Below, in pieces: positions 1 through 64,000 of a stretch of 64,000 nt of DNA. The notes below the pieces were generated by a model. The model saw only the letters and a program-made list of their open reading frames with translations. It did no database searches and had not been told where the DNA came from. Made by a program: the position numbers and the translations under genes. Origin of the DNA: Opitutaceae bacterium TAV5 (lineage in GTDB: Bacteria; Verrucomicrobiota; Verrucomicrobiia; Opitutales; Opitutaceae); assembly GCA_000242935.3 (NCBI GenBank), contig CP007053.1:5007001-5071000 (forward strand). The letters are read 5' to 3'. The stretch's first letter is position 1, and the number at the start of each line of letters is the position of its first letter.

Positions 1-372
1 GCCGCGCGAGGCGCGGGTGAGCACGGTCTTCGCCCCGAGAATTTTCAGGAGCTTGCGCTGCTCGAAGGGGGCGTTTTCCGGCATGACGAGGATGAGACGA
101 AGCCCGCGGGCGGCGGCGGCAAAGGCGAGCGAAAGGCCGGCGCAGCCGCTGGTGGGTTCGATGAGGACGGTGTTCCGGTTGATGAGCCCCGAACGGAGGG
201 CGCCCTCGATCAGCGCCACGCCGATGCGGTCTTTCACACTCGAGAGCGGGTTGAAAAATTCGAGCTTGAGCAGGATGTCGGCCCGGGCCTGGTGCCGGGC
301 CGCAGTCCGGTTGAGGCGCACCAGCGGAGTGTGTCCGACGGTTTCGGTAATGTCATTGCAGATACGTGGCAT
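1..372 (-). CDS. cysK: Cysteine synthase (O-acetylserine sulfhydrylase)-like, N-terminal part, cut by window edge
   Basis: PLP-dependent enzyme that makes cysteine from O-acetylserine and sulfide in the cytosol. Only the first 124 codons are present; the gene continues past position 1. The start MPRICNDITE is followed by the family hallmark GHTPLVRL (residues 13-20) and the PLP-lysine segment NPLSSVKDR (Lys47). The substrate-carboxylate loop, normally TSGNTG, reads TSGCAG here (residues 74-79), which is unusual and may alter substrate choice; cystathionine beta-synthase-like relatives are possible. The next gene ends 24 bases upstream on the same strand, so it probably lies at the end of the methyltransferase/transport block. 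Family assignment is firm, exact substrate less so. Confidence 0.85.
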   Translation of the reverse strand, partial: MPRICNDITETVGHTPLVRLNRTAARHQARADILLKLEFFNPLSSVKDRIGVALIEGALRSGLINRNTVLIEPTSGCAGLSLAFAAAARGLRLILVMPENAPFEQRKLLKILGAKTVLTRASRG

Positions 373-396
373 GGCGGGGCGCAACGGGCGCAACGA

Positions 397-1089
397 TCAG
401 GAGGTTGTTTCCTCGGGTTTGAGAACGATCACTTCGTAGAGCGATTTTTCGGAGCCGTGGCGAATGATGGCCAGCTTGCGGAGAGAGATGATGCTGTAAC
501 GGCCGGCGAGCGCGGTGAGGATTTTGTCCTCGGTGAAATATTGCCGGGGCACGCCGTCCTCGACGCTGGTGACGGGCGCCCAGGAGGTCGGGTCGGGGGG
601 CGCGCCGCGTTCGTCGAAGGCGTTGACGCGAAAGGCGAAGAGGCCGCCGGGACGCAGCCGGGCGTGGATCGCGGCGAAGATCGCCAGGGTTTCTTCCCGG
701 GTGAAATAGTGGAGCGACAGGCTGGCGACGACGAGGTGCCAGTCATCATTGTCCGGCGCGCCGGCCGGGAGGTGGCGGTCGAGGTCGCGCAGGTCGGCGA
801 GCAGGTGGCGGGCGGCGGGGTTGCGTCGGGAGGAGAGGGCGATGGCGCCGGCGGAGAAATCGAGCGCGGTGACGGCGTAGCCGCGGGCAAGCAGGTACGC
901 GGTGTCGCGGCCGGCGCCGCAGCCGAGATCGAGCGCGCGCAGGGGCGGAGCCCCGGCGCCCGGGAACGCCCCGGAGGCGTCTTCGAGCCAGCGGGCCAGC
1001 CACGGATCGGCTTCCTTGGCGCGCGCATTGCCGGGTGAGAGGATGGCGGCGTTGTAGCGACGGTTCCAGATTTCGACGGGAGGGTTCAT
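397..1089 (-). CDS. Class I SAM-dependent methyltransferase
   Basis: A 230-residue cytosolic methyltransferase. The SAM-binding motif I is LDLGCGAGRD (residues 53-62), followed by an acidic strand-2 end ALDFS and the motif IV-like segment LVVASLSLHYF. The start MNPPVEIWNRRYN resembles small Methyltransf_11/25 proteins that begin with a WNxRY segment, and it fits better than the longer frame upstream, which has arginine-rich shadow composition. It lies between the cysK-like gene and the metallo-beta-lactamase gene, same strand. The substrate cannot be read from sequence; thiol or metalloid methylation would fit the context but is only a guess. Confidence 0.8.
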   Translation of the reverse strand: MNPPVEIWNRRYNAAILSPGNARAKEADPWLARWLEDASGAFPGAGAPPLRALDLGCGAGRDTAYLLARGYAVTALDFSAGAIALSSRRNPAARHLLADLRDLDRHLPAGAPDNDDWHLVVASLSLHYFTREETLAIFAAIHARLRPGGLFAFRVNAFDERGAPPDPTSWAPVTSVEDGVPRQYFTEDKILTALAGRYSIISLRKLAIIRHGSEKSLYEVIVLKPEETTS

Positions 1090-1163
1090 GCGAGGGAGAG
1101 CGGGTTGCGGGTGAGGAAGGGAGAGGGATCGCGGCCGGATCGGACCGACCGGACAGAGGGGGC

Positions 1164-2186
1164 CTATCTGGCGATGTGCCTGGGATCGATGCCTTGGCCG
1201 AGGGTAAACCCGGCGCCGACCGCGCCGACGACAGCGTGCTTCCGGTCGAGGCCGAGGTTGGCGCGAAAACGGTAAACGGACTCGATGCCGGTGCAGTGGG
1301 CGCCGATGTAGTGGTCCACGCCATACCCGGCCAGTTTTCCGGCGGTCCACTCCCAGGTCTTGTCGGAGGCGGCGAAGACGTGGATGCCGCCGATCAGCGC
1401 GTGGATGCGCGCGGGGCGGATGAGGGTGCGCGCATAGTCGAGTGTGTTGACGACGCCGGCGTGTCCGCAGCCGAAGAGCGCGACCAGACCCTGGTCGGTG
1501 TCGAAAACCAGTGCCTGGTCTTCGGGGATGTTGTCCTCGACCACCCCGGCCGGGGTGACGACCTTGCCGGTCGTCCCCCAGTTGCGCTCCGGGTATTTTC
1601 GCGGCACCGGCCCGGTGAGCCAGATGCCAGGATGGAGCTGCACGGGTTTGTCGTGGACGACAAAGACACCGCCGGTCTTTTCGTAGGCCGGCTTGATGGC
1701 GATGAGCAGGTTTTCCTCCTCGCCGCCATCATCGGAGGGGCGCGCATAAAAGACGCCTTCGCCGACATGGACACGGGAAAGGGCACCGGGGGCGTTTTTG
1801 TCCAGCACGGCCTTGCGCAGGGTGAGGAGGCCGCCGATGTGGTCCCAGTGATTGTGGGTGATGATGATTTCGGGGATCGTGGTCAGGTCGATGCCCAGGG
1901 TGCGCGCGTTTTCGAGCACGAGGTCGGGATGTGCGCCGGTGTCGAAAAGGATGCGGCGGCCGTCGGCCTCGACGAGGGCGGCGAAGCCCCATTCGCCGAG
2001 TTCGCGGCCATCGGCCAGCATCGTGGAGAGAATGGTGATCTTGAGCGAACGGACGCGGGCATCGGTTGCCGGCTCCGTTGCGGTAACGGGGAGCGCGGCG
2101 ATGGCGAGGCTGCACAGGGCAAGGACGATTTTGAGCATGACAGGGACGGGATGGTGGCGGTGACGGGTGGTGGCGGATGTGTTCAT
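1164..2186 (-). CDS. Metallo-beta-lactamase fold hydrolase, COG1237 type, exported
   Basis: A 340-residue MBL-fold protein. The metal site HNHWDH lies at residues 111-116, followed by the COG1237 hallmarks FGCGHAGVVNTLDYA, a GGIHVF segment and a C-terminal HCTG motif. Family members are annotated as tetrahydromethanopterin-pathway-like hydrolases, but their substrates are mostly unknown. Its ATG overlaps the TGA of the upstream methyltransferase (ATGA at 2183-2186), which decides this start. An internal Met17 begins a clean signal peptide (MLKIVLALCSLAIAALPVTA), so either start predicts export; 2138 is the alternative. Translational coupling to a methyltransferase suggests a shared pathway. 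Confidence 0.8.
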   Translation of the reverse strand: MNTSATTRHRHHPVPVMLKIVLALCSLAIAALPVTATEPATDARVRSLKITILSTMLADGRELGEWGFAALVEADGRRILFDTGAHPDLVLENARTLGIDLTTIPEIIITHNHWDHIGGLLTLRKAVLDKNAPGALSRVHVGEGVFYARPSDDGGEEENLLIAIKPAYEKTGGVFVVHDKPVQLHPGIWLTGPVPRKYPERNWGTTGKVVTPAGVVEDNIPEDQALVFDTDQGLVALFGCGHAGVVNTLDYARTLIRPARIHALIGGIHVFAASDKTWEWTAGKLAGYGVDHYIGAHCTGIESVYRFRANLGLDRKHAVVGAVGAGFTLGQGIDPRHIAR

Positions 2187-2944
2187 GAGCGGACAGGCCG
2201 GGACGGCGGGCCGGGGATGGGCAGACCTCGCCTGCCGGCCTGCATGAGAACGGTCTGGAATGTTTTTTCGCCGAACAGCCGGTCTTCCGGTTTTTTCCGT
2301 CTCATCCGGCGCTGCTCGCAGATATGGAAGAGGTCGCCGAAGATGTCGTGCAGTTCCTCCTTCGAAAATCCGAGTCCGCCACCCATCCGGCGTTGCACGT
2401 AGACGGCCTTGTCGGAGAGGCCGGAGCCGCCTTCCGGCGCGAAGCAGACGAGGCCGAACCGGCCGCCGGGACGCACGGCGGCGGTGACCAGTTGCAGGTA
2501 CTCGGGCCGGCGGTGGGGCGGGATGTGATGGAAACATCCGCAGTCGTACACGAAATCGTAGCCGGATTCCGGAAGCAGGAGATCGAAGAGGGAGGTGCAC
2601 ACGAAATCGACGCGCACGCCAGCCTCGTCCGCCCGGGTGCGGGCCTGGGACAGCGCCTCGCGGGAAAAATCGACCGCGCGCACATCGCAGCCCTGCTGCG
2701 CCATGAAGACGGCGTTGCGACCGTTGCCACAGCCCAGCTCCAGAACCCGGCCGGGCGTGACAAGACCCTCGCCGAACCAGGCGACGAGGTTCTCGTCGGG
2801 CCACTCGCGGAAAAAGGGGCAGGGATGGTACCGGTTTTCATAAAAGCGGTCCCACCATGCGGCGCTCCGGTCCTCGAGCATCCGGTCGAGCAGGTCGGCC
2901 AGTTCCCGGTGCGTGGTGACTCGTCTGTGCCTTGCGTCTTTCAT
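2183..2944 (-). CDS. Class I SAM-dependent methyltransferase
   Basis: A 253-residue methyltransferase with motif I VLELGCGNGRN (residues 67-77), the acidic VDFSREAL after strand 2 and DFVYDCGCFHHIPPHRR as motif IV region. The DCGCFHH segment and the WWDRFYENRY lead-in recall the thiopurine/tellurite-resistance-like (TPMT/TehB) branch of Methyltransf_25 proteins; that subfamily placement is inference. Its stop overlaps the start of the COG1237 metallo-hydrolase by four bases. The C-terminus (GRRGLPIPGPPSRPVRS) looks unstructured. Confidence 0.78.
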   Translation of the reverse strand: MKDARHRRVTTHRELADLLDRMLEDRSAAWWDRFYENRYHPCPFFREWPDENLVAWFGEGLVTPGRVLELGCGNGRNAVFMAQQGCDVRAVDFSREALSQARTRADEAGVRVDFVCTSLFDLLLPESGYDFVYDCGCFHHIPPHRRPEYLQLVTAAVRPGGRFGLVCFAPEGGSGLSDKAVYVQRRMGGGLGFSKEELHDIFGDLFHICEQRRMRRKKPEDRLFGEKTFQTVLMQAGRRGLPIPGPPSRPVRS

Positions 2945-3064
2945 CCCTGTTGTCGGGCAAGATCGTAATCAGGACAACACCGCAAAGGCGACGATTTCTT
3001 CGCGGGACGGGCCACTCTCCGTGTGCGGCGATTTCCATGTCATGAGGTGCCGGTGATGTCGGCG

Positions 3065-4213
3065 TCAGTTGCGGCTGACGACTTCGCGGGTGTTGAGGGC
3101 GGGATAGTCGCGTTCGAGAATGCCGCCGGAGGAAAGGAAGCGCTCCCGGACCGCGGACCATCCGCCGAAGGCGTCGTCAACGGAGACGATTTCCAGACTC
3201 GGGAAGGAGCCGGCGTGCTTGCGCGCGATGTCGCGATCGCTCGGCCGGTAGTGGTGGCGGACGGCGATCTCCTGCGCCTTCGGATCGAACAGCCAGATCA
3301 GGTAGGAGGCGGTGACGCGGGTGGTGCCGTGTTTGTCCACGTTCCTGTCGAGCCAGGCGACGGGGAGATCGACCCGGAGGCTGGCGGGCGGCGTGACGAT
3401 TTCGAAGCGGGAACCGCCGGAGGCGCGCAGGCGGGCGCGGGCCTCGCTTTCGAGGACGAGGAGCACGTCGCCGGTGCTCTTTTCCGCGAAGGTGGCGAGG
3501 GAGCCGGCGGAGGTGGAGTTGAGCACGGGCACCTGGCGGTAGAGGTCCAGGACCCGGGCGCGCGCGGCGGCCTCGTCGTTGCCGGTCTGCCGGAGCGCGG
3601 AGGCCCAGGCGGCGAGCCAGATCCACTGGCCCACGCTGTCGCGCCGGGGGTCGGGCGTGATGACGGAGACGCCGGGTTTCACCAGGTCGGACCAGTCACG
3701 GATGGCCCTGGGGTTCCCCTTGCGCACGAGGAAGACGACCGTGGTGCTGAAGGGCACGCTGTCGTTGGGCAGCCGGGAGCGCCAGTCGGCGGGGAGAAGA
3801 TTGCCTGGCGCGGCCAGGATGTCGATGGCGCCGGGATGATCGAGGGCGACGAGATCGGCCTCGGCGCCGTCGCCGCCTTCCAGCAGGGCGCGGGTCTGGG
3901 CGAAGGTGGAGCCGTGGGTGCCGTTGACGGTAAGGCTGTAGCTGGTCTTCTTCACCCATTCCTTGCCGAATTCCCTGTTGATTTCGGCGAACAGGTCGCG
4001 GGTGGAACCGAAGGAGGCGTTGTGGATGGAGACCACACGGTCTTTTTTCGGGACGTTGGAAACATCGATCTGTTTCCACTGGCCGTTCACGCCGAAATCG
4101 CCGCCGCCACCGCAGCAGCCGGGACTGGTGAACTGGGCGCGAAGGGAAGCGAACGGAAAAGCGAAGAGGAGCGCGGCAAGGGCGTGGCGGAGATGGCGGC
4201 GTGTACGTTTCAT
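3065..4213 (-). CDS. Periplasmic sulfate/thiosulfate-type solute-binding protein
   Basis: A 382-residue exported protein of the Sbp/CysP family that captures sulfate-like anions for an ABC importer. A signal peptide spans about residues 1-26 (ends ASLRAQ). Family signatures are SIHNASFGSTRDLFAEIN, THGSTFAQTRALLEG, LPNDSVPFSTTVVFLVRKGN and the strongly conserved KPGVSVITPDPRRDSVGQW. An unusual CCGGGG stretch follows the signal peptide (residues 33-38). No permease or ATPase gene lies beside it in this window, so it is an orphan unless the transporter lies left of position 1 or elsewhere. It is surrounded by methyltransferases and lies between cysK-like and TonB-receptor genes. Confidence 0.88.
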   Translation of the reverse strand: MKRTRRHLRHALAALLFAFPFASLRAQFTSPGCCGGGGDFGVNGQWKQIDVSNVPKKDRVVSIHNASFGSTRDLFAEINREFGKEWVKKTSYSLTVNGTHGSTFAQTRALLEGGDGAEADLVALDHPGAIDILAAPGNLLPADWRSRLPNDSVPFSTTVVFLVRKGNPRAIRDWSDLVKPGVSVITPDPRRDSVGQWIWLAAWASALRQTGNDEAAARARVLDLYRQVPVLNSTSAGSLATFAEKSTGDVLLVLESEARARLRASGGSRFEIVTPPASLRVDLPVAWLDRNVDKHGTTRVTASYLIWLFDPKAQEIAVRHHYRPSDRDIARKHAGSFPSLEIVSVDDAFGGWSAVRERFLSSGGILERDYPALNTREVVSRN

Positions 4214-4258
4214 GTGGATACGATGCAGTGGAGACGGGAGCGGAAGGGACCGGACGGG

Positions 4259-4987
4259 TCAGGTCCCTGTGCCGGACGGACCGCTGCCGCAGGCGATGGC
4301 GGGGCAGACGGTGGGAGGGAGGCGATGGGCGCGGAGGAGGAAAGCGGCGGAGAGCGTGCCGTCGTCGCGCGGGAAGTGATGAAGGGTGCGCCACGCGACG
4401 GCGGCGGGTTCGATGGCCCTGGCGGCGAGGCTGGCGAGCGCGTCGGGCGTGAAACCGCGGGAGGAGGGGCGCAGGTTGGGGCGGGCGAGAAGGTCGTCGG
4501 GATCGATGGCGTCGCTCCATTCGACGATCACCAGCCAGCCGTCGGGAGCGAGCATCCGGGCGAAGCTGGCGAGGAGGCCGGCGGGGTTCGGGACGTGGTG
4601 GAGGACGAGCGAGGCGATGACGAGATGGAACCGGCGCGGAAGCGGGGGCGTGCGGGTGAGATCGAGAACGAGCGGGTGGAGACGGAGCGGGGCGCGGGGG
4701 GGAGTGCCGGGCCGGGGCCGGGCGGCGAGGGCAAGTTTGCGCCGGACCTCGGCGATCATGCCGGGGGAGGAATCGGCGGCGACGATTTCGCGGACGCGGG
4801 GAAGAAGGTGGAAAGCGAGCGCACCGGTGCCGCAGCCGTAATCGAGGACGTCGTGGTGCGGGGAGAGCGGGACGGTGCGGATGATTTCCCGGGCGATGTC
4901 CTCCGTGAGGGCGTGGCGGCGGGGATCGGCGTCCCAGGTGGCGGCGCGTTCGTCGAAGGAAACGGCGGGAGCGGTGGCGGCGGACAT
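4259..4987 (-). CDS. Class I SAM-dependent methyltransferase
   Basis: A 242-residue protein, third methyltransferase of this block. Motif I is DVLDYGCGTGAL (residues 46-57), then AADSSPGMI and, after strand 4, the typical HLVIASLVLHHVPNPAGLL. This pattern matches ubiquinone/menaquinone-type Methyltransf_11 enzymes, but the substrate is unknown. The start MSAATAPAVSFDERAATWD is chosen because FDERAATWD is the usual N-terminal feature of the family and because the sequence upstream reads as an arginine/serine-rich shadow. It is followed closely by the solute-binding protein gene, same strand. Confidence 0.8.
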   Translation of the reverse strand: MSAATAPAVSFDERAATWDADPRRHALTEDIAREIIRTVPLSPHHDVLDYGCGTGALAFHLLPRVREIVAADSSPGMIAEVRRKLALAARPRPGTPPRAPLRLHPLVLDLTRTPPLPRRFHLVIASLVLHHVPNPAGLLASFARMLAPDGWLVIVEWSDAIDPDDLLARPNLRPSSRGFTPDALASLAARAIEPAAVAWRTLHHFPRDDGTLSAAFLLRAHRLPPTVCPAIACGSGPSGTGT

Positions 4988-5135
4988 TGCGAGGAAAAGG
5001 CGGAATGACCAGGCGGAAGGTGTCGATGCGGGGAGCGGTCGGTCGGCGGATGGCCGGGTTGCGGGAGGGAAACCCTCCCGGGCGACAACGACCCCGCCCG
5101 GGAGGAGACACACCCTGTGTCCGTTGAACCTCCGT

Positions 5136-7769
5136 CTAGAAACGGTAGGTAAGTCTTCCCTGGATGCCGAGGCGCTCGGCGGGCAGGAGCCAGTTGTAGC
5201 CGTTGCCGCCGTAACCACCGGCGGCGCTCCAGTTTTTCTCGTTGGTGACGTTGAGCACGTCGATGTCGAGGCGCCATTTCCTGGCGACGTAGAAGACGCC
5301 GAGGTCGATGGCATGCTGGGTGGGGACGGTGAGAACGTCGTTGACACGCTGCCCCGAAGTGTTGAAGGCGGTATTGGTGTTCCATGACGAGGTGATCCAG
5401 GCGCTGGCCTTGAGGCCGAAGCCGTTGTCGAACCGGTAGGCAACCCATACGTTGGCGCTGTTGAGCGGGGAGCCTTCGTAGCGCGTGCCATCCAGATAGC
5501 CTCCGTCATAGTTCGCGTCGATGTAGCTGTAGTTCGCGCCCAAGGCCAGGTTGATCGTGGGTTGATACGCGACCGAGAGCTCAAGCCCCTGGTAGAGGAC
5601 TTTGTCCGACGACAGCGTGAAGTTTTCGATGTTGTTTCTGGGAACGGCGCGGGTCTGGTGGAACCACGCGGCGCTGGCGAAGAGCTGGTTCGGGATGATT
5701 TCGAACTTGGCGCCCGTTTCGAAGAGCTCGCTTTCCACCTTGAACCACTCGGGCGACAGGGTGTTGTAGGCGCCCGTGAAACCCTGCGACTGGCAGCAGC
5801 CGCAATCCTGCTGGGATTTGTTGAAATCGTAGGCGAAATAAACATTGACCCAGCGCGCAGGCTTGAAGGTGAGGCTGGTGTTGATGTCGCCGTTCCAGGC
5901 GGTGTGGTTGTCGTCGGTGTTGAGCGGATTGCCGTGGCGGTCGGTGAGATAGCCCTGGCTGACGAGGTGCCGGGTCAGGGCATTGGCCTCGATGTCGTTG
6001 TCGACGTAGGACAGGCGGGCTCCGGCGCGCCAGGTCCATTTTTCGCCGATGTCGAACTTGTGCTCGCTGAAGACGTTGTAGGTGGTGATATCGTTGCTGC
6101 GCCGTTCCGTCCCGCCGAGATCGTAACCGTAAGGAGCCTGATCGGTCGTCGGCCGGTTGCCATCGGCGACGGAGCCATAGCTGTTCCCGTTCACGGCAGG
6201 GGTGCCATAATAGCCCTTGGTCCGCCAGGTTGGCGTCCAGGCGAGCCAGCCCCAGGCCGTGTTGACCACCGATTTTCTGTAGCCGGTGGCGGGAGACAGG
6301 CCCTGCCCCACGAAATTGGTCCAGGGAGTGCCCAAGGCGTTGCCCACGCCGTAGGAGCCGCCCACTGTGGCATCGACCACATTGGCCGGATACTCCTGGC
6401 CGACCGGGGCGGTGCCATCGCACACGTTCAGGAGCCGCCGGTAGGAAAAGCCGCTGTTGCTCTGGTGGCGGATATCCTTGCCGAAGAGCTCGAACTCCTT
6501 GTCGGAGAGCAGCTCGAAGCGGGACTCGAACAGCCGGTTGAAGTGCTTCGAATAACTGAGGTCGTACTGCTGCTCCAGCGTGTCGCTGTACTGGAAGATG
6601 GTGTTGTTGCGCAGAGAGAAGGTGTCATTGAGTTTGACCGTGGTGATGACCTGGCCGATGTATTCCTTGGCATCGGTCTCGGCATCGTCGGAATAGAAGG
6701 TTTGATCGCCCCCGATCTTGACGGTTTTTTGGGTCGCCGGGTCGATCTTCCAGCCGGTGATGGTGCCGGGGTTGTCCGCGCTGTTGGTTCCTCCGTTGGG
6801 CTGGGAGATGGTCGGGACATAGGTGCCCGAGACGTAGTGCCAGTTGTCAATCAGGTCCTGGGTCACGCGGTTGATGCCTTTGGCGATGGCGCCCTCGGAT
6901 CGGGTATGGGAAAAATTGGTTTCCACGGTCACCCGGGAGTTGGGCTTCCAGGTGGCGGCGGCGAAGATGTCCTTGCTGTCGGCCTCCGAATTTCCCCAGT
7001 ACTGATTCGCCTCGGCCTGCAGGAGGCTGAAACGGATGGCGAGCTTGTCCTTGATCAGCTCGGTGCTGTGGTCGAGCCGTACGCTGTACTGCGGATAGGT
7101 CGTGTCGGAATGCAACCCGAGGCGGCCGAAGGTGACGGTGAGCTCGGTCTGGTCTTCCCCGAAGAAGGGCTTTTTCGTGACGTAGTTCACATAGCCGGCG
7201 GTCCGCACCGTATTGCCCTGGATGACGCTGGGGACGCCGGCGACGATGTCGGCGGATTCCCACGCGTTGTCATTGAACGGGCGGACGGCGGTGTTGAAGA
7301 GCACGATGTTGTTGCGCAGCGTGTCGGCGGAGCCGCCGCGGATGCGGGGGACCGACCAGGGCGACACCGAGCCTCGCTGGATGCTGGGCGAGTAGCGGGC
7401 CAGATCCGAGAAACTCTGGATGGTGTCGTTGTCGAGGTGGGCCTTGGTGACCTGGAAGACCGAGCGCGGCGTTTCGCGGATCGTCTCTTCGAAGCCGTAG
7501 AGCGAGGTGGACGGGCGTGTGGGCAGGATGGACTGGTCGGCGGGAATGTCCTCGATCTCCACCTTGTCGAGCAGGATGGTCTCTTCAGTCGGGACGGCGA
7601 CGGATTCGCCGGACCCGGAAGAACCGGCGGCCGGCGATGCGGACACGCCGGAGGCCGGCGCGGTGTTATCGGAGGGTGCGGAAGCTGCTGGTGCGAGCGG
7701 TACGGCAACAGGCAGCACGAGCGCTGCCGCCAGGACTGGCACGAAGCGCAGCGAGGAATGTTGTGACAT
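5136..7769 (-). CDS. TonB-dependent outer-membrane receptor, substrate unknown
   Basis: An 877-residue outer-membrane beta-barrel that imports a scarce ligand using TonB energy. It has a signal peptide (about residues 1-31, ending PAASA), a low-complexity linker, a plug domain (IRETPRSVFQVTK, DLARYSPSIQRGS, RIRGGSADTLRNNIVLFN, YVNYVTKKP) and a C-terminal barrel ending in aromatic GRLTYRF. An odd Cys-rich loop DCGCCQSQG sits in the barrel. The start MSQHSSLRF is preferred over an upstream in-frame ATG because it begins the signal peptide. A leader of almost 500 bases with a structured element also found upstream of the operon at 28,330-29,619 precedes it, implying common control. Its position near sulfate-binding and cysK genes suggests a sulfur compound, by inference only. 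Confidence 0.88.
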   Translation of the reverse strand: MSQHSSLRFVPVLAAALVLPVAVPLAPAASAPSDNTAPASGVSASPAAGSSGSGESVAVPTEETILLDKVEIEDIPADQSILPTRPSTSLYGFEETIRETPRSVFQVTKAHLDNDTIQSFSDLARYSPSIQRGSVSPWSVPRIRGGSADTLRNNIVLFNTAVRPFNDNAWESADIVAGVPSVIQGNTVRTAGYVNYVTKKPFFGEDQTELTVTFGRLGLHSDTTYPQYSVRLDHSTELIKDKLAIRFSLLQAEANQYWGNSEADSKDIFAAATWKPNSRVTVETNFSHTRSEGAIAKGINRVTQDLIDNWHYVSGTYVPTISQPNGGTNSADNPGTITGWKIDPATQKTVKIGGDQTFYSDDAETDAKEYIGQVITTVKLNDTFSLRNNTIFQYSDTLEQQYDLSYSKHFNRLFESRFELLSDKEFELFGKDIRHQSNSGFSYRRLLNVCDGTAPVGQEYPANVVDATVGGSYGVGNALGTPWTNFVGQGLSPATGYRKSVVNTAWGWLAWTPTWRTKGYYGTPAVNGNSYGSVADGNRPTTDQAPYGYDLGGTERRSNDITTYNVFSEHKFDIGEKWTWRAGARLSYVDNDIEANALTRHLVSQGYLTDRHGNPLNTDDNHTAWNGDINTSLTFKPARWVNVYFAYDFNKSQQDCGCCQSQGFTGAYNTLSPEWFKVESELFETGAKFEIIPNQLFASAAWFHQTRAVPRNNIENFTLSSDKVLYQGLELSVAYQPTINLALGANYSYIDANYDGGYLDGTRYEGSPLNSANVWVAYRFDNGFGLKASAWITSSWNTNTAFNTSGQRVNDVLTVPTQHAIDLGVFYVARKWRLDIDVLNVTNEKNWSAAGGYGGNGYNWLLPAERLGIQGRLTYRF

Positions 7770-8130
7770 AATGATTAGGTCAACTGACTGGTAGTTGTTG
7801 GATACGAGGGAAGGAAGCCGGACGGACTGTGCTGGTCTGTGCCTGGCCGGTATCTGCTGAATCGGGAGGGAACCCGCGGGGCTGCCGTGGACGGCCAGCA
7901 TTCGGGTTTTTCTCCGGCTCGCGTCTGATTACGTGGAGCCGGCATGAAACGAAACGGGACGGACTTCACCGGAGGGTCGCATCCGTTCGTGACGGTCGGC
8001 GGAACCCGGAGCCGGGGAAAAGACACTCCTTCGTCTGCTTTCCCGTTTTCGGACCGGAGCGGCGTTGGTCTGGCAGACCGGTCCGGATACAGACCGGATG
8101 GCGCACCGGGGAAGGCAGGATTACACGTTG
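7770..8130 (-). promoter_or_regulatory. Leader region of the TonB receptor gene, distal part
   Basis: Non-coding stretch between the receptor start and the conserved element. It contains a strong hairpin with 8-base arms, CGGACCGG at 8050-8057 and CCGGTCCG at 8078-8085, with an inner GGTC/GACC pair. I see no convincing gene in either strand; a short 85-codon minus-strand frame (7966-8223) runs through the leader but overlaps the conserved element and has no good ribosome-binding site. The leader may act as an attenuator. Confidence 0.45.
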
Positions 8131-8256
8131 CGTTTCCTCCAGAGGCCTGGTCGTTGGCGTTCGCGGGAGAGGGATGTCCCCTTTCGTTGCATTCAATATC
8201 CTGGTGTTTTGATCAAGATACAAACAATAATATCCGTGCCCGCGAAGGAAGAACGG
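8131..8256 (-). promoter_or_regulatory. Conserved structured leader element, copy 1 (upstream of TonB receptor)
   Basis: A 126-base element that also occurs at 29,981-30,102. Reading the minus strand, it opens with CGTTCTTCC (8247-8255), which can pair with GGAGGAAACG at the far end (8131-8140; one G-U pair, one bulged A). Next to it TTCGCGGG (8239-8246) pairs perfectly with CCCGCGAA (8160-8167). It ends with hairpin CCAG-GCCT-CTGG (8139-8150). The middle carries TTGTATCTTGATCAAAAC (8206-8223), a partial dyad around TGATCA. Shared sequence plus changed hairpin loop argue for a functional RNA or operator. It matches no riboswitch consensus I know (not SAM, cobalamin, TPP or FMN). Confidence 0.6.
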
Positions 8257-8334
8257 GAAGTGATGGGGAAGATAAGTATTTTGTTAAGGAAACGTGCGGA
8301 TGCCGCTTGAAAACGGGTAACCGCGCAGCCCGGT

Positions 8335-10437
8335 TCAGAACGTGACCCGGAGTTTTACCCAGAGCGTGCGGCCGGGTTCGTTGACGCGGAGGTTGGCGAT
8401 GTAGGCCGGGTCGCCGTCGCCTGCGCGGCTGACGTGCTCCGCGTAAGTCTTGTCGAAGAGATTGTCGATGCCTCCCGTGAGTTCGGCCTGTCCGGAAATC
8501 CGCCAGCCTCCGTTGATCGAAAACACGGCGAAACCGGACGTGGCGCCGAGATCCTGCCCGGCCACGCTGCCCTGATCGACCGCGTAGCGGTCCTGCCGGT
8601 CGACGAGACGGGCGAGCGCGCCGAGGGACCACACGGGCGTTGTATAGCCGATTCCGATACGGCCTTCGAGCGGAGGCTGCTGCGCGAGCGGGAGCCCGTC
8701 GGTCCGGTTTCGACCGCGCACATACGCGACACTCGCATCGATCCGCCAGCCTTCGCCGAAGGCGTATCCGAAACCGGCCTCTCCGCCGATGGAGCGGGCG
8801 TCGATGTTGCGGGCGATGGTCGTGGCCATCATGCCCGATCCGGTTTTCTGGATGAGGATGTAGTCGGACACGTCGTTGGCGAAAGCGGAGACGAATGCGG
8901 TCAACGGACCCTGTTTCCACGTCGCGCCGACGTCGAGCTGGACCGTCTTTTCGGGATCGACGTTGAAGGAGCTGTCGCTGCCGGCGCTTTCGTAGCTGAA
9001 CAGCTCCCAGTAATCGGGGGCGCGTCGGGTGTAGCCGATACCTGAATACACGGTGACGGGCACGGCGGCCAGATCCTGTTCGTAGCGGAGGAAGCCGGCG
9101 GGCAGGGTCTCGCTGCGGTCGTCGCCGCCGGTGGAGGAGCCGGAGACGGAGCGCCTGTCTTCGGCGCTCCATGCGTCGAGGCGCAGGCCGGCGATCACCC
9201 GGTAACGCGTGGCGAGGGTCTGCGTGGCTTCGGCAAAGAGGCCCCAGGTGTCGATCTTCGCATCGTCGACGGAATCCCTGCTGTGCGTGCCGAGGCGGAA
9301 ATCGCCGCCGAGTTCGAGTTTGGTGTTTTCCCGTGGCAAGAGTGTGGCAAGGGCGCGCCCGCCCCAAAGCGTGTGTTCGGGATTGGAGGACATCGCCATC
9401 CCGCCCGGGTCGCGGAGACTGTAGTTGTCCATCACGTGGTCGATATGGTTGTAGTAGAGGCTGGCTTCGAGGGCCTCGACGAGCGGGGCGAGTTCGCGTT
9501 TCCCGAAACGCAGGCCGATGTTTTTGCGGTCGAGTCTGGTGGCGTCCATCATGCTGTGCGCGTAGGCGGCTTCGCCCTCGCCGAGAGCGCCGTGGAGCTC
9601 GATCACGGTGTTTTCGTCGGGAGTCCAGCCGAGGGCGGCGCGCGCGGAGGAGCGTTCGTAGCGCGAGTGAACCTTGTTGCCGTCGCCATCCTCGTAATCG
9701 TCGGAATCGGAGCGCACGGCTGCGACCTTGACGTAAAAGTCGGGCGTGCCCGCGAGGACGCTGGCAGACTGGTCGTTGCGGTCGAAGCTGCCGAAAGTGA
9801 GCGAGGCGTCGAGGCTGGCGGAGGGAGACTCGAGGCGGACGGGTTCGCTTTCGAACAACACGACACCGGCGGAATTGCCGGAGCCATAGAGCACGGTTTG
9901 CGGCCCCTTGAGCACGGTAACCTCGTCGTAAGCGTCGGGGAAAATGTAGGCTGTGGGCGGATCCATGCGGCCAGGGCAGCCGCCGAGGATGCTTTCGTGA
10001 TCGACGAGGATATCGAGACGCGAGCTGGCCGCGCCGCGCAGGATGACCTCGCCGCCGGTGCCGCCCTTGCGGCTGACGGAGATGCCGGGCACGGTCTTGA
10101 GGATGTCGGCGCCGTCCTGCGCGGGGATCGGTTGCGCGGCGGCCTTCGTGTCGATGCTGACCCGCAGCGGCCTGTCGCCGGGAGGAGAGGCGGTGATGAC
10201 GAGCGGATCGAGACGGGTGGCGGAAGACTCGAAGGAATCGGAGGTTTTTTCGATCGTGCCCTCCTCGTCATCGGCCGCAATGTCGGGTATATAAAGATTG
10301 GATACGACGGCGGACGCCGGAGAGCAATGCGGGCAGGCCTGGGCCGGCGGGGCATCGGGTGCGGCCGCGAAAGCCGCGGCCGGCAGACTGAAGAGAAGCG
10401 CGAGGCGCTTGTGAACGGGAAACGACTGGAAATTCAT
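8335..10437 (-). CDS. TonB-dependent copper-type receptor (OprC/NosA family)
   Basis: A 700-residue outer-membrane receptor. A signal peptide covers about residues 1-26, followed by a CPHC motif (residues 35-38) that could bind metal. The plug carries the signature of TonB-dependent copper receptors, LGGCPGRMDPPTAYIFPDAYD (from residue 151) followed by VTVLKGPQTVLYG, and the barrel ends in VKLRVTF. Met-rich stretches such as HSMMDATR and GGMAMSSNPEH are in keeping with Cu binding. The start MNFQSFPVHKRLALL begins the signal peptide; an in-frame upstream ATG extends into shadow sequence. The small CxxC membrane protein gene upstream is a likely partner. Confidence 0.88.
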   Translation of the reverse strand: MNFQSFPVHKRLALLFSLPAAAFAAAPDAPPAQACPHCSPASAVVSNLYIPDIAADDEEGTIEKTSDSFESSATRLDPLVITASPPGDRPLRVSIDTKAAAQPIPAQDGADILKTVPGISVSRKGGTGGEVILRGAASSRLDILVDHESILGGCPGRMDPPTAYIFPDAYDEVTVLKGPQTVLYGSGNSAGVVLFESEPVRLESPSASLDASLTFGSFDRNDQSASVLAGTPDFYVKVAAVRSDSDDYEDGDGNKVHSRYERSSARAALGWTPDENTVIELHGALGEGEAAYAHSMMDATRLDRKNIGLRFGKRELAPLVEALEASLYYNHIDHVMDNYSLRDPGGMAMSSNPEHTLWGGRALATLLPRENTKLELGGDFRLGTHSRDSVDDAKIDTWGLFAEATQTLATRYRVIAGLRLDAWSAEDRRSVSGSSTGGDDRSETLPAGFLRYEQDLAAVPVTVYSGIGYTRRAPDYWELFSYESAGSDSSFNVDPEKTVQLDVGATWKQGPLTAFVSAFANDVSDYILIQKTGSGMMATTIARNIDARSIGGEAGFGYAFGEGWRIDASVAYVRGRNRTDGLPLAQQPPLEGRIGIGYTTPVWSLGALARLVDRQDRYAVDQGSVAGQDLGATSGFAVFSINGGWRISGQAELTGGIDNLFDKTYAEHVSRAGDGDPAYIANLRVNEPGRTLWVKLRVTF

Positions 10438-10695
10438 GGAAATGAGTGGCTGGCTGTTGTGATGGAATGCCACGGCACCTGTGCGCAGCCCGTCATGGAC
10501 AGGGGCGAACAGGGAAGCCGGAGCCGGAGACACGCGATGCGCGTGCATGCTTTTTGGGCGGCATCCGGTTCCCGAACCCTGACCAACCCTTCCTGTGCGT
10601 CATGTCATCACACAGACGGGCGGGCGGGCGCAGACGGGGGACTCGTCTCCTTCCGTAAAAGGAGCCGGATGCAGGCTGGATGGAACCGTCCGGAC

Positions 10696-11190
10696 TCAGG
10701 CTCGCGGCGGAGGCACGGGGACGGGATAGGCGGGGGAAAGCGGATCGGGCGCGTCGGCCTCGATCCAGCCGGCATCCGGCGGCGCGCACGGCGCGCTCAA
10801 CGGAGCCGGGGAAAGGGTGAGCAGGAGTTTTCCGATATCATCCTTGCCGGCGACCGGGGAGCCGGGCGTGGAGGAGGACGCGGGATCGCCGGTGTTGCCG
10901 GCATTTTTCGCATCGGCCACCGTTTCGCAAATGGAGCAGGAAGCCTCGCCGCTGAAGGTGTAGCGGACAGCCTCGAGCAGCGACATGTCCCGCTCCGTCG
11001 CGTAGGTGGCGATCATCCGTCCCCAGCCGATGACTTGCAAAAAATCCCAGTGGACGCCGGTGGCGAGTATCCAGGTCGCCAGCACGGCAACAAGCGCCAG
11101 CCGCCGGGAGGGGGACACCGCCGGGCACCGGCGTCGCACGGAGGCGGCGACGGAAGCGGGCGGGCTGGACGGATGGCGAAGAAGTGTCAT
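10696..11190 (-). CDS. Small membrane protein with CxxC motif, likely partner of copper receptor
   Basis: A 164-residue protein that I do not recognise as a named family. One hydrophobic segment (about residues 30-45, LALVAVLATWILATG) anchors it, followed by WDFLQVIGWGRMI and SCSIC (CxxC, about residues 84-87) and a Pro/Ala-rich C-terminus. Small CxxC proteins such as DUF2946 are frequently encoded beside copper TonB receptors; this one fits that position and layout but the family link is inference. It is the first gene of a probable two-gene unit with the receptor and lies downstream of the dyad at 11,390-11,417. Confidence 0.7.
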   Translation of the reverse strand: MTLLRHPSSPPASVAASVRRRCPAVSPSRRLALVAVLATWILATGVHWDFLQVIGWGRMIATYATERDMSLLEAVRYTFSGEASCSICETVADAKNAGNTGDPASSSTPGSPVAGKDDIGKLLLTLSPAPLSAPCAPPDAGWIEADAPDPLSPAYPVPVPPPRA

Positions 11191-11524
11191 GCGGAGGAGC
11201 GCAAAACAGCGGGCGGCGTGGCAAAGTGTCGGTGCGGATGAAAAGAGAAAAGGGAACGTGGCAACCGGTGCCGGATTATGAAGTCTGGAATCCGCTTTCT
11301 GGCTCCCGCGTCCGGGACGCTCCCTGTGGATGACCGTTCAGGCTCGGTGGATGCCGGCAGGCAGGGAGGTTTTCCCCGTAAAACCCATTCACTTGTATTC
11401 TGATTCAGATACGAGTGCAAAGTGAACATCATGACAGGCCAGAAGGGAGGTTAATGAGAGGCAGAAAAATTTTTGACCAGTTGAAGGGCAGAGCCCGCTC
11501 CCGGTTTCCGTAATGCACAAGATG
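11191..11524. promoter_or_regulatory. Intergenic region holding the promoter of the copper-receptor unit
   Basis: A 334-base gap between the VOC-protein gene and the CxxC protein gene. Its one clear feature is the long dyad at 11,390-11,417. I see no supported gene; an 81-codon minus-strand frame in the gap has shadow-like composition in its lower half and overlaps the dyad. Confidence 0.5.
11390..11417. promoter_or_regulatory. 28-base imperfect palindrome, probable operator
   Basis: Left half CACTTGTATTCTGA and right half TCAGATACGAGTG are near-perfect reverse complements, flanked by a further TTCACTT/AAGTGAA pair (11,388-11,394 and 11,420-11,426). A metal-responsive regulator is plausible because the downstream genes encode a copper-type receptor system. 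It shares the GATAC(A/G)A core with the leader elements at 8,215 and 30,064, though overall similarity is modest. Confidence 0.6.
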
Positions 11525-11890
11525 TCATTTGTTCTTCCGCTGATGCAGGATCAGTTCGTTGCCGTCGGGGTCCCGGATCGAGCCTCCGCGACAGGCGGGG
11601 GAATCAAAGGGACCGGTGGCCCACGGAATGCCTTTCCTTTCGAGGATCGATGCGACGGCATCGAGGTCAGCCATCTCTACCGCCACAACCGCGCCCTTGG
11701 CGCCGGGCTGGAGATGCTCGAAGGTATGGGTGATGGCGAGCGTGCCATGCCCGATGTCATACTCGACCCACGCGTTGTCCCGGTTGGCGGTTTCCGCGAG
11801 TTCGAGCACGCCCGAGTAAAAGGCCCGGGCGCGGGCGACGTCGGAGACAGGATAAACGATGAAGGCAATGTCCTCGAGCAGATGTTTCAT
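11525..11890 (-). CDS. VOC-fold (glyoxalase/bleomycin resistance) protein
   Basis: A 121-residue protein with one vicinal-oxygen-chelate module: DIAFIVYPVSDVARARAFYSGVL at the start and GSIRDPDGNELILHQ at the end, the usual beta-alpha-beta-beta-beta layout. Metal-ligand candidates are in these two edges; the function may be dioxygenase, glyoxalase-like or binding only. Its ATG overlaps the TGA of cysS by four bases (11,887-11,890), so translation is probably coupled. The start MKHLLEDIAF is set by that overlap. Confidence 0.82.
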   Translation of the reverse strand: MKHLLEDIAFIVYPVSDVARARAFYSGVLELAETANRDNAWVEYDIGHGTLAITHTFEHLQPGAKGAVVAVEMADLDAVASILERKGIPWATGPFDSPACRGGSIRDPDGNELILHQRKNK

Positions 11891-13374
11891 GAGGAAATAC
11901 GGGAGAGGGGAAAGAGCCGGTAGCCATCGGAGTGTTCCCGGATTTCCCAACCGGCTTCACGCAGGCGGTTTCGAGCGGCGTCGGCCGCGATCCAGTCGTG
12001 CTCCCGACGCGCGGCCTGCCGGGCATCGGCCAGCGCAGCGATGCGGAGCGGAATTTCTGTGCCTGCAACCGGCCGGGCGTCTGTGAAGCTGTCAGGATCG
12101 AAGCCAAAAATGGCCACGATCTCGCCCAGTTGACGGGCAGTCGTCCGGGTGAAGGGCGCCTGTCCGGACTCGAAGGATTCAATGGAGGCAAAGAGAAGGC
12201 CGAGTGCACGCGGCGTGTTCAGGTCGTCATTGAGTGCATCGAAGACCGGCTGGAATATGCCAAAACGCTCTTCGGGTGTTGTCGCGATATCGGATTGTCT
12301 CGCGTTCGCCGCGGGCTGGAAACGGGAGAGCAAGCGAGCCAGGCGGACGAGTGCGCTCCGGGCAGCGAGAAGCGAATTCCAGGTAAAGTTGAGCGGCTGC
12401 CGATAGTGGCCGGCAAGGAGCGCGTAACGCAACTCCGCCGGACGGTGCCCCCGGGCGATGACATCTTCCAGGGTATGGGCGGTGCCGCGTGATTTGCTCA
12501 TCTTGCCACCATCGACCAGCAGGTGAGCGATATGAAACCAGTGGCGCACGAAAGGTTTTCCTGTCGCCGCTTCACTTTGCGCGATCTCGTTTTCGTGATG
12601 AGGGAAGATCAGGTCGGCCCCGCCGGAATGCAGATCGAAGCTTTCCCCGAGATAGCGCATGGACATGGCGCTGCACTCGATGTGCCAGCCGGGACGCCCT
12701 TCGCCCCAGGGCGAAGACCAGTAGTTGGGGCCGTCGGCGGGCTTGCGCGCTTTCCAGAGAGCGAAGTCTGCGGCGTGTTCACGGGCCGCGTATTCGTCGG
12801 CGTCTTCCGGGGAGGATTCTCCGGTTCGGGTTTTGACCGCTTCCGCCAGGATGGCGCGGCCGGGTTTCGGGGCGGGGGAACGGATCTCGCGCCGGTCGAG
12901 GCGGGAAAGGCGACCGTATTCCGGGAAGGAGTTCACGTCGAAGTACACGCTGCCATCGTCGGCGCGCCAGGCATGGCCGCGGGCGACGAGTCGCTCGATC
13001 AGGGCGATCTGGTCGGGGATGTGTTCGACTGCGCCGGGTTCGTGATGAGGAGGAAGAAGGCCGAGCGCGGTGCAGTCATCGTGGTAGCGGGCCGCCAGGC
13101 GGGCGGTGAATGCGGAAAGGGAAACGCCTTCGGCCAGGGACCGGCGCACGGTCTTGTCGTCCACATCGGTGATGTTGCGAACGTGGAGCGTGGCGCATCC
13201 GCCGGCTTCAACGACCCGGCGAAAAACGTCCTGCACGACGAAACTGCGGAAGTTGCCGATATGCGAGGGCGCGTAAACGGTGGGGCCGCAGCAGTAAAAT
13301 CTCAGGGTGTGCCCGTCCGCGGGGAAGACGGGTTCTTTTCTGGCGGTGAGTGTGTTGTACAGGTGCAGCGGCAT
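11887..13374 (-). CDS. cysS: Cysteinyl-tRNA synthetase
   Basis: Charges tRNA-Cys with cysteine in the cytosol. The 495-residue class I synthetase shows the HIGH-type motif HIGN (residues 38-41), the KMSKS loop (residues 291-295) and zinc ligands Cys29, Cys234, His259 and Glu263 (PHHENE context). The length is typical. MPLHLYNTLTARKE is the standard start; the ORF extends 16 codons upstream without family similarity. A full AAGGAGGTG Shine-Dalgarno-like sequence lies at 13,464-13,472, too far upstream to serve this start. Confidence 0.97.
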   Translation of the reverse strand: MPLHLYNTLTARKEPVFPADGHTLRFYCCGPTVYAPSHIGNFRSFVVQDVFRRVVEAGGCATLHVRNITDVDDKTVRRSLAEGVSLSAFTARLAARYHDDCTALGLLPPHHEPGAVEHIPDQIALIERLVARGHAWRADDGSVYFDVNSFPEYGRLSRLDRREIRSPAPKPGRAILAEAVKTRTGESSPEDADEYAAREHAADFALWKARKPADGPNYWSSPWGEGRPGWHIECSAMSMRYLGESFDLHSGGADLIFPHHENEIAQSEAATGKPFVRHWFHIAHLLVDGGKMSKSRGTAHTLEDVIARGHRPAELRYALLAGHYRQPLNFTWNSLLAARSALVRLARLLSRFQPAANARQSDIATTPEERFGIFQPVFDALNDDLNTPRALGLLFASIESFESGQAPFTRTTARQLGEIVAIFGFDPDSFTDARPVAGTEIPLRIAALADARQAARREHDWIAADAARNRLREAGWEIREHSDGYRLFPLSRISS

Positions 13375-13620
13375 GGGACTGTTGAGGGAGAAGTTCCAGT
13401 TGTAGTTAATTATTAATTGCACTACAGGGACGGAAGCATGCGCAGAGAATGGACCGATATGAACACCTCCTTGCGGTTAAAAGATTTTTTTCCATTATCC
13501 CGATGATTCCGGTCTCTGCGCCCACTCCCCGTCTCTCTGTGGCGCGAATTACAGTTTTCAATACCGCCATTTTATTTTTTGACTATTTCGTATTCACATT
13601 TCGGATTCATTGAAGGGTTT

Positions 13621-13965
13621 TCAGGTTCCGCGTCTTTTTTTCTCCTGATCAACAGCTTGGATTGCTTTTCGAATGCTTTCCAGTTCGGTGCTCTCGAAGC
13701 TGTTGGGCACCAGGTAAGGGGATATCTGGCTGTCGTTCTGACGTCGCAGGTCCCGGATTTCCTTCAACTGGTCCTGGCGGACGGCGAGCCGCCTGGCTTC
13801 GCGGTCGAGGGCCTCGTCGTCCAGCTGGCTGACGGGGACGCCGTCGACATAGCCGGGCGTGAAGGAGGTCGCTTGTTTATCCGGGGAATGCTGGCAGGCG
13901 CAAATCGCAAGCAGCAGTGAGACTCCTGCGCGTGTAATCAATATTTTATGATAAACAGAGTTCAT
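13621..13965 (-). CDS. Small predicted lipoprotein, function unknown
   Basis: A 114-residue protein with an N-terminal hydrophobic segment ending LLLAICAC, where Cys24 could be a lipidated cysteine (lipobox ICAC, imperfect). The mature part is charged and mostly helical (LDREARRLAVRQDQLKEIRDL), ending in lysine/arginine-rich DQEKKRRGT. I do not recognise a family. It sits at the border between the high-GC cysS side and the AT-rich cassette, same strand as both. Confidence 0.6.
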   Translation of the reverse strand: MNSVYHKILITRAGVSLLLAICACQHSPDKQATSFTPGYVDGVPVSQLDDEALDREARRLAVRQDQLKEIRDLRRQNDSQISPYLVPNSFESTELESIRKAIQAVDQEKKRRGT

Positions 13966-14000
13966 GGTGAGTTAAAAATGATAATGACTTTTGGAACAAA

Positions 14001-14795
14001 TCAGTGGCTACCAAAGGTATTTAAATTGGAACTTTCATATTTTTGGACTCCTTTATGAAACAGAACTATTGATAATGCCAAAAATAGGAGTGCTATTATT
14101 GAGATTAAACCCATTTGCGACCAATCCAGATGTTTTACCGCTTCGACAGGCAGAGTGCCCACAATCAGAGATGGGATTATGAATGTAAAAATCATCCGGT
14201 TTATTCCGTGAAATGCTCCGCCCACAAACAAGGAGGGGGTTAAAAACACCTCGAACAGGCTTTGCGATAAGGCAATGGAATCCATAATCCAAAAGCTCAC
14301 CGCTTGCGTAAGCAACAAGACTGCGAAAAAAGTAACACAGGCAATGAATACTCCGGCAAAAACCATCACCATCGCTTCGAAACTTAAATGCATTGTGGCA
14401 CTGTAAATAATCAGGGAAATAAAACCATAGATTATATCTCCAACAGCCGAGATACCGAAAGATGAGGTCGCGACACGCAATAATAGGGTCTTTGGAGACA
14501 ATAAGAAACGGTCGAATCCACCGCCAACAACCGAGCTGGTGATTTTTGACAAACCATTAAAAAAGGAAAAAATAAAACCAAAAGCAAGTGTGACAAATCC
14601 AATAAGCGCAATTACATCAAGCTGCTTCCAGCCACCGATATCATTGACCGTTCTGAGGAAGAACACCCAAAGGATAAGCAATGAGCAATTGTTCAACATC
14701 ATACCGAAGGCATTGAGGAAAAAACTGGTTCGCAATTCAGCAGAATTGGTGATGTTTTTTCTTATCGCATAAAACATGAATTGCAGTTCTTTCAT
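14001..14795 (-). CDS. ABC-2 type permease, COG3694 type
   Basis: A 264-residue inner-membrane protein with about six membrane segments. The segments GGWKQLDVIALIGFVTLAFG and GGGFDRFLLSPKTLLLR match the COG3694 permease family, which partners with COG4587 permeases and COG4586 ATPases in exporters of unknown substrate. The start MKELQFMFYAIRKN follows the upstream permease by two bases. The codon use is AT-rich, like the rest of the cassette and unlike its neighbours. Confidence 0.82.
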   Translation of the reverse strand: MKELQFMFYAIRKNITNSAELRTSFFLNAFGMMLNNCSLLILWVFFLRTVNDIGGWKQLDVIALIGFVTLAFGFIFSFFNGLSKITSSVVGGGFDRFLLSPKTLLLRVATSSFGISAVGDIIYGFISLIIYSATMHLSFEAMVMVFAGVFIACVTFFAVLLLTQAVSFWIMDSIALSQSLFEVFLTPSLFVGGAFHGINRMIFTFIIPSLIVGTLPVEAVKHLDWSQMGLISIIALLFLALSIVLFHKGVQKYESSNLNTFGSH

Positions 14796-14797
14796 TT

Positions 14798-15598
14798 TCA
14801 GCCTCCGTTCACTGACAACTTTTTGTGTGCCTTTTGATTTAGCCAGAGGAGCACCGTGAATAATAGAGTTATCCATGCCCACTGGATACCAATCAATTTC
14901 AGTGCCTCGCCAGTCCATGTGTCGGATGTCATATGAGTCAGCAACAGACAGGCACCGAAGGGACTGTATATTGCCAAAATTTTCATGAGCGGCGGGAAAA
15001 AAGCGACAGGCAAAAATGAACCGCCCAGGATCATGACTGATTTGTCGGCAATCCAAAAAAGTGGTGTCGGCTCCTCTATCCAAAAGGCGATCAAACCCAA
15101 TATCGAATAAACAAGCAGTGACAATGTTATGCATCCCATCAGGACAACAGGCAGCGTCCACCAGAAAATACTGGAATACATAATGGGAGGTAGTCCAACG
15201 CTCAGTCCCATCAGGACGATGGCAGCAGGTACGACACATATTACTGGTACGAAACCTGTTGCAATTTGATACAGCATCCGATATCTGATGTAGGGAATTG
15301 GTCTGTTGATAAGCATCTCAATATTACCCGACTGTATATCCTGAATCAAAACGGGCGTAATACGCCTTAATTTCATGGAACTAAACATAAAATAAATAAA
15401 CATGCTCCATGCGATGACTTCATATTGCTGGCCCGCGATATTTCCTCCTTTGGCCTGATAAGTGTACGCATACACAAACAACAGCAAGCCGCACCTGAAT
15501 ACGAGCACAAATGCCTCGGCTAGCGAATGCCGAGCCTGAAGCAAATCTTTTTTAAAAAGAAATGCGGCAATTTTAATTTCCCGTCGCAGATCTTCCAT
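14798..15598 (-). CDS. ABC-2 type permease, COG4587 type
   Basis: A 266-residue inner-membrane protein with about six membrane segments. [18 protein letters not shown], after the second segment, is the typical cytoplasmic loop of COG4587 permeases. The start [15 protein letters not shown] is chosen over an upstream Met because it begins the expected amphipathic N-terminus; either way the gene overlaps the end of the ATPase gene, which indicates coupling. It would form a heterodimeric pore with the downstream COG3694-type permease. Confidence 0.82.
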
Positions 15599-16568
15599 AA
15601 ATCCTCCGAATGGCGACCTCAAGCTTCATTCCGTATATGTTTATGTCATTTATATCAAACTGGCCAGCAATTATCATAATGGCCTCTTTGATATCAAGCA
15701 AACTGGAATCAACCGAGACTGTTATCTGGGTTGCACCTTTAGCCATGTAAACAAGGCCCCTTGGCAAGGCAGGGAAGGTCGTAAATCTGGTTTTTGCGGA
15801 AATGTCCATGAACTTTTCCTGGGATAAAGACGCTCCCAGTCGGTTAGTGGGAGAGTCGATGAGTAGACAGCCATTGTCTATAATGATTATCCGTTCACAG
15901 AGTGATTCAATGTCCTCAACATCGTGAGATGTCAGAAATATAGTGATTCCGCTTTCCCGGTTTAGTTTCAGAAGCAAATCGCGGATATTTTTTTTTGCGA
16001 TCAAGTCCAAACCGATGGTGGGTTCGTCGAGAAAAATGATTTCTGGTTTGTGCATCAAAGATGCGGCCAGTTCGGCACGCATGCGTTGTCCGAGTGATAG
16101 CTTGCGAACAGATTGGGTCCTGAAGTTTTCAAGTTCAAGCTGTTCGGTCAATTCAATGATCCGGTTACGGATGGTCTGAGCAGAAAGACCATACATAACG
16201 CCGAATAATTCCAAAGAATCGGTCACTGGCAGGTTTGGCAGGAGTTGCGAACGCTGGCCGAAAATTGTTCCTATTCTGGCGGCAAGTCTTGCGCGATTTT
16301 TGAGGGGGCTCAATCCGAGGACGTTGATCTCACCTGATGTTGGATGCAAAATCCCGGTGAGCATTTTTATAGTAGTTGATTTGCCGGCACCGTTTGGTCC
16401 GATAAATGCGATTCGCTCTCCTTGGGAGATAGAAAAGGTCAGATTATTAACAGCCGTTATTTGTTTTCTGTCAGGGAATAGAAAATTTTTGAGCCACCCT
16501 GAATTTTCATTCCTGATGGGAAAGTCAAAACGCTTGGTTAAGTTGGCAACTGCTATGCAATTTTTCAT
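15573..16568 (-). CDS. ABC exporter ATPase, COG4586 type
   Basis: A 331-residue nucleotide-binding subunit. Walker A is GPNGAGKST (about residues 58-66), the signature is LSLGQ, Walker B is IIFLDEP followed by TIGLD, and the H-loop is TSHD. The N-terminal lead-in with a basic LFPDRKQI segment before the ATPase core, and the phrase [15 protein letters not shown] after strand Q, are COG4586 hallmarks. It overlaps the propeller gene upstream and the permease gene downstream, so the exporter is one transcription unit. Substrate unknown; the neighbouring propeller and papain-like proteins are the only hints. Confidence 0.88.
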
Positions 16569-18268
16569 GCATCCCCTTCTTTTGATATTTTGAATTCAGG
16601 GAGATCTCTTGTGCGTTTGGCCTCACTCAGAAGTAAACGTCGGGCGACACTCCGCCATGTGTCAAATGCCTGGTAGCCACTTTTTTTGAGGACATTATTC
16701 GCCATATCGCGAATCTCAGACTGCTCCAATTCTTCTCCATATATTCTTCGTAATGCTTGAATGCAAGATGCTCCACTATAATTGAGGTTTTCTTGTGGCG
16801 TCATCTCAATATTATTCAAGATGATTTCATCCATGATTTCTCGTCTTGATGTGAATTCCAATTCAAGCATGATAATTTGCCGTTTATCATCCTTATAACA
16901 TATAGTTAAGGGAAGTGCATACACACCACACCGCCTGCCAAGACTGGGATCAGACAGGAAACGATATTCATTCTTGTCTGAATCGCTTAGATATGGGGGC
17001 ATTGATGCGGAATCTCCAATTTGTGATAAATCCAGAGATATTGATTTTATTTTTGTTGGTTCAGCATTTTGGACAAAAACGATTAATTCTACAGGCTCAT
17101 CAGCTTTGGGTTCCTGCTTAATGTGACCAATGATTTTCGCCGAAGCAATCGGACAATCTACCGATATCATCTCAAACGAGAGTAAAAAGCCAAAATAAGG
17201 AGGATCTCCTGCTCCTACGAATAAATTGCCTTCCGAAATACTACAGGCACTATAGGGAGATTGTCCGATTGGCATTTTTGATTTTATTACTCCATCCTTT
17301 GCATGCAACATCCAGAGAAATCCACCAGCGCTTACAAAAAGGGCATCAGCAAAGACGCTTACTGGCATCCAGACTCCAGCATCACTTAGAAAAGTAGTCC
17401 ACAATTGTGCCCCTGTTTTTTTGTCGAAGCACTGAACAAACCCCTCAACTGTTGTAAGAAAAATACTTTCGTACGAGACTATACATAGCGATCGCATTCC
17501 TATCCCGCAAGAATGTGTTGACCACAAAACCGTTCCTGCAGAATCGATGGCCCATACTCGTTCCGAAGAGGCAATATATGCAATATCATTCGAAATTTGG
17601 ACGCCAGAAGTATCAGAGCTTGTCAGATTACCCGGTCCCAAATCCACCTTCCAGTTTATATTTTCCTTAAATGAATACAGATAAATTCTAGCCTCCTTAT
17701 TTCCCTCACCCTGCTGAGTGCCTAATGTCAGAAAGTCGCCGTTCGCATTTTTCGCACATAAACCAAAGAAAAATGTCCGTGGTGACATTATCTGGAAAAC
17801 CAATCCCCCATTTTCCCCTATGGCATATATGTTTCCTGCATTTGAAACAATCGCCAAATTGTCTATGATATTGATGGGGCTTCTTATGCGACCATTTGTT
17901 TTGAATTTCCAGAGTGATTGTCCCGTTTTTTTATCCAATGCCTCCAAGTCGGTAAACCCGGACAATAAAAGAAGCTCATTCCCTCTTAAAGCAGGTGCAC
18001 CATAGCCACCGTTTATGAGATTACTTTTCCATAGAATTCTACCATTCTCTTTTTGGAATGCGACTACCTCGTATGATCTACGTTTTTCAACATAGACGAC
18101 AACGTAGCCTGAGTAGGAATCACTTGGGTCGAATATAGGAACTCTAACGAGTCCATCCAAACGAACCAACCACTTGAGATTCGGTCTTTTTTCTGTGCCG
18201 ATCTTAAAATCGGCACATTGTAGATGATCGACGAAACTGGTGTTATGTAGCCTCCGAATAGTTCTCAT
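16565..18268 (-). CDS. PQQ-like beta-propeller protein with C-terminal Ig-like and helical region
   Basis: A 567-residue protein. Repeated blade motifs of the PQQ/BamB type are visible: [43 protein letters not shown] and [15 protein letters not shown]. After about residue 370 a beta-rich, Ig-like stretch follows and then a helical C-terminus ([19 protein letters not shown] onward). No signal peptide is obvious, so it may act in the cytosol or on the membrane. The start [11 protein letters not shown] at 18,268 is my choice; the frame opens 12 codons earlier. It overlaps the papain-like gene (18,243-19,010) and the exporter ATPase gene, so it is part of the same unit. Function unknown. Confidence 0.7.
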
Positions 18269-19010
18269 TGTAGATAGTAATTTCCCTCTTTTGTTGCAAA
18301 TCAATTATTAAGGGGCAACGTACCCTAAGTGTGTTTTTATCTTCAAAAGCATATGGTCTTTTGCTTCCTATAATCGCCTCAAGGGAAACTTCTATCTCTG
18401 AGAGAGAATGGTCCCATTTGGAAATAGGAAACTCAATGTTTGCCGTCTGCCCGACATGCCATTCGCCTTCCACGGAGATCACATTGTTTCCGCGAATTGA
18501 GAACTTATTGTTTCCCTCAATCTTTGCTGTAATTGACGTTATGACTTGATTGTCTTGATCCATCACGATGCCATCGGGCTTGTAAAATCCGACTCGAACA
18601 TTTATGGAAACCTTTTGATCAAAGGTTTTCTGTAGTTTGCTTGTGATATGCAAGGCACTTGGTATGATCAGAAAGTCAAGAGTGCAATCAACTATTTCAA
18701 TAAGAAGTTGACTAGCTTTTATCCACCAGATTCCTGATCTGTTTCCACCCCATTCACGCCTCCATGGATCTTGTAATGCAAACATTTTAGTTTTGTTATC
18801 ATAACCGACTATCAGAACGGCCTGTCCTTCTAGATCATTTTTCCGCATCACTTCATCTGATGATGGATAAGCCGCAGCGCTGTGTAATCGGATCATTACT
18901 GGCTTGCCGTCGGCAAGAGAACGAATAATCGTTTCGGATGCCCGTTTGAAATAGGGGTCATAGCATGCAACTGATGCAAGTCCTTTCGATGATATTATTA
19001 TTGTATTCAT
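18243..19010 (-). CDS. Half papain-like fold with Ig-like C-terminus, catalytic residues missing
   Basis: A 255-residue protein. Residues about 25-110 match the second half of papain-like (C1/C39-type) peptidases: ASETIIRSLADGKPVMIRL, EGQAVLIVGYDNKTK and LQDPWRREWGGNRSGIWWI. The catalytic His of the GHAVLIVGY motif is Gln here, and the Cys-bearing first half is absent, with no matching sequence upstream. Residues about 120-240 are beta-rich and Ig-like. A non-catalytic binding protein or a decayed enzyme are the two readings. It is the first gene of the AT-rich cassette, behind a 16-base palindrome. Confidence 0.6.
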   Translation of the reverse strand: MNTIIISSKGLASVACYDPYFKRASETIIRSLADGKPVMIRLHSAAAYPSSDEVMRKNDLEGQAVLIVGYDNKTKMFALQDPWRREWGGNRSGIWWIKASQLLIEIVDCTLDFLIIPSALHITSKLQKTFDQKVSINVRVGFYKPDGIVMDQDNQVITSITAKIEGNNKFSIRGNNVISVEGEWHVGQTANIEFPISKWDHSLSEIEVSLEAIIGSKRPYAFEDKNTLRVRCPLIIDLQQKREITIYNENYSEAT

Positions 19011-19050
19011 GTTTTTAGTTTATGCTTATTATATGTTTCGTGTTGGTTGA

Positions 19051-19066
19051 TTGCATATATATGCAA
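19051..19066. promoter_or_regulatory. Perfect 16-base palindrome TTGCATATATATGCAA
   Basis: It lies 41 bases upstream of the first gene of the AT-rich cassette and 23 bases beyond the stop of the 2-hydroxyacyl-CoA dehydratase-like gene. A regulator-binding site overlapping the cassette promoter is the natural reading; the sequence alone cannot exclude chance in AT-rich DNA. Confidence 0.5.
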
Positions 19067-19088
19067 TGATAGAATCATTCCGATCTAT

Positions 19089-20402
19089 TCAGAACGATTC
19101 GGAGAGCTGTTCGAGGAAGGCCTTGATTTTCATTGTCTGCTCCTCGGTGACGGGTTCGTTGTGGACGGTGCATTCGAGGCCGACGATGGGGAAGCCCTGC
19201 TTGCGGAAATAATTGCGCTCGAGCTGCTGCACCAGGCTGGCGTAGGGGCAGGCGGTGATGGCGGAGGAAATGAGTCCCCTCGCGCCGGTCTTCGCGATCA
19301 GTTCCTCGATGCGGCGGCGGCGCAGCAGGGCAGAGGCGCCGGTGGCCTCGCCGAGTTCGCCGCGGAGCTGCGCCTCGAACAGATAGTGCGCGAGCGATTC
19401 GAGTGGCGGCACGTCCTCGCGATAAAGCGAGGTGCCGAGAATGACCAGCCCGACAAGGACGGCGTTGGCGTTCTCGAGCAGCTCGAAAAAGCTCAGGCCG
19501 CCGGGAGGCCCGCCGGCGAGCACGAGCGGCAGGCAGGGGCGTGTGTCGGGCGTCTTCGCCGCTTCCTCCAGATCGAGGAGGATCTGGTCGAGGATGGCAT
19601 TGAATTTTTCCCGGTTCCCGAAGTAGCTGCTCGTCCCCATGATGAGCCACATCATCGGCAGGCTGCCGATATCGAAAGGGCGCTTCAGGCGCAGGTCCAT
19701 GATGCGGGCCACTTTTTTGATGGCTTCGTTCTTGAGGCGGATTTCCTCGGCGAGACGGTCCTCATCCACAGGTTTGCCCTGGAGCCAGACGGTGGCCTTG
19801 CGGAGCTCGTTGGCGAAAAATTTGACGAGTTCGTCGCGGCGCTCCCCGAGCTTGAAAGCGGTCGCCCCCTCCACGGTATGGATTTCATAGCCATCCCTGC
19901 GCGCGTGCTCCTCGACCATGCTGGCCGGCTCGCAGGTGGAACCGAAGGCAAGGATGCGCCGGATCCGGTCGTTTTTCCTGAGATGCCAGCGGCCGGCCAT
20001 CGACTTGATCATGGAACAGAACTCGGAGGGAATCTGGAAATGATTCTCGGCGACCCGCTCGGCGTGTTTGCTGTCGCGCCGCCATAGTTCCATGATGGAT
20101 ACGCCGATGGTGTCGGTGGCGCGGAAGAGCGGCGAATCCCAGAACATGCCGCCCCAGACGGCGCGCCGGCCCTGGTCGACGAGTGTTTCGATGTGTTCGA
20201 GGCTCCACGTGTTCGCAAGCACGCCGAGCTCCTTGACGGCCTGCGAGCTGGAATCCTTGGCCCTGGCATCGTAGAGGCCGGGCTGGATGCGGCTGCCGTG
20301 GCGGACGGTGCCGGGGAGGTAGTCGGGCGCGTCCACGCGGATGCGGTTTCCGGTGAGGACGGACGCGGTGTCGGGGCTTTCGAACGTGGTGGTGTTGCTC
20401 AT
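19089..20402 (-). CDS. 2-hydroxyacyl-CoA dehydratase/benzoyl-CoA reductase family protein, paralogue 1
   Basis: A 437-residue protein of the HgdB/BcrC superfamily, whose members carry an oxygen-sensitive Fe-S cluster and receive an ATP-energised electron from a HgdC-type activator. Candidate cluster cysteines are Cys129 (SEFCSM), Cys157 (GSTCEP) and the Cys of SSAITACPYAS near residue 395; the usual N-terminal Cys motif is absent (WGGMFWDSPLFRA instead). It is strikingly similar along its length to the next gene (20,491-21,807), so the two are a tandem duplication, perhaps giving a heterodimer. Last gene of the operon led by the importer genes. Confidence 0.82.
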   Translation of the reverse strand: MSNTTTFESPDTASVLTGNRIRVDAPDYLPGTVRHGSRIQPGLYDARAKDSSSQAVKELGVLANTWSLEHIETLVDQGRRAVWGGMFWDSPLFRATDTIGVSIMELWRRDSKHAERVAENHFQIPSEFCSMIKSMAGRWHLRKNDRIRRILAFGSTCEPASMVEEHARRDGYEIHTVEGATAFKLGERRDELVKFFANELRKATVWLQGKPVDEDRLAEEIRLKNEAIKKVARIMDLRLKRPFDIGSLPMMWLIMGTSSYFGNREKFNAILDQILLDLEEAAKTPDTRPCLPLVLAGGPPGGLSFFELLENANAVLVGLVILGTSLYREDVPPLESLAHYLFEAQLRGELGEATGASALLRRRRIEELIAKTGARGLISSAITACPYASLVQQLERNYFRKQGFPIVGLECTVHNEPVTEEQTMKIKAFLEQLSESF

Positions 20403-20490
20403 GGTCGGCGGGCGGTCGGATGGTTGAGTGATCGAGGAGGGGGATCGGTCCGGTCGGGCTGACCCGGACCGATCCCTTGCGGGAGCCTGT

Positions 20491-21807
20491 TCAGCAGGCT
20501 TCGGCGAGTTGTTCGAGGAAGGCGCGCACCTTCATCGTCTGCTCCTCGGTGGCGGGTTCGGTGTGCACGGTGTGTTCGAGGCCGACGATGGGGAAGCCCT
20601 GCTTGCGGAAATAATTCCGCTCGAGCTGCTGCACCACGCTGGCGTAGGGGCAGGCGGTGATGGCGGAGGAGATGAGGCCTCTCGCGCCGGTGTGTTTGAC
20701 GATTTCCTCGACCCGGCGGCGGCGCAGCGTGGCCGACGCGCCGGCGCCTTCGCCGAGTTCGCCGCGCAGTTGCGCGTCGAACAGGTAATGCGCGAGCGAC
20801 TCCAGAGGCGGCACGTCCTCGCGGTAGGTCGAGGTGCCCTGGATGACGAGACCGACGATGACGGCGTTGGATTTTTCGAGCAGTTCGAAAAAGCTCACGC
20901 CGCCAGGCGCGCCGCCGGCGAGCACGAGCGGCAGATAGGGGCGCGTCTCGGGCGTCTTCGCCGCCTCCTCCAGCTCGATGATGAGCCGGTCGAGGATTTC
21001 GTTGAATTTCACCGGATTGCCGAACAGGTGGTTCGCGCCCATGTTGATCCGCAGCGTGGGGATGCTGCCGAGGTCGTAGGGGCGCTTGAGGCGCAGGTCC
21101 ATGATCCGTCTGACCTTCCGGAGCACCTGGTTCTTGAGCCGGATCTCCCCGGCGAGACGGTCTTCGTCCACAGGTTTGCCCTGGAGCCAGACGGCGGTTT
21201 TGCGCAGTTCGTTGACGAAGAACCTGACCATCTCCTCGCGGCGTTCGCCGACCTTGAAGGCGGTGGCGGCTTCGTAGCAGTGCAGTTCGTAGCCGTCGTG
21301 ACGGCTGTGCTCGAGCACCATGTTGATCGGTTCGCAGGTGGAGCCGAAATACAGGATGCGCCTGATCTTGTCGTATTTCTTGAGGTGGAGACGGCCGATC
21401 ATCGCCTTGATCATGGAGCAGAATTCGGCGGGCACCTGGAAATGATTTTCGGCGACATGCTCGGCGTGTTTGCTGTCGTGCCGCCATAGTTCCATGAAGG
21501 GCACGCCAATGGTGTCGGTCGCGCGGAGCAGCGGCGAATCCCAGGAACCGCCGCCCCAGACGGCGCGGCGACCCTGGTCCACGAGTTCCTCGAAGTGTTT
21601 GAGGTTCCATTTCTTCGTGAGTTCGTCGAGATCGCGGATGGCCTGCGACCGGTGATCCGCCAGGCTGATGTCGTCGAGGTGCGGCTGCACGCGGCTGCCG
21701 TGGCGCTTGACGGCGGGCGCGGCGTCAGGATCAACGGCGGATTGTAGCGGGAATTCAGCGACAGGATATCCGGCGGATCCGGGTTCAAGCGTCAACGGTT
21801 TGCTCAT
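20491..21807 (-). CDS. 2-hydroxyacyl-CoA dehydratase/benzoyl-CoA reductase family protein, paralogue 2
   Basis: A 438-residue paralogue of the gene at 19,089-20,402; blocks such as WLQGKPVDEDRLA and GARGLISSAITACPYAS are identical. Candidate cluster ligands are Cys130, Cys158 and the ACPY cysteine. The start MSKPLTLEPGSAGYP at 21,807 overlaps the end of the third family member by 23 bases; the frame upstream of it is serine/proline shadow. Its own stop is 88 bases from the next start. It probably forms a complex with one of its neighbours; the substrate is unknown. Confidence 0.82.
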   Translation of the reverse strand: MSKPLTLEPGSAGYPVAEFPLQSAVDPDAAPAVKRHGSRVQPHLDDISLADHRSQAIRDLDELTKKWNLKHFEELVDQGRRAVWGGGSWDSPLLRATDTIGVPFMELWRHDSKHAEHVAENHFQVPAEFCSMIKAMIGRLHLKKYDKIRRILYFGSTCEPINMVLEHSRHDGYELHCYEAATAFKVGERREEMVRFFVNELRKTAVWLQGKPVDEDRLAGEIRLKNQVLRKVRRIMDLRLKRPYDLGSIPTLRINMGANHLFGNPVKFNEILDRLIIELEEAAKTPETRPYLPLVLAGGAPGGVSFFELLEKSNAVIVGLVIQGTSTYREDVPPLESLAHYLFDAQLRGELGEGAGASATLRRRRVEEIVKHTGARGLISSAITACPYASVVQQLERNYFRKQGFPIVGLEHTVHTEPATEEQTMKVRAFLEQLAEAC

Positions 21808-23002
21808 GGGTGGCGGTGGTGAGTTGTTTTTCGCGGATGACATCGACGAAGGCTTCGATGCGGGTGAGGAGCTGGCCGCGGTCGCTTTCGGAATAATCGC
21901 TGGAGAGCGCGAGCACGGGGAGGCCGAGTTCATGGAAGCGGGCGATAAAGTCCTTCTGGCTCACGCCGTAGCAGGCGCAGAACTTGAGGAAGACGTAGAG
22001 GACGCCGTCCACGTTGTACTCCTGGGCAAGTTTGGCGGAAAACTCGATGGCGTCGGAAAGCGGGCGCTGGCGGGCGCAGGGCGACTGGTCGAGGTAACCG
22101 TCGGCGAGCGCCTGGTAAGGGTCGCCGGTCTCGGGCACGGTGTGGTAGAAGGGCCGCGCGCCGGCGCAGTGGTCCTCGATGACGACGCGGGCGCCGAGCT
22201 CGTTTTCCACGATGTCGAGGATGCGGCGGTCGCCATCGGCCATGATGCTGCCCGCAACCATGAGGCGGATCTGGCGCTGGCCGGACGGCGGCTGGGCGGG
22301 GGTGAGCGCCTCGTAGTAGCGGTAGAGCTGCTCCAGAACGGGGAGGAGCTTGCGTGGCTCGACGTAGTAGTAGCCGCGCACGATGTCGAGAAAGGCGCGG
22401 CCGGTGAGCGCGGGATTGGCGCGTTTGCGCAGCTCGGAGAACTTGCGCAGGAGCCGGCGTAGTTGGTTGTAAACGACAATCCCGGCGCGCACGTCCTCGT
22501 CGGCGATCGGCTTGCCGGTGAGCTCGGCAAGATCGTCGCGAAACTCGATGATCTCGGAACGGAAGAACCGTCGCGAGTCTTCGGAGTTGCGCAGTTTGGG
22601 GAGATTGAGCAGGCGCGTGGGTGTGAAAAGCTCGATCACTTCCGACGCGCGTTTCATGGTGGCGCAGGTGTGGAAGTTGTAAACCTTGTCGAACGCCTTG
22701 TAGAACGGGTCGCCCTGTTCGAAGCCGCCGATGCAGCTTTTGGTGAAATCGCAAAACACGCTTTGCGTGAACAGTTCGCCGGCGGCGGCCTGTTCGGAAT
22801 TGCCACCCTTGAAGAGGCGGGCGTGGCGGACGCCGGCGGCGCTGAGCAACTCGAGCGGTGTGTAGTTGCACAGGTAGCCGGCTTTTTTGACGCCGACGGC
22901 GTCGATGAGGGACTGTTGCTCGGTCTGGACGAAGGCGCTGAATTGTGCCGGGTCGGTGATGCGCGGAGCGGTGGCGGGGCCGGTGGTGGATGTGATGCTC
23001 AT
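21785..23002 (-). CDS. 2-hydroxyacyl-CoA dehydratase subunit-like protein
   Basis: A 405-residue, more canonical HgdB-family protein. The motif AGYLCNYTPLELLSAAGV (Cys45) is the standard N-terminal signature; FCDFTKSC (Cys84, Cys90) and HTCATMKRA (Cys113) supply further ligands, and the C-terminal half contains the second Rossmann-like domain. Dehydratases in this family use one [4Fe-4S] per subunit, while double-cubane relatives bind more iron; the abundance of cysteines here leaves both possible. It is the first of three family members after the activator gene, same strand. Confidence 0.85.
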   Translation of the reverse strand: MSITSTTGPATAPRITDPAQFSAFVQTEQQSLIDAVGVKKAGYLCNYTPLELLSAAGVRHARLFKGGNSEQAAAGELFTQSVFCDFTKSCIGGFEQGDPFYKAFDKVYNFHTCATMKRASEVIELFTPTRLLNLPKLRNSEDSRRFFRSEIIEFRDDLAELTGKPIADEDVRAGIVVYNQLRRLLRKFSELRKRANPALTGRAFLDIVRGYYYVEPRKLLPVLEQLYRYYEALTPAQPPSGQRQIRLMVAGSIMADGDRRILDIVENELGARVVIEDHCAGARPFYHTVPETGDPYQALADGYLDQSPCARQRPLSDAIEFSAKLAQEYNVDGVLYVFLKFCACYGVSQKDFIARFHELGLPVLALSSDYSESDRGQLLTRIEAFVDVIREKQLTTATHEQTVDA

Positions 23003-23026
23003 GGTGAAGGAGGTTCTGGTTGGTGT

Positions 23027-24000
23027 TCAGCAGGCGAGGCTGCGGTCGAATTCGACTTCGACGGCGTCGTTGACGGCGGCGGGGCTGTCGGCTTTCGACC
23101 ACACGAAGGGGCGAGCCTGGTATTTGGCGGCGACTTCCGGCGAGGCCGCCGCGTGCTTGCCCGCATAGACGGCAGCTCCCAGCGAGCCGGCAAAGATGAG
23201 GTCGAGCTTCGGCACCTGGAACTTCGACTTGAGCAGGGTTTCCAGGACCTGCCACATGCCGGGGTTGTTGGAGACGCCGCCGGTGAAGGCGAGGCCGGGT
23301 TCGATGCCGACGCGGCCGAGCAGATTGTGCACGCGGCGGGCGGCGGAGAGGTGCACGCCGGCGGCGATGTTGGCGCGGGCTTCGAGGTCGTTGTTGCGCT
23401 CGCCGCGGGCGCGCAGCGAGATCATCTCGGACTCGGCGAAGACCACGCACTGGCTGCTGACGGGCGCGGGGTCCTTCGACTCGAGGGCGACGGGGCCAAG
23501 CTCATCGAGCTCGATGCCGAGCAGGGCGGCGGCCTTTTCCAGAAAACGGCCGGTGCCGGCGGCGCATTTGTCGTTCATGACAAACTCGACGACCTTGCCG
23601 GTGGCGGGGTCGATCTTGATGGCCTTGGAATCCTGACCGCCGATGTCGATGATGGTGCGCGTCTCCGGGAGCGCGGCGTGCGCGCCCATGGCGTGGCAAC
23701 TGATCTCGGTGACGACCTTGTAGGGGATGTCGTCATACTTGAGCGAGATGCGCCCATAGCCGGTGCCCACGATGAAGGCGATGTCGGAGCGTTGCAGCCC
23801 GGATTCGGCGAGGAGGCGGCCGAGCAGGTCGTCGGCGGTCTCCTGCATGTAGAGGCCGGTCGGGATGAGGGCGGTGTAAACCTCGTCCTCGACGAGGAGG
23901 ACGCCCTTGGAGCCGCGCGAGCCGATGTCGAGCCCGATGACCGGCCACTCGGGGCCGTAGGTCCAGTCGCCGGAAGCGATGATATCCTTCGCTTTGTGTT

Positions 24001-24004
<4 letters not shown>
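23027..24004 (-). CDS. ATP-dependent [4Fe-4S] activator, BadF/BadG/HgdC family
   Basis: A 325-residue ASKHA-fold ATPase that drives a single electron to very low potential for a 2-hydroxyacyl-CoA dehydratase/reductase partner. The phosphate loops are GLDIGSRGSKG (residues 24-34) and DIGGQDSKAI (120-129). Cluster ligands are Cys147 (NDKCAAGTGRF) and Cys186 (SSQCVVFAESE); each subunit of the homodimer gives two. The length is somewhat above the HgdC minimum, with a short C-terminal tail. Its start overlaps the stop of the LolD-like ATPase (ATGA, 24,001-24,004), which couples a redox activator to an ABC transporter gene. Confidence 0.92.
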
Positions 24005-24789
<785 letters not shown>

Positions 24790-24793
24790 GGTG

Positions 24794-25999
24794 TCAGTCG
24801 ATGTCTCCTTGCGCCATGGCGTGCGCGGGTTCGAGTTGGGCCACGCGGAGCGCGGGCGCGATGGCGGCGGCCGCGCCGACGAGGGCATAGAGCAGGAGGG
24901 CGCCGAGCGCGCCGAAGACGAACAGCGGCGTCTCCACGGGCACGAAGGGGAACACGTTGTCGGCGGTGAGACGGCTGAAGGCGAAGCGGTACAGCCAGAG
25001 GCCGGCGGGGATGCCGGGCAGGACGCCGGCCACGGCGAGGAGCATGGCCTCGCCGACGACGAGTTGCACGATGCGTGCGCGGGCGGCGCCGAGAGCGCGG
25101 TAGAGCGCCCATTCGCCCTTGCGATCCCAGGCGGCGGCGGCGAAGTGACCAAACAGATACGCGATGCCGCCGAGCGCGGTGAGGCCGCCGGCGCCGGCCA
25201 GCACGAGAACGAATGCATCCATCAGGCGCTTGGTGCGCAGAAAGGTTTCTCCGGCGCGGATGACGTTGAACGGGCCGATGTCCTCGATGGCGCGGGCGAC
25301 GGTTTCCACGGCGGCGGGGTCGGCGACCTCGACGAGCAGCGCGGAGACGAGCCGGGCGGGCGGACCGGCTTCGAGCCAGACGGGACGGAGCGCCTCGGAC
25401 TGCGTGGCGAGGGCGCGGGCCGCGTCGATGGGCATGAGAATGGAGTGGTCGAGGCTGGCCCCGGTGGAATCGAGCCGCCAGCCGATGCGGAAGATTTTCC
25501 CCAGAATCTCGATGAGCGAACCGGGACGGCCGACACCGGCGAGCAGTTGGGAACCAATGACAACTTCGTCGGCTTCGAGCGTGGAGCGTCCGGCGGAGGA
25601 GAGCCGGGCGAGACGGCGGAGGGTGCCGTCCTCGACGCCGACGAGACGTATTTCGTTTACACCCGAGCAGCATTCGAGCCGGAGCGTTTGCGTGAAAAAC
25701 TGCGACTCCACGCGTCCGACCCCGGGCACGCGGCGGACGTCGGCGACGAGGGCGCGGTCCATGTAGACGTTGAGAGGCGAGCCGGCGAAGAGCGCCTTGT
25801 CGGGATCGACGGTGGCGTTGGCGGGCACGATGAGCAGATCGGCCCCGAGCTGGCGGCGGCCGCGTTCGATGCCTTGTTCGAGTCCACGATAGAGCAGGAA
25901 CACTCCGAGCAGCAGCGCAACGCCCAGGGCCACGCCCAGAACGGCGGCGAGCGATTGCCAGCGGCGGCGGAGGATGCTGTGGAGGATCAGGCGGAGCAT
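24794..25999 (-). CDS. FtsX-like (MacB-type) ABC permease with periplasmic CC motif
   Basis: A 401-residue inner-membrane protein with four segments in the MacB/FtsX layout: one N-terminal (about residues 17-37), a large periplasmic domain, then three near the C-terminus (from AFVLVLAGAGGLTALGG). The periplasmic domain contains LRLECCSGVNEIRLVGVE with vicinal cysteines 110-111, unusual for this fold and a possible metal, thiol or disulfide site. It pairs with the LolD-like ATPase. Its place between an importer and a low-potential redox system is unusual. Confidence 0.85.
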   Translation of the reverse strand: MLRLILHSILRRRWQSLAAVLGVALGVALLLGVFLLYRGLEQGIERGRRQLGADLLIVPANATVDPDKALFAGSPLNVYMDRALVADVRRVPGVGRVESQFFTQTLRLECCSGVNEIRLVGVEDGTLRRLARLSSAGRSTLEADEVVIGSQLLAGVGRPGSLIEILGKIFRIGWRLDSTGASLDHSILMPIDAARALATQSEALRPVWLEAGPPARLVSALLVEVADPAAVETVARAIEDIGPFNVIRAGETFLRTKRLMDAFVLVLAGAGGLTALGGIAYLFGHFAAAAWDRKGEWALYRALGAARARIVQLVVGEAMLLAVAGVLPGIPAGLWLYRFAFSRLTADNVFPFVPVETPLFVFGALGALLLYALVGAAAAIAPALRVAQLEPAHAMAQGDID

Positions 26000-26079
26000 G
26001 CGATTTTAATCAAGAATCAAGAATTAAAAATTAGGAAATGGATAGACTGAGTAGTCGTTTTTTGGATTCAAACGGCGCG

Positions 26080-26874
26080 TCAGATTTCGTAGCTGAACTG
26101 GGTTTTCGTCTGCAGCTCGAACTCGGCGAGGAGTTCTTTCTTGAGGTTCTGGAAGACCGGGTTTTCCCGGTCGCGCGGGCGCGCGAGATGGACGGGGACG
26201 ATTTTCTTGATGCGACCGGGCCGGGCCGACATGAGCACCACGGTGTCGCTCAGGTACAGGGCCTCCTCCACGTCGTGCGTGACCATGACCATGGTGATTT
26301 TTTCCTCGATCCAGATTTTCTCCAGTTCACGCTGCATGTAGATGCGGGTGAGGGCGTCGAGCGCGCCGAGCGGTTCGTCGAGGAGGAGAATGCGGGGCTT
26401 GTTGACAAGGGCGCGCGCGATGGCGGCGCGCTGCGCCATGCCGCCGGAAAGCTGCGCCGGCCAGGCGCGCTCGAAACCGTGCAGGCCGACGAGGCGCAGG
26501 TATTTCCGGATACGCTCCTGTTGCTCGGCTTTCGGCAGGTCTAGCAGGCCGAAGCCGATGTTTTCCTCGACCGTAAGCCAGGGGAGCAGGCGGTGGTCCT
26601 GGAAGACCACGCCCTTGTCCGGCCCGGGGCCGCCGATGCGCAGGCCGTCGAGCGTGACATTCCCGCCGAACTCGGTCTCGAGTCCGGCCAGGATGCGCAG
26701 GAACGTGGTCTTGCCGCAGCCGCTGGTGCCGACGATGGAGACGAACTCCCCGGGCCGGATGCTGAGGTTGACGTTGTCGAGCGCCGTGACCCGCGCCGTG
26801 CCGTGGCGGGCGGCGAAGATCTTGGTGAGGTCGCGGGCCTCGACGTCGACAGTGCGGTTTGCAGTCATGACCAT
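26080..26874 (-). CDS. Nitrate/sulfonate/taurine-type ABC importer ATPase
   Basis: A 264-residue ATPase of the SsuB/TauB/NrtD group. Walker A is GTSGCGKTT, the Q-loop GVVFQDHRLLPWLTV, signature LSGGMAQRAAIARAL, Walker B ILLLDEPLGALD and H-loop VTHDVEEAL, all standard for this group. It serves the permease at 27,410-28,333 and the binding protein at 28,330-29,619. The start may be Met1 (26,874) or Met3 (26,868); no clear ribosome-binding site decides. The flavoprotein gene lies between it and the permease. Confidence 0.9.
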   Translation of the reverse strand: MVMTANRTVDVEARDLTKIFAARHGTARVTALDNVNLSIRPGEFVSIVGTSGCGKTTFLRILAGLETEFGGNVTLDGLRIGGPGPDKGVVFQDHRLLPWLTVEENIGFGLLDLPKAEQQERIRKYLRLVGLHGFERAWPAQLSGGMAQRAAIARALVNKPRILLLDEPLGALDALTRIYMQRELEKIWIEEKITMVMVTHDVEEALYLSDTVVLMSARPGRIKKIVPVHLARPRDRENPVFQNLKKELLAEFELQTKTQFSYEI

Positions 26875-26891
26875 TTGAATACGTGTCGGGC

Positions 26892-27362
26892 TCAGAGCGC
26901 GATCTCCTGGAGGGCAGCCGGGCCGCGTCCCCTCGAATAGTCGGAAAAGCGGACCTCGGCGGCCTGGACGCGGAAGAGGGCGGTGCCGTCGAGCTCGCCC
27001 TTGTCCGCGCGGGCCTTGAAGTGCGGGCTGCGGGCGGAGAGGACGGTGACGGCCTGCGGATACTCGGGGGATTGCGGGACGACCTCGACGGCGTCGCCGA
27101 TCAGGGAGACGCCTTTGTAGGAAGCGATGTCCAGTTCCTCATGCTGGAAGTAAAAGTTGACGCGGGCGTTTTTCCGGATGCTGCGGACCTTGGCGGAATC
27201 GCGCGGCGTGGAAAAATAGACGTCGACCTGCCCGGGGGCGACCGGCGCGAAGCTGCCGATCGGACGGATCGTCGGGGCGTTGTCCTCGCGCACGATGGCG
27301 AGAAAGGCCCAGCGGGTCAGGGCGATGTAATCGTGAACGTTCTGTTTTTGTTCGATGCTCAT
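26892..27362 (-). CDS. Pyridoxamine 5'-phosphate oxidase-like flavin-binding protein
   Basis: A 156-residue split-barrel protein of the PPOX family. Segments WAFLAIVREDNAPTIRPIGSF, VDVYFSTPRDSAKVRSIRKN and ARVNFYFQHEE form the usual FMN-binding barrel of small pyridoxamine-phosphate-oxidase-like proteins, many of which are flavin or F420/heme binders of unknown substrate. Being embedded between two importer genes suggests that it processes the imported compound or supplies electrons. The start MSIEQKQNVHDYIAL is preferred because the upstream frame is shadow. Confidence 0.82.
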   Translation of the reverse strand: MSIEQKQNVHDYIALTRWAFLAIVREDNAPTIRPIGSFAPVAPGQVDVYFSTPRDSAKVRSIRKNARVNFYFQHEELDIASYKGVSLIGDAVEVVPQSPEYPQAVTVLSARSPHFKARADKGELDGTALFRVQAAEVRFSDYSRGRGPAALQEIAL

Positions 27363-27409
27363 GGTCGGGAAGAGAGTGGTGGGTGTGTGTGGCGCGTCGG
27401 GGGGGGGAG

Positions 27410-28333
27410 TTATCCCTCGAATCCGCGTTTCCAGCGCAAGAGGCGGGCCTCGATGCGACGCAGGACGACGTCGATGGTGAAACCGACGACGCCGATAAGG
27501 ACGATCAGCACGAAGAGCTGGTCGCTGTGCAGCAGTTCCTGGGCGCGCATGATGAGGAAACCCAGCCCGCGCCGCGCCCCGAGCATTTCGGCGACGATGA
27601 GGACGGCCCACGAGATGCCCGCGCCGAAACGCAGTCCGACAAAGATAGCCGGCAGGGCGGCCGGCAACACGATGCGGCGCAGGAGGCGCAGGCGTCCGTA
27701 AGCGAAGATGCGGCCGACTTCGATGTATTCGCGAGGGGTGCCGCGGATGCCTTGCAGGGTATTCAGGAACACGGGGAAAAACACGGCCTTGGCGATGAGG
27801 ACGTTTTTCCCGAGGTCACCCGCGCCCATCCACAGAATGATGAGCGGGAGCCACGCAAGGGTGGGCACCTGGCGGATGCCGTTGAGCAGCGGGCCGAGGA
27901 GGTCTTCCACGGTGCGCGAGAGTCCCGTGGCCATGCCGGTCGCGAGGCCGATAATGGCGCCGACGGAAAACCCCTTGAGGACAGTGATGGCGCTGATCCG
28001 GAAATCTCCGAGGAGATTGTCCTTCAGCAGGAGCTTGAGGAAGGCTTCGCCGACGCTGGCGGGCGTGGGCAGGAAGATGCGCTCGACAAGGCCGAATCGC
28101 GTGAGGAGATCCCAGACGATCAGGAGCGCGAGAGGCAAAAGGCTCTGGATGGCGAGGCGACGGATGCGGGGAAGATTCCGGCGAAAACGTTCGACGAACG
28201 GCGTGCGGCTGGTGGCTGCCGAGACGGTGTCGGGTACGGGAAAGGTGGTGGTCCTGTCGCGGGATGCCGTGGGCAACGCGGGGGAAACTGCCACGGGAGA
28301 CGAGGGTGCGGTGGCTTCGGTGGCGGTGCTCAT
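27410..28333 (-). CDS. Nitrate/sulfonate/taurine-type ABC importer permease
   Basis: A 307-residue inner-membrane protein of the SsuC/TauC group. After a 55-residue Ser/Thr/Pro-rich cytosolic N-terminus come about six membrane segments; the ATPase-contact EAA loop is EYIEVGRIFAYGRLRLLRRIVLPAALP, followed by FVGLRFGAGISWAVLIVAE, a typical family stretch. Its ATG overlaps the stop of the binding-protein gene (28,330-28,333). Confidence 0.9.
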   Translation of the reverse strand: MSTATEATAPSSPVAVSPALPTASRDRTTTFPVPDTVSAATSRTPFVERFRRNLPRIRRLAIQSLLPLALLIVWDLLTRFGLVERIFLPTPASVGEAFLKLLLKDNLLGDFRISAITVLKGFSVGAIIGLATGMATGLSRTVEDLLGPLLNGIRQVPTLAWLPLIILWMGAGDLGKNVLIAKAVFFPVFLNTLQGIRGTPREYIEVGRIFAYGRLRLLRRIVLPAALPAIFVGLRFGAGISWAVLIVAEMLGARRGLGFLIMRAQELLHSDQLFVLIVLIGVVGFTIDVVLRRIEARLLRWKRGFEG

Positions 28334-29619
28334 AGCGCAGGGGCGGATCGGGTGTTGCCGGAAGTGGAGACGACGGCGCTCGCTGCCGGAGCCGACGGTG
28401 TGACGCCGTCAGTGCCTGCCACCGCCGACGCGGACGGCGGCTGCCGCGGCTTTCCGCTGGTATCCACAAAATACTCACCGCCTTTGAAGAACCGGCGGTC
28501 GACGAACTCGGAGATCTGCGCTTCGGTGAGAGGCTTGGCGCCGTAGAAATCGTCGCCGTTGGCGATTGCCCATTTGAGGAAGCGCGAAAGCGCGTCGATG
28601 GTCTCCTGCGCATCGGGACGCCCCGGGTCGAGCACGAGGGAGGACTCGTCCTTGATCATGTAGAGCGAAACGGATTTGGGCGTGCGGTAAACCCTGGCCG
28701 CGGCCTCGGCGGTTTCCTCGTAATGGTTGCCATCGACAATCCAGCGGCGCGTGCGGTCGTAGAGGCGCAGGTAGGCTTGGACGACGTCGGGATTCCGGTT
28801 GGCGAAGCGGCGCAGGGTGATGATGAGGGCGCGGCCGCCGCCGGTGACGTACTGGCCGTCAGGTCTGGCGGTGGCGATTTCGCGTACGCGGCCCTCCTCG
28901 TAGAGCCGGCCGATTTCGGGGGTGGCGGCGTGAACGGAAAGGGCTTCGATTTCCCCGGTGAGAAGTGCGAGGATGCTGGGATTGCCCGTGATGTTGACGT
29001 AGTGCACCTCGCCCTTTTTCAGCTCGGTGTCGAGCTGGATGCCCTCGGCGAGGAGCGCCTCGTAGGTGGCGAAGTAGGGGCAGCCGAGCCGGTGCGCCCC
29101 GAGCACTTTCCCCTTGAGGTCGGCGAGCGTGCGCACGGGAGAATCCTTGCGGACGATCGTGGTGGCGCGGCGCGGGTGGCAGTCGCCGCTCGCCCAGACG
29201 ACAACGAAGTCAAAGCCGTTGGCCTTGTGCTGGAGGGAGGGATAGGCCATGCGTTCGGCGATGTGGAGGTCGCCGCGCTGGAAGAGGGCGGCCTCGGCGC
29301 TGCCGGCCACACGGCGGTCGACGATTTCGACCTCGACGTTGAGCGGGTCGAAGGCCTCGCGAAGCCAGCCTTTTTCGTTGGCGATGGTGACCCAGCTGTT
29401 GAGGCCGATTTTGACGACACGCTTTTTCGAGGGAATGGCCGGGGGAAGCGCGGTGGATCTGGTGATGGCGCCGGCGGTGGCCGGGGCAGCGTCTGCTGCG
29501 GCCGCGGGATGCGTACCGGCGGGTTTCGCAGTATCCGATGAAAATGCGCGGAAGAGGAAGACTGCGGCGAGGATGCCCGCCAAGGGCAGGCCCGCTTTGT
29601 ATACAAGGGAACGGTTCAT
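28330..29619 (-). CDS. NMT1/SsuA-type solute-binding protein, membrane-anchored
   Basis: A 429-residue periplasmic-side binding protein of the nitrate/sulfonate/taurine type and first structural gene of the ten-gene operon. An N-terminal hydrophobic stretch (about residues 8-27) probably stays as an anchor, followed by an Ala/Pro/Thr linker. The binding domain begins at VVKIGLNSWVTIANEKGWL and includes DFVVVWASGDCHPRRATTIV and LADLKGKVLGAHRLGCPYF. The C-terminal 35 residues are Ser/Ala-rich and low in complexity. Substrate class (sulfonate, nitrate, pyrimidine precursor or aromatic acid) cannot be read off. The start MNRSLVYKAG begins the anchor. Confidence 0.88.
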   Translation of the reverse strand: MNRSLVYKAGLPLAGILAAVFLFRAFSSDTAKPAGTHPAAAADAAPATAGAITRSTALPPAIPSKKRVVKIGLNSWVTIANEKGWLREAFDPLNVEVEIVDRRVAGSAEAALFQRGDLHIAERMAYPSLQHKANGFDFVVVWASGDCHPRRATTIVRKDSPVRTLADLKGKVLGAHRLGCPYFATYEALLAEGIQLDTELKKGEVHYVNITGNPSILALLTGEIEALSVHAATPEIGRLYEEGRVREIATARPDGQYVTGGGRALIITLRRFANRNPDVVQAYLRLYDRTRRWIVDGNHYEETAEAAARVYRTPKSVSLYMIKDESSLVLDPGRPDAQETIDALSRFLKWAIANGDDFYGAKPLTEAQISEFVDRRFFKGGEYFVDTSGKPRQPPSASAVAGTDGVTPSAPAASAVVSTSGNTRSAPAL

Positions 29620-29980
29620 GTAGGCGTGAGCAAATATATGAAACAAAACAACACACTGTCCGGCATGTGATAACGTGCCGGAGAAAGGCATGCGGAAGCA
29701 TGCGGCTATGATATTCCGTCAGTCGTCTATACGGAATGACATGAAACAGGCATGGCTGGTCGACGGGTACACCGGTTGGTGGTGGACAGGACAAGCCGGT
29801 TGCATCCGGGTTATGTCATGTGGTCCCATAACGCGAAACGGCGTGCCGACACGCGGACAACGGGCGGACGATCACGGGAACGAAAAACCGCCGGTCCTGA
29901 TGATGGTATCGGATGACTGAACCGGAAGGTCAGCCCGGGCTCGGAAAGTTGGTCGTACATTGGAGGAGATGAGTTTCATG
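29620..29980 (-). promoter_or_regulatory. Long leader of the importer/redox operon, distal part
   Basis: About 360 bases between the conserved element and the binding-protein start. Two clear hairpins occur: TCCGGCA (29,659-29,665) with TGCCGGA (29,676-29,682), followed on the minus strand by a T-rich stretch, and ATTCCGT (29,713-29,719) with ACGGAAT (29,731-29,737). The first is terminator-like, so attenuation is possible. A short reading frame with a good ribosome-binding site is listed separately (29,872-29,979). Confidence 0.5.
29872..29979 (-). CDS. Candidate 35-residue leader peptide
   Basis: ATG at 29,979 is preceded by GGAGGAACGC, a strong ribosome-binding site with good spacing, and is followed by 34 more codons and TGA; the peptide starts MKLISSNVRPTFRARADLPV. 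The ribosome-binding site is also the 3' arm of the conserved leader element's closing stem, so folding would hide it. No counterpart peptide starts at the same place in the other element copy (GTG then TAA follows there), which weakens the case. A regulatory upstream frame or chance are both possible. Confidence 0.35.
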   Translation of the reverse strand: MKLISSNVRPTFRARADLPVQSSDTIIRTGGFSFP

Positions 29981-30102
29981 CGTTCCTCCAGATGCCTGGT
30001 CGTGCGCTGGGCGCAGGAGCTGGTGCCCTTCTGCAAAGAAGATCAATTCAGTGTGTTTACCAGGATACAAATAATTATTTTTACCGCTGCAAAGGAAGAA
30101 CG
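29981..30102 (-). promoter_or_regulatory. Conserved structured leader element, copy 2 (upstream of importer/redox operon)
   Basis: Homologue of 8,131-8,256. On the minus strand CGTTCTTCC (30,094-30,102) pairs with GGAGGAACG (29,981-29,989) over nine positions with one G-U; the terminal hairpin is CCAG-GCAT-CTGG (29,988-29,999); an extra hairpin CTTCT-TTGC-AGAAG lies within. The central TGTATCCTGGTAAACA (30,055-30,070) is a weak dyad around the shared GATACAA core. The loop of the terminal hairpin differs from copy 1 while the arms are kept. An RNA switch hiding the ribosome-binding-site-like GGAGG, or a protein-bound promoter region, are the two readings. Confidence 0.6.
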
Positions 30103-30168
30103 GGATTTAATCGGGTCAATAAGCTGACGCACCATCCGGCCGGAAGCGGGTGAAGCCGGGGGAGTCGT

Positions 30169-30480
30169 CTACAAGCCGCCGAGCACGCCGAGGATCATCA
30201 GGATGGCGAGGACGAGGCCGACGGCGATCCAGTACCAGGCGATGCCTCCGATGCGGTAAACGGCGGGGCGATTCCGGCTCGCGGCGCTGCCGTCGGCCTC
30301 GTCGTCGTTTTCCTCCCAGGCGGCATCGGGCAGGTCGAGGCCGTCGTAAAGCGAGCTTTCCCGCCAGCCGGTGCGTTCGTCGGCTCCGCACTCGGGGCAG
30401 GCGAGGGCGTTGCGCGGGATCGTCGCGCCGCACTGGGCGCATTCATCGGGCGGAGGTCGGGAATGGCGGCGAGAAGACAT
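30169..30480 (-). CDS. Zinc-ribbon protein with C-terminal membrane segment
   Basis: A 103-residue protein. Two CxxC knuckles (CAQCGATIPRNALACPEC, about residues 14-31) form a zinc ribbon, followed by an acidic linker and one C-terminal membrane segment (YWIAVGLVLAILMILGVLG). Such tail-anchored zinc-ribbon proteins are common in Verrucomicrobiota and have no assigned role. The downstream leader copy 2 belongs to the next operon, not to this gene. Confidence 0.8.
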   Translation of the reverse strand: MSSRRHSRPPPDECAQCGATIPRNALACPECGADERTGWRESSLYDGLDLPDAAWEENDDEADGSAASRNRPAVYRIGGIAWYWIAVGLVLAILMILGVLGGL

Positions 30481-30484
30481 CGGG

Positions 30485-30598
30485 AAAAAGCTGAAAGGCT
30501 GAAATCTGAAAAGCTGAAACCGGACTTCGGCTGCGTTGCGGGCTGGGTGGTTTGGAATTTCAGCTTTCAGCTTTTCAGTTTTCAGCTTTTTCAGAGAG
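30485..30598. repeat. Inverted repeat built of CTGAAA units
   Basis: The left arm (about 30,486-30,520) and right arm (about 30,553-30,598) consist of runs of AGCTGAAA/CTGAAA units in opposite orientation around a GC-rich centre. They would fold into a long imperfect hairpin between the AI-2E family transporter gene and the zinc-ribbon gene. It could end transcription of the transporter gene. Confidence 0.65.
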
Positions 30599-30603
30599 TC
30601 ACG

Positions 30604-31782
30604 TCAGTCGGCGGCGGGTTGCAGGTACTTGCGTTTGACGAGGCGCCAGGCGGTGACGAAGAACGCCGTCAGCGGGATGGCGAGGACCATGCCGAGAATG
30701 CCGTCGAGCGCGGTGCCCCAGAAAAAGATCGCCACGATGATCACCACCGGGTGCAGGCCGGTGCGGTCCCCCATGATCTTGGGCGTGAGAAACCAGCCCT
30801 CGATCATCTGCACGATACAGAAGACGATGAGGACAAAGACCACGAGTTGCATGCCGCCGCCGTCGGGCTGGAGCAGGGCGAGAGGAAGGGCGACGCTCAG
30901 GCCGAGGATGGTGCCGAGATAGGGTACGATGTTGAGGATGCCGAGCGCCAGGCCGATGAAGAGTCCGAACTTGAGGCCGATGATCGAAAACCCGAGCGCG
31001 AGCAGCGCCCCCATGATCAGCCCGATGACAAGCTGGCCGCGGAAGAACGAGATGACAATGGCGATGAATTCCTCGACGAGAAACACCACGTCGGCACGCA
31101 CGCCGGGCTTGAGAAAGGGGAGCTGCGCATCGAGGCCGCGGGTGGGCTCGCGGCGCGAGAGGAGGAAAAAGAAAAGGTAGATCGGGACGATGGCGAGGTG
31201 GGTGATGAAACCGAAAAAACCGACGACCCCCACGCCGGCGGACTTGAGCGAAGGGACGATGGAATCGACGGAAGGCACCGCGTCGGCCGTCACGGTTTTC
31301 ACGTGCTTCACGAGGTTGTCGATGATCTCCTGGAATTTCGGGTTGGCGACCTTGTCCTGCATCGCGCCCAGCCATTGCGGGGAGTGCGTCTGGATGTACT
31401 CGACCGCCTTGTCCCACAGGGCGGGCAGGGCGGAGAGAAATTCGATGAGCTGTTTGATCACCGGCGGGATGATGACGAGCAGGCATGCCGCCACGAGAAG
31501 GACAAAAACGGCGTAAAGGGTGATGACGGCGAGGGTGCGGCGGAATTTCAGCCTGGCTTCGAGCAGCTCCACGACCGGCCGCAGGATCAGGGCGAGAATG
31601 CCGGCGACGGCCAGCGGCCAGAGGACCGACGAAAAATGCCCGACGAGAAACGACAGGGCAATGAAGACCCCGCCGAGCAACACGATGGAAACGATGAGGG
31701 CGAGGAGCCCGAGCGAGAAGCCGACCATGCGCCGCTGGCCCGGGGTGAGAAGGCGCGGCTCGTTGGATGTGGGTTCGGACAT
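30604..31782 (-). CDS. AI-2E family (PerM/TqsA-like) membrane transporter
   Basis: A 392-residue inner-membrane protein with about seven or eight membrane segments. Paired hydrophobic segments at the N-terminus, a soluble stretch (about residues 130-200) and the late motifs IVPYLGTILGLSVALPLAL, GWFLTPKIMGDRTGLHPVVI and GILGMVLAIPLTAF define the UPF0118/AI-2E family. Substrates in the family range from autoinducer-2 to sodium/proton exchange, so none is assigned. The start MSEPTSNEPRLLTP avoids the arginine-rich shadow upstream. Confidence 0.9.
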   Translation of the reverse strand: MSEPTSNEPRLLTPGQRRMVGFSLGLLALIVSIVLLGGVFIALSFLVGHFSSVLWPLAVAGILALILRPVVELLEARLKFRRTLAVITLYAVFVLLVAACLLVIIPPVIKQLIEFLSALPALWDKAVEYIQTHSPQWLGAMQDKVANPKFQEIIDNLVKHVKTVTADAVPSVDSIVPSLKSAGVGVVGFFGFITHLAIVPIYLFFFLLSRREPTRGLDAQLPFLKPGVRADVVFLVEEFIAIVISFFRGQLVIGLIMGALLALGFSIIGLKFGLFIGLALGILNIVPYLGTILGLSVALPLALLQPDGGGMQLVVFVLIVFCIVQMIEGWFLTPKIMGDRTGLHPVVIIVAIFFWGTALDGILGMVLAIPLTAFFVTAWRLVKRKYLQPAAD

Positions 31783-31919
31783 AGACAGGGGCTGAGGAAA
31801 AGGGATCCGGGCGCGACGGCAAGCCCGGGAGAGGAGGGACTTGACGGGTTTGTCATGATTGGCACTCGACAGCGCGGGCCGCTTGCAGGATGCAGGTCGG
31901 TTCCGCTTCGCCACCACGC

Positions 31920-32654
31920 ATGAACGACACTGCTCTCGCCACCATCGCCATCACCGGGTTTACCGTGGCGTTTTTTCACGCGGTGATCCCGACGCACTGG
32001 CTGCCCTTCGTGCTGGTGTCGCGGGCGCGGAGCTGGTCGATGGCGCGGACGCTCGGGGTGGTCGTGTTTGCGGGGACGGGGCACGTGTTGCTGACCACGC
32101 TGATTGGCGTGGCGATTTCGTGGTTCGGTTACCAGCTCAACCGCCAGGTCGGGCTGCTGTTTCCCTGGCTGGTGGGCGGGTTTCTGTTCGCCGTGGGGCT
32201 CTATTATGCCTGGCGGCAGGCATGCGGCCGGGGGATTTGCCATCACCATCCGCCGGGCGGGCATCACAAGCCGGACAAGGCGTGCGGGCACGAGGAAAAC
32301 GAGAGTCACTGGGAACACGAACTGGAGGAGAGCCCGCTGGCCGAGCCGGAGAAAACGTCGGACCGGGCGGCGGCGTGCGGGCTGTTCGTCATGCTCACGC
32401 TGTCGCCGTGCGAGACGTTTTTGCCGGTCTACATGACGGGGGCGCAGTTCGGCATCCGGGGCTTTGTCGTGCTGAGCATCATCCTGGCCGCCGGAGCGCT
32501 GGGCGGGATGTTGCTCTTCACCTGGCTGACGATGGTCGGGCTGGAGCGGGTCAACCTGCGCCGGTTCGAGCGGATGGAGGCCGGCCTGCTCGCCGGGCTG
32601 TTCATGATCCTCGGCGTGCTCGTCGTGATCGTGGAGCGCACACACGGGCACTGA
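31920..32654 (+). CDS. Membrane protein resembling nickel/cobalt exporters (RcnA-like), His-rich loop
   Basis: A 244-residue protein with about six membrane segments. The first contains HAVIPTHWLPFVLVSRA, like the HxxxPxH motif in RcnA-type and LysE-superfamily metal exporters, and a later segment has TLSPCETFLPVYMTG. A His/Glu-rich cytosolic loop (CHHHPPGGHHK, HEENESHWEHELEE; about residues 105-140) is a likely metal-binding region. Export of a divalent metal is inferred from these features only. The start MNDTALATIAITGF begins the first segment. Confidence 0.65.
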   Translation: MNDTALATIAITGFTVAFFHAVIPTHWLPFVLVSRARSWSMARTLGVVVFAGTGHVLLTTLIGVAISWFGYQLNRQVGLLFPWLVGGFLFAVGLYYAWRQACGRGICHHHPPGGHHKPDKACGHEENESHWEHELEESPLAEPEKTSDRAAACGLFVMLTLSPCETFLPVYMTGAQFGIRGFVVLSIILAAGALGGMLLFTWLTMVGLERVNLRRFERMEAGLLAGLFMILGVLVVIVERTHGH

Positions 32655-32665
32655 CGAGGGGCGGA

Positions 32666-32757
32666 ATTTTCGATTCCCGATTTTCGATCGGGCTTCCCGC
32701 GCCGTTTTCCGGCCGGAGAGGCAGGGGCAGTGGCTTGGTCAATCGAGAATCGAAAAT
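32666..32757. terminator. Inverted repeat between convergent genes
   Basis: ATTTTCGATTCCCGATT (32,666-32,682) and AATCGAGAATCGAAAAT (32,741-32,757) pair with one mismatch. The repeat fills the gap between the RcnA-like gene (plus) and rlmN (minus) and ends within two bases of the rlmN stop. Its role as a two-way terminator is inferred from position; the loop is long (58 bases). Confidence 0.5.
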
Positions 32758-32758
32758 C

Positions 32759-33874
32759 TCAGGCCGTCGCCAGTTCGCGCTCCTTTTCCGTCTTCAGCCG
32801 GAGCTGCCCGCAGGCGGCGTCGATGTCGTGGCCTTTTTCGCGGCGCAGCGTCACCGATATGCGGGCGGCGCGGAGGATGTTGGCGAAACGTTCCTGGCGG
32901 GTGACGCTCGGGCGCTTCCAGGGAAGACCTTCCACCGTGTTGTAGGGAATCAGGTTCACGTGCGCGTGCAGGTCGCGCGCGATGTCGCGCAGTTTTTCGG
33001 CCTGGTCGAGGCTGTCGTTGACCTCCTCGATCAGGATGAACTCCAGCGTGATCATCCGCCCGTGCTTTTCGGAAAACGCTTGGATCGCCGGAATCAGTTT
33101 CGCGAGGGGGAAGGCCTTGTTGACCGGCATGATTTTCTCGCGGACCTCGTCCGTCGCCCCGTGTAGCGAGATGGCCAGCCGGATGCCGAGGGGCTCCTCG
33201 GCGAGTTTGTAGATTTTCGGGACGAGTCCGCTCGTTGAAAGCGTGATGCGGCGCGCGCCGAAACCGAGCCCCCAGTCGGCGTTGACGATGGTGAGCGCGC
33301 GGATGATCGCATCGTAGTTGGCGAGCGGCTCGCCCATGCCCATGACCACGATGTTGTCAAACGACGCCAGCTCCGACCGCGCGCGCGGCGTCAGCGCATC
33401 CTCGCGGTAACACACGTGCAGGAGTTGCGCCACGATCTCGCCCGCGTGCAGATCGCGCTTGAGTCCGGCGAGGCCGGAGGCGCAAAACGCGCAGGCCATC
33501 GCGCAGCCCACCTGGGTCGAGATGCAGATCGTCTTGCGCGAGTGGTCCAGCCCGACGCCTTCCTGCGGGGCGCGGATGATGACCGTCTCGATCAGCGAGC
33601 GGTCACCGAGTTCGAGCAGCAGCTTGTCGGTCACATCGTGCGACTGTTTGCCGAAGACGAGCGAGGCCGGCATCAGCTCGAACGTCCCGGCCAGCCACGC
33701 GCGCAGCGGCTTGGGGAGATTGGTCATCTCGTCCCAGGAACGGGCGCGTTTTTTGTACACCCAGTCGAGAATCTGGCGCGCGCGGAAGCAGGGCTCTCCC
33801 CGCTCGCGCAGGCGGGCGGTGAGCGAGTCGAGCGTCTCGCCGGTCAAAAACGGTCTGGCTGGTGTAAACTTCAT
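32759..33874 (-). CDS. rlmN: Dual-specificity RNA methyltransferase RlmN (23S rRNA A2503/tRNA A37)
   Basis: A radical-SAM methylase of 371 residues. The cluster motif is CAMACAFC (Cys124, Cys128, Cys131), and the C-terminal methyl-carrying cysteine lies in DIDAACGQLR. Other hallmarks are NIVVMGMGEPLANYDA, ITLSTSGLVPKI and LAISLHGATDEVREKIMPVN. Length and start (MKFTPARPFLTGETL) are normal. It is divergent from the LptF/LptG-family permease gene with 63 bases between starts. Confidence 0.95.
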   Translation of the reverse strand: MKFTPARPFLTGETLDSLTARLRERGEPCFRARQILDWVYKKRARSWDEMTNLPKPLRAWLAGTFELMPASLVFGKQSHDVTDKLLLELGDRSLIETVIIRAPQEGVGLDHSRKTICISTQVGCAMACAFCASGLAGLKRDLHAGEIVAQLLHVCYREDALTPRARSELASFDNIVVMGMGEPLANYDAIIRALTIVNADWGLGFGARRITLSTSGLVPKIYKLAEEPLGIRLAISLHGATDEVREKIMPVNKAFPLAKLIPAIQAFSEKHGRMITLEFILIEEVNDSLDQAEKLRDIARDLHAHVNLIPYNTVEGLPWKRPSVTRQERFANILRAARISVTLRREKGHDIDAACGQLRLKTEKERELATA

Positions 33875-33937
33875 GGTTGGCGAACAAGTCGGGTGCGCAC
33901 ACAACAGCACGCCGAACATCCCGAAAACCGCAAGCGT

Positions 33938-35077
33938 GTGAAAATTCTCCAACGACACATCTTTTTCAGCGTCCTGTTTACCTGCAGCATGGCGGTGTTC
34001 CTTTTTGCGTTCATCCTGCTGGTGGGCAACATGCTCAAGGATCTGCTCGGCTACGCGCTGGCGGGCCAGATCACGATCCCGGTGCTGCTGAAGCTCTCCG
34101 CCCTGCTCGTGCCCTACGTGGCCGCCTACGCCCTGCCGCTCGGCATCCTCACCGGCGTGCTCCTCGTGCTCGGGCGGATGTCGGGCAACAGCGAGATCAC
34201 CGCGATGCGCGCCGCTGGCCTCGGTCTCGGTTTTGTGGCCCGTCCGATCCTCCTGCTGGCGGTGGCCGGCGTCGTGATCGAACTCGGCATCAATTATTAT
34301 TACATGCCTGTCGCGCGGACGATCTACGTTGCGACCCGCAACGAGGCGGTGCGCCAGGACCCGCTCAAGGTCATCACGCCGCGCACGTTCATCCGCGATT
34401 TTACCGGCGCGGTGATTTACGTGGACGAAAAGGACGGCGACCGCCTCCGGGACCTGTGGGTCTGGGAGCTCGACAAACAAAACCGCGTGGTCCGCGCCCA
34501 CCACGCGCTCTCCGGCGAGGTGAGCTACAACGAAGCCGACAACAAGCTGGTGCTCTCCGTGCAGAACGGCACGACGGAAATCCGTGACGACGACAATCCC
34601 GAGGATTTCAGCAAGGCCGTAAAAGTGGGCTCGTTCGGCAGCGCGGAATTCGAGTTTTCGCTCGACCACCTGTTTTCGAAATCGGGAGGGAAGGAGAAAC
34701 TTTCATGGATGACGTTTGGCCAGTTGCTGGCGAAGCGGCAGGAACTGGCGGCGGCGGAAAACGCGGAGACGCCGGCGGGGAAAAAACAGCGCATGCGGCT
34801 GGAAATGGCGTTCAACGAAAAGGCGGCGAGTTCGCTGGCCGTGCTGGCCTTCGCGCTGATCGGTGTGCCGCTCGGCATCAAGGTGTCGCGCCGCGAGACG
34901 TCGGCCAACCTCATGGTGGCGATGCTCCTGATTCTCGCCTACTACTTCCTCGCGGGTTTCGCCGGCTGGCTGGAAAATTATCCCGCGCTGCGCCCGGATA
35001 TTCTCGTGTGGCTGCCCCCGCTGGCTTTCGGCGCGGTGGGCGTCTGGCTTTTTTGCCGGATCGGCCGGATGGCATGA
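33938..35077 (+). CDS. LptF/LptG-family lipopolysaccharide export permease
   Basis: A 379-residue inner-membrane subunit of the LPS transporter. Start GTG (33,938) gives KILQRHIFFSVLFTCSMAVF, the usual first amphipathic segment; the ATG inside it would cut the first membrane helix. Membrane segments flank a periplasmic jellyroll (about residues 125-245: DPLKVITPRTFIRDFTGAVIYVDEKDGDRL). The late stretch FNEKAASSLAVLAFALIGVPLG is the family signature. LptF and LptG cannot be told apart here. Confidence 0.88.
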   Translation: MKILQRHIFFSVLFTCSMAVFLFAFILLVGNMLKDLLGYALAGQITIPVLLKLSALLVPYVAAYALPLGILTGVLLVLGRMSGNSEITAMRAAGLGLGFVARPILLLAVAGVVIELGINYYYMPVARTIYVATRNEAVRQDPLKVITPRTFIRDFTGAVIYVDEKDGDRLRDLWVWELDKQNRVVRAHHALSGEVSYNEADNKLVLSVQNGTTEIRDDDNPEDFSKAVKVGSFGSAEFEFSLDHLFSKSGGKEKLSWMTFGQLLAKRQELAAAENAETPAGKKQRMRLEMAFNEKAASSLAVLAFALIGVPLGIKVSRRETSANLMVAMLLILAYYFLAGFAGWLENYPALRPDILVWLPPLAFGAVGVWLFCRIGRMA

Positions 35078-35118
35078 GGAAGGGAGGCTCATATGGGTAA
35101 CGGGACGCAGGGTAAAAA

Positions 35119-35240
35119 CGGAGCGGCGGCATTCCTGCCGCTGCCTCGCCGGAGAGCGTCTTCGAAACACGGGAACATCGCGAGGCCCGAAGTGACCTTG
35201 CGGCGTTCCTGGCAGCAGCGGCAGGAATGCCGCCGCTCCG
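35119..35240. repeat. Perfect 26-base inverted repeat
   Basis: CGGAGCGGCGGCATTCCTGC and six following bases (35,119-35,144) are repeated exactly as reverse complement at 35,215-35,240. The GGCATTCCTGCCG core is itself hairpin-forming, as in REP-type elements, so this may be a paired mobile REP (REPIN-like) unit. The right arm ends 10 bases before the start of the sulfatase-fold gene. Confidence 0.8.
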
Positions 35241-35249
35241 CTGCATGAC

Positions 35250-36593
35250 ATGAGCGCGGCCCCTGACATCCTCTGGATCGTGACCACGCAATGGCGGGCG
35301 CAGGCCTGCGGTTATGCGGGAGACCCGAACGCCCGCACGCCCAGCCTCGACGCGCTGGCGTCATCGTCGATCAACTACACGCAGGCGGTGACGCCGCATC
35401 CCTTCGGCCCGTTTGCGCGCGCAGCCTTGCTGACCGGGGTGGCGTCGCCGGCCAACGGCGTGCGAGACTACTTCGATCCGTTGCCGGCCGACGCCCGCAC
35501 CCTCGCACACCGGATGGCGGAGCTCGGTTACGGGACGGCCTGGTTCGGCAAGTGGCACCTTGCCCCGCGCGATCCGCACGCCGCGCTGGTCGGCGAGGCG
35601 CACGCGCGCCAGCCCGTGCCGCCGGAGCGCCGCGGAGGTTTCGCCTTTTGGGAGGGCTTCGAGGGCGGTTTCCTGCTCAACGATCCCTGGCTGCACGGCA
35701 CGCGCCTGCCGGAGCCGGTGCGCATGCGCGGTTACCAGAGCGACGTCGTGTGCGAGCGCGCCGCCGCATGGTGGATTGACAGGAAAAACGTGGCACGGGC
35801 TTTTTCCGCCAATCGCCCGTGGACGGCGCTCCGCGCCGCCAATGTTCTCCCGGACATGGGCATCCCGCCTGTATCCGCAACCGGTGCGCGGGACGCCCGC
35901 CCCACGTTCTGCGTCGTCAGCCTGGAGCCCCCGCATCCTCCCTACGCCGCGCCGGTGCCGGCGGACCTCCCATCCTCTCCGGCTCCCGCCGACCTCGTCC
36001 TCCCGCCCAATGTCCCGCGCGGCGGCGACACGGAAACGCAGGCCCGCCGCGAACTCGCCGGTTACTACGCGCACATCGCCGCCACGGATCGCGCCATCGG
36101 CCGGCTTGTGGCTGCTGTCGATGCCGCCGCGGCCGGGCAGGGGAGAGCGGCGCCGGCCATCGTGTTCACCTCGGTGCACGGCGACATGCACGGGGCGCAC
36201 GGCCTGTTCCGCAAAGGCTGGCCGCACGAGGAAAGCGTGCGTGTGCCGCTGCTCGTGCGTCTGCCCGGGTCCGGCTCCGCCGGCAGCCGTCCCCCGGCGA
36301 CATCGGACGAACCGGTTTCCCTGCTCGACTTGCCGGCGATGACGCTGGCTTTGGCGAAAGGATCGACAGGATCGGCAGGATCGGCAGTAAAACCCTGGCG
36401 ATGCGAGCGCGACCGCGCGGAGATTTCCATGCCTTCCGTGGTGGCGCTGTCCCACCAATGCGACCGCGTGTGGCGCGGCTGGCGTTCACCGGCGCGCAAG
36501 GAAATCTTCAACGCCGACGGTTCGCCCTGGCTGAGTTTCGACCTGACGAAGGATCCCGGTGAGACAAGCCCGCTGCCGTTCCGGGTCTCGTGA
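35250..36593 (+). CDS. Sulfatase-fold protein lacking catalytic residues
   Basis: A 447-residue alkaline-phosphatase-superfamily protein. Family frame elements are visible: SAAPDILWIVTTQWR, ANGVRDYFDPLPADARTLAHRMAELGYGTAWFGKWH and VHGDMHGAHGLFRKGWPHEESVRVPLLV. However, the formylglycine position (Cys/Ser in CxPSR) is Gly53 in GPFARAALLTG, the first metal-ligand Asp pair is Thr/Gln (TTQWR), and the Asp of TSDHG is Val (TSVHGD). Hence it is probably inactive as a sulfatase, perhaps a binding or decayed protein. No signal peptide is seen. Confidence 0.75.
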   Translation: MSAAPDILWIVTTQWRAQACGYAGDPNARTPSLDALASSSINYTQAVTPHPFGPFARAALLTGVASPANGVRDYFDPLPADARTLAHRMAELGYGTAWFGKWHLAPRDPHAALVGEAHARQPVPPERRGGFAFWEGFEGGFLLNDPWLHGTRLPEPVRMRGYQSDVVCERAAAWWIDRKNVARAFSANRPWTALRAANVLPDMGIPPVSATGARDARPTFCVVSLEPPHPPYAAPVPADLPSSPAPADLVLPPNVPRGGDTETQARRELAGYYAHIAATDRAIGRLVAAVDAAAAGQGRAAPAIVFTSVHGDMHGAHGLFRKGWPHEESVRVPLLVRLPGSGSAGSRPPATSDEPVSLLDLPAMTLALAKGSTGSAGSAVKPWRCERDRAEISMPSVVALSHQCDRVWRGWRSPARKEIFNADGSPWLSFDLTKDPGETSPLPFRVS

Positions 36594-36613
36594 AATAAAA
36601 CGCCCGCGTCGTA

Positions 36614-38245
36614 TCAGGCGGCAACCCGGACGCCGTCGCCCGGTAAAACGCCTGCCTTGGTATAACCCGCCGCCAGCCTTGCATACGTCTCGCACTGCTT
36701 CCGCTGCCAGGCTTCGTCGCGACCCAGTTCGCCGGCCAGCAAACCGGCTACGCGACCGGCAGCCTCGATGGACGCGCGGGCATCGAGCAACAACGCCCGG
36801 GTGCGTCGCGCCAGCACGTCCTCGACCGTGCGCGCCATCTCTTCGCGAGCGTGCCACACGACTTCCGCCTGTTGGTACGGCAAGGCAGGATGGAGGGGAG
36901 CCGCCAGGTCGGGACGTCGGGCGATCAATGCCCGCACGCCTTCTGCGTCGGCGCCGTAAACGCGCAGGTTGCGTTCGCGAAGGGTGGCGCCGCCATCCTC
37001 CAGCCAGCCGTGGATTTTCAGCTCTTTTGTCGCGCATGCGTGTTCGGGGAGGCCGGCGAGTTTTTCGACATGATCGATCACATCCTCGGCCATGCGCCGG
37101 TACGTCGTCCATTTGCCGCCGGTGATGGTGACCAGGCCGGTTTTTCCGATCACGATGGTATGATCGCGCGACAACGCCGCCGTGCTTCCTCCATGGCCCG
37201 ACTTCACCAACGGGCGCAGTCCGGCAAACACGCTCAGCACATCCGAATCCGCCGGATCGAGAGCGAGGTACTTTTGGGCGTGAGTCATCACAAACTCGTA
37301 CTCCTCGTCCAGCGCCCGGGGCTCCAGGCTTGCGGCGGGGCGCGGTGTATCCGTCGTGCCGACGACCACGCAATCATGCCACGGCACGGCGAACAGCACG
37401 CGTCCGTCCGCCGTCTTCGGCACCATCAAGGCCGAGTTGCCGGGCAGGAATTTTTTGGGGAGGACAAGGTGGATGCCCTGGCTCACCGTCACCAGATCGG
37501 TCGCCGCCGGTTCGGCCTGCTTGCGTAGTCCGTCAACAAATACTCCGGTGGCGTTGATGACGGCTTTGGCGTGGACTTCGAATTCCGCGCCGCCCCCGGC
37601 GGCCTCTGCCTCCTCATCGCGCACGCGCACGCCCTCGATCCGGCCGCCCCCGCCTTTTACGAAACCGGTGCACTTGCAGTAATTGACCACCACCGCGCCG
37701 AGCCCGGCCGCTGTCCGCGCGAGGTTGATCGCCAGGCGGGAGTCGTCGAATTGCCCGTCGTGATACAGCACGCCGCCCTTGAGCCCGTGTGTTTCCACGG
37801 TCGGCAGCCGGCGTATCGCCTCGTCGCGGCTCAGGACCAGCGAATGCCCGAGGCCGAGCCGCCCCGCCAGCCGGTCATAAACCTTCATGCCCACCCCATA
37901 AAATACCTGGTCGAAGCGCGAGTAGTTGGGGATTACGAATTCCATATTGTGCACCAGATGCGGCGCATTTTTCGCCAGGCGTCCGCGCTCGTGCAGCGCC
38001 TCGCGAACGAGTTTGACGTTGCCCTGTTTCAGATAACGCACGCCGCCGTGGACGAGCTTGGTCGAGCGGCTCGACGTGCCCTTGGCGAAGTCGTCCTGCT
38101 CGATCAGCGCCACGCGATGTCCGCGCGCCGCCGCATCGACGGCCGCTCCCAGCCCGGTGGCGCCGCCGCCGATGACGATCACATCAAAAATCTCTCCTGC
38201 CCGCAGGCGGTTCAGGTGTTCGTTACGATCCATTGTCCTGTTCAT
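36614..38245 (-). CDS. glpD: Aerobic-type glycerol-3-phosphate dehydrogenase
   Basis: A 543-residue FAD enzyme that oxidises glycerol-3-phosphate to dihydroxyacetone phosphate at the membrane. FAD motif GGGATGLG (residues 26-33), SSRSTKLVHGGVRYLKQG, GTTDTPRPA and ITGGKWTTYRRMAED are GlpD signatures, and the C-terminal cap domain (from about residue 400) is present. The glycerophosphodiesterase gene lies 30 bases upstream on the same strand, giving a glycerophosphodiester-use unit. Start may be Met1 or Met5. Confidence 0.93.
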   Translation of the reverse strand: MNRTMDRNEHLNRLRAGEIFDVIVIGGGATGLGAAVDAAARGHRVALIEQDDFAKGTSSRSTKLVHGGVRYLKQGNVKLVREALHERGRLAKNAPHLVHNMEFVIPNYSRFDQVFYGVGMKVYDRLAGRLGLGHSLVLSRDEAIRRLPTVETHGLKGGVLYHDGQFDDSRLAINLARTAAGLGAVVVNYCKCTGFVKGGGGRIEGVRVRDEEAEAAGGGAEFEVHAKAVINATGVFVDGLRKQAEPAATDLVTVSQGIHLVLPKKFLPGNSALMVPKTADGRVLFAVPWHDCVVVGTTDTPRPAASLEPRALDEEYEFVMTHAQKYLALDPADSDVLSVFAGLRPLVKSGHGGSTAALSRDHTIVIGKTGLVTITGGKWTTYRRMAEDVIDHVEKLAGLPEHACATKELKIHGWLEDGGATLRERNLRVYGADAEGVRALIARRPDLAAPLHPALPYQQAEVVWHAREEMARTVEDVLARRTRALLLDARASIEAAGRVAGLLAGELGRDEAWQRKQCETYARLAAGYTKAGVLPGDGVRVAA

Positions 38246-38275
38246 GGTGAGTAATTGTCGTCTGCACCCCGGCCT

Positions 38276-39088
38276 TCAGGCCGGATTCCGAATCCGTGTG
38301 GATGACACCTTCCTTTCGAGGGCTTCGCGAATCAGGCCGGGCCGGTCTGTCGTGATCGCATCGACACCGGCCGCCGCCAGATCGCGGGCCTTGGCGGGGT
38401 CGTTGACCGTCCAGACATAAAGCCGCAGGCCGGCGTCGTGAACGCGTTGCACGAATGCCGGCCCGATCGGCCATCCCCTGTCCAGATCCAGACCATCGAA
38501 ACCGGCCTCCCGGCAAAGTCCGATCAGTGTGGCCAGAGCCTCCGGCGAACGCTCCCTGTAATCTCCGGCAAGGTACAGCGCCTTGCACTCCGGCATGATC
38601 GTCTTTGCCTGGCGAAGCACGGTTTCGTCGAAGCAGATGAATTCCACCTGTTCGCGTTTCACGACTCCGGCCTTCACGGCTTTGTCGATTTCACGCTTCA
38701 GGGCGGGGACGACTCCCGGGCCGCCCTTGATTTCCACGACCAGTTTTTTGCCGGCGGGGAGCACTTTCAGCACTTCGGAGATGACCGGCACCTTTTCCCC
38801 CTTCCACTGCTCACCCTTGAATGCGCCCGCATCCACCTTCCGGATCGTGGCCAGATCGACTTCGGCGACATTCACGTCCATGCCCCCGGTGCGGCGAAGC
38901 GACGGGTCGTGCAACAGCACCACTTCATCATCAGCGGTCACATGCACATCGCATTCCGCACCGTCCGCCTGCTGCTCCCAGCCGAGCTTGATCGCGGCAA
39001 CCGTGTTTTCCGGCGCATCCCGGGATGCGCCACGATGAGCGATAATCTCGGGTTTTGATGTATGCCCGGGCCGGGCTCTCGTGTTCAT
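38276..39088 (-). CDS. Glycerophosphodiester phosphodiesterase
   Basis: A 270-residue GDPD-family TIM-barrel enzyme that releases glycerol-3-phosphate from deacylated phospholipids. Catalytic motifs are IAHRGASRDAPENT (His18, Arg19), GAECDVHVTADDEVVLLHDPSLRRT, and the late VWTVNDPAKARDLAAAGVDAITTDRP. No signal peptide is present, so it should be cytosolic (UgpQ-like). The start MNTRARPGHTSKPEI is preferred over the longer frame, which runs into the gdhA promoter. Confidence 0.92.
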   Translation of the reverse strand: MNTRARPGHTSKPEIIAHRGASRDAPENTVAAIKLGWEQQADGAECDVHVTADDEVVLLHDPSLRRTGGMDVNVAEVDLATIRKVDAGAFKGEQWKGEKVPVISEVLKVLPAGKKLVVEIKGGPGVVPALKREIDKAVKAGVVKREQVEFICFDETVLRQAKTIMPECKALYLAGDYRERSPEALATLIGLCREAGFDGLDLDRGWPIGPAFVQRVHDAGLRLYVWTVNDPAKARDLAAAGVDAITTDRPGLIREALERKVSSTRIRNPA

Positions 39089-39218
39089 TCCGGAAATATG
39101 CCCTTGAAGGACGAGGAGTCCAACCCTGTCAATGCGCATGCTTTCCCGGCGGCGGGCCGTGTTTCCGCGCAGGGGGCAGCGGTTGCCTGCGGCAGGAAAT
39201 CGTGCGATACTGGCGCCC

Positions 39219-40511
39219 ATGGTGAACACCTCCGGTCAACCCGCCCGCCCGCTTTCCACGCTCTACGATTCCGACGTCTTTCGCATGGCCTGCCGCCAGT
39301 ACGACCTCGCCGCCGATCTCATCGGCGTGCCGGACGAGGTGCGGGAGCGGACCAAGTTGCCCAAACGCTGCCTGTCGGTGACCATGCCGGTGCGGTGCGA
39401 CGACGGCAGCGTGCGCATGCTGGAGGGATTTCGGGTGCAGCATCATCTCTCGCTCGGTCCGACCAAGGGCGGCTTGCGTTTCCATCCGGATGTGACGATT
39501 GGCGAGGTGGCCGCGCTGGCCATGTGGATGAGCTGGAAATGCGCGCTCGTCGGCCTGCCCTACGGCGGAGCCAAGGGCGGCGTGGCCGTCGATCCCGGCG
39601 CCCTGTCCCGGCGCGAACTGGAAAACGTGTCCCGCCGGTACATGCAGGAAATGATCCCGTTTGTGGGGCCGACCATCGACGTCATGGCTCCCGATGTGGG
39701 CACCGGCGAGCAGGTGATGGCCTGGATGATGGACACCTATTCGATCCATGTCGGCAACGCCGTGCCGGCGGTGGTGACGGGCAAGCCGCTGGCCATCGGC
39801 GGTTCGGAAGGCAGGCGCGAGGCGACCGGTTTCGGTGTCGCCCATCTGGTGATACGGCAACTCGAGTCGATGAACATTCCGGTGGCCGGAGCCACGGTGG
39901 CGATTCAGGGATTCGGCAACGTGGGGACGGAAGCGGCGCTCGCATTGCAGGCCCGCGGAGCGAAGATCGTGGCGGTCGGCGATGTTACCGGCGGGTACCA
40001 TGCGGAGGGAGGCCTGGATGTGCAGGCGGCTGTGAAACATGCCAAGGAGCACCGGAATCTGACGGGCTGGAGCGGCGGCGATGCCGTGACCAACGAGCAG
40101 TTGCTGGAATTGCCCTGCACGGTCCTGATCCCGGCCGCGCTGGAACGGGTGATCACGCCGGCCAATGCGGGGCGGCTGCGCTGCCGTGTGCTGGCCGAGG
40201 CGGCCAACGGGCCGACGACCAACGAGGCCGACCGCATCCTTGCCGAGCGGGGCGACATCGAAATCATCCCGGACATCCTCTGCAACAGCGGCGGCGTGGT
40301 GGTCTCCTATTTCGAATGGGTGCAGGACTTGCAGAGCCTGTTCTGGACGCGTGACGAGGTGATGCGGAAATTGTGCGAGATTCTCGACCGCTCCCGCGAG
40401 GCGGTGGAGGCGCAGCGGCGGAAGCTGGGCTGTTCGCGACGGCTCGCCGCGCTGAGCCTCGGCATCGGCCGGGTGGCGGAAGCCAAAGCCTCGCGCGGGC
40501 TTTTCCCGTGA
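39219..40511 (+). CDS. Glutamate dehydrogenase (Glu/Leu/Phe/Val family)
   Basis: A 430-residue enzyme interconverting glutamate and 2-oxoglutarate plus ammonia. Substrate lysines lie in PTKGGLRFHP (Lys83) and the catalytic lysine in LPYGGAKGGVAVDP (Lys119). The Rossmann motif is AIQGFGNVGTEAA, and EAANGPTT is the late family stretch. The hexameric 430-residue class is usual. It is divergent from the glycerophosphodiesterase gene with 130 bases between starts. Confidence 0.93.
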   Translation: MVNTSGQPARPLSTLYDSDVFRMACRQYDLAADLIGVPDEVRERTKLPKRCLSVTMPVRCDDGSVRMLEGFRVQHHLSLGPTKGGLRFHPDVTIGEVAALAMWMSWKCALVGLPYGGAKGGVAVDPGALSRRELENVSRRYMQEMIPFVGPTIDVMAPDVGTGEQVMAWMMDTYSIHVGNAVPAVVTGKPLAIGGSEGRREATGFGVAHLVIRQLESMNIPVAGATVAIQGFGNVGTEAALALQARGAKIVAVGDVTGGYHAEGGLDVQAAVKHAKEHRNLTGWSGGDAVTNEQLLELPCTVLIPAALERVITPANAGRLRCRVLAEAANGPTTNEADRILAERGDIEIIPDILCNSGGVVVSYFEWVQDLQSLFWTRDEVMRKLCEILDRSREAVEAQRRKLGCSRRLAALSLGIGRVAEAKASRGLFP

Positions 40512-40538
40512 GTGCAGTTCTCAGGGAACTTCTAAAAA

Positions 40539-40679
40539 TTGAACAGAAGCTAACAAAGAGAACGAAGAACAACCAAGAATACAGACTGCTCACTTCTGTT
40601 TAACACAATTGTAATGAATAATTTATAATCCATGGTCTTTTTTGTTTTTCCTTCGTTCTCTTCGTTACCTTCTGTTCAA
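40539..40679. repeat. 29-base near-perfect inverted repeat between convergent genes
   Basis: The left arm (40,539-40,567, TTGAACAGAAGCTAACAAAG...) is repeated in reverse complement at 40,651-40,679 with about two mismatches, around an AT-rich centre. It separates the convergent glutamate dehydrogenase and GH63-like genes and may end transcription both ways. Its AAAGAGAACGAAG wording resembles the repeat at 50,771-50,836. Confidence 0.7.
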
Positions 40680-40702
40680 AAATGAATTTTCAGAACCTCC
40701 CA

Positions 40703-42136
40703 TCACTCTTTCGCCAGCATGGCGCAGGCGAGGAGGTTCCAGGAAATAAACCCCTTGTTCATGATCGGGCGGCCTGTATCCGGATCATAATACTCGTGGG
40801 TGGCGTTGTGGGCGGCGATGTCAGCTTCGAGCAGCCGGAGCGTGCGGGACGCGAGTTCGTCCGCTTCGGTCGTGAAGCCATAGCGGAGCAGCCCTTGCCA
40901 GACGAGATAGTTGCTCAGGATCCAGACCGGTCCGTTCCAGTTGCTGGGGTTGCTGCTGACGGCGAGGCTGAACATGGGTTCGCGGCGCGAGAGCGAGCGA
41001 ATGCCGGCGGGGGCGGCAAAGGTGTCGGGGTTGCTGGCATGGCGGCGCAGCAGCTCCGCCTGCGCGGGCGTGGCGATGCCGCGCCAGAGCGGGAGGAAAC
41101 CGGTGAACATCTGGATACGTATCGGCAACGCCGGCCATGCGAGCGGGGCGCCCGGCTTGGCCCACGGAATGAGCGTGGCGCGGTGGTCGGCGCACTGGAC
41201 GTCGAGCGTGTAGAAGAACGCGTCGCGTTCGTCCCAGCAGTGCGTGCGGATGGCGTGGGCGATCTCGGCGGCACGGGCGCGCCAGCGCGTGGCGAGCGTG
41301 TTTTCTCCGATGCGTTCGGCGAGCGTGGCGGCGGCTTCGAGGTCGGCGTGATACAGGCAGTTGAGCAGCAGGTTTGCGGATGAAAAATGCGGACGGGCGT
41401 AGGTGGTCGGGTCGTTGTCCACGCCGATGGCGACGTCGCTACCCCACACGAGCAGACCGGTGCCGGCATGCCGGTAACGGGATTCCCAATACGCGTAAAA
41501 ACGGTCGAGCGCGGGAATAGCGATGATCGGGAGTGGCGCGGGCTTTTTCTGCCAAACGCCCGCAACGTGGCATGGGCATCCTGCCCATGATTCCGGCGTG
41601 GCACGGGCTTCCAGCCCGTGTTCCGCGGGTGTCCCGCCCGCATTTCCCAATCCGGCGGGCGGGACGCCCGCGGTACGCGGAGAGGCAACGCTCACGGGCA
41701 AGGATGCCCGTGCCACGCCGGATGCGGGCGGGACGCCCGCGCCACGGTGCCTGGCGTCTTCCAGGGCGAGCACAAACTGGCCGAAAACCGGTTTGGCCTG
41801 GTTGCGTTCGGGTCCCTGTTTTTTGGTGCAGCCGAAGACATCGGGGTTGTCGGCGCGCATCATGATCGGGATGGCGCCGGAGGGGGCTTGGTGCTCGAAA
41901 AAATTGAGCAGACTGCCTTCGCCGTGCCGGATGGCTTCGTCGCGGAGCGCGGTGTCACCCGTGGCGCGGGCGAGTTCGAGCAATCCGAGTGTGGTCCAGT
42001 ACGCGTCCCAGTCCCAGAGCTCCGCCCCGTATTGCGCGCCGGGCACGATGAACGGATGCCGCAGACAACCGGATGCCTCCCGGAAAAGTCCAGGGCCGAC
42101 GCGATGGAAGTGATTGATAATCGGGGAATAATTCAT
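40703..42136 (-). CDS. GH63-like (mannosylglycerate hydrolase/trehalase-type) glycosidase with in-frame repeat insertion
   Basis: A 477-residue (alpha/alpha)6-barrel glycosidase. Family features are YGAELWDWDAYWTTLGLLELA, TGLLVWGSDVAIGVDND, NWNGPVWILSNYLVWQGLLRYG and HEYYDPDTGRPIMNKGFISWN; the late NGPVW and the E-rich ends carry the catalytic acids of GH63 relatives. Residues about 127-197 (AGVPPASG, AGVPPAGLG, GGTPA) are encoded by a hairpin-repeat array and interrupt the barrel between VLALEDA and LDRFYAYWE without breaking the frame. No signal peptide is present, so a cytosolic step on an imported saccharide is likely. Confidence 0.82.
   Translation of the reverse strand: MNYSPIINHFHRVGPGLFREASGCLRHPFIVPGAQYGAELWDWDAYWTTLGLLELARATGDTALRDEAIRHGEGSLLNFFEHQAPSGAIPIMMRADNPDVFGCTKKQGPERNQAKPVFGQFVLALEDARHRGAGVPPASGVARASLPVSVASPRTAGVPPAGLGNAGGTPAEHGLEARATPESWAGCPCHVAGVWQKKPAPLPIIAIPALDRFYAYWESRYRHAGTGLLVWGSDVAIGVDNDPTTYARPHFSSANLLLNCLYHADLEAAATLAERIGENTLATRWRARAAEIAHAIRTHCWDERDAFFYTLDVQCADHRATLIPWAKPGAPLAWPALPIRIQMFTGFLPLWRGIATPAQAELLRRHASNPDTFAAPAGIRSLSRREPMFSLAVSSNPSNWNGPVWILSNYLVWQGLLRYGFTTEADELASRTLRLLEADIAAHNATHEYYDPDTGRPIMNKGFISWNLLACAMLAKE
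41550..41760. repeat. REP-like hairpin array inserted inside the GH63-like gene
   Basis: Several GC-rich palindromes follow one another: GCATGGGCATCCTGCCCATG (41,569-41,588), CACGGGCTTCCAGCCCGTG, CGGGCGGGACGCCCG and CACGGGCAAGGATGCCCGTG. A GGAGAGGCAACGCTCA unit (from 41,679) recurs at 62,507. The array is about 210 bases, a multiple of three, and stays open in the gene's frame. Boundaries are approximate. Confidence 0.8.
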
Positions 42137-42172
42137 TCGAGGCGAATCGGTCGTTGAGCATGCCTCCGGTTT

Positions 42173-43669
42173 TCATCGCACCCAGGCGGTTTGCGCGGAA
42201 GAGGCGGCATCATGGTCGCCAGTGGTGGGAGGTTCATTGAGCGGAAGCTGACCGATTTCCTCGATGAGGGAACGGTTGGGCGCTTCAAGGGTTCGACCGA
42301 TTTCTGCTCCCTGTTGTTGCAACATTGTCTGAAGCTCGCTGATCGGCGTCTGGCGAATGCTGACACGGCGGCCGGCTGCGAGCGCGGCGGCGGTGCCGGC
42401 AGCCTGACCTTGCGCCATGCAGATGGGAATGACACGTGTCGAGGCCACGGCTTCGTGTGTGGCAGAGATGCACTTGCCGGCCATCATAAGACCGTCCACG
42501 TCGCGCGCGATGAGGCTACGCAAGGGAATCGTGTAGGCTTTGACGTTGCGCGAGTCCACCCAGGTGCCGGAGGGGCGATGGATGTCGATGTGGTAGGCAC
42601 CCATTGCAACGGCATCGGGAAAAATGCGACCATTGACGAGATCGTCTTCCGTGAGGATGTGATCGCCCATGATACGACGGCTCTCGCGAATGCCGAGCAT
42701 GGGAGCGATTTCGAGAAGACGTGCGGAGGCGAATCCGGGAACGTATTTTTGAAAAAAGGAAACGAGCTGAGGAATCTGGTCGTAAACCCGGGTGTAGGCC
42801 AGGGTCACGCTGTTGACGTCAATCGGATCGAGGCCGAGAACGCGAGTCATGACGACTGTGAACTCGTCGGGGCGATGGGTTTTCACCCCGACGATTCGGG
42901 TTTGGGGAACGGTGAGATCCCCGGCGGTACGGGCACGTTCAAGAAGCGGAGCGAAGCCACCGCAGATGATGACTTGCATGCGATCAAGGCGCCCCAGGGT
43001 TTTGGCACGCAGATCCGGGTAAGGCGCAAGCCATTCACGATAGTTGAGGTCGTCGCGTTTGCATCCGGCGATAAAAGCGGAGCGATCTCCGCCACCGAGA
43101 CGGAAAACGAGGGTGGGAGCCTGGACGAGACCATCACCTGTGCGGCCTTTCTCCCAGGCTACGCCGCCGCGCGCAGCCACATCACCATCGCCGGTGCAGT
43201 CGATTGTAGTTAAAGCATGGATATATTGCTGACCGGACTTGTGGTGGACAACCACGCCGGTGACCCTGTCACCCTCTCGCAGGGTATCGAGGACGTGCGT
43301 GTGCAGCATGAGTTTTACGCCGGCCTCGGCGCAATGCTGCATGGCGAGACATTTCCACCAGTGTGTGTCAATGCTGACCGCGGAGCCGCACTTGATGTCA
43401 TACTCGTAAGGCGAGGCGGCTCCACTTTGCTGGAGGCGGCGGACAAACTCGGCGGCCATGCCTTTGACGACCTGGCGATAATCGCGGTCATGGAAACCGA
43501 GCCAGGGAAGCGTGGCGGAAAGTCCGCCAGGAAATCCGGCGGACTCGACGAGGAGGGTGTTGGCCCCATTGCGGGCGGCTGCGAGTGCGGCCGTGAGGCC
43601 GGCTGCTCCTGCACCGACGACAAGAACATCGGTGGTGATGACGGGAAGTTTTGTGGCGGATTGTTTCAT
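42173..43669 (-). CDS. FAD-dependent oxidoreductase (FAD_oxidored family)
   Basis: A 498-residue flavoprotein. The dinucleotide motif is VLVVGAGAAGLTAALAAARNG (GAGAAG, residues 19-24), followed by VESAGFPGG, DCTGDGDVAARGG and the C-terminal DGLMMAGKCISATHEAVASTR, all typical of PF12831 proteins found in polysaccharide-use loci. The substrate is unknown; oxidation of a sugar or sugar acid is inferred from context. Its ATG overlaps the stop of the glycosidase upstream (43,666-43,669). Confidence 0.85.
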   Translation of the reverse strand: MKQSATKLPVITTDVLVVGAGAAGLTAALAAARNGANTLLVESAGFPGGLSATLPWLGFHDRDYRQVVKGMAAEFVRRLQQSGAASPYEYDIKCGSAVSIDTHWWKCLAMQHCAEAGVKLMLHTHVLDTLREGDRVTGVVVHHKSGQQYIHALTTIDCTGDGDVAARGGVAWEKGRTGDGLVQAPTLVFRLGGGDRSAFIAGCKRDDLNYREWLAPYPDLRAKTLGRLDRMQVIICGGFAPLLERARTAGDLTVPQTRIVGVKTHRPDEFTVVMTRVLGLDPIDVNSVTLAYTRVYDQIPQLVSFFQKYVPGFASARLLEIAPMLGIRESRRIMGDHILTEDDLVNGRIFPDAVAMGAYHIDIHRPSGTWVDSRNVKAYTIPLRSLIARDVDGLMMAGKCISATHEAVASTRVIPICMAQGQAAGTAAALAAGRRVSIRQTPISELQTMLQQQGAEIGRTLEAPNRSLIEEIGQLPLNEPPTTGDHDAASSAQTAWVR

Positions 43670-44826
43670 GCAATGTCGAGCAGGTCGCTTTTGGCGAGAA
43701 GAACGGTGGCGGTCGGGAGACCGGCGCTCTTTTTGAAGTTATGCGTGTGCCGGTGTCCGGTGTAGAAACACCACCAGGCGTTGTCGTGATAAACAACGTT
43801 GTGACCCGGCAGAAGGCCGTAGATGTCGTGTCCGTCGTTGAAGCCTGCGCCGATGCAGGGCTGTCGGTCGGGACGTTGCCAGGTCAGACCTTCGTCATCG
43901 GACATGGCGCGTTCGATGGAGAGGATTTGTGTGTCGCAACGATAGTGTCCGATCTGCCCGTAACGGCGTCCGTCGGGAAGACGGGTGACAGCGAGGCCGT
44001 AAAACTGAAGGCCGGGCGGTTCGTCGGGGTCGGGTTCGAGAACACGGCGACGATCTTCAAAATGAAGCCCGTCGTGGCTGGTGAAACGGTCGATGACACG
44101 GACAAAACCGGCGGCGTTGTCTTCGGCAATGTAACGCGGGCTACCCTTGGGAACAGGAACGATGCAGGCCGTGTAGAGTTCGTATCTGGCGGCGGCGTCC
44201 GGGTTGGAGTCGGGAATGACGTAAATATTGGTCGCGTCGTTCGTGACGAGCGTCGGTTCGGCGGCGGGTTCGTAGGCAGGGCGTGCACGATCGGTATTTC
44301 CCCAGAAGGTAAGTCCATCGGCTGCGAGCATGCTTTTTTCGACGGCGCGGTCGTGGTAGTGGTAGAGTACAGCCCGATACGGATCGGCAACGGTATAGTG
44401 GAAGCCATCGGAGGATTCGGCGCAGAGATAACGGACGATGCCGGGTGCGTGCGCCCAAAAATAGAGACGGTGACCTTTGCCGGGAATGACGAGGTGCACA
44501 GGCTGCACGGGGAGCCAGCCATCAGGCAAATTGGAAAGCGTGTAACGTTCATCTGGATACTCCCGGCGGGCGTTTCCGGAAGCACGGCGAAGTCGATATT
44601 TACGCGCAGAGGGCGAACCGGGGAGTCCTTCGGCGATGCCGATTTCGCAGGAGCGACGATCGACGGTGCGAGCGTAATACCAGAGCCGCCATTCACCGCC
44701 GCCGAGCGGTTCGGCCGGACAGGTGAAGTTGCGCAGCCCGTCCTGTTCCCACGGTTCAGTGGGGACAATCGCGAGTCCGTGTGGTTGCCAACAGACGGCG
44801 GAGGGACGAGGAAGGGAGAAGATCAT
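43666..44826 (-). CDS. Five-bladed beta-propeller glycoside hydrolase-like protein
   Basis: A 386-residue protein with GH43/GH32/GH117-like repeats: WRLWYYARTVDRRSCEIGIAE, HRLYFWAHAPGIVRYLCAESSDGFHY, YELYTACIVPVPKGSPRYIAE and GLTWQRPDRQPCIGAG. Each blade carries a substrate-facing acidic or aromatic residue, but I cannot assign the catalytic triad. No signal peptide is present. It is coupled to the FAD oxidoreductase gene by an ATGA overlap. The exact GH family is uncertain. Confidence 0.75.
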   Translation of the reverse strand: MIFSLPRPSAVCWQPHGLAIVPTEPWEQDGLRNFTCPAEPLGGGEWRLWYYARTVDRRSCEIGIAEGLPGSPSARKYRLRRASGNARREYPDERYTLSNLPDGWLPVQPVHLVIPGKGHRLYFWAHAPGIVRYLCAESSDGFHYTVADPYRAVLYHYHDRAVEKSMLAADGLTFWGNTDRARPAYEPAAEPTLVTNDATNIYVIPDSNPDAAARYELYTACIVPVPKGSPRYIAEDNAAGFVRVIDRFTSHDGLHFEDRRRVLEPDPDEPPGLQFYGLAVTRLPDGRRYGQIGHYRCDTQILSIERAMSDDEGLTWQRPDRQPCIGAGFNDGHDIYGLLPGHNVVYHDNAWWCFYTGHRHTHNFKKSAGLPTATVLLAKSDLLDIA

Positions 44827-44844
44827 GATGAAAAATCCAGCGAT

Positions 44845-46083
44845 TCAACGCGCGGCAAAACATTTGAGGAGTTCGTCCGCATAGATGGCATAGCCGCGGT
44901 CTTCGGGATGATTGATGCCGTTCTTGAGGAGAACGATGTAGGGAATGCCTTCGCGCCAGAGATTTTCCCAACGGGCGGAGACGTCGGCGAGGGCGAGTCC
45001 GTTGGTCTCGGCAAAGGTTTTGAGGGCGCGGACATAGGGTCGGTTATCAGGCGCGCGAAGGTCGGGTGACCCCATCATTTCAGGCATGGTGAAGTTAGGG
45101 GTAATAAAAAGAACTTCACAGCCGACGGCATGGAGACGGTCGCGGATTTCCGCGTAGATTTCGTCAACATGTTTGGCCGTCATCCATGCGTCGTTAAGAA
45201 ACTCGACCGTGACGAGATCAGGTCTGTTTTCGATGACACGTTCAAACCGGCACGCCTGAGGAGCGGTGGAATGCGGGAATTTTTCGGGATGCAGCCATTG
45301 GCGAGATTGCGAACCGCCGACGGCGACGGTGGTCACTTCGATTTGCGCGGAGGGAAAGCGTTCACGCAGACGCGCGGAGAAGACAGACGGATAGCGTTTG
45401 TCAGGTGAACTGGCATCACCGCCATGTGTGATGCTGTCGCCCCAGCAAACGATGCGCACGGACTGGCCATCCCGGAGTTTTTTGAGCGTGCGATCCAGAC
45501 TGCGGGCGGCGGTGCGCGTGGGGGCATCGGCGGCAGTCGCTGTTATGGGGAACCAGTCGGCGTCTGCGGGCGTGGCGAAAAAATCGAGATAGTAATTGCC
45601 GACACGGGTTTCTCCGGAAAGGAGGGGGGGGAGGGCCGCGGTGGTGAGGCTCGGGTTGCCTTGGCGAAGAATCAGTTTCCCGTCAGGAAGCCGGATGACG
45701 GAATCGAGGCGGCGCTGCCCGACATCATAGGAGACATTGACGGTATCCGAGGCGGAGACGGATGGTGACGAACCGGGACCGAGCGTGCTGTAGATGCCAT
45801 TGATGACGTAATCCGTGCCGGGATTCAGGATACGCCCGTCGGCGGACCGGACAGTCAGCGTGCGGGTATTGAGCGCGTGGGGCATAGGCAGGCCACGTCC
45901 GGGCATATCACCGCTGCGGGCATGGGCGAGCGGAGTGCCGCCAGCCCATTTGTTGCCGGGCTTGGCTGCGAGTCTTGCGGGCTCGTTTTCAATGTGGAGG
46001 ACCGGGCTTGGCTCTACAGGTCGCGGCAGGGGAGCGGCCACCGTCATGGCGGCGATGGTTAATGGAAACAGCGAGATCATCAT
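44845..46083 (-). CDS. Exported SGNH/GDSL-type esterase with N-terminal beta domain
   Basis: A 412-residue exported hydrolase. A signal peptide (about residues 1-17) precedes a beta-rich accessory domain (about 20-190) and a C-terminal SGNH domain. Block I is CWGDSITHGG (Ser217), block III lies in TVEFLNDAW, and block V is NHPEDRGY near residue 388. Deacylation of a plant or animal polysaccharide is the likely job given the glycosidases around it. The acid residue order fits the family; substrate unknown. Confidence 0.85.
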   Translation of the reverse strand: MMISLFPLTIAAMTVAAPLPRPVEPSPVLHIENEPARLAAKPGNKWAGGTPLAHARSGDMPGRGLPMPHALNTRTLTVRSADGRILNPGTDYVINGIYSTLGPGSSPSVSASDTVNVSYDVGQRRLDSVIRLPDGKLILRQGNPSLTTAALPPLLSGETRVGNYYLDFFATPADADWFPITATAADAPTRTAARSLDRTLKKLRDGQSVRIVCWGDSITHGGDASSPDKRYPSVFSARLRERFPSAQIEVTTVAVGGSQSRQWLHPEKFPHSTAPQACRFERVIENRPDLVTVEFLNDAWMTAKHVDEIYAEIRDRLHAVGCEVLFITPNFTMPEMMGSPDLRAPDNRPYVRALKTFAETNGLALADVSARWENLWREGIPYIVLLKNGINHPEDRGYAIYADELLKCFAAR

Positions 46084-46125
46084 AGTGGGCGCATGAATCG
46101 ACCGTGCGGCGTCCGGATGAACGAG

Positions 46126-47859
46126 TTATTGCGCGTTGAGACTGAGAAACTGGCGCAGAATTTTTTCCCGCTCATTCATGGAGCCGGCGCGGCGGGCGTC
46201 GTGATAAGTCGAATATTCCTCGTTATGTTCAAAGGACCAGATGTGGCTTTCGCGGAAAGCATGATAGGTCCAGTCCCAGCCGAGTTCTTCGAAAAGCTCG
46301 ATATTGTCGCGAAGATATTGGGCCGCATCCGGCGCCCAACGGGCGACGCCAAATTCACCAACATAAATCCGGACCTTGTTTTTTCTGGCAAATTCGATGG
46401 CAGGGGTGAGTTCCTTGCGGAGACGCTCCTTGTTCCAAAGGCCGCCTCCATTATCACCGAAGACGCCGGGCCAAGGCTGCTTGATTTTTTCATAGGCTTG
46501 CTTGAGGTCGGTTCCCTCAAGGTTCTTGACTCCCTGGTGCGTGTAGGCGTGGGGTTGGTAGTTGTGGACGCTATACACGATGTTTTCCCCTTTTAAGACG
46601 GGAAACGTTGAAAAACCCCAACAGAGCCCGCCGGGACCGACCTGGACGACAAGGGGCACATCGCTGACTTCACGGACGGCGTCTATGAGCCGTTGCGCCC
46701 ACTCGGGCCAGTTTCGCGGATAACCCGGAAAATCGTCCCAATCGAGCGGTTCGTTTTTCAATTCGAGCCAGACGTGTCCGGCAAAAGGTTTTATGAGGCG
46801 GGCCGTTTCGACGGCCTGTTTTTTCATGAGTTCGAGTTCACCCGGCTCGCGCCACAAATAATGGGCCCATGCATTTTTACCAGCCGCCCGGAGTTCACGG
46901 TAATTGCCCATTGGCGGGGAGAAGAGGGAAACGACAACGAAGATGCCATTCTCCCGCGCCGCTTCGAGTTGGGAGGGGAGGCGTTCGAGCATTCTTTGCC
47001 AGGCGGCAACGGGATTGCCGGCGTGAGTCGTGATGGGACTGAGCATGAGGCGAACACTGTTGGCTCCCAGGGCGCGAGCGTCACGGAAGGTTTTTTCGTC
47101 GGCGTCGAAACGCACGGTGAAACCACGCAGGCGCGAGGTTGTAGCGACATCTCCATTACCGAAGGGCATCGAAATGGGAAGGAGGAACGCGGACTCCGGG
47201 TTGATGGCGGAAACGGCAGTCGGGCCGATGTCGTTTTTTTTGCGAATGAGGAGGACGGGCGGTTTTCCAAGGCGGGCGCTACTGGAATCGTTCCGGGGAT
47301 CACGGTCAGTAAAACGAAGCGGGGCTCCTTGGCGTGCATCGTTTGTGCGGGCGAGCATGAAAGCGAAGCCGCCTGTGGGCGGGTTTCCATCACCCGAGAG
47401 TTGCGCGCGGATGAGTTCGGTGACGTCGGTTTCCCAATAGCGACTGTCCTGCGAGCCGTCGACCGTGAGCGTGGCGGGGGGGACTCCGGACAGAGGGGAA
47501 GGGGCGAAACCGCGCCCGATGGAGGCGGCAGTTTCGGGGATGTCTTTCATGGCCGCGGCGGAAATGGCGCTGACGGTGATATCCCGGGGTTCCTGACAAT
47601 TGTCCTTGTGATGGACGAGGTGGATTTTGAGTGTGGCCTGCTCGATGTCGGCGGCGGCAACGCCCGGTTCAAAAAGCAGGTAGGCGCGGTGTGTCGCGGA
47701 AACGAGGAGGCGGTTGTCCACGGCGGCAATGGCATTTTTGTCCGTGTAGAAATCAGAGATCGGGGCGTATTCGGTAGAGGCGGCGAGGCGAAACGGCATT
47801 CCGAAACAAAGGATCGCTCCAATAGTGGCTGATGTGATGCGTAATTTGATACGAGACAT
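46126..47859 (-). CDS. Exported GH5-type glycoside hydrolase with N-terminal DNRLRE-like domain
   Basis: A 577-residue exported enzyme. After a signal peptide (about residues 1-27) comes a beta-sandwich domain (about 35-207: AVDNRLLVSATHRAYLLFEP ... LRFTDRDPRND) of the kind found in carbohydrate-binding and cell-surface proteins. The TIM barrel follows (about 245-577); acid/base Glu370 is in LELKNEP and nucleophile Glu502 in YVGEFG, both in GH5 spacing. The same N-terminal domain makes up most of the PEP-CTERM protein encoded just upstream, so the two may act on the same surface glycan. Confidence 0.87.
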   Translation of the reverse strand: MSRIKLRITSATIGAILCFGMPFRLAASTEYAPISDFYTDKNAIAAVDNRLLVSATHRAYLLFEPGVAAADIEQATLKIHLVHHKDNCQEPRDITVSAISAAAMKDIPETAASIGRGFAPSPLSGVPPATLTVDGSQDSRYWETDVTELIRAQLSGDGNPPTGGFAFMLARTNDARQGAPLRFTDRDPRNDSSSARLGKPPVLLIRKKNDIGPTAVSAINPESAFLLPISMPFGNGDVATTSRLRGFTVRFDADEKTFRDARALGANSVRLMLSPITTHAGNPVAAWQRMLERLPSQLEAARENGIFVVVSLFSPPMGNYRELRAAGKNAWAHYLWREPGELELMKKQAVETARLIKPFAGHVWLELKNEPLDWDDFPGYPRNWPEWAQRLIDAVREVSDVPLVVQVGPGGLCWGFSTFPVLKGENIVYSVHNYQPHAYTHQGVKNLEGTDLKQAYEKIKQPWPGVFGDNGGGLWNKERLRKELTPAIEFARKNKVRIYVGEFGVARWAPDAAQYLRDNIELFEELGWDWTYHAFRESHIWSFEHNEEYSTYHDARRAGSMNEREKILRQFLSLNAQ

Positions 47860-47975
47860 GGCAATATGAATACGATGTGCGGTTGTGCCCCGGGGGAGGA
47901 CAATGCAAGACTGCCTCCGTTCGATACGTGAACGGCGGGAAGGGTATTGTATTTTTTTACAGATACAGTTTGGGC

Positions 47976-48677
47976 TCAGATGCTTCTGCGAAGGCGTGCC
48001 ACCCGGAACACGGCAAGAGCGATACAGGCGGCAAGTATGGCAGTTGCGGCGGGCTCGGGAACGGATGTGATGATGAGTCGGGGGGGCAAACCAGTGTTGG
48101 CCGGAGCAGAATCGTTGGCAGGGTCACTATCCGTGAAACGGAAAACCGCCGGAACACCGGTCATGGTCATGACAAAGCTGATGGTACTCGTTTCTCCATT
48201 GGTGACGATGTTGTCAGGAATAAGCAGGCTGGAGATATCCCAGCTCCAGTATTGGCTGGCCGCAGTGGCATCGACCGAGGCTGTTGCGTTCCCCGTGCCA
48301 AGCGTATAGGTAAATGCACTGCCCTCCTCCGGAGTGACAGCGGAGGTGTAGGTCTGTGCAACGATGTTACGGGTGGCTTGCGTATTGTTGGCATCCTGGA
48401 CCAAATAAAGTTGCAGGGTGGCGGCAGTGGCTGTGCTCAGGTCTATCGAGGAGACATCAAATTGGAGGAAGAGCTGCTGCGTGGTGTTGCTTATGAGCCT
48501 GTTTGTAAGGCTGACGACATTACCGGAGTTGTTGGTGTAAAAATCCACGGTTGGCGTGAGTATCGCATCTGCCGCCAGGAGGGAAGGATGGGCTGCGGAC
48601 ATGGTGAGGGACAGACCGATGGCAGACAGAGAAACCGCAAGGCGGCGACGGAGGATGAGGATTTGGTGCTTTTTCAT
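47976..48677 (-). CDS. PEP-CTERM sorted surface protein with DNRLRE-like domain
   Basis: A 233-residue secreted protein. The signal peptide covers about residues 1-36, the beta domain (VDFYTNNSGNVVSLTNRL ... FRFTDSDPANDS) resembles the N-terminal domain of the neighbouring GH5 enzyme, and the C-terminus has the exosortase signal: VPEP, hydrophobic AATAILAACIALAVF and basic RVARLRRSI. It is likely handed to exopolysaccharide-linked sorting. A small hairpin (CCGTTC/GAACGG, 47,917-47,935) lies after its stop. Confidence 0.87.
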   Translation of the reverse strand: MKKHQILILRRRLAVSLSAIGLSLTMSAAHPSLLAADAILTPTVDFYTNNSGNVVSLTNRLISNTTQQLFLQFDVSSIDLSTATAATLQLYLVQDANNTQATRNIVAQTYTSAVTPEEGSAFTYTLGTGNATASVDATAASQYWSWDISSLLIPDNIVTNGETSTISFVMTMTGVPAVFRFTDSDPANDSAPANTGLPPRLIITSVPEPAATAILAACIALAVFRVARLRRSI

Positions 48678-48726
48678 GATTTATAGTGACAAGGACAGGT
48701 GGGGAGCGTTTGCGAAGATGACATTG

Positions 48727-49467
48727 TCAGGGCATCCAGAACGGATAGTCGTTTGGATTGCCGCCGGAAGGAGGGAACCAGGGCGGAGCGGCGATGCGGG
48801 AGATTGTCTTTATATTTTCAATATGTCCGTCCGCAAACACGACGTTTTGCGAACCGTCGTGATAATCGCCGTGTTTTGGGGCGTCACCCTTCATGATCGC
48901 GGCAAGAGGCTGTGTCATGGTGGGACTGGGCCATGTCGAGGGGTCAATGGGAGCCTCGGTATAAAGCATGGTTTTTGACGGGGATCGAAACGCGCTCACG
49001 GGAAGGCGGGTCGGCGGAGAGAGGCTGGTGTTGGGGCGGATATAAATGTTCATCGCGTAGTTTACGAGACCGGCGCGGTTTGGATACGAGGGGTTCAGCG
49101 TAGCGACCAGTTTCTGAACAACCGGACAGGTGGCACCCGTTGATCGAAAAACATTTTCGCCGCTTACAGGCGAAACGCCCATGTAGGGAAGGATGGCGCG
49201 CCGCCAGAAAAGGGCATTCTGCTCCTCCTCGGAGGCAAGACCGGAGGTGCGAGCGAGCGGCATAAGGTCTTTGTTGTCGCTCGCATAAAGCATGGTGAAG
49301 TTGTAAACATTGCGGAGGTTGGCGCTACAGGTGGCGCGTTCGGCGGTCTTGCGAACTTTGCCAACTGTCGGGATGATGATCGCGGCCAGAATGCCGATGA
49401 TGGCGATGACCGTAAGCAATTCGACCAATGTAAAGGCACATGAAGGTTTGGGATATGGATGAGGCAT
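48727..49467 (-). CDS. Pseudopilin-like protein with prepilin N-terminus
   Basis: A 246-residue protein. The prepilin leader cleavage site precedes FTLVELLTVIAIIGILAAIIIPTVGKVR, the typical N-methylated helix, and the C-terminal half has the H-X9-DG-like stretch HDGSQNVVFADGHIENIKT common in DUF1559/pseudopilin families of Planctomycetota and Verrucomicrobiota. Such proteins may form type II-like pseudopili or stay membrane-anchored. It sits between a regulator and a PEP-CTERM gene, the same order as at 57,583-59,189. Confidence 0.87.
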   Translation of the reverse strand: MPHPYPKPSCAFTLVELLTVIAIIGILAAIIIPTVGKVRKTAERATCSANLRNVYNFTMLYASDNKDLMPLARTSGLASEEEQNALFWRRAILPYMGVSPVSGENVFRSTGATCPVVQKLVATLNPSYPNRAGLVNYAMNIYIRPNTSLSPPTRLPVSAFRSPSKTMLYTEAPIDPSTWPSPTMTQPLAAIMKGDAPKHGDYHDGSQNVVFADGHIENIKTISRIAAPPWFPPSGGNPNDYPFWMP

Positions 49468-49524
49468 AGGACAGGGGGGGGGTTAATGGATTGAGGCAAT
49501 ATCCGGCGACTCCGGAACCGCTGC

Positions 49525-50661
49525 TTACGTCGTATCGCGGGCGATGATTTCGCCGCGAATACGGGTGAGCGGAGGAACGGTGTCGGGAGTCTGGATACGG
49601 GCGGCGAGGAGTTCGAAGGCACGCTGGCCCAGTTCCTCGAAAGGGACATGGTAACTGGTGAGGCGCTGGCCGCAGGGAAGCGTCAGGCCGGAATCGTCGA
49701 TGCCGACGATTTTGAGGTGTTTCGGAATCGTCAGGCCGAGCGATCCGGCGGCGAGGATGAGGCCGGCGGCGATGTGATCGTTGACACACACGACGGCCTG
49801 AAGGGCGTCTTTGTCGTTTTTTGAGGAGACGGGCGGGGGAGGGGAGGCTTGCCTGAAATACCGCGTGCCGAGTTCGGTGGGATCCTTGAGCGGATCGTCA
49901 AAATCGGGCCGCATCGTCGGGTCGAGCAGGATGCGGCGCGGGTCGGGCGCGATGCCGGCTTCTTCGAGCGCCCAGAGGTAGCCCTGATGGCGCTCGGTGA
50001 CGGAGGGAGCCCAGGCATGGTTGGCGAGGAAACCGATGCGCTTGAGACCCTGTGCAAGGAGATGGCGGGTGGCCGTGTACCCGGCGTGGAATCCGTCCAC
50101 CATCACCGAAGGGCAGCCGAGGCCGGCGAGATTCAGGTCGGCGAGGACGACGGGGAAGCGGGAATTGACCAGGATGTTGGAGAGATGGACTTGTTCCTGC
50201 GGATTCTGTATCAGTGGGTAAAATACGGCGCCACGCACGGCGAATTCGGAGAGGCGGCTGAGGTATTCGGCTTCTTTCGAATAATCGGTGCCGGTTGAAA
50301 GCGTGACGACACGGCGGCCTGTCTTGTTGGCGGCGGTCTGGAATCCTTTTACGGTGCGCCAGATGCCTTCGTGCTGCTCGCTGGGATAGATGAAGGCGTA
50401 GGCATCGAGTTCGGTGGCAGGGTTGGCGGGGGCGGCGGTGCTGGAGACGACGCGGGTGCCGGCGCGGGGGCGGCGTTCGACGAGGCCCTCGTGCGCGAGG
50501 AGCGCCATGGCCTTGGCCACCGTGCCGAGGCTGCATGAGAATTCGGCTGCGAGCTCGGTTTCGGTCGGGAGCTTTTCGTCGAGCTTCCATGTGCCATCGA
50601 GTACACGCTGGCGAAGTTCGGCGTGGATCGCGGTGACTTTCGGGGGAGTTCGGGAAACCAT
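49525..50661 (-). CDS. GntR/LacI hybrid transcriptional regulator
   Basis: A 378-residue DNA-binding sugar sensor. The N-terminal winged helix is GntR type (AIHAELRQRVLDGTWKLDEK ... LPTETELAAEFSCSLGTVAKAM, about residues 10-70), and the rest is a LacI-type periplasmic-binding-protein-like effector domain (ILVNSRFPVVLADLN, GYTATRHLLAQGLKRIGFL, HLKIVGIDDSGLTLPCGQ). It heads the carbohydrate operon reading down to 40,703 and is preceded by an inverted repeat at 50,672-50,718, presumably its operator. Confidence 0.9.
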   Translation of the reverse strand: MVSRTPPKVTAIHAELRQRVLDGTWKLDEKLPTETELAAEFSCSLGTVAKAMALLAHEGLVERRPRAGTRVVSSTAAPANPATELDAYAFIYPSEQHEGIWRTVKGFQTAANKTGRRVVTLSTGTDYSKEAEYLSRLSEFAVRGAVFYPLIQNPQEQVHLSNILVNSRFPVVLADLNLAGLGCPSVMVDGFHAGYTATRHLLAQGLKRIGFLANHAWAPSVTERHQGYLWALEEAGIAPDPRRILLDPTMRPDFDDPLKDPTELGTRYFRQASPPPPVSSKNDKDALQAVVCVNDHIAAGLILAAGSLGLTIPKHLKIVGIDDSGLTLPCGQRLTSYHVPFEELGQRAFELLAARIQTPDTVPPLTRIRGEIIARDTT

Positions 50662-50671
50662 GCGCCCAGAA

Positions 50672-50718
50672 AAAGTGATTGTTTGAGGGAATGCAATAAA
50701 AAATCATTCAATCACTTT
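50672..50718. promoter_or_regulatory. Inverted repeat upstream of the GntR/LacI regulator gene
   Basis: AAAGTGATTG (50,672-50,681) and CAATCACTTT (50,709-50,718) are exact reverse complements with 27 bases between. It lies 10-57 bases upstream of the regulator start, suggesting auto-control by binding two half-sites, or a hairpin. Confidence 0.6.
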
Positions 50719-50770
50719 ATTTTTTCAAAAAAGAGACTGACACCGATATCCCGAAATCTCCGGATTTTTA

Positions 50771-50836
50771 CACAAAGGTCGCAAAGAGCGCAAAGGCTTT
50801 GAGTTATGAACCTTGGCGGTCTTCGCGATCTTTGTG
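50771..50836. repeat. 26-base imperfect inverted repeat
   Basis: Arms beginning CACAAAGGTCGCAAAGAG (50,771-50,796) and ending GATCTTTGTG (50,811-50,836) pair at 22 of 26 positions with a 14-base loop. It is in the gap between alaS end and the regulator promoter. Similar GCAAAGAGCG wording recurs as dispersed repeats in this group of bacteria; here it may end alaS transcription. Confidence 0.6.
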
Positions 50837-50996
50837 CAAGACCAAAACCATCCGGGCTACCGGTATCATGGTTTCCGGAGAGGGTCGGGAAGGGCGACAG
50901 ATTGCCCGGCCCCGCTCTTCCGCCAAGGCCGACGAAAAACCGTGTTCCCCGGCATTGGGCGGGGAATGTGTTCTCCTGGTGAATACGAAGGCGGTG

Positions 50997-53849
50997 TTAC
51001 GCGCCGAGGAGCGTTTTCAGCTTTTCGGTGTTCTTGCCGCCGCCCATGGCGAAGTCGGGTTTGCCGCCGCCCTTGCCGTCGATCTGCTGGCAGAGGTCGC
51101 GGACGAGCGCGCCGGCCTGATGGCCCAGCTTGATCGCCGCCGGCGAGGCAAAGGCCGCGAGGCTGGCCTTGTCGGGGAAAACAGCGCCGATGCGGACAAC
51201 CGCAGCGCCGGTCGCGCCGCCGAGCCGGGCGAGGATCTGGCTGCCGATGTGGCGGAGCGCTTCGGGGGCATCCACCTCGACGACGGCATCGACCCACTTC
51301 GTGCCGTCGGGTTTCTCAATGGCTTTCGCAGCGAGGTCGGCGGCGAGCGTGGTAGCGGCGCGGTCTTCGAGGGTTTTGAGTTTCTTTTCGATCTCCGCTT
51401 TCTGCGCGACGAGATGCGCGAGTTTCTGGTCAAATTGCGCGGGCGTGGCGCCGATCAATCCGGCAGCGGCGGCGATACGGGCTTCCTGTTCGGCGGCGTG
51501 TGCGTAGGCGGCGGCGCCGGCGACGGCCTCGATGCGGCGGGTGCCGGCGGCGATGGCGCCTTCGCTGATGATTTTGAAATAGCCGATCTCACCCGTAGTG
51601 GAAACATGGGTACCGCCGCAGAGTTCGCGGCTGTAGCCGCCGACATCGACGATGCGGACGCGCTTGCCGTATTTCTCGCCGAAGAAGGCGAGGGTGCCTT
51701 CGGGTTTTTTGTCGAAATCGGTCTCGGTGGTGGTGACGGAGGCGTTGTCGATGATGCGGGCGTTGACGAGCGCCTCGATCTTGCGGAGGTCGTCGGGCGA
51801 GACGGCCTCGAAGTGGGAAAAGTCGAAGCGGAGGCGGTCGGTGGCGTTGAGCGAACCGGCCTGACGCAGGTGCGTGCCCACGACCTCACGCAACGCCCAG
51901 TGAAGCAGGTGCGTGGCCGTGTGGTGGCGCTGGATGGCGCGGCGGCGGTCGAGATCGACCGAGAGCGTGGCCGCGGCGTCGCAGTTGCCTGCCGGCAGGA
52001 GCCTGGCGGACGCGTCGGAGAGACGGTGCAGATGGCGGCCGGATTTGTCCTTGATGGTGTCGGTGACCGTGAGCGTGGCATCGCCGAGAACGACGGTGCC
52101 GGCATCGCCGAGCTGCCCGCCCATCTCGGCATAGAAGGGGGTGCGGTCGAAGACGAGATACGTGGCGTCCTTGTTCGGGTCTTTGGCGTCCTTGTTCTGA
52201 ACGACGTCGACGAGCCGGGCGGAGACGCCGGCAAGCGCGGTGGCGTCGTAGCCGGTGAAGAGCGTGGCGGTGGTATCGGTGGCGGCGTCGCCTTCGGTGG
52301 CGGCGGTGATGATTTCCTTGACGGTGGATTCGCGGCCGCGGGCGCGCTGGGCCTCCATTTGCTCCTCGAACTCGGCGGTGTCGACGGTGAGGCCATGCTC
52401 GGCGGCGAGCAGTTGCGTCATGTCGAGCGGGAAGCCGAAGGTATCGTAGAGGAGGAAGGCGGCGCGGCCGGAGAGGGTCTTGCTGCCGATGGGGATTTCG
52501 ATGGTGGTTTTGCCGGAGTTGAAGGAAAGCGATTCGAGGTTGGGCGCGGAGGCGGCAAGAGCCTGCGCCTGCTTCATCGTCTCGAGAACGCCTTCAAACA
52601 CGCGGAGACCGCGCTCGAGGGTGCGTCCGAAACTCTCTTCCTCGCTGCGGATGACGCGGCGGATGATGTCCTGCTGCGCGACGAGTTCGGGGAAAACGGG
52701 GCCGAGCGATTCGACGACGGGGGCGACGAGTTGTTCGAAAAAGCCGGTTTTGAGGCCGAGCTTGTTTCCGTAGAGGATGCCGCGGCGGAGGATGCGGCGG
52801 ATGACGTAGTTGCGGCCTTCGTTGCCCGGGAGGATGCCGTCGGCGATGGCGCACGAGACGGTGCGGGCATGGTCGGCGAGGACGCGGAAGGCGATGTCGA
52901 TCTGCTCCTGTTCGCCGAGGTTTTGCCGACGATCGCTGGTCGGGACGGTCTCGCGGTAGGTCTTGCCCGAAAGTTCGGCGACTTTGGCGAAGAGGGGAGA
53001 AAAAACGTCGGCGTTGTAGTTGGAAGGTACGCGGGAAAAATCCTTGAAACCATGGGTCGTCGCGTGGATGCCCGCGACGCGCTCGAAGCCCATGCCGGTA
53101 TCGACGTGCTTGGCGGCGAGGGGCGAGAAGGTGCCGTCGGCGTTGGCGTTGAACTGGATGAAGACGTGGTTCCAGATTTCGATGCAGCGGGGGCTGGACG
53201 AGTTGACGAGGGCGCGGCCGGCGGCTTCGTCATCGGAGGGAAGGAGATTGAAATGGATCTCCGAGCACGGTCCGCAGGGGCCGGTGTCGCCCATCATCCA
53301 GAAGTTGTCCTTCTTGTTGCCGTGGACGATGTGGAGGGCGGGGTCGAGCCCTTCGGCGCGGAAGATGCCCACCCAGATATCATACGCCTCCTGGTCGAAA
53401 TCGGCGGGATCGCCTTTCGACTTGTCGGGCGAATAGACGGAGGCGAAAAGCCGCTTGGCGGGGATGCCCCAGACTTTGGTCAGCAGTTCCCAGCCCCAGG
53501 TGAGCGACTCGCGCTTGAAATAGTCGCCGAAGGACCAGTTGCCGAGCATCTCGAACAGCGTGTGGTGGTAGGTGTCGTAGCCGACGTCCTCGAGGTCGTT
53601 GTGTTTGCCGCCGGCGCGGATGCACTTCTGGGTGTCGGCGGCGCGGGTGTCCTTGGCCGGACGGGCGCCGGCCCAGTGGGAGACGTCGGGCGCGCGGTCG
53701 CCGAGGAAAATGGGCACGAACTGGTTCATGCCGGCGTTGGTGAAGAGGAGGCCGGGCGAGTCGGGCAGCAGCGAGGCGGAGGGCACGATGGTGTGGCCTT
53801 GCTTGGCAAAGAAATCGAGGAAGGACTGGCGAATCTCGGCGGAGGTCAT
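50997..53849 (-). CDS. alaS: Alanyl-tRNA synthetase
   Basis: A 950-residue class II synthetase that charges tRNA-Ala and edits mischarged serine or glycine. The N-terminal catalytic motifs are TNAGMNQFVPIFLGDR and GDTGPCGPCSEIHF; the editing domain has HHTATHLLH and RELCGGTHVSTTGEIG; the C-Ala oligomerisation domain ends in the glycine-rich GGGKNTEKL. Length is slightly above the usual 875-880, mainly from insertions in the editing region. The start MTSAEIRQSFLDFF is standard; the in-frame extension upstream is not conserved. Confidence 0.97.
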   Translation of the reverse strand: MTSAEIRQSFLDFFAKQGHTIVPSASLLPDSPGLLFTNAGMNQFVPIFLGDRAPDVSHWAGARPAKDTRAADTQKCIRAGGKHNDLEDVGYDTYHHTLFEMLGNWSFGDYFKRESLTWGWELLTKVWGIPAKRLFASVYSPDKSKGDPADFDQEAYDIWVGIFRAEGLDPALHIVHGNKKDNFWMMGDTGPCGPCSEIHFNLLPSDDEAAGRALVNSSSPRCIEIWNHVFIQFNANADGTFSPLAAKHVDTGMGFERVAGIHATTHGFKDFSRVPSNYNADVFSPLFAKVAELSGKTYRETVPTSDRRQNLGEQEQIDIAFRVLADHARTVSCAIADGILPGNEGRNYVIRRILRRGILYGNKLGLKTGFFEQLVAPVVESLGPVFPELVAQQDIIRRVIRSEEESFGRTLERGLRVFEGVLETMKQAQALAASAPNLESLSFNSGKTTIEIPIGSKTLSGRAAFLLYDTFGFPLDMTQLLAAEHGLTVDTAEFEEQMEAQRARGRESTVKEIITAATEGDAATDTTATLFTGYDATALAGVSARLVDVVQNKDAKDPNKDATYLVFDRTPFYAEMGGQLGDAGTVVLGDATLTVTDTIKDKSGRHLHRLSDASARLLPAGNCDAAATLSVDLDRRRAIQRHHTATHLLHWALREVVGTHLRQAGSLNATDRLRFDFSHFEAVSPDDLRKIEALVNARIIDNASVTTTETDFDKKPEGTLAFFGEKYGKRVRIVDVGGYSRELCGGTHVSTTGEIGYFKIISEGAIAAGTRRIEAVAGAAAYAHAAEQEARIAAAAGLIGATPAQFDQKLAHLVAQKAEIEKKLKTLEDRAATTLAADLAAKAIEKPDGTKWVDAVVEVDAPEALRHIGSQILARLGGATGAAVVRIGAVFPDKASLAAFASPAAIKLGHQAGALVRDLCQQIDGKGGGKPDFAMGGGKNTEKLKTLLGA

Positions 53850-53953
53850 CGGGAAAAGTGGAAAAAGGAGAAATGCTAGAGCGAACGGCAGGGCGTTGGC
53901 GAGCGGGAGTTTTGAGGCTGAAGCGATTACTCCCGGCCTGGTCCGACGTGCTA

Positions 53954-54832
53954 CTAATCCCACTCATGCCGGTCCCGGAACGTTCGCGGAGACTCTCCCA
54001 TGTTCTCCGCAAACCAGTTGGAAAACTGGCTCGGGTAATCGAAACCCGTCTCATAGGCCACCTGCTTGATCGAATTCTCCCGGCTCAACAACAACGTGCT
54101 CGCCGCATGAAGTCTCCGCTGATGCCAGAAAAGCGCCGGCGTCATGTCCAGTTCACTACGCCACAGACGGTCAAGCTGCGCGGCGCTCAGCCCGTATTTC
54201 GACGCCAGCCACTGGCGCGTGAAAGGCTCGCGCAGCCCCATCGTCGCCAATTGATGGCGGCTCTCCCGCACGCGCGCATCGCGGATGGGCAACGCCACAT
54301 AACGCATCCCCAGCGGTTCCAGGACTTCCATCAGGCTCCGCGTAAAAAGAAATACCGCCTCATGCAACTCGAGCGCCTCCACAAATGTTTCCAGCAAACC
54401 CTGCGGACATATTTTCCCCACCGACTCCATCCTCCGGATAATCGCCGACTGGCGAATCCTTCTCACGCAGCGATTCAAGCCTGCATCGTCGGCAAACGAT
54501 AACACCGGCCCGCCCGTCCATGTCGCCATGTTCCCCGGGCACTCCACCTTCAAATGGATGGAAAAGATCCGGGCCGAATCCGAGAAATGCTGAAACCGGA
54601 TACCGGGATGGCACACCATCCACTCCCCTTTCCCGGCGGATACGGATACGCCGTTTTTGACCAGAGTCGCATTGCCCGCGAGAAACTTGAACACGGTCAG
54701 GACCACTCCGTGAAAGGTGCCGTGCCTCCCGATGGGCGGTCCCTCGAAAAACCGGGTCAACGACACCCGCAACGAATCCCAATACGATTCACCCGAAACC
54801 CCCGGCATCGCGTCATGGTCCTTCATATGCAC
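53954..54832 (-). CDS. AraC-family transcriptional regulator
   Basis: A 292-residue regulator. The N-terminal cupin-like sensor domain includes GVSVSAGKGEWMVCHPGIRFQHFSD, and the C-terminal double helix-turn-helix has FTRQWLASKYGLSAAQLDRLWRSELDMTP and the AraC signature IKQVAYETGFDYPSQFSNWFAENMGESPRTFR. It is divergent from the GH42 gene with 113 bases between starts, so it probably controls that gene. Confidence 0.9.
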   Translation of the reverse strand: MHMKDHDAMPGVSGESYWDSLRVSLTRFFEGPPIGRHGTFHGVVLTVFKFLAGNATLVKNGVSVSAGKGEWMVCHPGIRFQHFSDSARIFSIHLKVECPGNMATWTGGPVLSFADDAGLNRCVRRIRQSAIIRRMESVGKICPQGLLETFVEALELHEAVFLFTRSLMEVLEPLGMRYVALPIRDARVRESRHQLATMGLREPFTRQWLASKYGLSAAQLDRLWRSELDMTPALFWHQRRLHAASTLLLSRENSIKQVAYETGFDYPSQFSNWFAENMGESPRTFRDRHEWD

Positions 54833-54945
54833 ACATTCCTTAACTTTTTATCCACGGACTTAAAGCCTTCATTCTCCTCATTCCGGCGGCCCCGGCCCAA
54901 CATCATTTCCCGTTAACCCGCCCGCAATCCCGACCAGCCACCGAC

Positions 54946-57087
54946 ATGCCGTCCGTGTTTTTCCCGATCGGAGCCACTTACGCTCCCCTGCCAAAAGCCA
55001 CCGAAGTGGACATCTCTGAATGGCCCGACGACATCCGCCGTTTCGCCAGCCTCGGACTCAACACCCTGCGCCTCTTCATCTGCTGGGACCGCGTGGAGAA
55101 AAGCCGCGGCCAGCGCGACTACTCGCGTGTCGACTGCGTATTCGAACTCGCCGCACGTCACAACCTTCGGGTCATCGTCAACGTCGGGGGCACCTTCACC
55201 AATCTTCAGGCCATCTATGCTCCGCGCTGGCTCGTTTACGACGAACATTGCACCCTCCTGAAGCCCGCGCCCGATTCGCCGGACGAACTCCGCTTCAACC
55301 GCTTCAAGCTCTGTTACGACAGCCCCCGTTATCAGGCTCTCGCCAGGGAATTCATCCAGTCCTCTGTCGCCCGGTACAAGGATCATCCGTCGCTGCTCGC
55401 CTGGTCGGGCTGGAACGAGCCGCGGCTTTCCGAGTGCTACTGCAAGGACACCTTGCATGAATACCGCCTGTGGCTGGAAAAGAGATACAGGAACCTCGCC
55501 GATCTGGCTGCCGCATGGAGCACCGAGTTTCCCGTCTATTTCCGCTCCTGGGACGATGTGTTCCCCCAGCCCCAGGCGAGCTTCGAAACCGGCGGCTATA
55601 TCCCCTGGCTCGACTGGCAGCGTTTCACCGCCGACAACCGGAAAAACAAGTTCACCCTCATCCGCAACTGGATCAGGGAGATCGACCCCGCCACTCCCGT
55701 CCTCTCCCACATGTGCGGTCCCTGTGATTCCGACATTTTTGGCGACGAGGACATCCTCGGCACGAGCATCTACACCATCCACGCCCAGGCCAAACGTACC
55801 GAGGATTTTCCCCCCTACGATTTTACGACCCGCCAGCATGTCCCGCAGGTCGCGATGGGGTTGCGTCCGCACCGCAAGGACCCCGAAGGCTTCTGGGTCA
55901 TCGAAACCGAAGCAGGCCCCGTCAGCTGGGTGCACGATATGGCGCCGCGCACCTATTCGCCGCGTGTCATGAACGCCCGCGACATGCTCTTTGTCGCGCA
56001 TGGCGCCCGCGCCCTCCTCCGCTGGCTCTACCGCAGCCGTGTTTCCGATGCGCAGGCCGGCGAATTCAATATGGTCGGCTGGGATGGCCGGATCACCGAC
56101 CGGGCCCGCGAATTCGGAGAACTTGCCGCGTTTCTGAATCGCCACGCCGGTCTGTTCCTTTCCCACGCCGAACAAAAATCCGGGGTCGCGATCCTTTGCT
56201 CCGGTGACTGTCATCCGCATGCGATTGCGGAGGGCTACCAGTGGCGCTATGTCGAGGCGACCAACAATCTCAACAACGCGCTTCGCCATATCGGCATCCA
56301 GGCCCGTATCTGCAACGTCAGGCAAGTGCTCGAAGGCGAACTGGCGGAGGCCCGGGTGCTGTTCATCCCCTTTCGTCCCTACGTCGATCCGGCGATGACC
56401 GAAGTGCTCCGGCAGTTTGTGAAAAATGGCGGCACGCTTGTCGTCGAGTCTCCGTTTGCGACCAAGAACACGAACGGAATCCATTATGTGAATACTCCGG
56501 GCCACCTGATCGATCTCTTCGGCGCCCGGGTATGGGATCTCGAAAAACTTTACGAACCCTGCTGCGGAGAACTCCCCGCTTTCGATTTCAAGGCCCGGAT
56601 CGAGGTGTGCGGGGCGACCGTCGAACAGCGTTTTTCCGATGGTGAACCCGCCGTGGTCAGCCACGGGTTCGGAAAGGGGCGCGCCGTCCTTTACGGTTCG
56701 CCGGTTTTTCTCCCCTACCAGCTCGTCCCGGTTCCCGGTTCGTCGGTGAATCCGGTCATCACGTTCGGGGAGGGTGAAAAACTCCGTGCCGAACTGCTTC
56801 GTCAACTTGAACAGGCCGGCATCGCCCCTGCCTGGCAGCTTCGCGACGCCACGCCCCGCGTGCGCCAGAACCTGCACGTTTATTTCCGAAAACTCCCCGA
56901 CGGACGGCGGCTGGTTTTTGTCCTCAACATGGACGACGAGCCGGCATCCTTCGGACTGAAATTCCCCGGCCAGGAAACCGTCAGCCTGCTGGGGAAATCC
57001 GCCGCCGACGAATCCATGGACCGGGCAGCCGATGCGCTCGGATTCCGGCTCCGCGAATGGGGCTGGGCCGTCGGCATTCTCCAATAA
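54946..57087 (+). CDS. GH42-like beta-galactosidase family enzyme
   Basis: A 713-residue three-domain glycosidase. The TIM barrel (about residues 1-380) has the acid/base motif WSGWNEPRLS (Glu158) and a nucleophile region FWVIETEAGP (Glu320 or Glu322); a trimerisation-type Rossmann domain (about 400-560, ARVLFIPFRPYVDPAMTE) and a C-terminal beta domain follow. No signal peptide is seen, so it should be cytosolic. Substrates could be beta-galactosides or other pyranosides. The AraC regulator faces it across a short promoter region. Confidence 0.88.
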   Translation: MPSVFFPIGATYAPLPKATEVDISEWPDDIRRFASLGLNTLRLFICWDRVEKSRGQRDYSRVDCVFELAARHNLRVIVNVGGTFTNLQAIYAPRWLVYDEHCTLLKPAPDSPDELRFNRFKLCYDSPRYQALAREFIQSSVARYKDHPSLLAWSGWNEPRLSECYCKDTLHEYRLWLEKRYRNLADLAAAWSTEFPVYFRSWDDVFPQPQASFETGGYIPWLDWQRFTADNRKNKFTLIRNWIREIDPATPVLSHMCGPCDSDIFGDEDILGTSIYTIHAQAKRTEDFPPYDFTTRQHVPQVAMGLRPHRKDPEGFWVIETEAGPVSWVHDMAPRTYSPRVMNARDMLFVAHGARALLRWLYRSRVSDAQAGEFNMVGWDGRITDRAREFGELAAFLNRHAGLFLSHAEQKSGVAILCSGDCHPHAIAEGYQWRYVEATNNLNNALRHIGIQARICNVRQVLEGELAEARVLFIPFRPYVDPAMTEVLRQFVKNGGTLVVESPFATKNTNGIHYVNTPGHLIDLFGARVWDLEKLYEPCCGELPAFDFKARIEVCGATVEQRFSDGEPAVVSHGFGKGRAVLYGSPVFLPYQLVPVPGSSVNPVITFGEGEKLRAELLRQLEQAGIAPAWQLRDATPRVRQNLHVYFRKLPDGRRLVFVLNMDDEPASFGLKFPGQETVSLLGKSAADESMDRAADALGFRLREWGWAVGILQ

Positions 57088-57156
57088 ACGGATACACGAA
57101 ACACTTTATCCCGCATATGTATTCTTTGCCTGATCCCCGGACCCTGCCGCATGTCG

Positions 57157-57420
57157 TCACCGGTGCGTTTGTGGCGACCTCGCCTTGGTGCGGGTCGGCT
57201 CCGGGATGGCGCCGGGATGAAACAGCTTCCACGCATCGATGCCCAAGGCATCGGACAACCGCTCGACCGTTGCCAGCGTCAGCCCGGCAAGCCGTCCTGC
57301 CTCGAGATCCTGATAATACTTGTAGGCAACGCCTGCCTTCTCCGCCAGCGCCTGTTGGGTCAGTCCGGAATTCAGCCGGGCGCGTCGCAGATTCATCCGG
57401 AACAAGGGAAATAGTTTCAC
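57157..57420 (-). CDS. Small XRE-family helix-turn-helix regulator
   Basis: An 87-residue protein with one HTH_3 domain (NLRRARLNSGLTQQALAEKAGVAYKYYQDLEAG) filling most of the length, then a short basic tail. The start is GTG at 57,420; an internal ATG at 57,396 would give 79 residues and lies closer to the domain. No ribosome-binding site decides it. Two identical-spacing inverted repeats just upstream (57,418-57,437 and 57,455-57,474) are probably its own operators, the first overlapping the GTG. Confidence 0.82.
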   Translation of the reverse strand: MKLFPLFRMNLRRARLNSGLTQQALAEKAGVAYKYYQDLEAGRLAGLTLATVERLSDALGIDAWKLFHPGAIPEPTRTKARSPQTHR

Positions 57421-57437
57421 CCTGTAAAAATAGGGTG
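57418..57437. promoter_or_regulatory. Operator 1: CACCCTGTAAAAATAGGGTG
   Basis: An inverted repeat with CACCCT/AGGGTG arms and an 8-base spacer, overlapping the first codon of the XRE gene. The same arm pattern and spacing recur at 57,455-57,474. A TTGACA (57,438-57,443) lies directly between them on the plus strand. Confidence 0.65.
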
Positions 57438-57454
57438 TTGACAGCTATCCTTTA

Positions 57455-57474
57455 CACCCCGTGAATTCGGGGTG
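57455..57474. promoter_or_regulatory. Operator 2: CACCCCGTGAATTCGGGGTG
   Basis: Second inverted repeat with CACCCC/GGGGTG arms and 8-base spacer, centred 37 bases from operator 1. Placement between the XRE gene (minus) and the pseudopilin gene (plus) would let one regulator control both directions. Confidence 0.65.
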
Positions 57475-57582
57475 TTGAGCGATTGTCTCTCCTGCCGAAC
57501 CCTCTGAACAGTCTCCATCCCGTTTCCGCTTTCAACTCCTCAAATTTCGAAACTCCAGGCTCCGCTTCCACACCCTGAAACC

Positions 57583-58308
57583 ATGAAAACCTCCGATGTC
57601 CTCCCCATCTCCCGTTCGTACGCCTTCACCCTGGTCGAACTGCTCACCGTGATTGCCATCATCGGCATCCTCGCCGCGATCCTCATTCCGACCGTCGGGA
57701 AAGTCCGCCAGTCCGCTAATGCGGCGAAATGCATCAGCAACCTCCGCCAGTTCGGCGTCGCCTCGGCGCTCTACCAGGCCGACCACAAGGGGCGGCTCAA
57801 TTATCAAAACAATCTCGGAACCAAACCACGATGGGAGGACCGTTTTGAGCCGTATCTCACCACCAATGACGTGCGTACACACAACTCTCTCTGGGTCTGC
57901 CCCTCCGTCAACTTCGACGCGAACGTCACCAACCAGTCCTACAACATCCGCCATTACGCGATGTCATTTTTTACCTATAACAAAGAGGCGAGTAACAATA
58001 GTTACGTCGCTCCCGAAGATCAGGCCGTTGCTTATTCCCTGAGCGACTTCAACACCCCCGCCCGCAAGGCCTACATCATGGAGATTCGCGAACACAAGAA
58101 GAGCTGCGGGTTTCACGACTACCAGTTTTTCTACGATCCCGATCCGGCCTCGGAGGGAAAAATCGCCCTCCGTCACAACAACAAGACCAATCTCCTCTTT
58201 CTCGACGGTCACGTCGGCACGTTCGGCGTGCCTCCGCTGCCGACCGCCAGGGACGATACGACGGCGGGAAAATGGCTCAAGCACGACACCGAAGCTCCGA
58301 CGTTCTGA
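57583..58308 (+). CDS. Pseudopilin-like protein with prepilin N-terminus
   Basis: A 241-residue protein. After a leader of about 14 residues comes FTLVELLTVIAIIGILAAILIPTVGKVR, then CISNLRQFGVASALYQADHKG and, near the C-terminus, LRHNNKTNLLFLDGHVGTF, as in the family. It is a paralogue of the protein at 48,727-49,467 in N-terminus and layout. It is followed by a PEP-CTERM gene and a heparinase-like gene on the same strand. Confidence 0.88.
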   Translation: MKTSDVLPISRSYAFTLVELLTVIAIIGILAAILIPTVGKVRQSANAAKCISNLRQFGVASALYQADHKGRLNYQNNLGTKPRWEDRFEPYLTTNDVRTHNSLWVCPSVNFDANVTNQSYNIRHYAMSFFTYNKEASNNSYVAPEDQAVAYSLSDFNTPARKAYIMEIREHKKSCGFHDYQFFYDPDPASEGKIALRHNNKTNLLFLDGHVGTFGVPPLPTARDDTTAGKWLKHDTEAPTF

Positions 58309-58409
58309 ATGTATCCATACCCTCCAACACACACCACCCCCTCATCCGTCCGGTTATTTTTATCCATGTGTATCCAGAAATATAAAACAAAAATAAAAAA
58401 TATCTATCC

Positions 58410-59189
58410 ATGAAAACCACAATGAAACACATCACGTTAGCGCTTGGCATCAGCCTTGCGGCCCTGTCGCCTCTCGCCCGGGCCGCCTCTTCGGAATTGG
58501 TCCGGTATGCGGACAATGGAACGAAGACCGCGAAGGACGATACCTACTCGGTTTCTTCCACGATCGGATTCGCCCCCGAAGTCGTCTCGAACGTATTCGC
58601 CTGGGCAAGCAACGGCGGCACCCTGATTGCGCGCGGACTGACCAAGGCTTCCAACGGCACCAACAATCTGGCCATTGGAAATGGCAACGCCATCACCGAC
58701 GAGGCAGCGGCTGTGGCGCTCGGCAAATACTTCACGTTCGAGATCGAACCGACAGCCGGAAACCAACTGACATTGACCGAAGTGGCCGCGAAAACGCAGA
58801 GCGATGTGGGGGCAGGTCTTCAGGCGCTGACCGTCACCGCATTTTTGCGTTCCAGCGTGGACAACTATGCGAGCACCCTCGCCTCGTTCACGATTACAAC
58901 TCCGGAAAACCAGGGAACCGGCACCAGCTCTCAATTCGGCCTTCTCACCACCGGACCATTGGGTGTGGCGTTTTCGGGGCTGACGGAGAAGGTGACATTC
59001 CGTCTCTACGCTTACGTTCAGTCCGATAATCTGGACTGGAATCATATTGTCCGCTTCGACGACATCCGTATTTCAGGATACACTACCTCTGCCATCCCGG
59101 AGCCGGGAACCACAGCGCTTCTGGCCGGCGCGGCGATGCTCCTCGCCGTGTGGGGAATGCGCTGCATCCACGGCCGCAAGCAGAACTGA
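58410..59189 (+). CDS. PEP-CTERM sorted surface protein
   Basis: A 259-residue secreted protein. A signal peptide covers about residues 1-25 (ends ARA), a beta-rich body follows (YFTFEIEPTAGNQLTLTEVA, FRLYAYVQSDNLDWNHIVRFDDIRIS), and the C-terminus has the exosortase signal IPEPG plus hydrophobic TTALLAGAAMLLAVWGM and basic RCIHGRKQN. No DNRLRE-like domain is present, unlike the other PEP-CTERM protein. Its AT-rich upstream gap repeats TGTATCCA twice (near 58,310 and 58,368). Confidence 0.88.
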   Translation: MKTTMKHITLALGISLAALSPLARAASSELVRYADNGTKTAKDDTYSVSSTIGFAPEVVSNVFAWASNGGTLIARGLTKASNGTNNLAIGNGNAITDEAAAVALGKYFTFEIEPTAGNQLTLTEVAAKTQSDVGAGLQALTVTAFLRSSVDNYASTLASFTITTPENQGTGTSSQFGLLTTGPLGVAFSGLTEKVTFRLYAYVQSDNLDWNHIVRFDDIRISGYTTSAIPEPGTTALLAGAAMLLAVWGMRCIHGRKQN

Positions 59190-59208
59190 TCGCGCCCAAA
59201 GGAAACAG

Positions 59209-61308
59209 ATGAAAAACGGATGCCTAGGTATTTTGTTCTTTTCCGGATTGATGGCTGGCGGAGTCGTGCTTGCCTCGGCCGCCGCCGCCACCACCGCCGC
59301 CGAAGAACCCGCGAAACGCGTTTTTATCACGCCCGCCGAAGCGCAAGCCCGCATGGCAAGCGACCTCGCGCAATGGCGGAAAAACCTCACGCCCGGCGTC
59401 CCGCATATTGCCTTTACCGCGGATTCATGGCGCGAACTGCGCCAGACCTATGCCGCCGCGAAAGGCCGCCAGAAAGAGTATTTCGACTCCGTCATCCAGC
59501 GGGCCCAAACCCTCGCGACCAAACCCGCGATCGCCTACCGCCCGCCGGAGGAATTTGTGTCGCCCTCCCTGTCGCTCCCTTCGGCCAAGGCGGAACTCTG
59601 GCAACGCGACGTGGGCGACAACCTGACCGTTTCGTCCATGGCTCTTGCGCTCAAGGACGATCCTGCCATCCGCAAAAACATCCGCGACGTGGTGCTCACC
59701 GCCTGTGAGTATCCAAACTGGGGATTGCGCTCCACCGGCATGCACCTCGCCTCGGCGCACCTCTCCATCGGCGTCGCCATCGCTTACGACTGGCACGCTG
59801 ACATCTGGAGCGACGCGGAAAAAGAGATCATCCGCAAAACCATCCGCAATCACGTCGGCGACATCGCCGCCGGCCTCTACGGAAAAGTGTTCTGGGCCGG
59901 TGACTATTTCACCAACCACAACCACGTCAGCGTCGCCGCGCTCGGCCTCTGCGGGCTTGCGTTTCTCGACGATATCCCCGAGGCCGCCGAATGGCTCGCC
60001 GCCGCCACCATCAACTTCGAGCGCGCCATGTCCGCTGCCAACGCCGACGGCAGCACGCCGGAGGGTTTCACCTATTGGTCTTACAGCCTCGGAATGATCG
60101 TCCGCTACATCGAGGGCACCCGCCACGTCACCGGCTCCGAGGCGCTTTACCAAAAACCCTTCCTCCAAAATACCATCAACTACCGGCTGCACGGCACCAC
60201 ACCTGGCCTTGGACGCCTGTTGCCGTGGGGCGATGTCTGGACGAAAGCCACGGCCTCGACCTATTCCCTTTTTGCCCTGGCCCGCGAATATCGCTCCACC
60301 GAAGGTCAGTTCCTTGCCAGCAGTTCGCCCTCCAAAAACATGTGGTCCACCCTCTGGTATGATCCGACGCTTCCTGCCACTCCGCCCGCGACGCTCGACT
60401 ATCATGCCACGGTCGTTGACCTCGCCGCCAGCCGCACCGGCTGGACGCCAGACGATTACCTGCTCTCCATCAAATCCGGCCTCAACGTCCGCCATCACAG
60501 CCACCTCGACGCCGGAGCCCTCGCCCTCGCGTTTGGCGACGACTGGCTTCTCACCGCTCCGGGATACGGCACCGGGAAAGCCGATGGCACCAATGGCTTC
60601 TGGGACCGCAAGGGGCGGCGCTGGACCTACTTTTCAACCGCCACCGAATCCAAGAGCACGCTGCTCATCGACGGGAAAAACCAGCGTTTCGACGCGGATG
60701 CCCGCGGCACGATTGACCAGTTCATTTCCACCCCCGCCTGGTGCTGGACTGGCGTCGATCTGACGCAGGCGTATCAGGATTCCAACGAGGTGAGACGCGG
60801 CCTTCTACATCGCCGCGGGGATTACATCCTGGTGCTGGACAGTGTGCGCGCTCCGCGTCCCGTCACGGTCGAGTGGCTTGCGCAAACGCTCCCGGCCGGC
60901 ACCCGGTTCGACAGCAAGACTCCGGCTCGCCTCTCGGTTAAGGGGAAAACGGGTTCATTGGAAATTCGCAGCGTCTTTCCGTCCGGCCTCGCGTTCGCGC
61001 CGCGCAAGCATACGGTCAAACACTACGACTTGCCGGAAGATCGTATCACCACTCACACCCTCAAGACGACGGGAAGCAACGTCCGCTACGTCACGCTCCT
61101 GCTTCCGTCCGCCTCCGGGGAGAAAAATCCGGTCAAGGACATCTCGGTCGATGAGACGGCCGACGGTCTCCGTATCCGGATTCACTGTGCGAAGAGGGGA
61201 GGAGGGGAATGGACGGATGTTATCGATGCGGATTCCCGTATTCGCAGCCTGACCGCCGTTCGCACCGGCGAAGCCGCATTCTCCACTGCCGGTGAGACGC
61301 ATCCGTAA
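59209..61308 (+). CDS. Heparinase II/III-family polysaccharide lyase, exported
   Basis: A 699-residue exported protein. The signal peptide covers about residues 1-30; the alpha-toroid domain (about 60-400, with TCEYPNWGLRST-like helices and FTNHNHVSVAALGLCGLAFLDD) is followed by a beta-sandwich (HHSHLDAGALALAFGDDWLLTAPG onward). The conserved HHSHLDAG histidines and a Tyr in the toroid are the usual catalytic residues in PL12/PL15/PL17-like enzymes. The substrate, a uronate-containing glycan, cannot be fixed. The start MKNGCLGILFFSG follows AAAGGAAACAG, a fair ribosome-binding site. Confidence 0.85.
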   Translation: MKNGCLGILFFSGLMAGGVVLASAAAATTAAEEPAKRVFITPAEAQARMASDLAQWRKNLTPGVPHIAFTADSWRELRQTYAAAKGRQKEYFDSVIQRAQTLATKPAIAYRPPEEFVSPSLSLPSAKAELWQRDVGDNLTVSSMALALKDDPAIRKNIRDVVLTACEYPNWGLRSTGMHLASAHLSIGVAIAYDWHADIWSDAEKEIIRKTIRNHVGDIAAGLYGKVFWAGDYFTNHNHVSVAALGLCGLAFLDDIPEAAEWLAAATINFERAMSAANADGSTPEGFTYWSYSLGMIVRYIEGTRHVTGSEALYQKPFLQNTINYRLHGTTPGLGRLLPWGDVWTKATASTYSLFALAREYRSTEGQFLASSSPSKNMWSTLWYDPTLPATPPATLDYHATVVDLAASRTGWTPDDYLLSIKSGLNVRHHSHLDAGALALAFGDDWLLTAPGYGTGKADGTNGFWDRKGRRWTYFSTATESKSTLLIDGKNQRFDADARGTIDQFISTPAWCWTGVDLTQAYQDSNEVRRGLLHRRGDYILVLDSVRAPRPVTVEWLAQTLPAGTRFDSKTPARLSVKGKTGSLEIRSVFPSGLAFAPRKHTVKHYDLPEDRITTHTLKTTGSNVRYVTLLLPSASGEKNPVKDISVDETADGLRIRIHCAKRGGGEWTDVIDADSRIRSLTAVRTGEAAFSTAGETHP

Positions 61309-61438
61309 TTCGGGGCATTTTTCCTTGTTGTTTACACCTTGTACCTCTGGTCCACGTTGTGGACTCGGCTACGAAAAAGAATTGAACGGTATCCGGAAGG
61401 GACTGCGCCAGCGGCATGTATCTCTGAGGCAAATCCCG

Positions 61439-62308
61439 TCACGGCTGCGCAATCCGTTTGAAGACCTCTAGAGGCATGTCGCCGAAAGAGCGGATTTTCC
61501 CTGCGCGGATCGGGACGCCTGTGATGTTTCGCGGCGGATCACCGATATAGAAATAGACGTATCCTTCAATCGGATCATTCGCAAAGTCTCCCTCGTCCCA
61601 AGTCTCACCTTCAAGTTTGTCGCCAACGCCGGACTGGAAACTCACGCCTTCACCGATTTTTATGGCATCCGAGATGATGCTTTTCAGAATCGTGCCTTCC
61701 TTCCGGAAACGCGTTTCCAGGATTACCGATGAGAACGTGATCTGCTTCGCAAGCGGCCATCGAAAAAAATTCGAGTAGTCGATTCCCTGATACTCGCTTC
61801 CTTTCTCTCTCTTTGCCAGCGTGATTCTGAAATACGTTCCTTCCGGCAAACCGGAGAAATTCTTTTCTGTGACAACAACACGGTCTTTTTTCAGTTGAAG
61901 CGTATGAATTTGGAGAAGGTGTCCGGGGCCTTCTTTTGTCGGGAATATGGTTTTGGTCATGATCGAATTGGAGACTTTGGCACCATCAATCCCCGTGACC
62001 GTTACGGCCGGCGGACCGGGGCTCGTCTGGTAGTCAAATGAAATCACGATGATCGCGGATGCGTTCTCGTCTGCCAGGATCCTTGGCGCGATCGTGACTA
62101 CTGTTGAAGGAGAACCTTCATCTTTCAGAACCTCATTGATATCGATATTGGCCAGCACGCTCGACACAAGTGTCCAAAACAGGATGCCGTATAATCCGGG
62201 GCCTCTGGCGAATGGTGGCTTGGGCAGCGATCTGGCAGCGGGTTTGATGCTGTTTTGATGCCTGTCGAAAAGGTTGAGAAGGGAGCGGGGGATTTGGATG
62301 AAGGTCAT
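61439..62308 (-). CDS. Hypothetical exported or membrane-anchored protein
   Basis: A 289-residue protein I do not recognise. With start MTFIQIPRSLL it has one hydrophobic segment (about residues 35-55, YGILFWTLVSSVLANI) and a beta-rich remainder (APRILADENASAIIVISFDYQ, RVVVTEKNFSGLPEG, VYFYIGDPPRNITGVPI). The frame runs further upstream to 62,461, but that part is hairpin-repeat-derived sequence (VHAQDGRATRHAPA) and not expected to be coding. It is less GC-rich than its neighbours. Confidence 0.6.
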   Translation of the reverse strand: MTFIQIPRSLLNLFDRHQNSIKPAARSLPKPPFARGPGLYGILFWTLVSSVLANIDINEVLKDEGSPSTVVTIAPRILADENASAIIVISFDYQTSPGPPAVTVTGIDGAKVSNSIMTKTIFPTKEGPGHLLQIHTLQLKKDRVVVTEKNFSGLPEGTYFRITLAKREKGSEYQGIDYSNFFRWPLAKQITFSSVILETRFRKEGTILKSIISDAIKIGEGVSFQSGVGDKLEGETWDEGDFANDPIEGYVYFYIGDPPRNITGVPIRAGKIRSFGDMPLEVFKRIAQP

Positions 62309-62502
62309 GGGGTCAGAATCAATGGAGAGAGCAGGATCAGACAAATAACAGAATGCTGGCAATTCGGGGTTTTGGAGAAAAAGGACGGTGTAATTCAAAG
62401 AAATGTCTGCGGGCGCGTGCCGTGTGGCGCGGCCATCTTGGGCGTGGACGGCGCGAAGCACCGCCGGCGTCCGATGTGAAACACGGGACGGAAGCTCGTT
62501 TC

Positions 62503-62543
62503 ATACGGAGAGGCAACGCTCATGGGCAGGATGCCCATACCAC
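62503..62543. repeat. REP-like unit matching 41,673-41,719
   Basis: The sequence TACGGAGAGGCAACGCTCAT is followed by a small GGGCA...TGCCC hairpin (ATGGGCAGGATGCCCAT), paralleling the unit in the array at 41,550-41,760 with only a few changes. Confidence 0.7.
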
Positions 62544-62573
62544 TTCCTCGCAGCCAGAGATCGGAACAAAAAA

Positions 62574-62599
62574 ACGGCTTCCCGATGTCGGGAAGCCGT
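62574..62599 (-). terminator. Rho-independent terminator of leuB
   Basis: ACGGCTTCCCGA (62,574-62,585) and TCGGGAAGCCGT (62,588-62,599) form a 12-base perfect stem; on the minus strand it is followed by a run of seven T. It lies 45 bases after the leuB stop. Confidence 0.9.
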
Positions 62600-62643
62600 G
62601 TCGGCTGATATTCGTTCCGTTTGAAGCGAACCAGGTGTGCGAC

Positions 62644-63753
62644 TCAGAGATTCGCGATGATGGCGTCGGCCATCGCCCTGGTGCCGATGCTCGGGCGGCC
62701 AAAGGCGATGTCGCCGGTGCGGTGGCCGTCCACGGCGACGGTCTTTCTCACCGCCGCCTCGATGCGGGTGGCGAGGGCGTCGAGGCCGAAGCTGTAACGC
62801 AACATCAGCGCGCCGCTGAGGATTTGCGCGCAGGGGTTGGCCAGGCCCTTGCCCGCGATGTCGGGCGCGGTGCCGCCGGCCGGTTCGTAGAGGCCGAAGG
62901 GCTTGCCGAGGGAATTTTTGCCGGTGCCGAGCGAGGCGCTGCTGAGCATGCCGAGCGAACCGCAGATGACGGCCATCTCGTCGGAAAGGATGTCGCCGAA
63001 CATGTTTTCCGTAAACAGCACGTCGAACTGGTTGGGATCGCGCGCGAGCTGCATGGCGGCGTTGTCCACGTACATGTGCGAGAGGGCGAGGTCGGGATGG
63101 TTTTTCGCGAAGTACGCGGTGACCACCTTGCGCCAGAGGACGGAGGTTTCGAGGACGTTGGCCTTGTCCACCGAGCAGACTTTTTTGCCGCGGGCGCGGG
63201 CGGTGACGGCGGCCACCTCGGCAATGCGTTCGATCTCGCTGGTCTTGTAAACCATGGTGTCGATCGCCTGCTGTTCGCCGTTTTCGAGTGTGGTCGTGGA
63301 CTTGGGCTGGCCGAAATAGATGCCGCCGGTGAGCTCGCGGATGCAGACGATGTCGATGCCGTTGGGGATGCGCTCGGGCTTGAGCGGGGAGGCGTCGACG
63401 AGGTCCTTGTACAGGAGGCCGGGGCGGATGTTGGCGAAGAGGCTGAACGCCTTGCGCAGCGGCAGGAGCGCGGCGCGCTCGGGCTGCTCGGCCGGGGGGA
63501 GTTTTTCCCACTTCGGGCCGCCGACGGAGCCGAAGAGGATGGCGTCGGATTCGCGGCAGAGGGCGAGGGTGGACTCGGGCAGGGCCTTGCCGTGGTTGTC
63601 GATGCCGGCGCCGCCGACGTCGGCGGTCCGGTACGAGAGAGCGAGGTTTTCCTGCTTCGCGACGTGTTCGAGCACGCGAAGGGCCTCGGTCATGACCTCG
63701 GGTCCGATGTAGTCTCCAGGAAGAACGGCGAATTTGAGCGTGGACGTGGACAT
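62644..63753 (-). CDS. leuB: 3-isopropylmalate dehydrogenase
   Basis: Third enzyme of leucine synthesis, oxidatively decarboxylating 3-isopropylmalate with NAD. The 369-residue protein has [18 protein letters not shown], the substrate region [32 protein letters not shown], the metal-binding [13 protein letters not shown] and the NAD loop [18 protein letters not shown]. Tyr in DYIGPEV replaces the usual Gly (GDGIGPE), a mild oddity. The start [14 protein letters not shown] is normal; longer in-frame starts are not conserved. Confidence 0.95.
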
Positions 63754-63879
63754 AAAGGGAAACGGATTAGCGGGCCGGAGGCGCGAGGGGAAGACGGGAA
63801 TTTCCCGCCAGGTAAATTGCCCGAAAAACCTGGCATGACGCGCTTGCACCCGTGCCGCGGGCGGCATACCTGTGCCCGC

Positions 63880-64000
63880 ATGAAGCCTCTTCTCGATCAT
63901 CAACAGGTGTTAACCGCTCTCGAATCGCGTTATGCGACGAAGCAATTCGATGCGCAGCGCAAGATCAGCGACGCCGACTGGGCCGTCCTGGAAAAATCCC
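63880..64000 (+). CDS. Nitroreductase-family protein, N-terminal part, cut by window edge
   Basis: Only 40 codons are visible. [20 protein letters not shown] and the following [20 protein letters not shown] match the N-terminus of NfsB-type, FMN-dependent NAD(P)H oxidoreductases (RYATKxFDxxxKIxDxDWxxLxxS pattern). It is divergent from leuB with about 126 bases between starts. Confidence 0.8.

What the first reader, a model, noticed from the sequence alone, without database searches (positions are those of the whole stretch)
19089..29619. Ten-gene operon linking an importer, an ABC mechanotransporter pair and an ATP-driven 2-hydroxyacyl-CoA-dehydratase-type redox system
Seen: all ten genes lie on the minus strand, with ATGA overlaps (28,330; 24,001) or very short gaps, in the order NMT1-type binding protein, permease, PPOX flavoprotein, ATPase, FtsX permease, LolD ATPase, HgdC activator, then three HgdB/BcrC-family proteins. 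Known: HgdC-type ATPases inject low-potential electrons into HgdB-type Fe-S proteins for dehydration or reduction of activated acyl compounds; double-cubane relatives reduce small molecules. No CoA ligase, CoA transferase or acyl-CoA gene is in the operon, so the substrate may be a small molecule imported directly. Inference: a transporter-coupled ATP-driven reductase, possibly for a sulfur compound.
Basis: partly seen in the sequence, partly recalled or inferred. Interest (0 to 1): 0.82.

Follow-up and report, generated by a model that had tools for sequence, protein, structure and literature searches.

The report
ATP-driven iron-sulfur reductase for sulfur scavenging
A termite-gut bacterium carries a ten-gene operon that joins a sulfonate-type importer to an ATP-powered iron-sulfur reductase, and related bacteria place the same reductase beside sulfur-removing enzymes and sulfur-regulated genes, so it probably pulls sulfur out of organic molecules by a reductive route not described before.

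Summary
The operon is real: ten tightly packed minus-strand genes (window 19,089-29,619; Opitutaceae TAV5), in the order stated. P0008 keeps all six cysteines of double-cubane [8Fe-9S] proteins. P0009 and P0010 keep only the three that hold a [4Fe-4S]-OH2 active site, so the pair has the BzdN/BzdO layout of class I benzoyl-CoA reductase. The activator is fused to the double-cubane subunit in four other Verrucomicrobia and in Azoarcus. No CoA-activation genes lie beside close homologues.

Comparative evidence points to sulfur. (i) Colinear operons in Spartobacteria and Verrucomicrobiales carry two DszB-like sulfinate desulfinases with the Cys27/His60/Arg70 residues intact. A Rhizobium plasmid independently places such a desulfinase between reductase and activator genes. 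(ii) DszB-like genes are rare in the phylum (2 of 388 sampled genomes) yet found in 5 of 8 genomes with this reductase. (iii) A leader motif (window 29,985-30,002) recurs before sulfate-uptake, MetY-like and desulfinase operons.

Most likely this is an O2-independent, CoA-independent ATP-driven reductase for an imported organosulfur compound. The exact substrate and reaction are inferred. I rate it a new variant of the BCR-I/HAD/DCCP family.

The parts
28330..29619 (-). SsuA/NMT1-type substrate-binding protein (P0001)
   Evidence: PF09084 39.6 bits; TIGR01728 82.8 bits, below its cut-off of 163.5. Closest relatives are SBPs of the other HgdB operons (42-83%) and of the DszB-array operons (39-40%); other SsuA-like proteins 22-29%
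27410..28333 (-). SsuC/TauC-type permease (P0002)
   Evidence: PF00528 83.9 bits; SsuC and SaoP models below cut-off
26892..27362 (-). PPOX-type flavin-binding split-barrel protein (P0003)
   Evidence: PF01243 40.0 bits; conserved in operons of L016, L017, L009 and L044
26080..26874 (-). SsuB/TauB-type importer ATPase (P0004)
   Evidence: PF00005 114 bits; nitrate/taurine/sulfonate-class models, none over its cut-off
24794..25999 (-). MacB/FtsX-type permease (P0005)
   Evidence: PF12704 and PF02687; 61-63% identical in L044 and L009; distant FtsX-LolD-DUF4418 module beside cysteine synthase in Treponema
24001..24789 (-). LolD/MacB-type ATPase (P0006)
   Evidence: PF00005 110 bits; LolD model 183 of 307.75 bits needed
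23027..24004 (-). HgdC-type ATP-dependent activator (P0007)
   Evidence: PF01869 178.8 bits; TIGR00241 220 bits over the 125.4 cut-off; both cluster Cys motifs present (NDKCAAGTGRF, SSQCVVFAESE); solved activators E 5e-58 to 2e-34
21785..23002 (-). Double-cubane-type HGD-D subunit (P0008), six cysteines 45/84/113/279/309/342
   Evidence: PDB 6eno/7yyl DCCP E about 1e-37, BzdN E 1.7e-32, all six ligand positions aligned; conserved in relatives except Rhizobium
20491..21807 (-). Single-cubane-type HGD-D subunit (P0009), Cys130/158/386
   Evidence: PF06050 100.9 bits; family profile hits DCCP, BzdO and HadBC; three Cys invariant in nine aligned sequences
19089..20402 (-). Duplicate single-cubane-type HGD-D subunit (P0010)
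   Evidence: PF06050 94.7 bits; 73% identical to P0009; 300-nt 85% direct repeat
29985..30002 (-). Leader motif CGACCAGGCATCTGGAGG, about 365 bp upstream of the SBP start
   Evidence: Four exact copies of its class in the TAV5 genome (expected 0.03); same motif in leaders of sulfur operons

Best explanation
The operon is a sulfur-scavenging module that works without O2 and probably without CoA. The SsuABC-type importer takes up an organosulfur compound (sulfonate, sulfone or sulfinate class). HgdC (P0007) uses ATP to push low-potential electrons into the double-cubane subunit P0008. P0008 passes them to the three-Cys [4Fe-4S]-OH2 site of P0009 or P0010 (heterodimers P0008/P0009 and P0008/P0010), as BzdN does to BzdO. 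There the substrate is reduced, most plausibly so that an S-O or C-S bond breaks and a sulfinate, sulfite or sulfide results. In sister operons a DszB-type desulfinase would then release sulfite from the sulfinate; in TAV5 seven such desulfinases sit elsewhere on the chromosome. Sulfite enters cysteine synthesis. Shown by computation: operon, cluster-ligand pattern, activator-subunit fusion in relatives, desulfinase linkage, shared leader motif. Inferred: subunit pairing, electron path, substrate, product, lack of CoA.
For: P0008 aligns with all six cluster cysteines of DCCP and BzdN. P0009 and P0010 keep only the three that hold BzdO's catalytic [4Fe-4S]-OH2 cluster. Active-site Trp46 of BzdO corresponds to an invariant Trp in the close relatives. 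HgdC is fused to the double-cubane subunit in L009, L017, L044, L098 and Azoarcus L047. Colinear operons L009 and L044 carry two DszB-like genes each; DszB structure match E 1.4e-17; Cys27, His60, Arg70 and both glycines are identical in all 24 copies aligned. A Rhizobium plasmid has BzdO-like, second HGD-D, DszB-like and two activator genes in a row, then rhodaneses and sulP. G499 has HgdC::DCCP-HgdB next to two luciferase-type monooxygenases, a DszC-like protein and three or more DszB-like genes within about 25 kb; G559 has a cysteine-synthase-type (PALP) gene about 2 kb upstream. DszB-like genes occur in 2 of 388 phylum genomes but in 5 of 8 tested genomes with this reductase (Fisher p 4e-9). 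P0001 belongs to the same SBP clade as the DszB-array importers. The leader motif is shared with sulfate-type binding protein, MetY-like, SsuABC/DszB and Rrf2-YezD-porin loci.
Against: TAV5's own operon has no DszB-like gene, and same-genus G001, MAG G425 and G427 have none of the close kind. The related Azoarcus reductase sits among AraC, ferredoxin and fatty-acid genes with no sulfur gene next to it. Glu65 and His131 of BzdO are not conserved, so the proton/H-atom chemistry cannot simply be copied. Desulfinases in this phylum also sit with monooxygenases (L039/L040, L059), so the reductase need not supply their substrate. The genome-comparison p-value rests on genomes chosen partly because they hold the operon. 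No transcript, protein or activity data exist here.
Confidence: 0.6

Rival explanations
1. It is a CoA-ester dehydratase or aryl-CoA reductase of the classical type; CoA activation is encoded elsewhere and the transporter imports the free acid.
For: All characterised heterodimers of this family with a single-cubane active site use CoA esters (PMC11971306). Distant homologues in Sphingopyxis and Rhodococcus sit with AMP-binding ligases and CoA transferases.
Against: No ligase or transferase lies beside any close homologue (L009, L016, L017, L044, L098, L099). All BCR and HAD equivalog models stay far below cut-off. Neighbours are sulfur genes instead.
Confidence: 0.1
2. The reductase directly cleaves a thioether or other C-S bond (like methylthio-alkane reductase), giving a thiol or sulfide; the DszB-like enzymes act on other imported compounds in the same regulon.
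For: In G499 and TAV5 the DszB genes sit with monooxygenases, an oxidative route of their own. G559 places a cysteine-synthase-type gene near the reductase, which would use sulfide. Methylthio-alkane reductase sets a precedent for an ATP-driven Fe-S enzyme in sulfur salvage.
Against: The importer is of the sulfonate class, and two desulfinase genes lie inside the operon in two orders and one inside the Rhizobium cluster.
Confidence: 0.17
3. The importer and the reductase are co-regulated by sulfur starvation but unlinked in chemistry, for example the reductase serves Fe-S or enzyme reactivation when sulfur is short.
For: G029 has HgdC::DCCP-HgdB-PPOX without the importer genes next to it, and the leader motif alone could explain co-occurrence.
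Against: Same importer plus reductase order in three orders of the phylum; the Rhizobium cluster couples reductase to desulfinase with a different transporter.
Confidence: 0.1
4. A selenium or organometallic system, as proposed for some double-cubane proteins and for the SAO operon.
For: SaoP and SaoA models are the best hits of permease and ATPase. Double-cubane proteins have been provisionally linked to selenium.
Against: SaoP 184 of 295 bits and SaoA 256 of 360 bits, below cut-off. No selD over cut-off in TAV5.
Confidence: 0.03

Closest known systems
Class I benzoyl-CoA reductase BzdNOPQ (PDB 8s02)
   Same: ATP-dependent activator; one six-Cys [8Fe-9S]-type subunit plus one three-Cys [4Fe-4S]-OH2-type subunit; Trp46 position conserved
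   Different: No CoA genes nearby, Glu65 and His131 not conserved, single activator, sulfur-type importer and desulfinase context
Double-cubane cluster protein DCCP and its reductase (PDB 6eno, 7yyl; YjiM/YjiL)
   Same: P0008's best match among solved structures, six cysteines; activator of the same family
   Different: DCCP is a homodimer without a single-cubane partner; P0008 scores 222.6 of the 350 bits needed for the NCBIfam equivalog; no known substrate in vivo
2-Hydroxyisocaproyl-CoA dehydratase HadBC (PDB 3o3m)
   Same: Single-cubane subunit with three Cys and no His131 equivalent; same activator family
   Different: HadC has lost the double cubane; acts on CoA esters in amino acid fermentation
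DszB, 2'-hydroxybiphenyl-2-sulfinate desulfinase (PDB 2de2)
   Same: Partner proteins in sister operons share Cys27, His60, Arg70 and the RxGG motif
   Different: Distant in overall sequence; no DszB-like gene in the TAV5 operon itself; substrate unknown
Methylthio-alkane reductase MarBHDK
   Same: Same logic: ATP-driven Fe-S reductase used for sulfur salvage without O2
   Different: Nitrogenase family; cited through, not tested by sequence here
SsuABC/TauABC sulfonate importers
   Same: SBP, permease and ATPase architecture
   Different: SBP, permease and ATPase all below the curated cut-offs; extra FtsX/LolD pair and PPOX protein

Membership tests
BCR-I/HAD/DCCP superfamily (HgdC-activated Fe-S enzymes) | ASKHA-fold activator with two bridging-cluster cysteines | tested here: met
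   TIGR00241 220 bits over 125.4; Cys motifs NDKCAAGTGRF and SSQCVVFAESE
BCR-I/HAD/DCCP superfamily (HgdC-activated Fe-S enzymes) | HGD-D fold subunits with at least three conserved cluster cysteines | tested here: met
   PF06050 over cut-off for all three; Cys patterns in alignments A1 and A2; low-confidence model of P0009 still ranks only this family at the top
Class I benzoyl-CoA reductase | One [8Fe-9S] subunit and one [4Fe-4S]-OH2 subunit | tested here: met
   By cysteine pattern only: six in P0008, three in P0009 and P0010; clusters themselves not measured
Class I benzoyl-CoA reductase | Catalytic Glu65 and His131 of BzdO | tested here: not met
   His131 position is Ile or Ala; no conserved acid aligned to Glu65
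Class I benzoyl-CoA reductase | Scores over equivalog cut-offs (BzdN, BzdQ, BcrA-D) | tested here: not met
   BzdN 117.9 of 453.8, BzdQ 179.9 of 380.2, BcrA 147.4 of 578
Class I benzoyl-CoA reductase | CoA-ester substrate | not testable with these tools
   Only indirect: no CoA ligase or transferase near close homologues
DCCP equivalog (NF040772) | Score of at least 350 bits | tested here: not met
   P0008 222.6, P0009 45.1, P0010 43.9
SAO (selenocysteine-assisted organometallic) operon | SaoA/SaoP over cut-off and selenium machinery | tested here: not met
   255.8 of 360 and 184.3 of 295; selD not over cut-off in the genome
SsuABC aliphatic sulfonate importer | SsuA-family score over cut-off | tested here: not met
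   TIGR01728 82.8 of 163.5; superfamily level only
LolCDE lipoprotein releaser | LolD equivalog score | tested here: not met
   183.1 of 307.75
DszB-type sulfinate desulfinase (partner genes in sister operons) | Cys27, His60, Arg70 and RxGG motif | tested here: met
   Identical in 18 Verrucomicrobial, 3 rhizobial and 3 G499 copies
DszB-type sulfinate desulfinase (partner genes in sister operons) | Desulfinase activity | not testable with these tools
   Needs an enzyme assay

The most novel reading that the evidence does not exclude
A first CoA-independent member of the Birch-type reductase family that reductively turns an imported sulfonate or sulfone into a sulfinate, which a DszB-type desulfinase then cleaves to sulfite: an O2-independent counterpart of the Ssu and 4S desulfurisation routes. 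It would be controlled with the sulfate regulon through a new hairpin-type leader motif.
Probability: 0.3. Interest if true: 0.9.

Novelty: new variant of a known kind. Interest (0 to 1): 0.74.

Why it matters
The double-cubane [8Fe-9S] cluster is a nitrogenase-like cofactor. Of the proteins that carry it, only benzoyl-CoA reductase has a defined job, and the 2025 structure paper names restriction to CoA esters as the limit of enzymatic Birch-type reduction. An ATP-driven double-cubane enzyme that serves sulfur scavenging without CoA would give the family a second physiological role. It would also offer an O2-free way to take sulfur from sulfonates or sulfones, and make testable how facultative and anaerobic bacteria in guts and sediments use organic sulfur. 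The enzymes known to me for this step either need O2 (SsuD, TauD, DszA, DszC) or are glycyl-radical enzymes for a few C2/C3 sulfonates.

Tried and rejected
AlphaFold2 of the DszB-like protein (mean pLDDT 34, two sequences) was useless and not searched. AlphaFold2 of P0009 was weak (pLDDT 48); its Foldseek list gave only this family at the top, used as a weak check. Rfam found nothing in the operon region or sister loci, also at a permissive threshold on the motif loci. SAO membership and a selenium role were tested and dropped. A plasmid search with FtsX found distant modules only; the Treponema one is useful, the Acetoanaerobium one is unannotated and its role stayed unclear. The nif-like genes beside HgdB in L008 were considered as a nitrogen link and dropped because no other locus has them. 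Sigma-70 and terminator scans found little more than shuffles.
Full report
WHAT WAS CHECKED. The window belongs to the chromosome of Opitutaceae bacterium TAV5 (genome held as G000 with contigs of 7,317,842 and 99,831 bases, equal to the published sizes). All ten genes of the finding are there, on the minus strand, in the stated order, and with the stated families. Two start codons overlap the preceding stop (28,330 and 24,001), the second HGD-D gene begins 23 bp inside the first, and no gap exceeds 88 bp. The whole set is colinear in a second species of the genus (L015/L016) and, with some differences, in two other orders of the phylum (L009, L044), so the arrangement is selected and not accidental.

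WHAT THE REDOX PROTEINS ARE. P0007 is an HgdC-type activator (TIGR00241 220 bits, cut-off 125.4; both cluster cysteine motifs). The three HGD-D proteins are of two kinds. P0008 aligns over its length with the double-cubane protein DCCP (E 1e-37) and with BzdN (E 1.7e-32), and all six cluster cysteines have a counterpart (45, 84, 113, 279, 309, 342). P0009 and P0010, 73% identical to each other, keep only Cys130, Cys158 and Cys386, invariant in nine aligned sequences. These correspond to the three ligands of the catalytic [4Fe-4S]-OH2 cluster of BzdO (Cys95, Cys128, Cys380). So the operon encodes the same cluster layout as class I benzoyl-CoA reductase: double-cubane electron store plus single-cubane active site (PMC11971306). 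The position of active-site Trp46 is an invariant Trp, but Glu65 and His131, the acid/base pair of BzdO, are not conserved. All benzoyl-CoA reductase, HAD and DCCP equivalog models stay far below cut-off. In L009, L017, L044, L098 and in Azoarcus KH32C the activator is fused to the double-cubane subunit in one open frame, strong evidence that these two work together.

NO COA CONTEXT. None of the close homologues has a CoA ligase or transferase beside it. Distant homologues that do act in CoA pathways, in Sphingopyxis and Rhodococcus, sit between AMP-binding ligases and CoA transferases.

LINK TO DESULFINASES. In L009 (Spartobacteria UBA695) and L044 (a Verrucomicrobiales MAG) two extra genes stand between the PPOX and SsuB genes. 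They look like binding proteins without a signal sequence, and their best structural match is the sulfinate desulfinase DszB (E 1.4e-17). Cys27, His60, Arg70 and the RxGG motif, whose roles are discussed in PMC6100217, are identical in all 24 homologous copies aligned. TAV5 has seven such genes in tandem at 6.29 Mb and G029 has six, each array with an SsuABC importer; luciferase-type monooxygenases lie close by in both, and TAV5 also has a DszC-like gene there. In G499 the HgdC::DCCP-HgdB genes are followed by two luciferase-type monooxygenases and a DszC-like gene, with at least three DszB-like genes on the same contig within about 25 kb. In a sample of 388 genomes of the phylum DszB-like genes occur in two, one being TAV5. 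Among 57 relatives they occur in two, both with the reductase (Fisher p 0.002). Overall 5 of 8 reductase genomes tested have them against 1 of 387 others. That last figure rests on genomes partly picked for the operon and should be read as a rank, not a probability.

INDEPENDENT CASE. A Rhizobium leguminosarum plasmid (L052) has, in one row, a BzdO-like gene (best structure BzdO, E 8e-23), a second HGD-D gene, a DszB-like gene with the intact triad, two activator genes, then a symporter, rhodaneses and a sulfate permease. Here the desulfinase lies between reductase and activator. This is a different phylum, a different transporter and a second subunit with only three of the six cysteines, yet the same partnership, and again no CoA ligase.

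IMPORTER. P0001 falls in one clade with the binding proteins of the other HgdB operons (42-83%) and of the DszB arrays (39-40%), apart from other SsuA-like proteins (22-29%). A distant SBP-permease-DUF4418-FtsX-LolD-SsuB module in Treponema saccharophilum encloses a cysteine synthase gene. DUF4418 also lies beside FtsX in L009 and L044. This favours a sulfur role for the FtsX/LolD pair too, although its mode of action stays unknown.

LEADER MOTIF. The 5' region of the TAV5 operon holds CGACCAGGCATCTGGAGG (29,985-30,002, minus strand). The pattern CGACCAGGCNNCTGGAGG occurs exactly four times in the genome where 0.03 are expected: before this operon, before the SsuABC/DszB array, before a TonB receptor (window 8,136-8,153) and before an ExbB gene. 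The looser CGACCAG-N4-CTGGAGG has 18 sites in 57 relatives against 3 for the reversed control. Where read, it mostly precedes sulfur-type loci: a solute-binding protein that looks like the sulfate type, Rrf2-YezD-porin loci, a Cys/Met-metabolism PLP enzyme after a cysteine synthase gene, the G029 DszB array and the G029 rSAM-HgdC::DCCP-HgdB operon, nearly always in the orientation of the gene. Relaxed copies stand upstream in L010, L043 and L044. The stem CCAG/CTGG pairs in all 22 variants with two double changes, which fits an RNA hairpin but does not exclude a protein-binding site. Rfam has no match. Whatever its nature, it ties this operon to the sulfur genes.

MECHANISM. Shown: gene order, cluster-ligand patterns, fusion, desulfinase partnership, shared leader motif. 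Inferred: P0007 with ATP injects electrons into P0008; P0008 feeds P0009 or P0010; the substrate is a small organosulfur compound brought in by P0001, P0002 and P0004; one-electron steps at very low potential break an S-O or C-S bond; a sulfinate is the most economical product, because sister operons carry sulfinate desulfinases and because single-electron cleavage of sulfones to sulfinates is known chemistry (general knowledge). The PPOX protein is conserved in five operons and may bind flavin in electron supply, which is a guess.

LIMITS. Nothing here measures activity. TAV5's operon itself lacks a desulfinase. The Azoarcus relative shows that a similar reductase also occurs without sulfur genes. 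Genomes outside Verrucomicrobiota could be reached only through plasmid records.

VERDICT. It is a new variant of the BCR-I/HAD/DCCP family. Confidence is about 0.6 for an organosulfur-scavenging ATP-driven reductase and about 0.3 for the specific sulfonyl-to-sulfinate route.

Noticed in passing
window 29985-30002 (-) and 8136-8153 (-); L017 6361, L041 7678-7695, L064, L078-L086: Short hairpin-like leader motif CGACCAG-N4-CTGGAGG before sulfur-related genes in Opitutaceae, often with a second CCGG-N4-6-CCGGAGGC copy about 45 nt upstream; not in Rfam. Could be an RNA element or an operator of the neighbouring Rrf2 regulator.
   Followed up: partly
TAV5 chromosome 6,287,497-6,295,476 (L039/L040); G029 contig 9 44.7-51.4 kb (L042): Tandem arrays of seven and six DszB-like desulfinases in one operon with an SsuABC importer, close to luciferase-type monooxygenases; unusually many copies.
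   Followed up: partly
L052 11457-16885 (Rhizobium leguminosarum plasmid): Four-component benzoyl-CoA-reductase-like system with a DszB-like desulfinase gene in the middle and rhodaneses and a sulfate permease behind it.
   Followed up: partly
L009, L017, L044, L098, L047: Activator and double-cubane subunit fused in one reading frame in four Verrucomicrobia and in Azoarcus.
   Followed up: yes
L017 6554-7837; L043 13616-14881: Radical SAM protein of the variant/MSMEG_0568-like group directly before the reductase genes in G029 and at the head of the UBA695 operon, absent from TAV5.
   Followed up: partly
window 14000-19000: A/T-rich island (about 43% G+C against about 64%) with an ABC-2 type exporter, its ATPase and repeat and peptidase-like proteins; looks recently acquired.
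   Followed up: no
L008 5826-8492: nifH- and nifD-like genes close to two HgdB-like genes in a Puniceicoccales MAG.
   Followed up: no
L099 (G559): Cysteine-synthase-type (PALP) gene followed by two tandem HgdC/double-cubane units, the first with a more distant (34-35%) HgdB-like gene.
   Followed up: partly
L098 14929-19900: URO-D family (corrinoid methyltransferase-like) genes upstream of the reductase in G499, similar in kind to the methyl-sulfur clusters described in PMC10418091.
   Followed up: no
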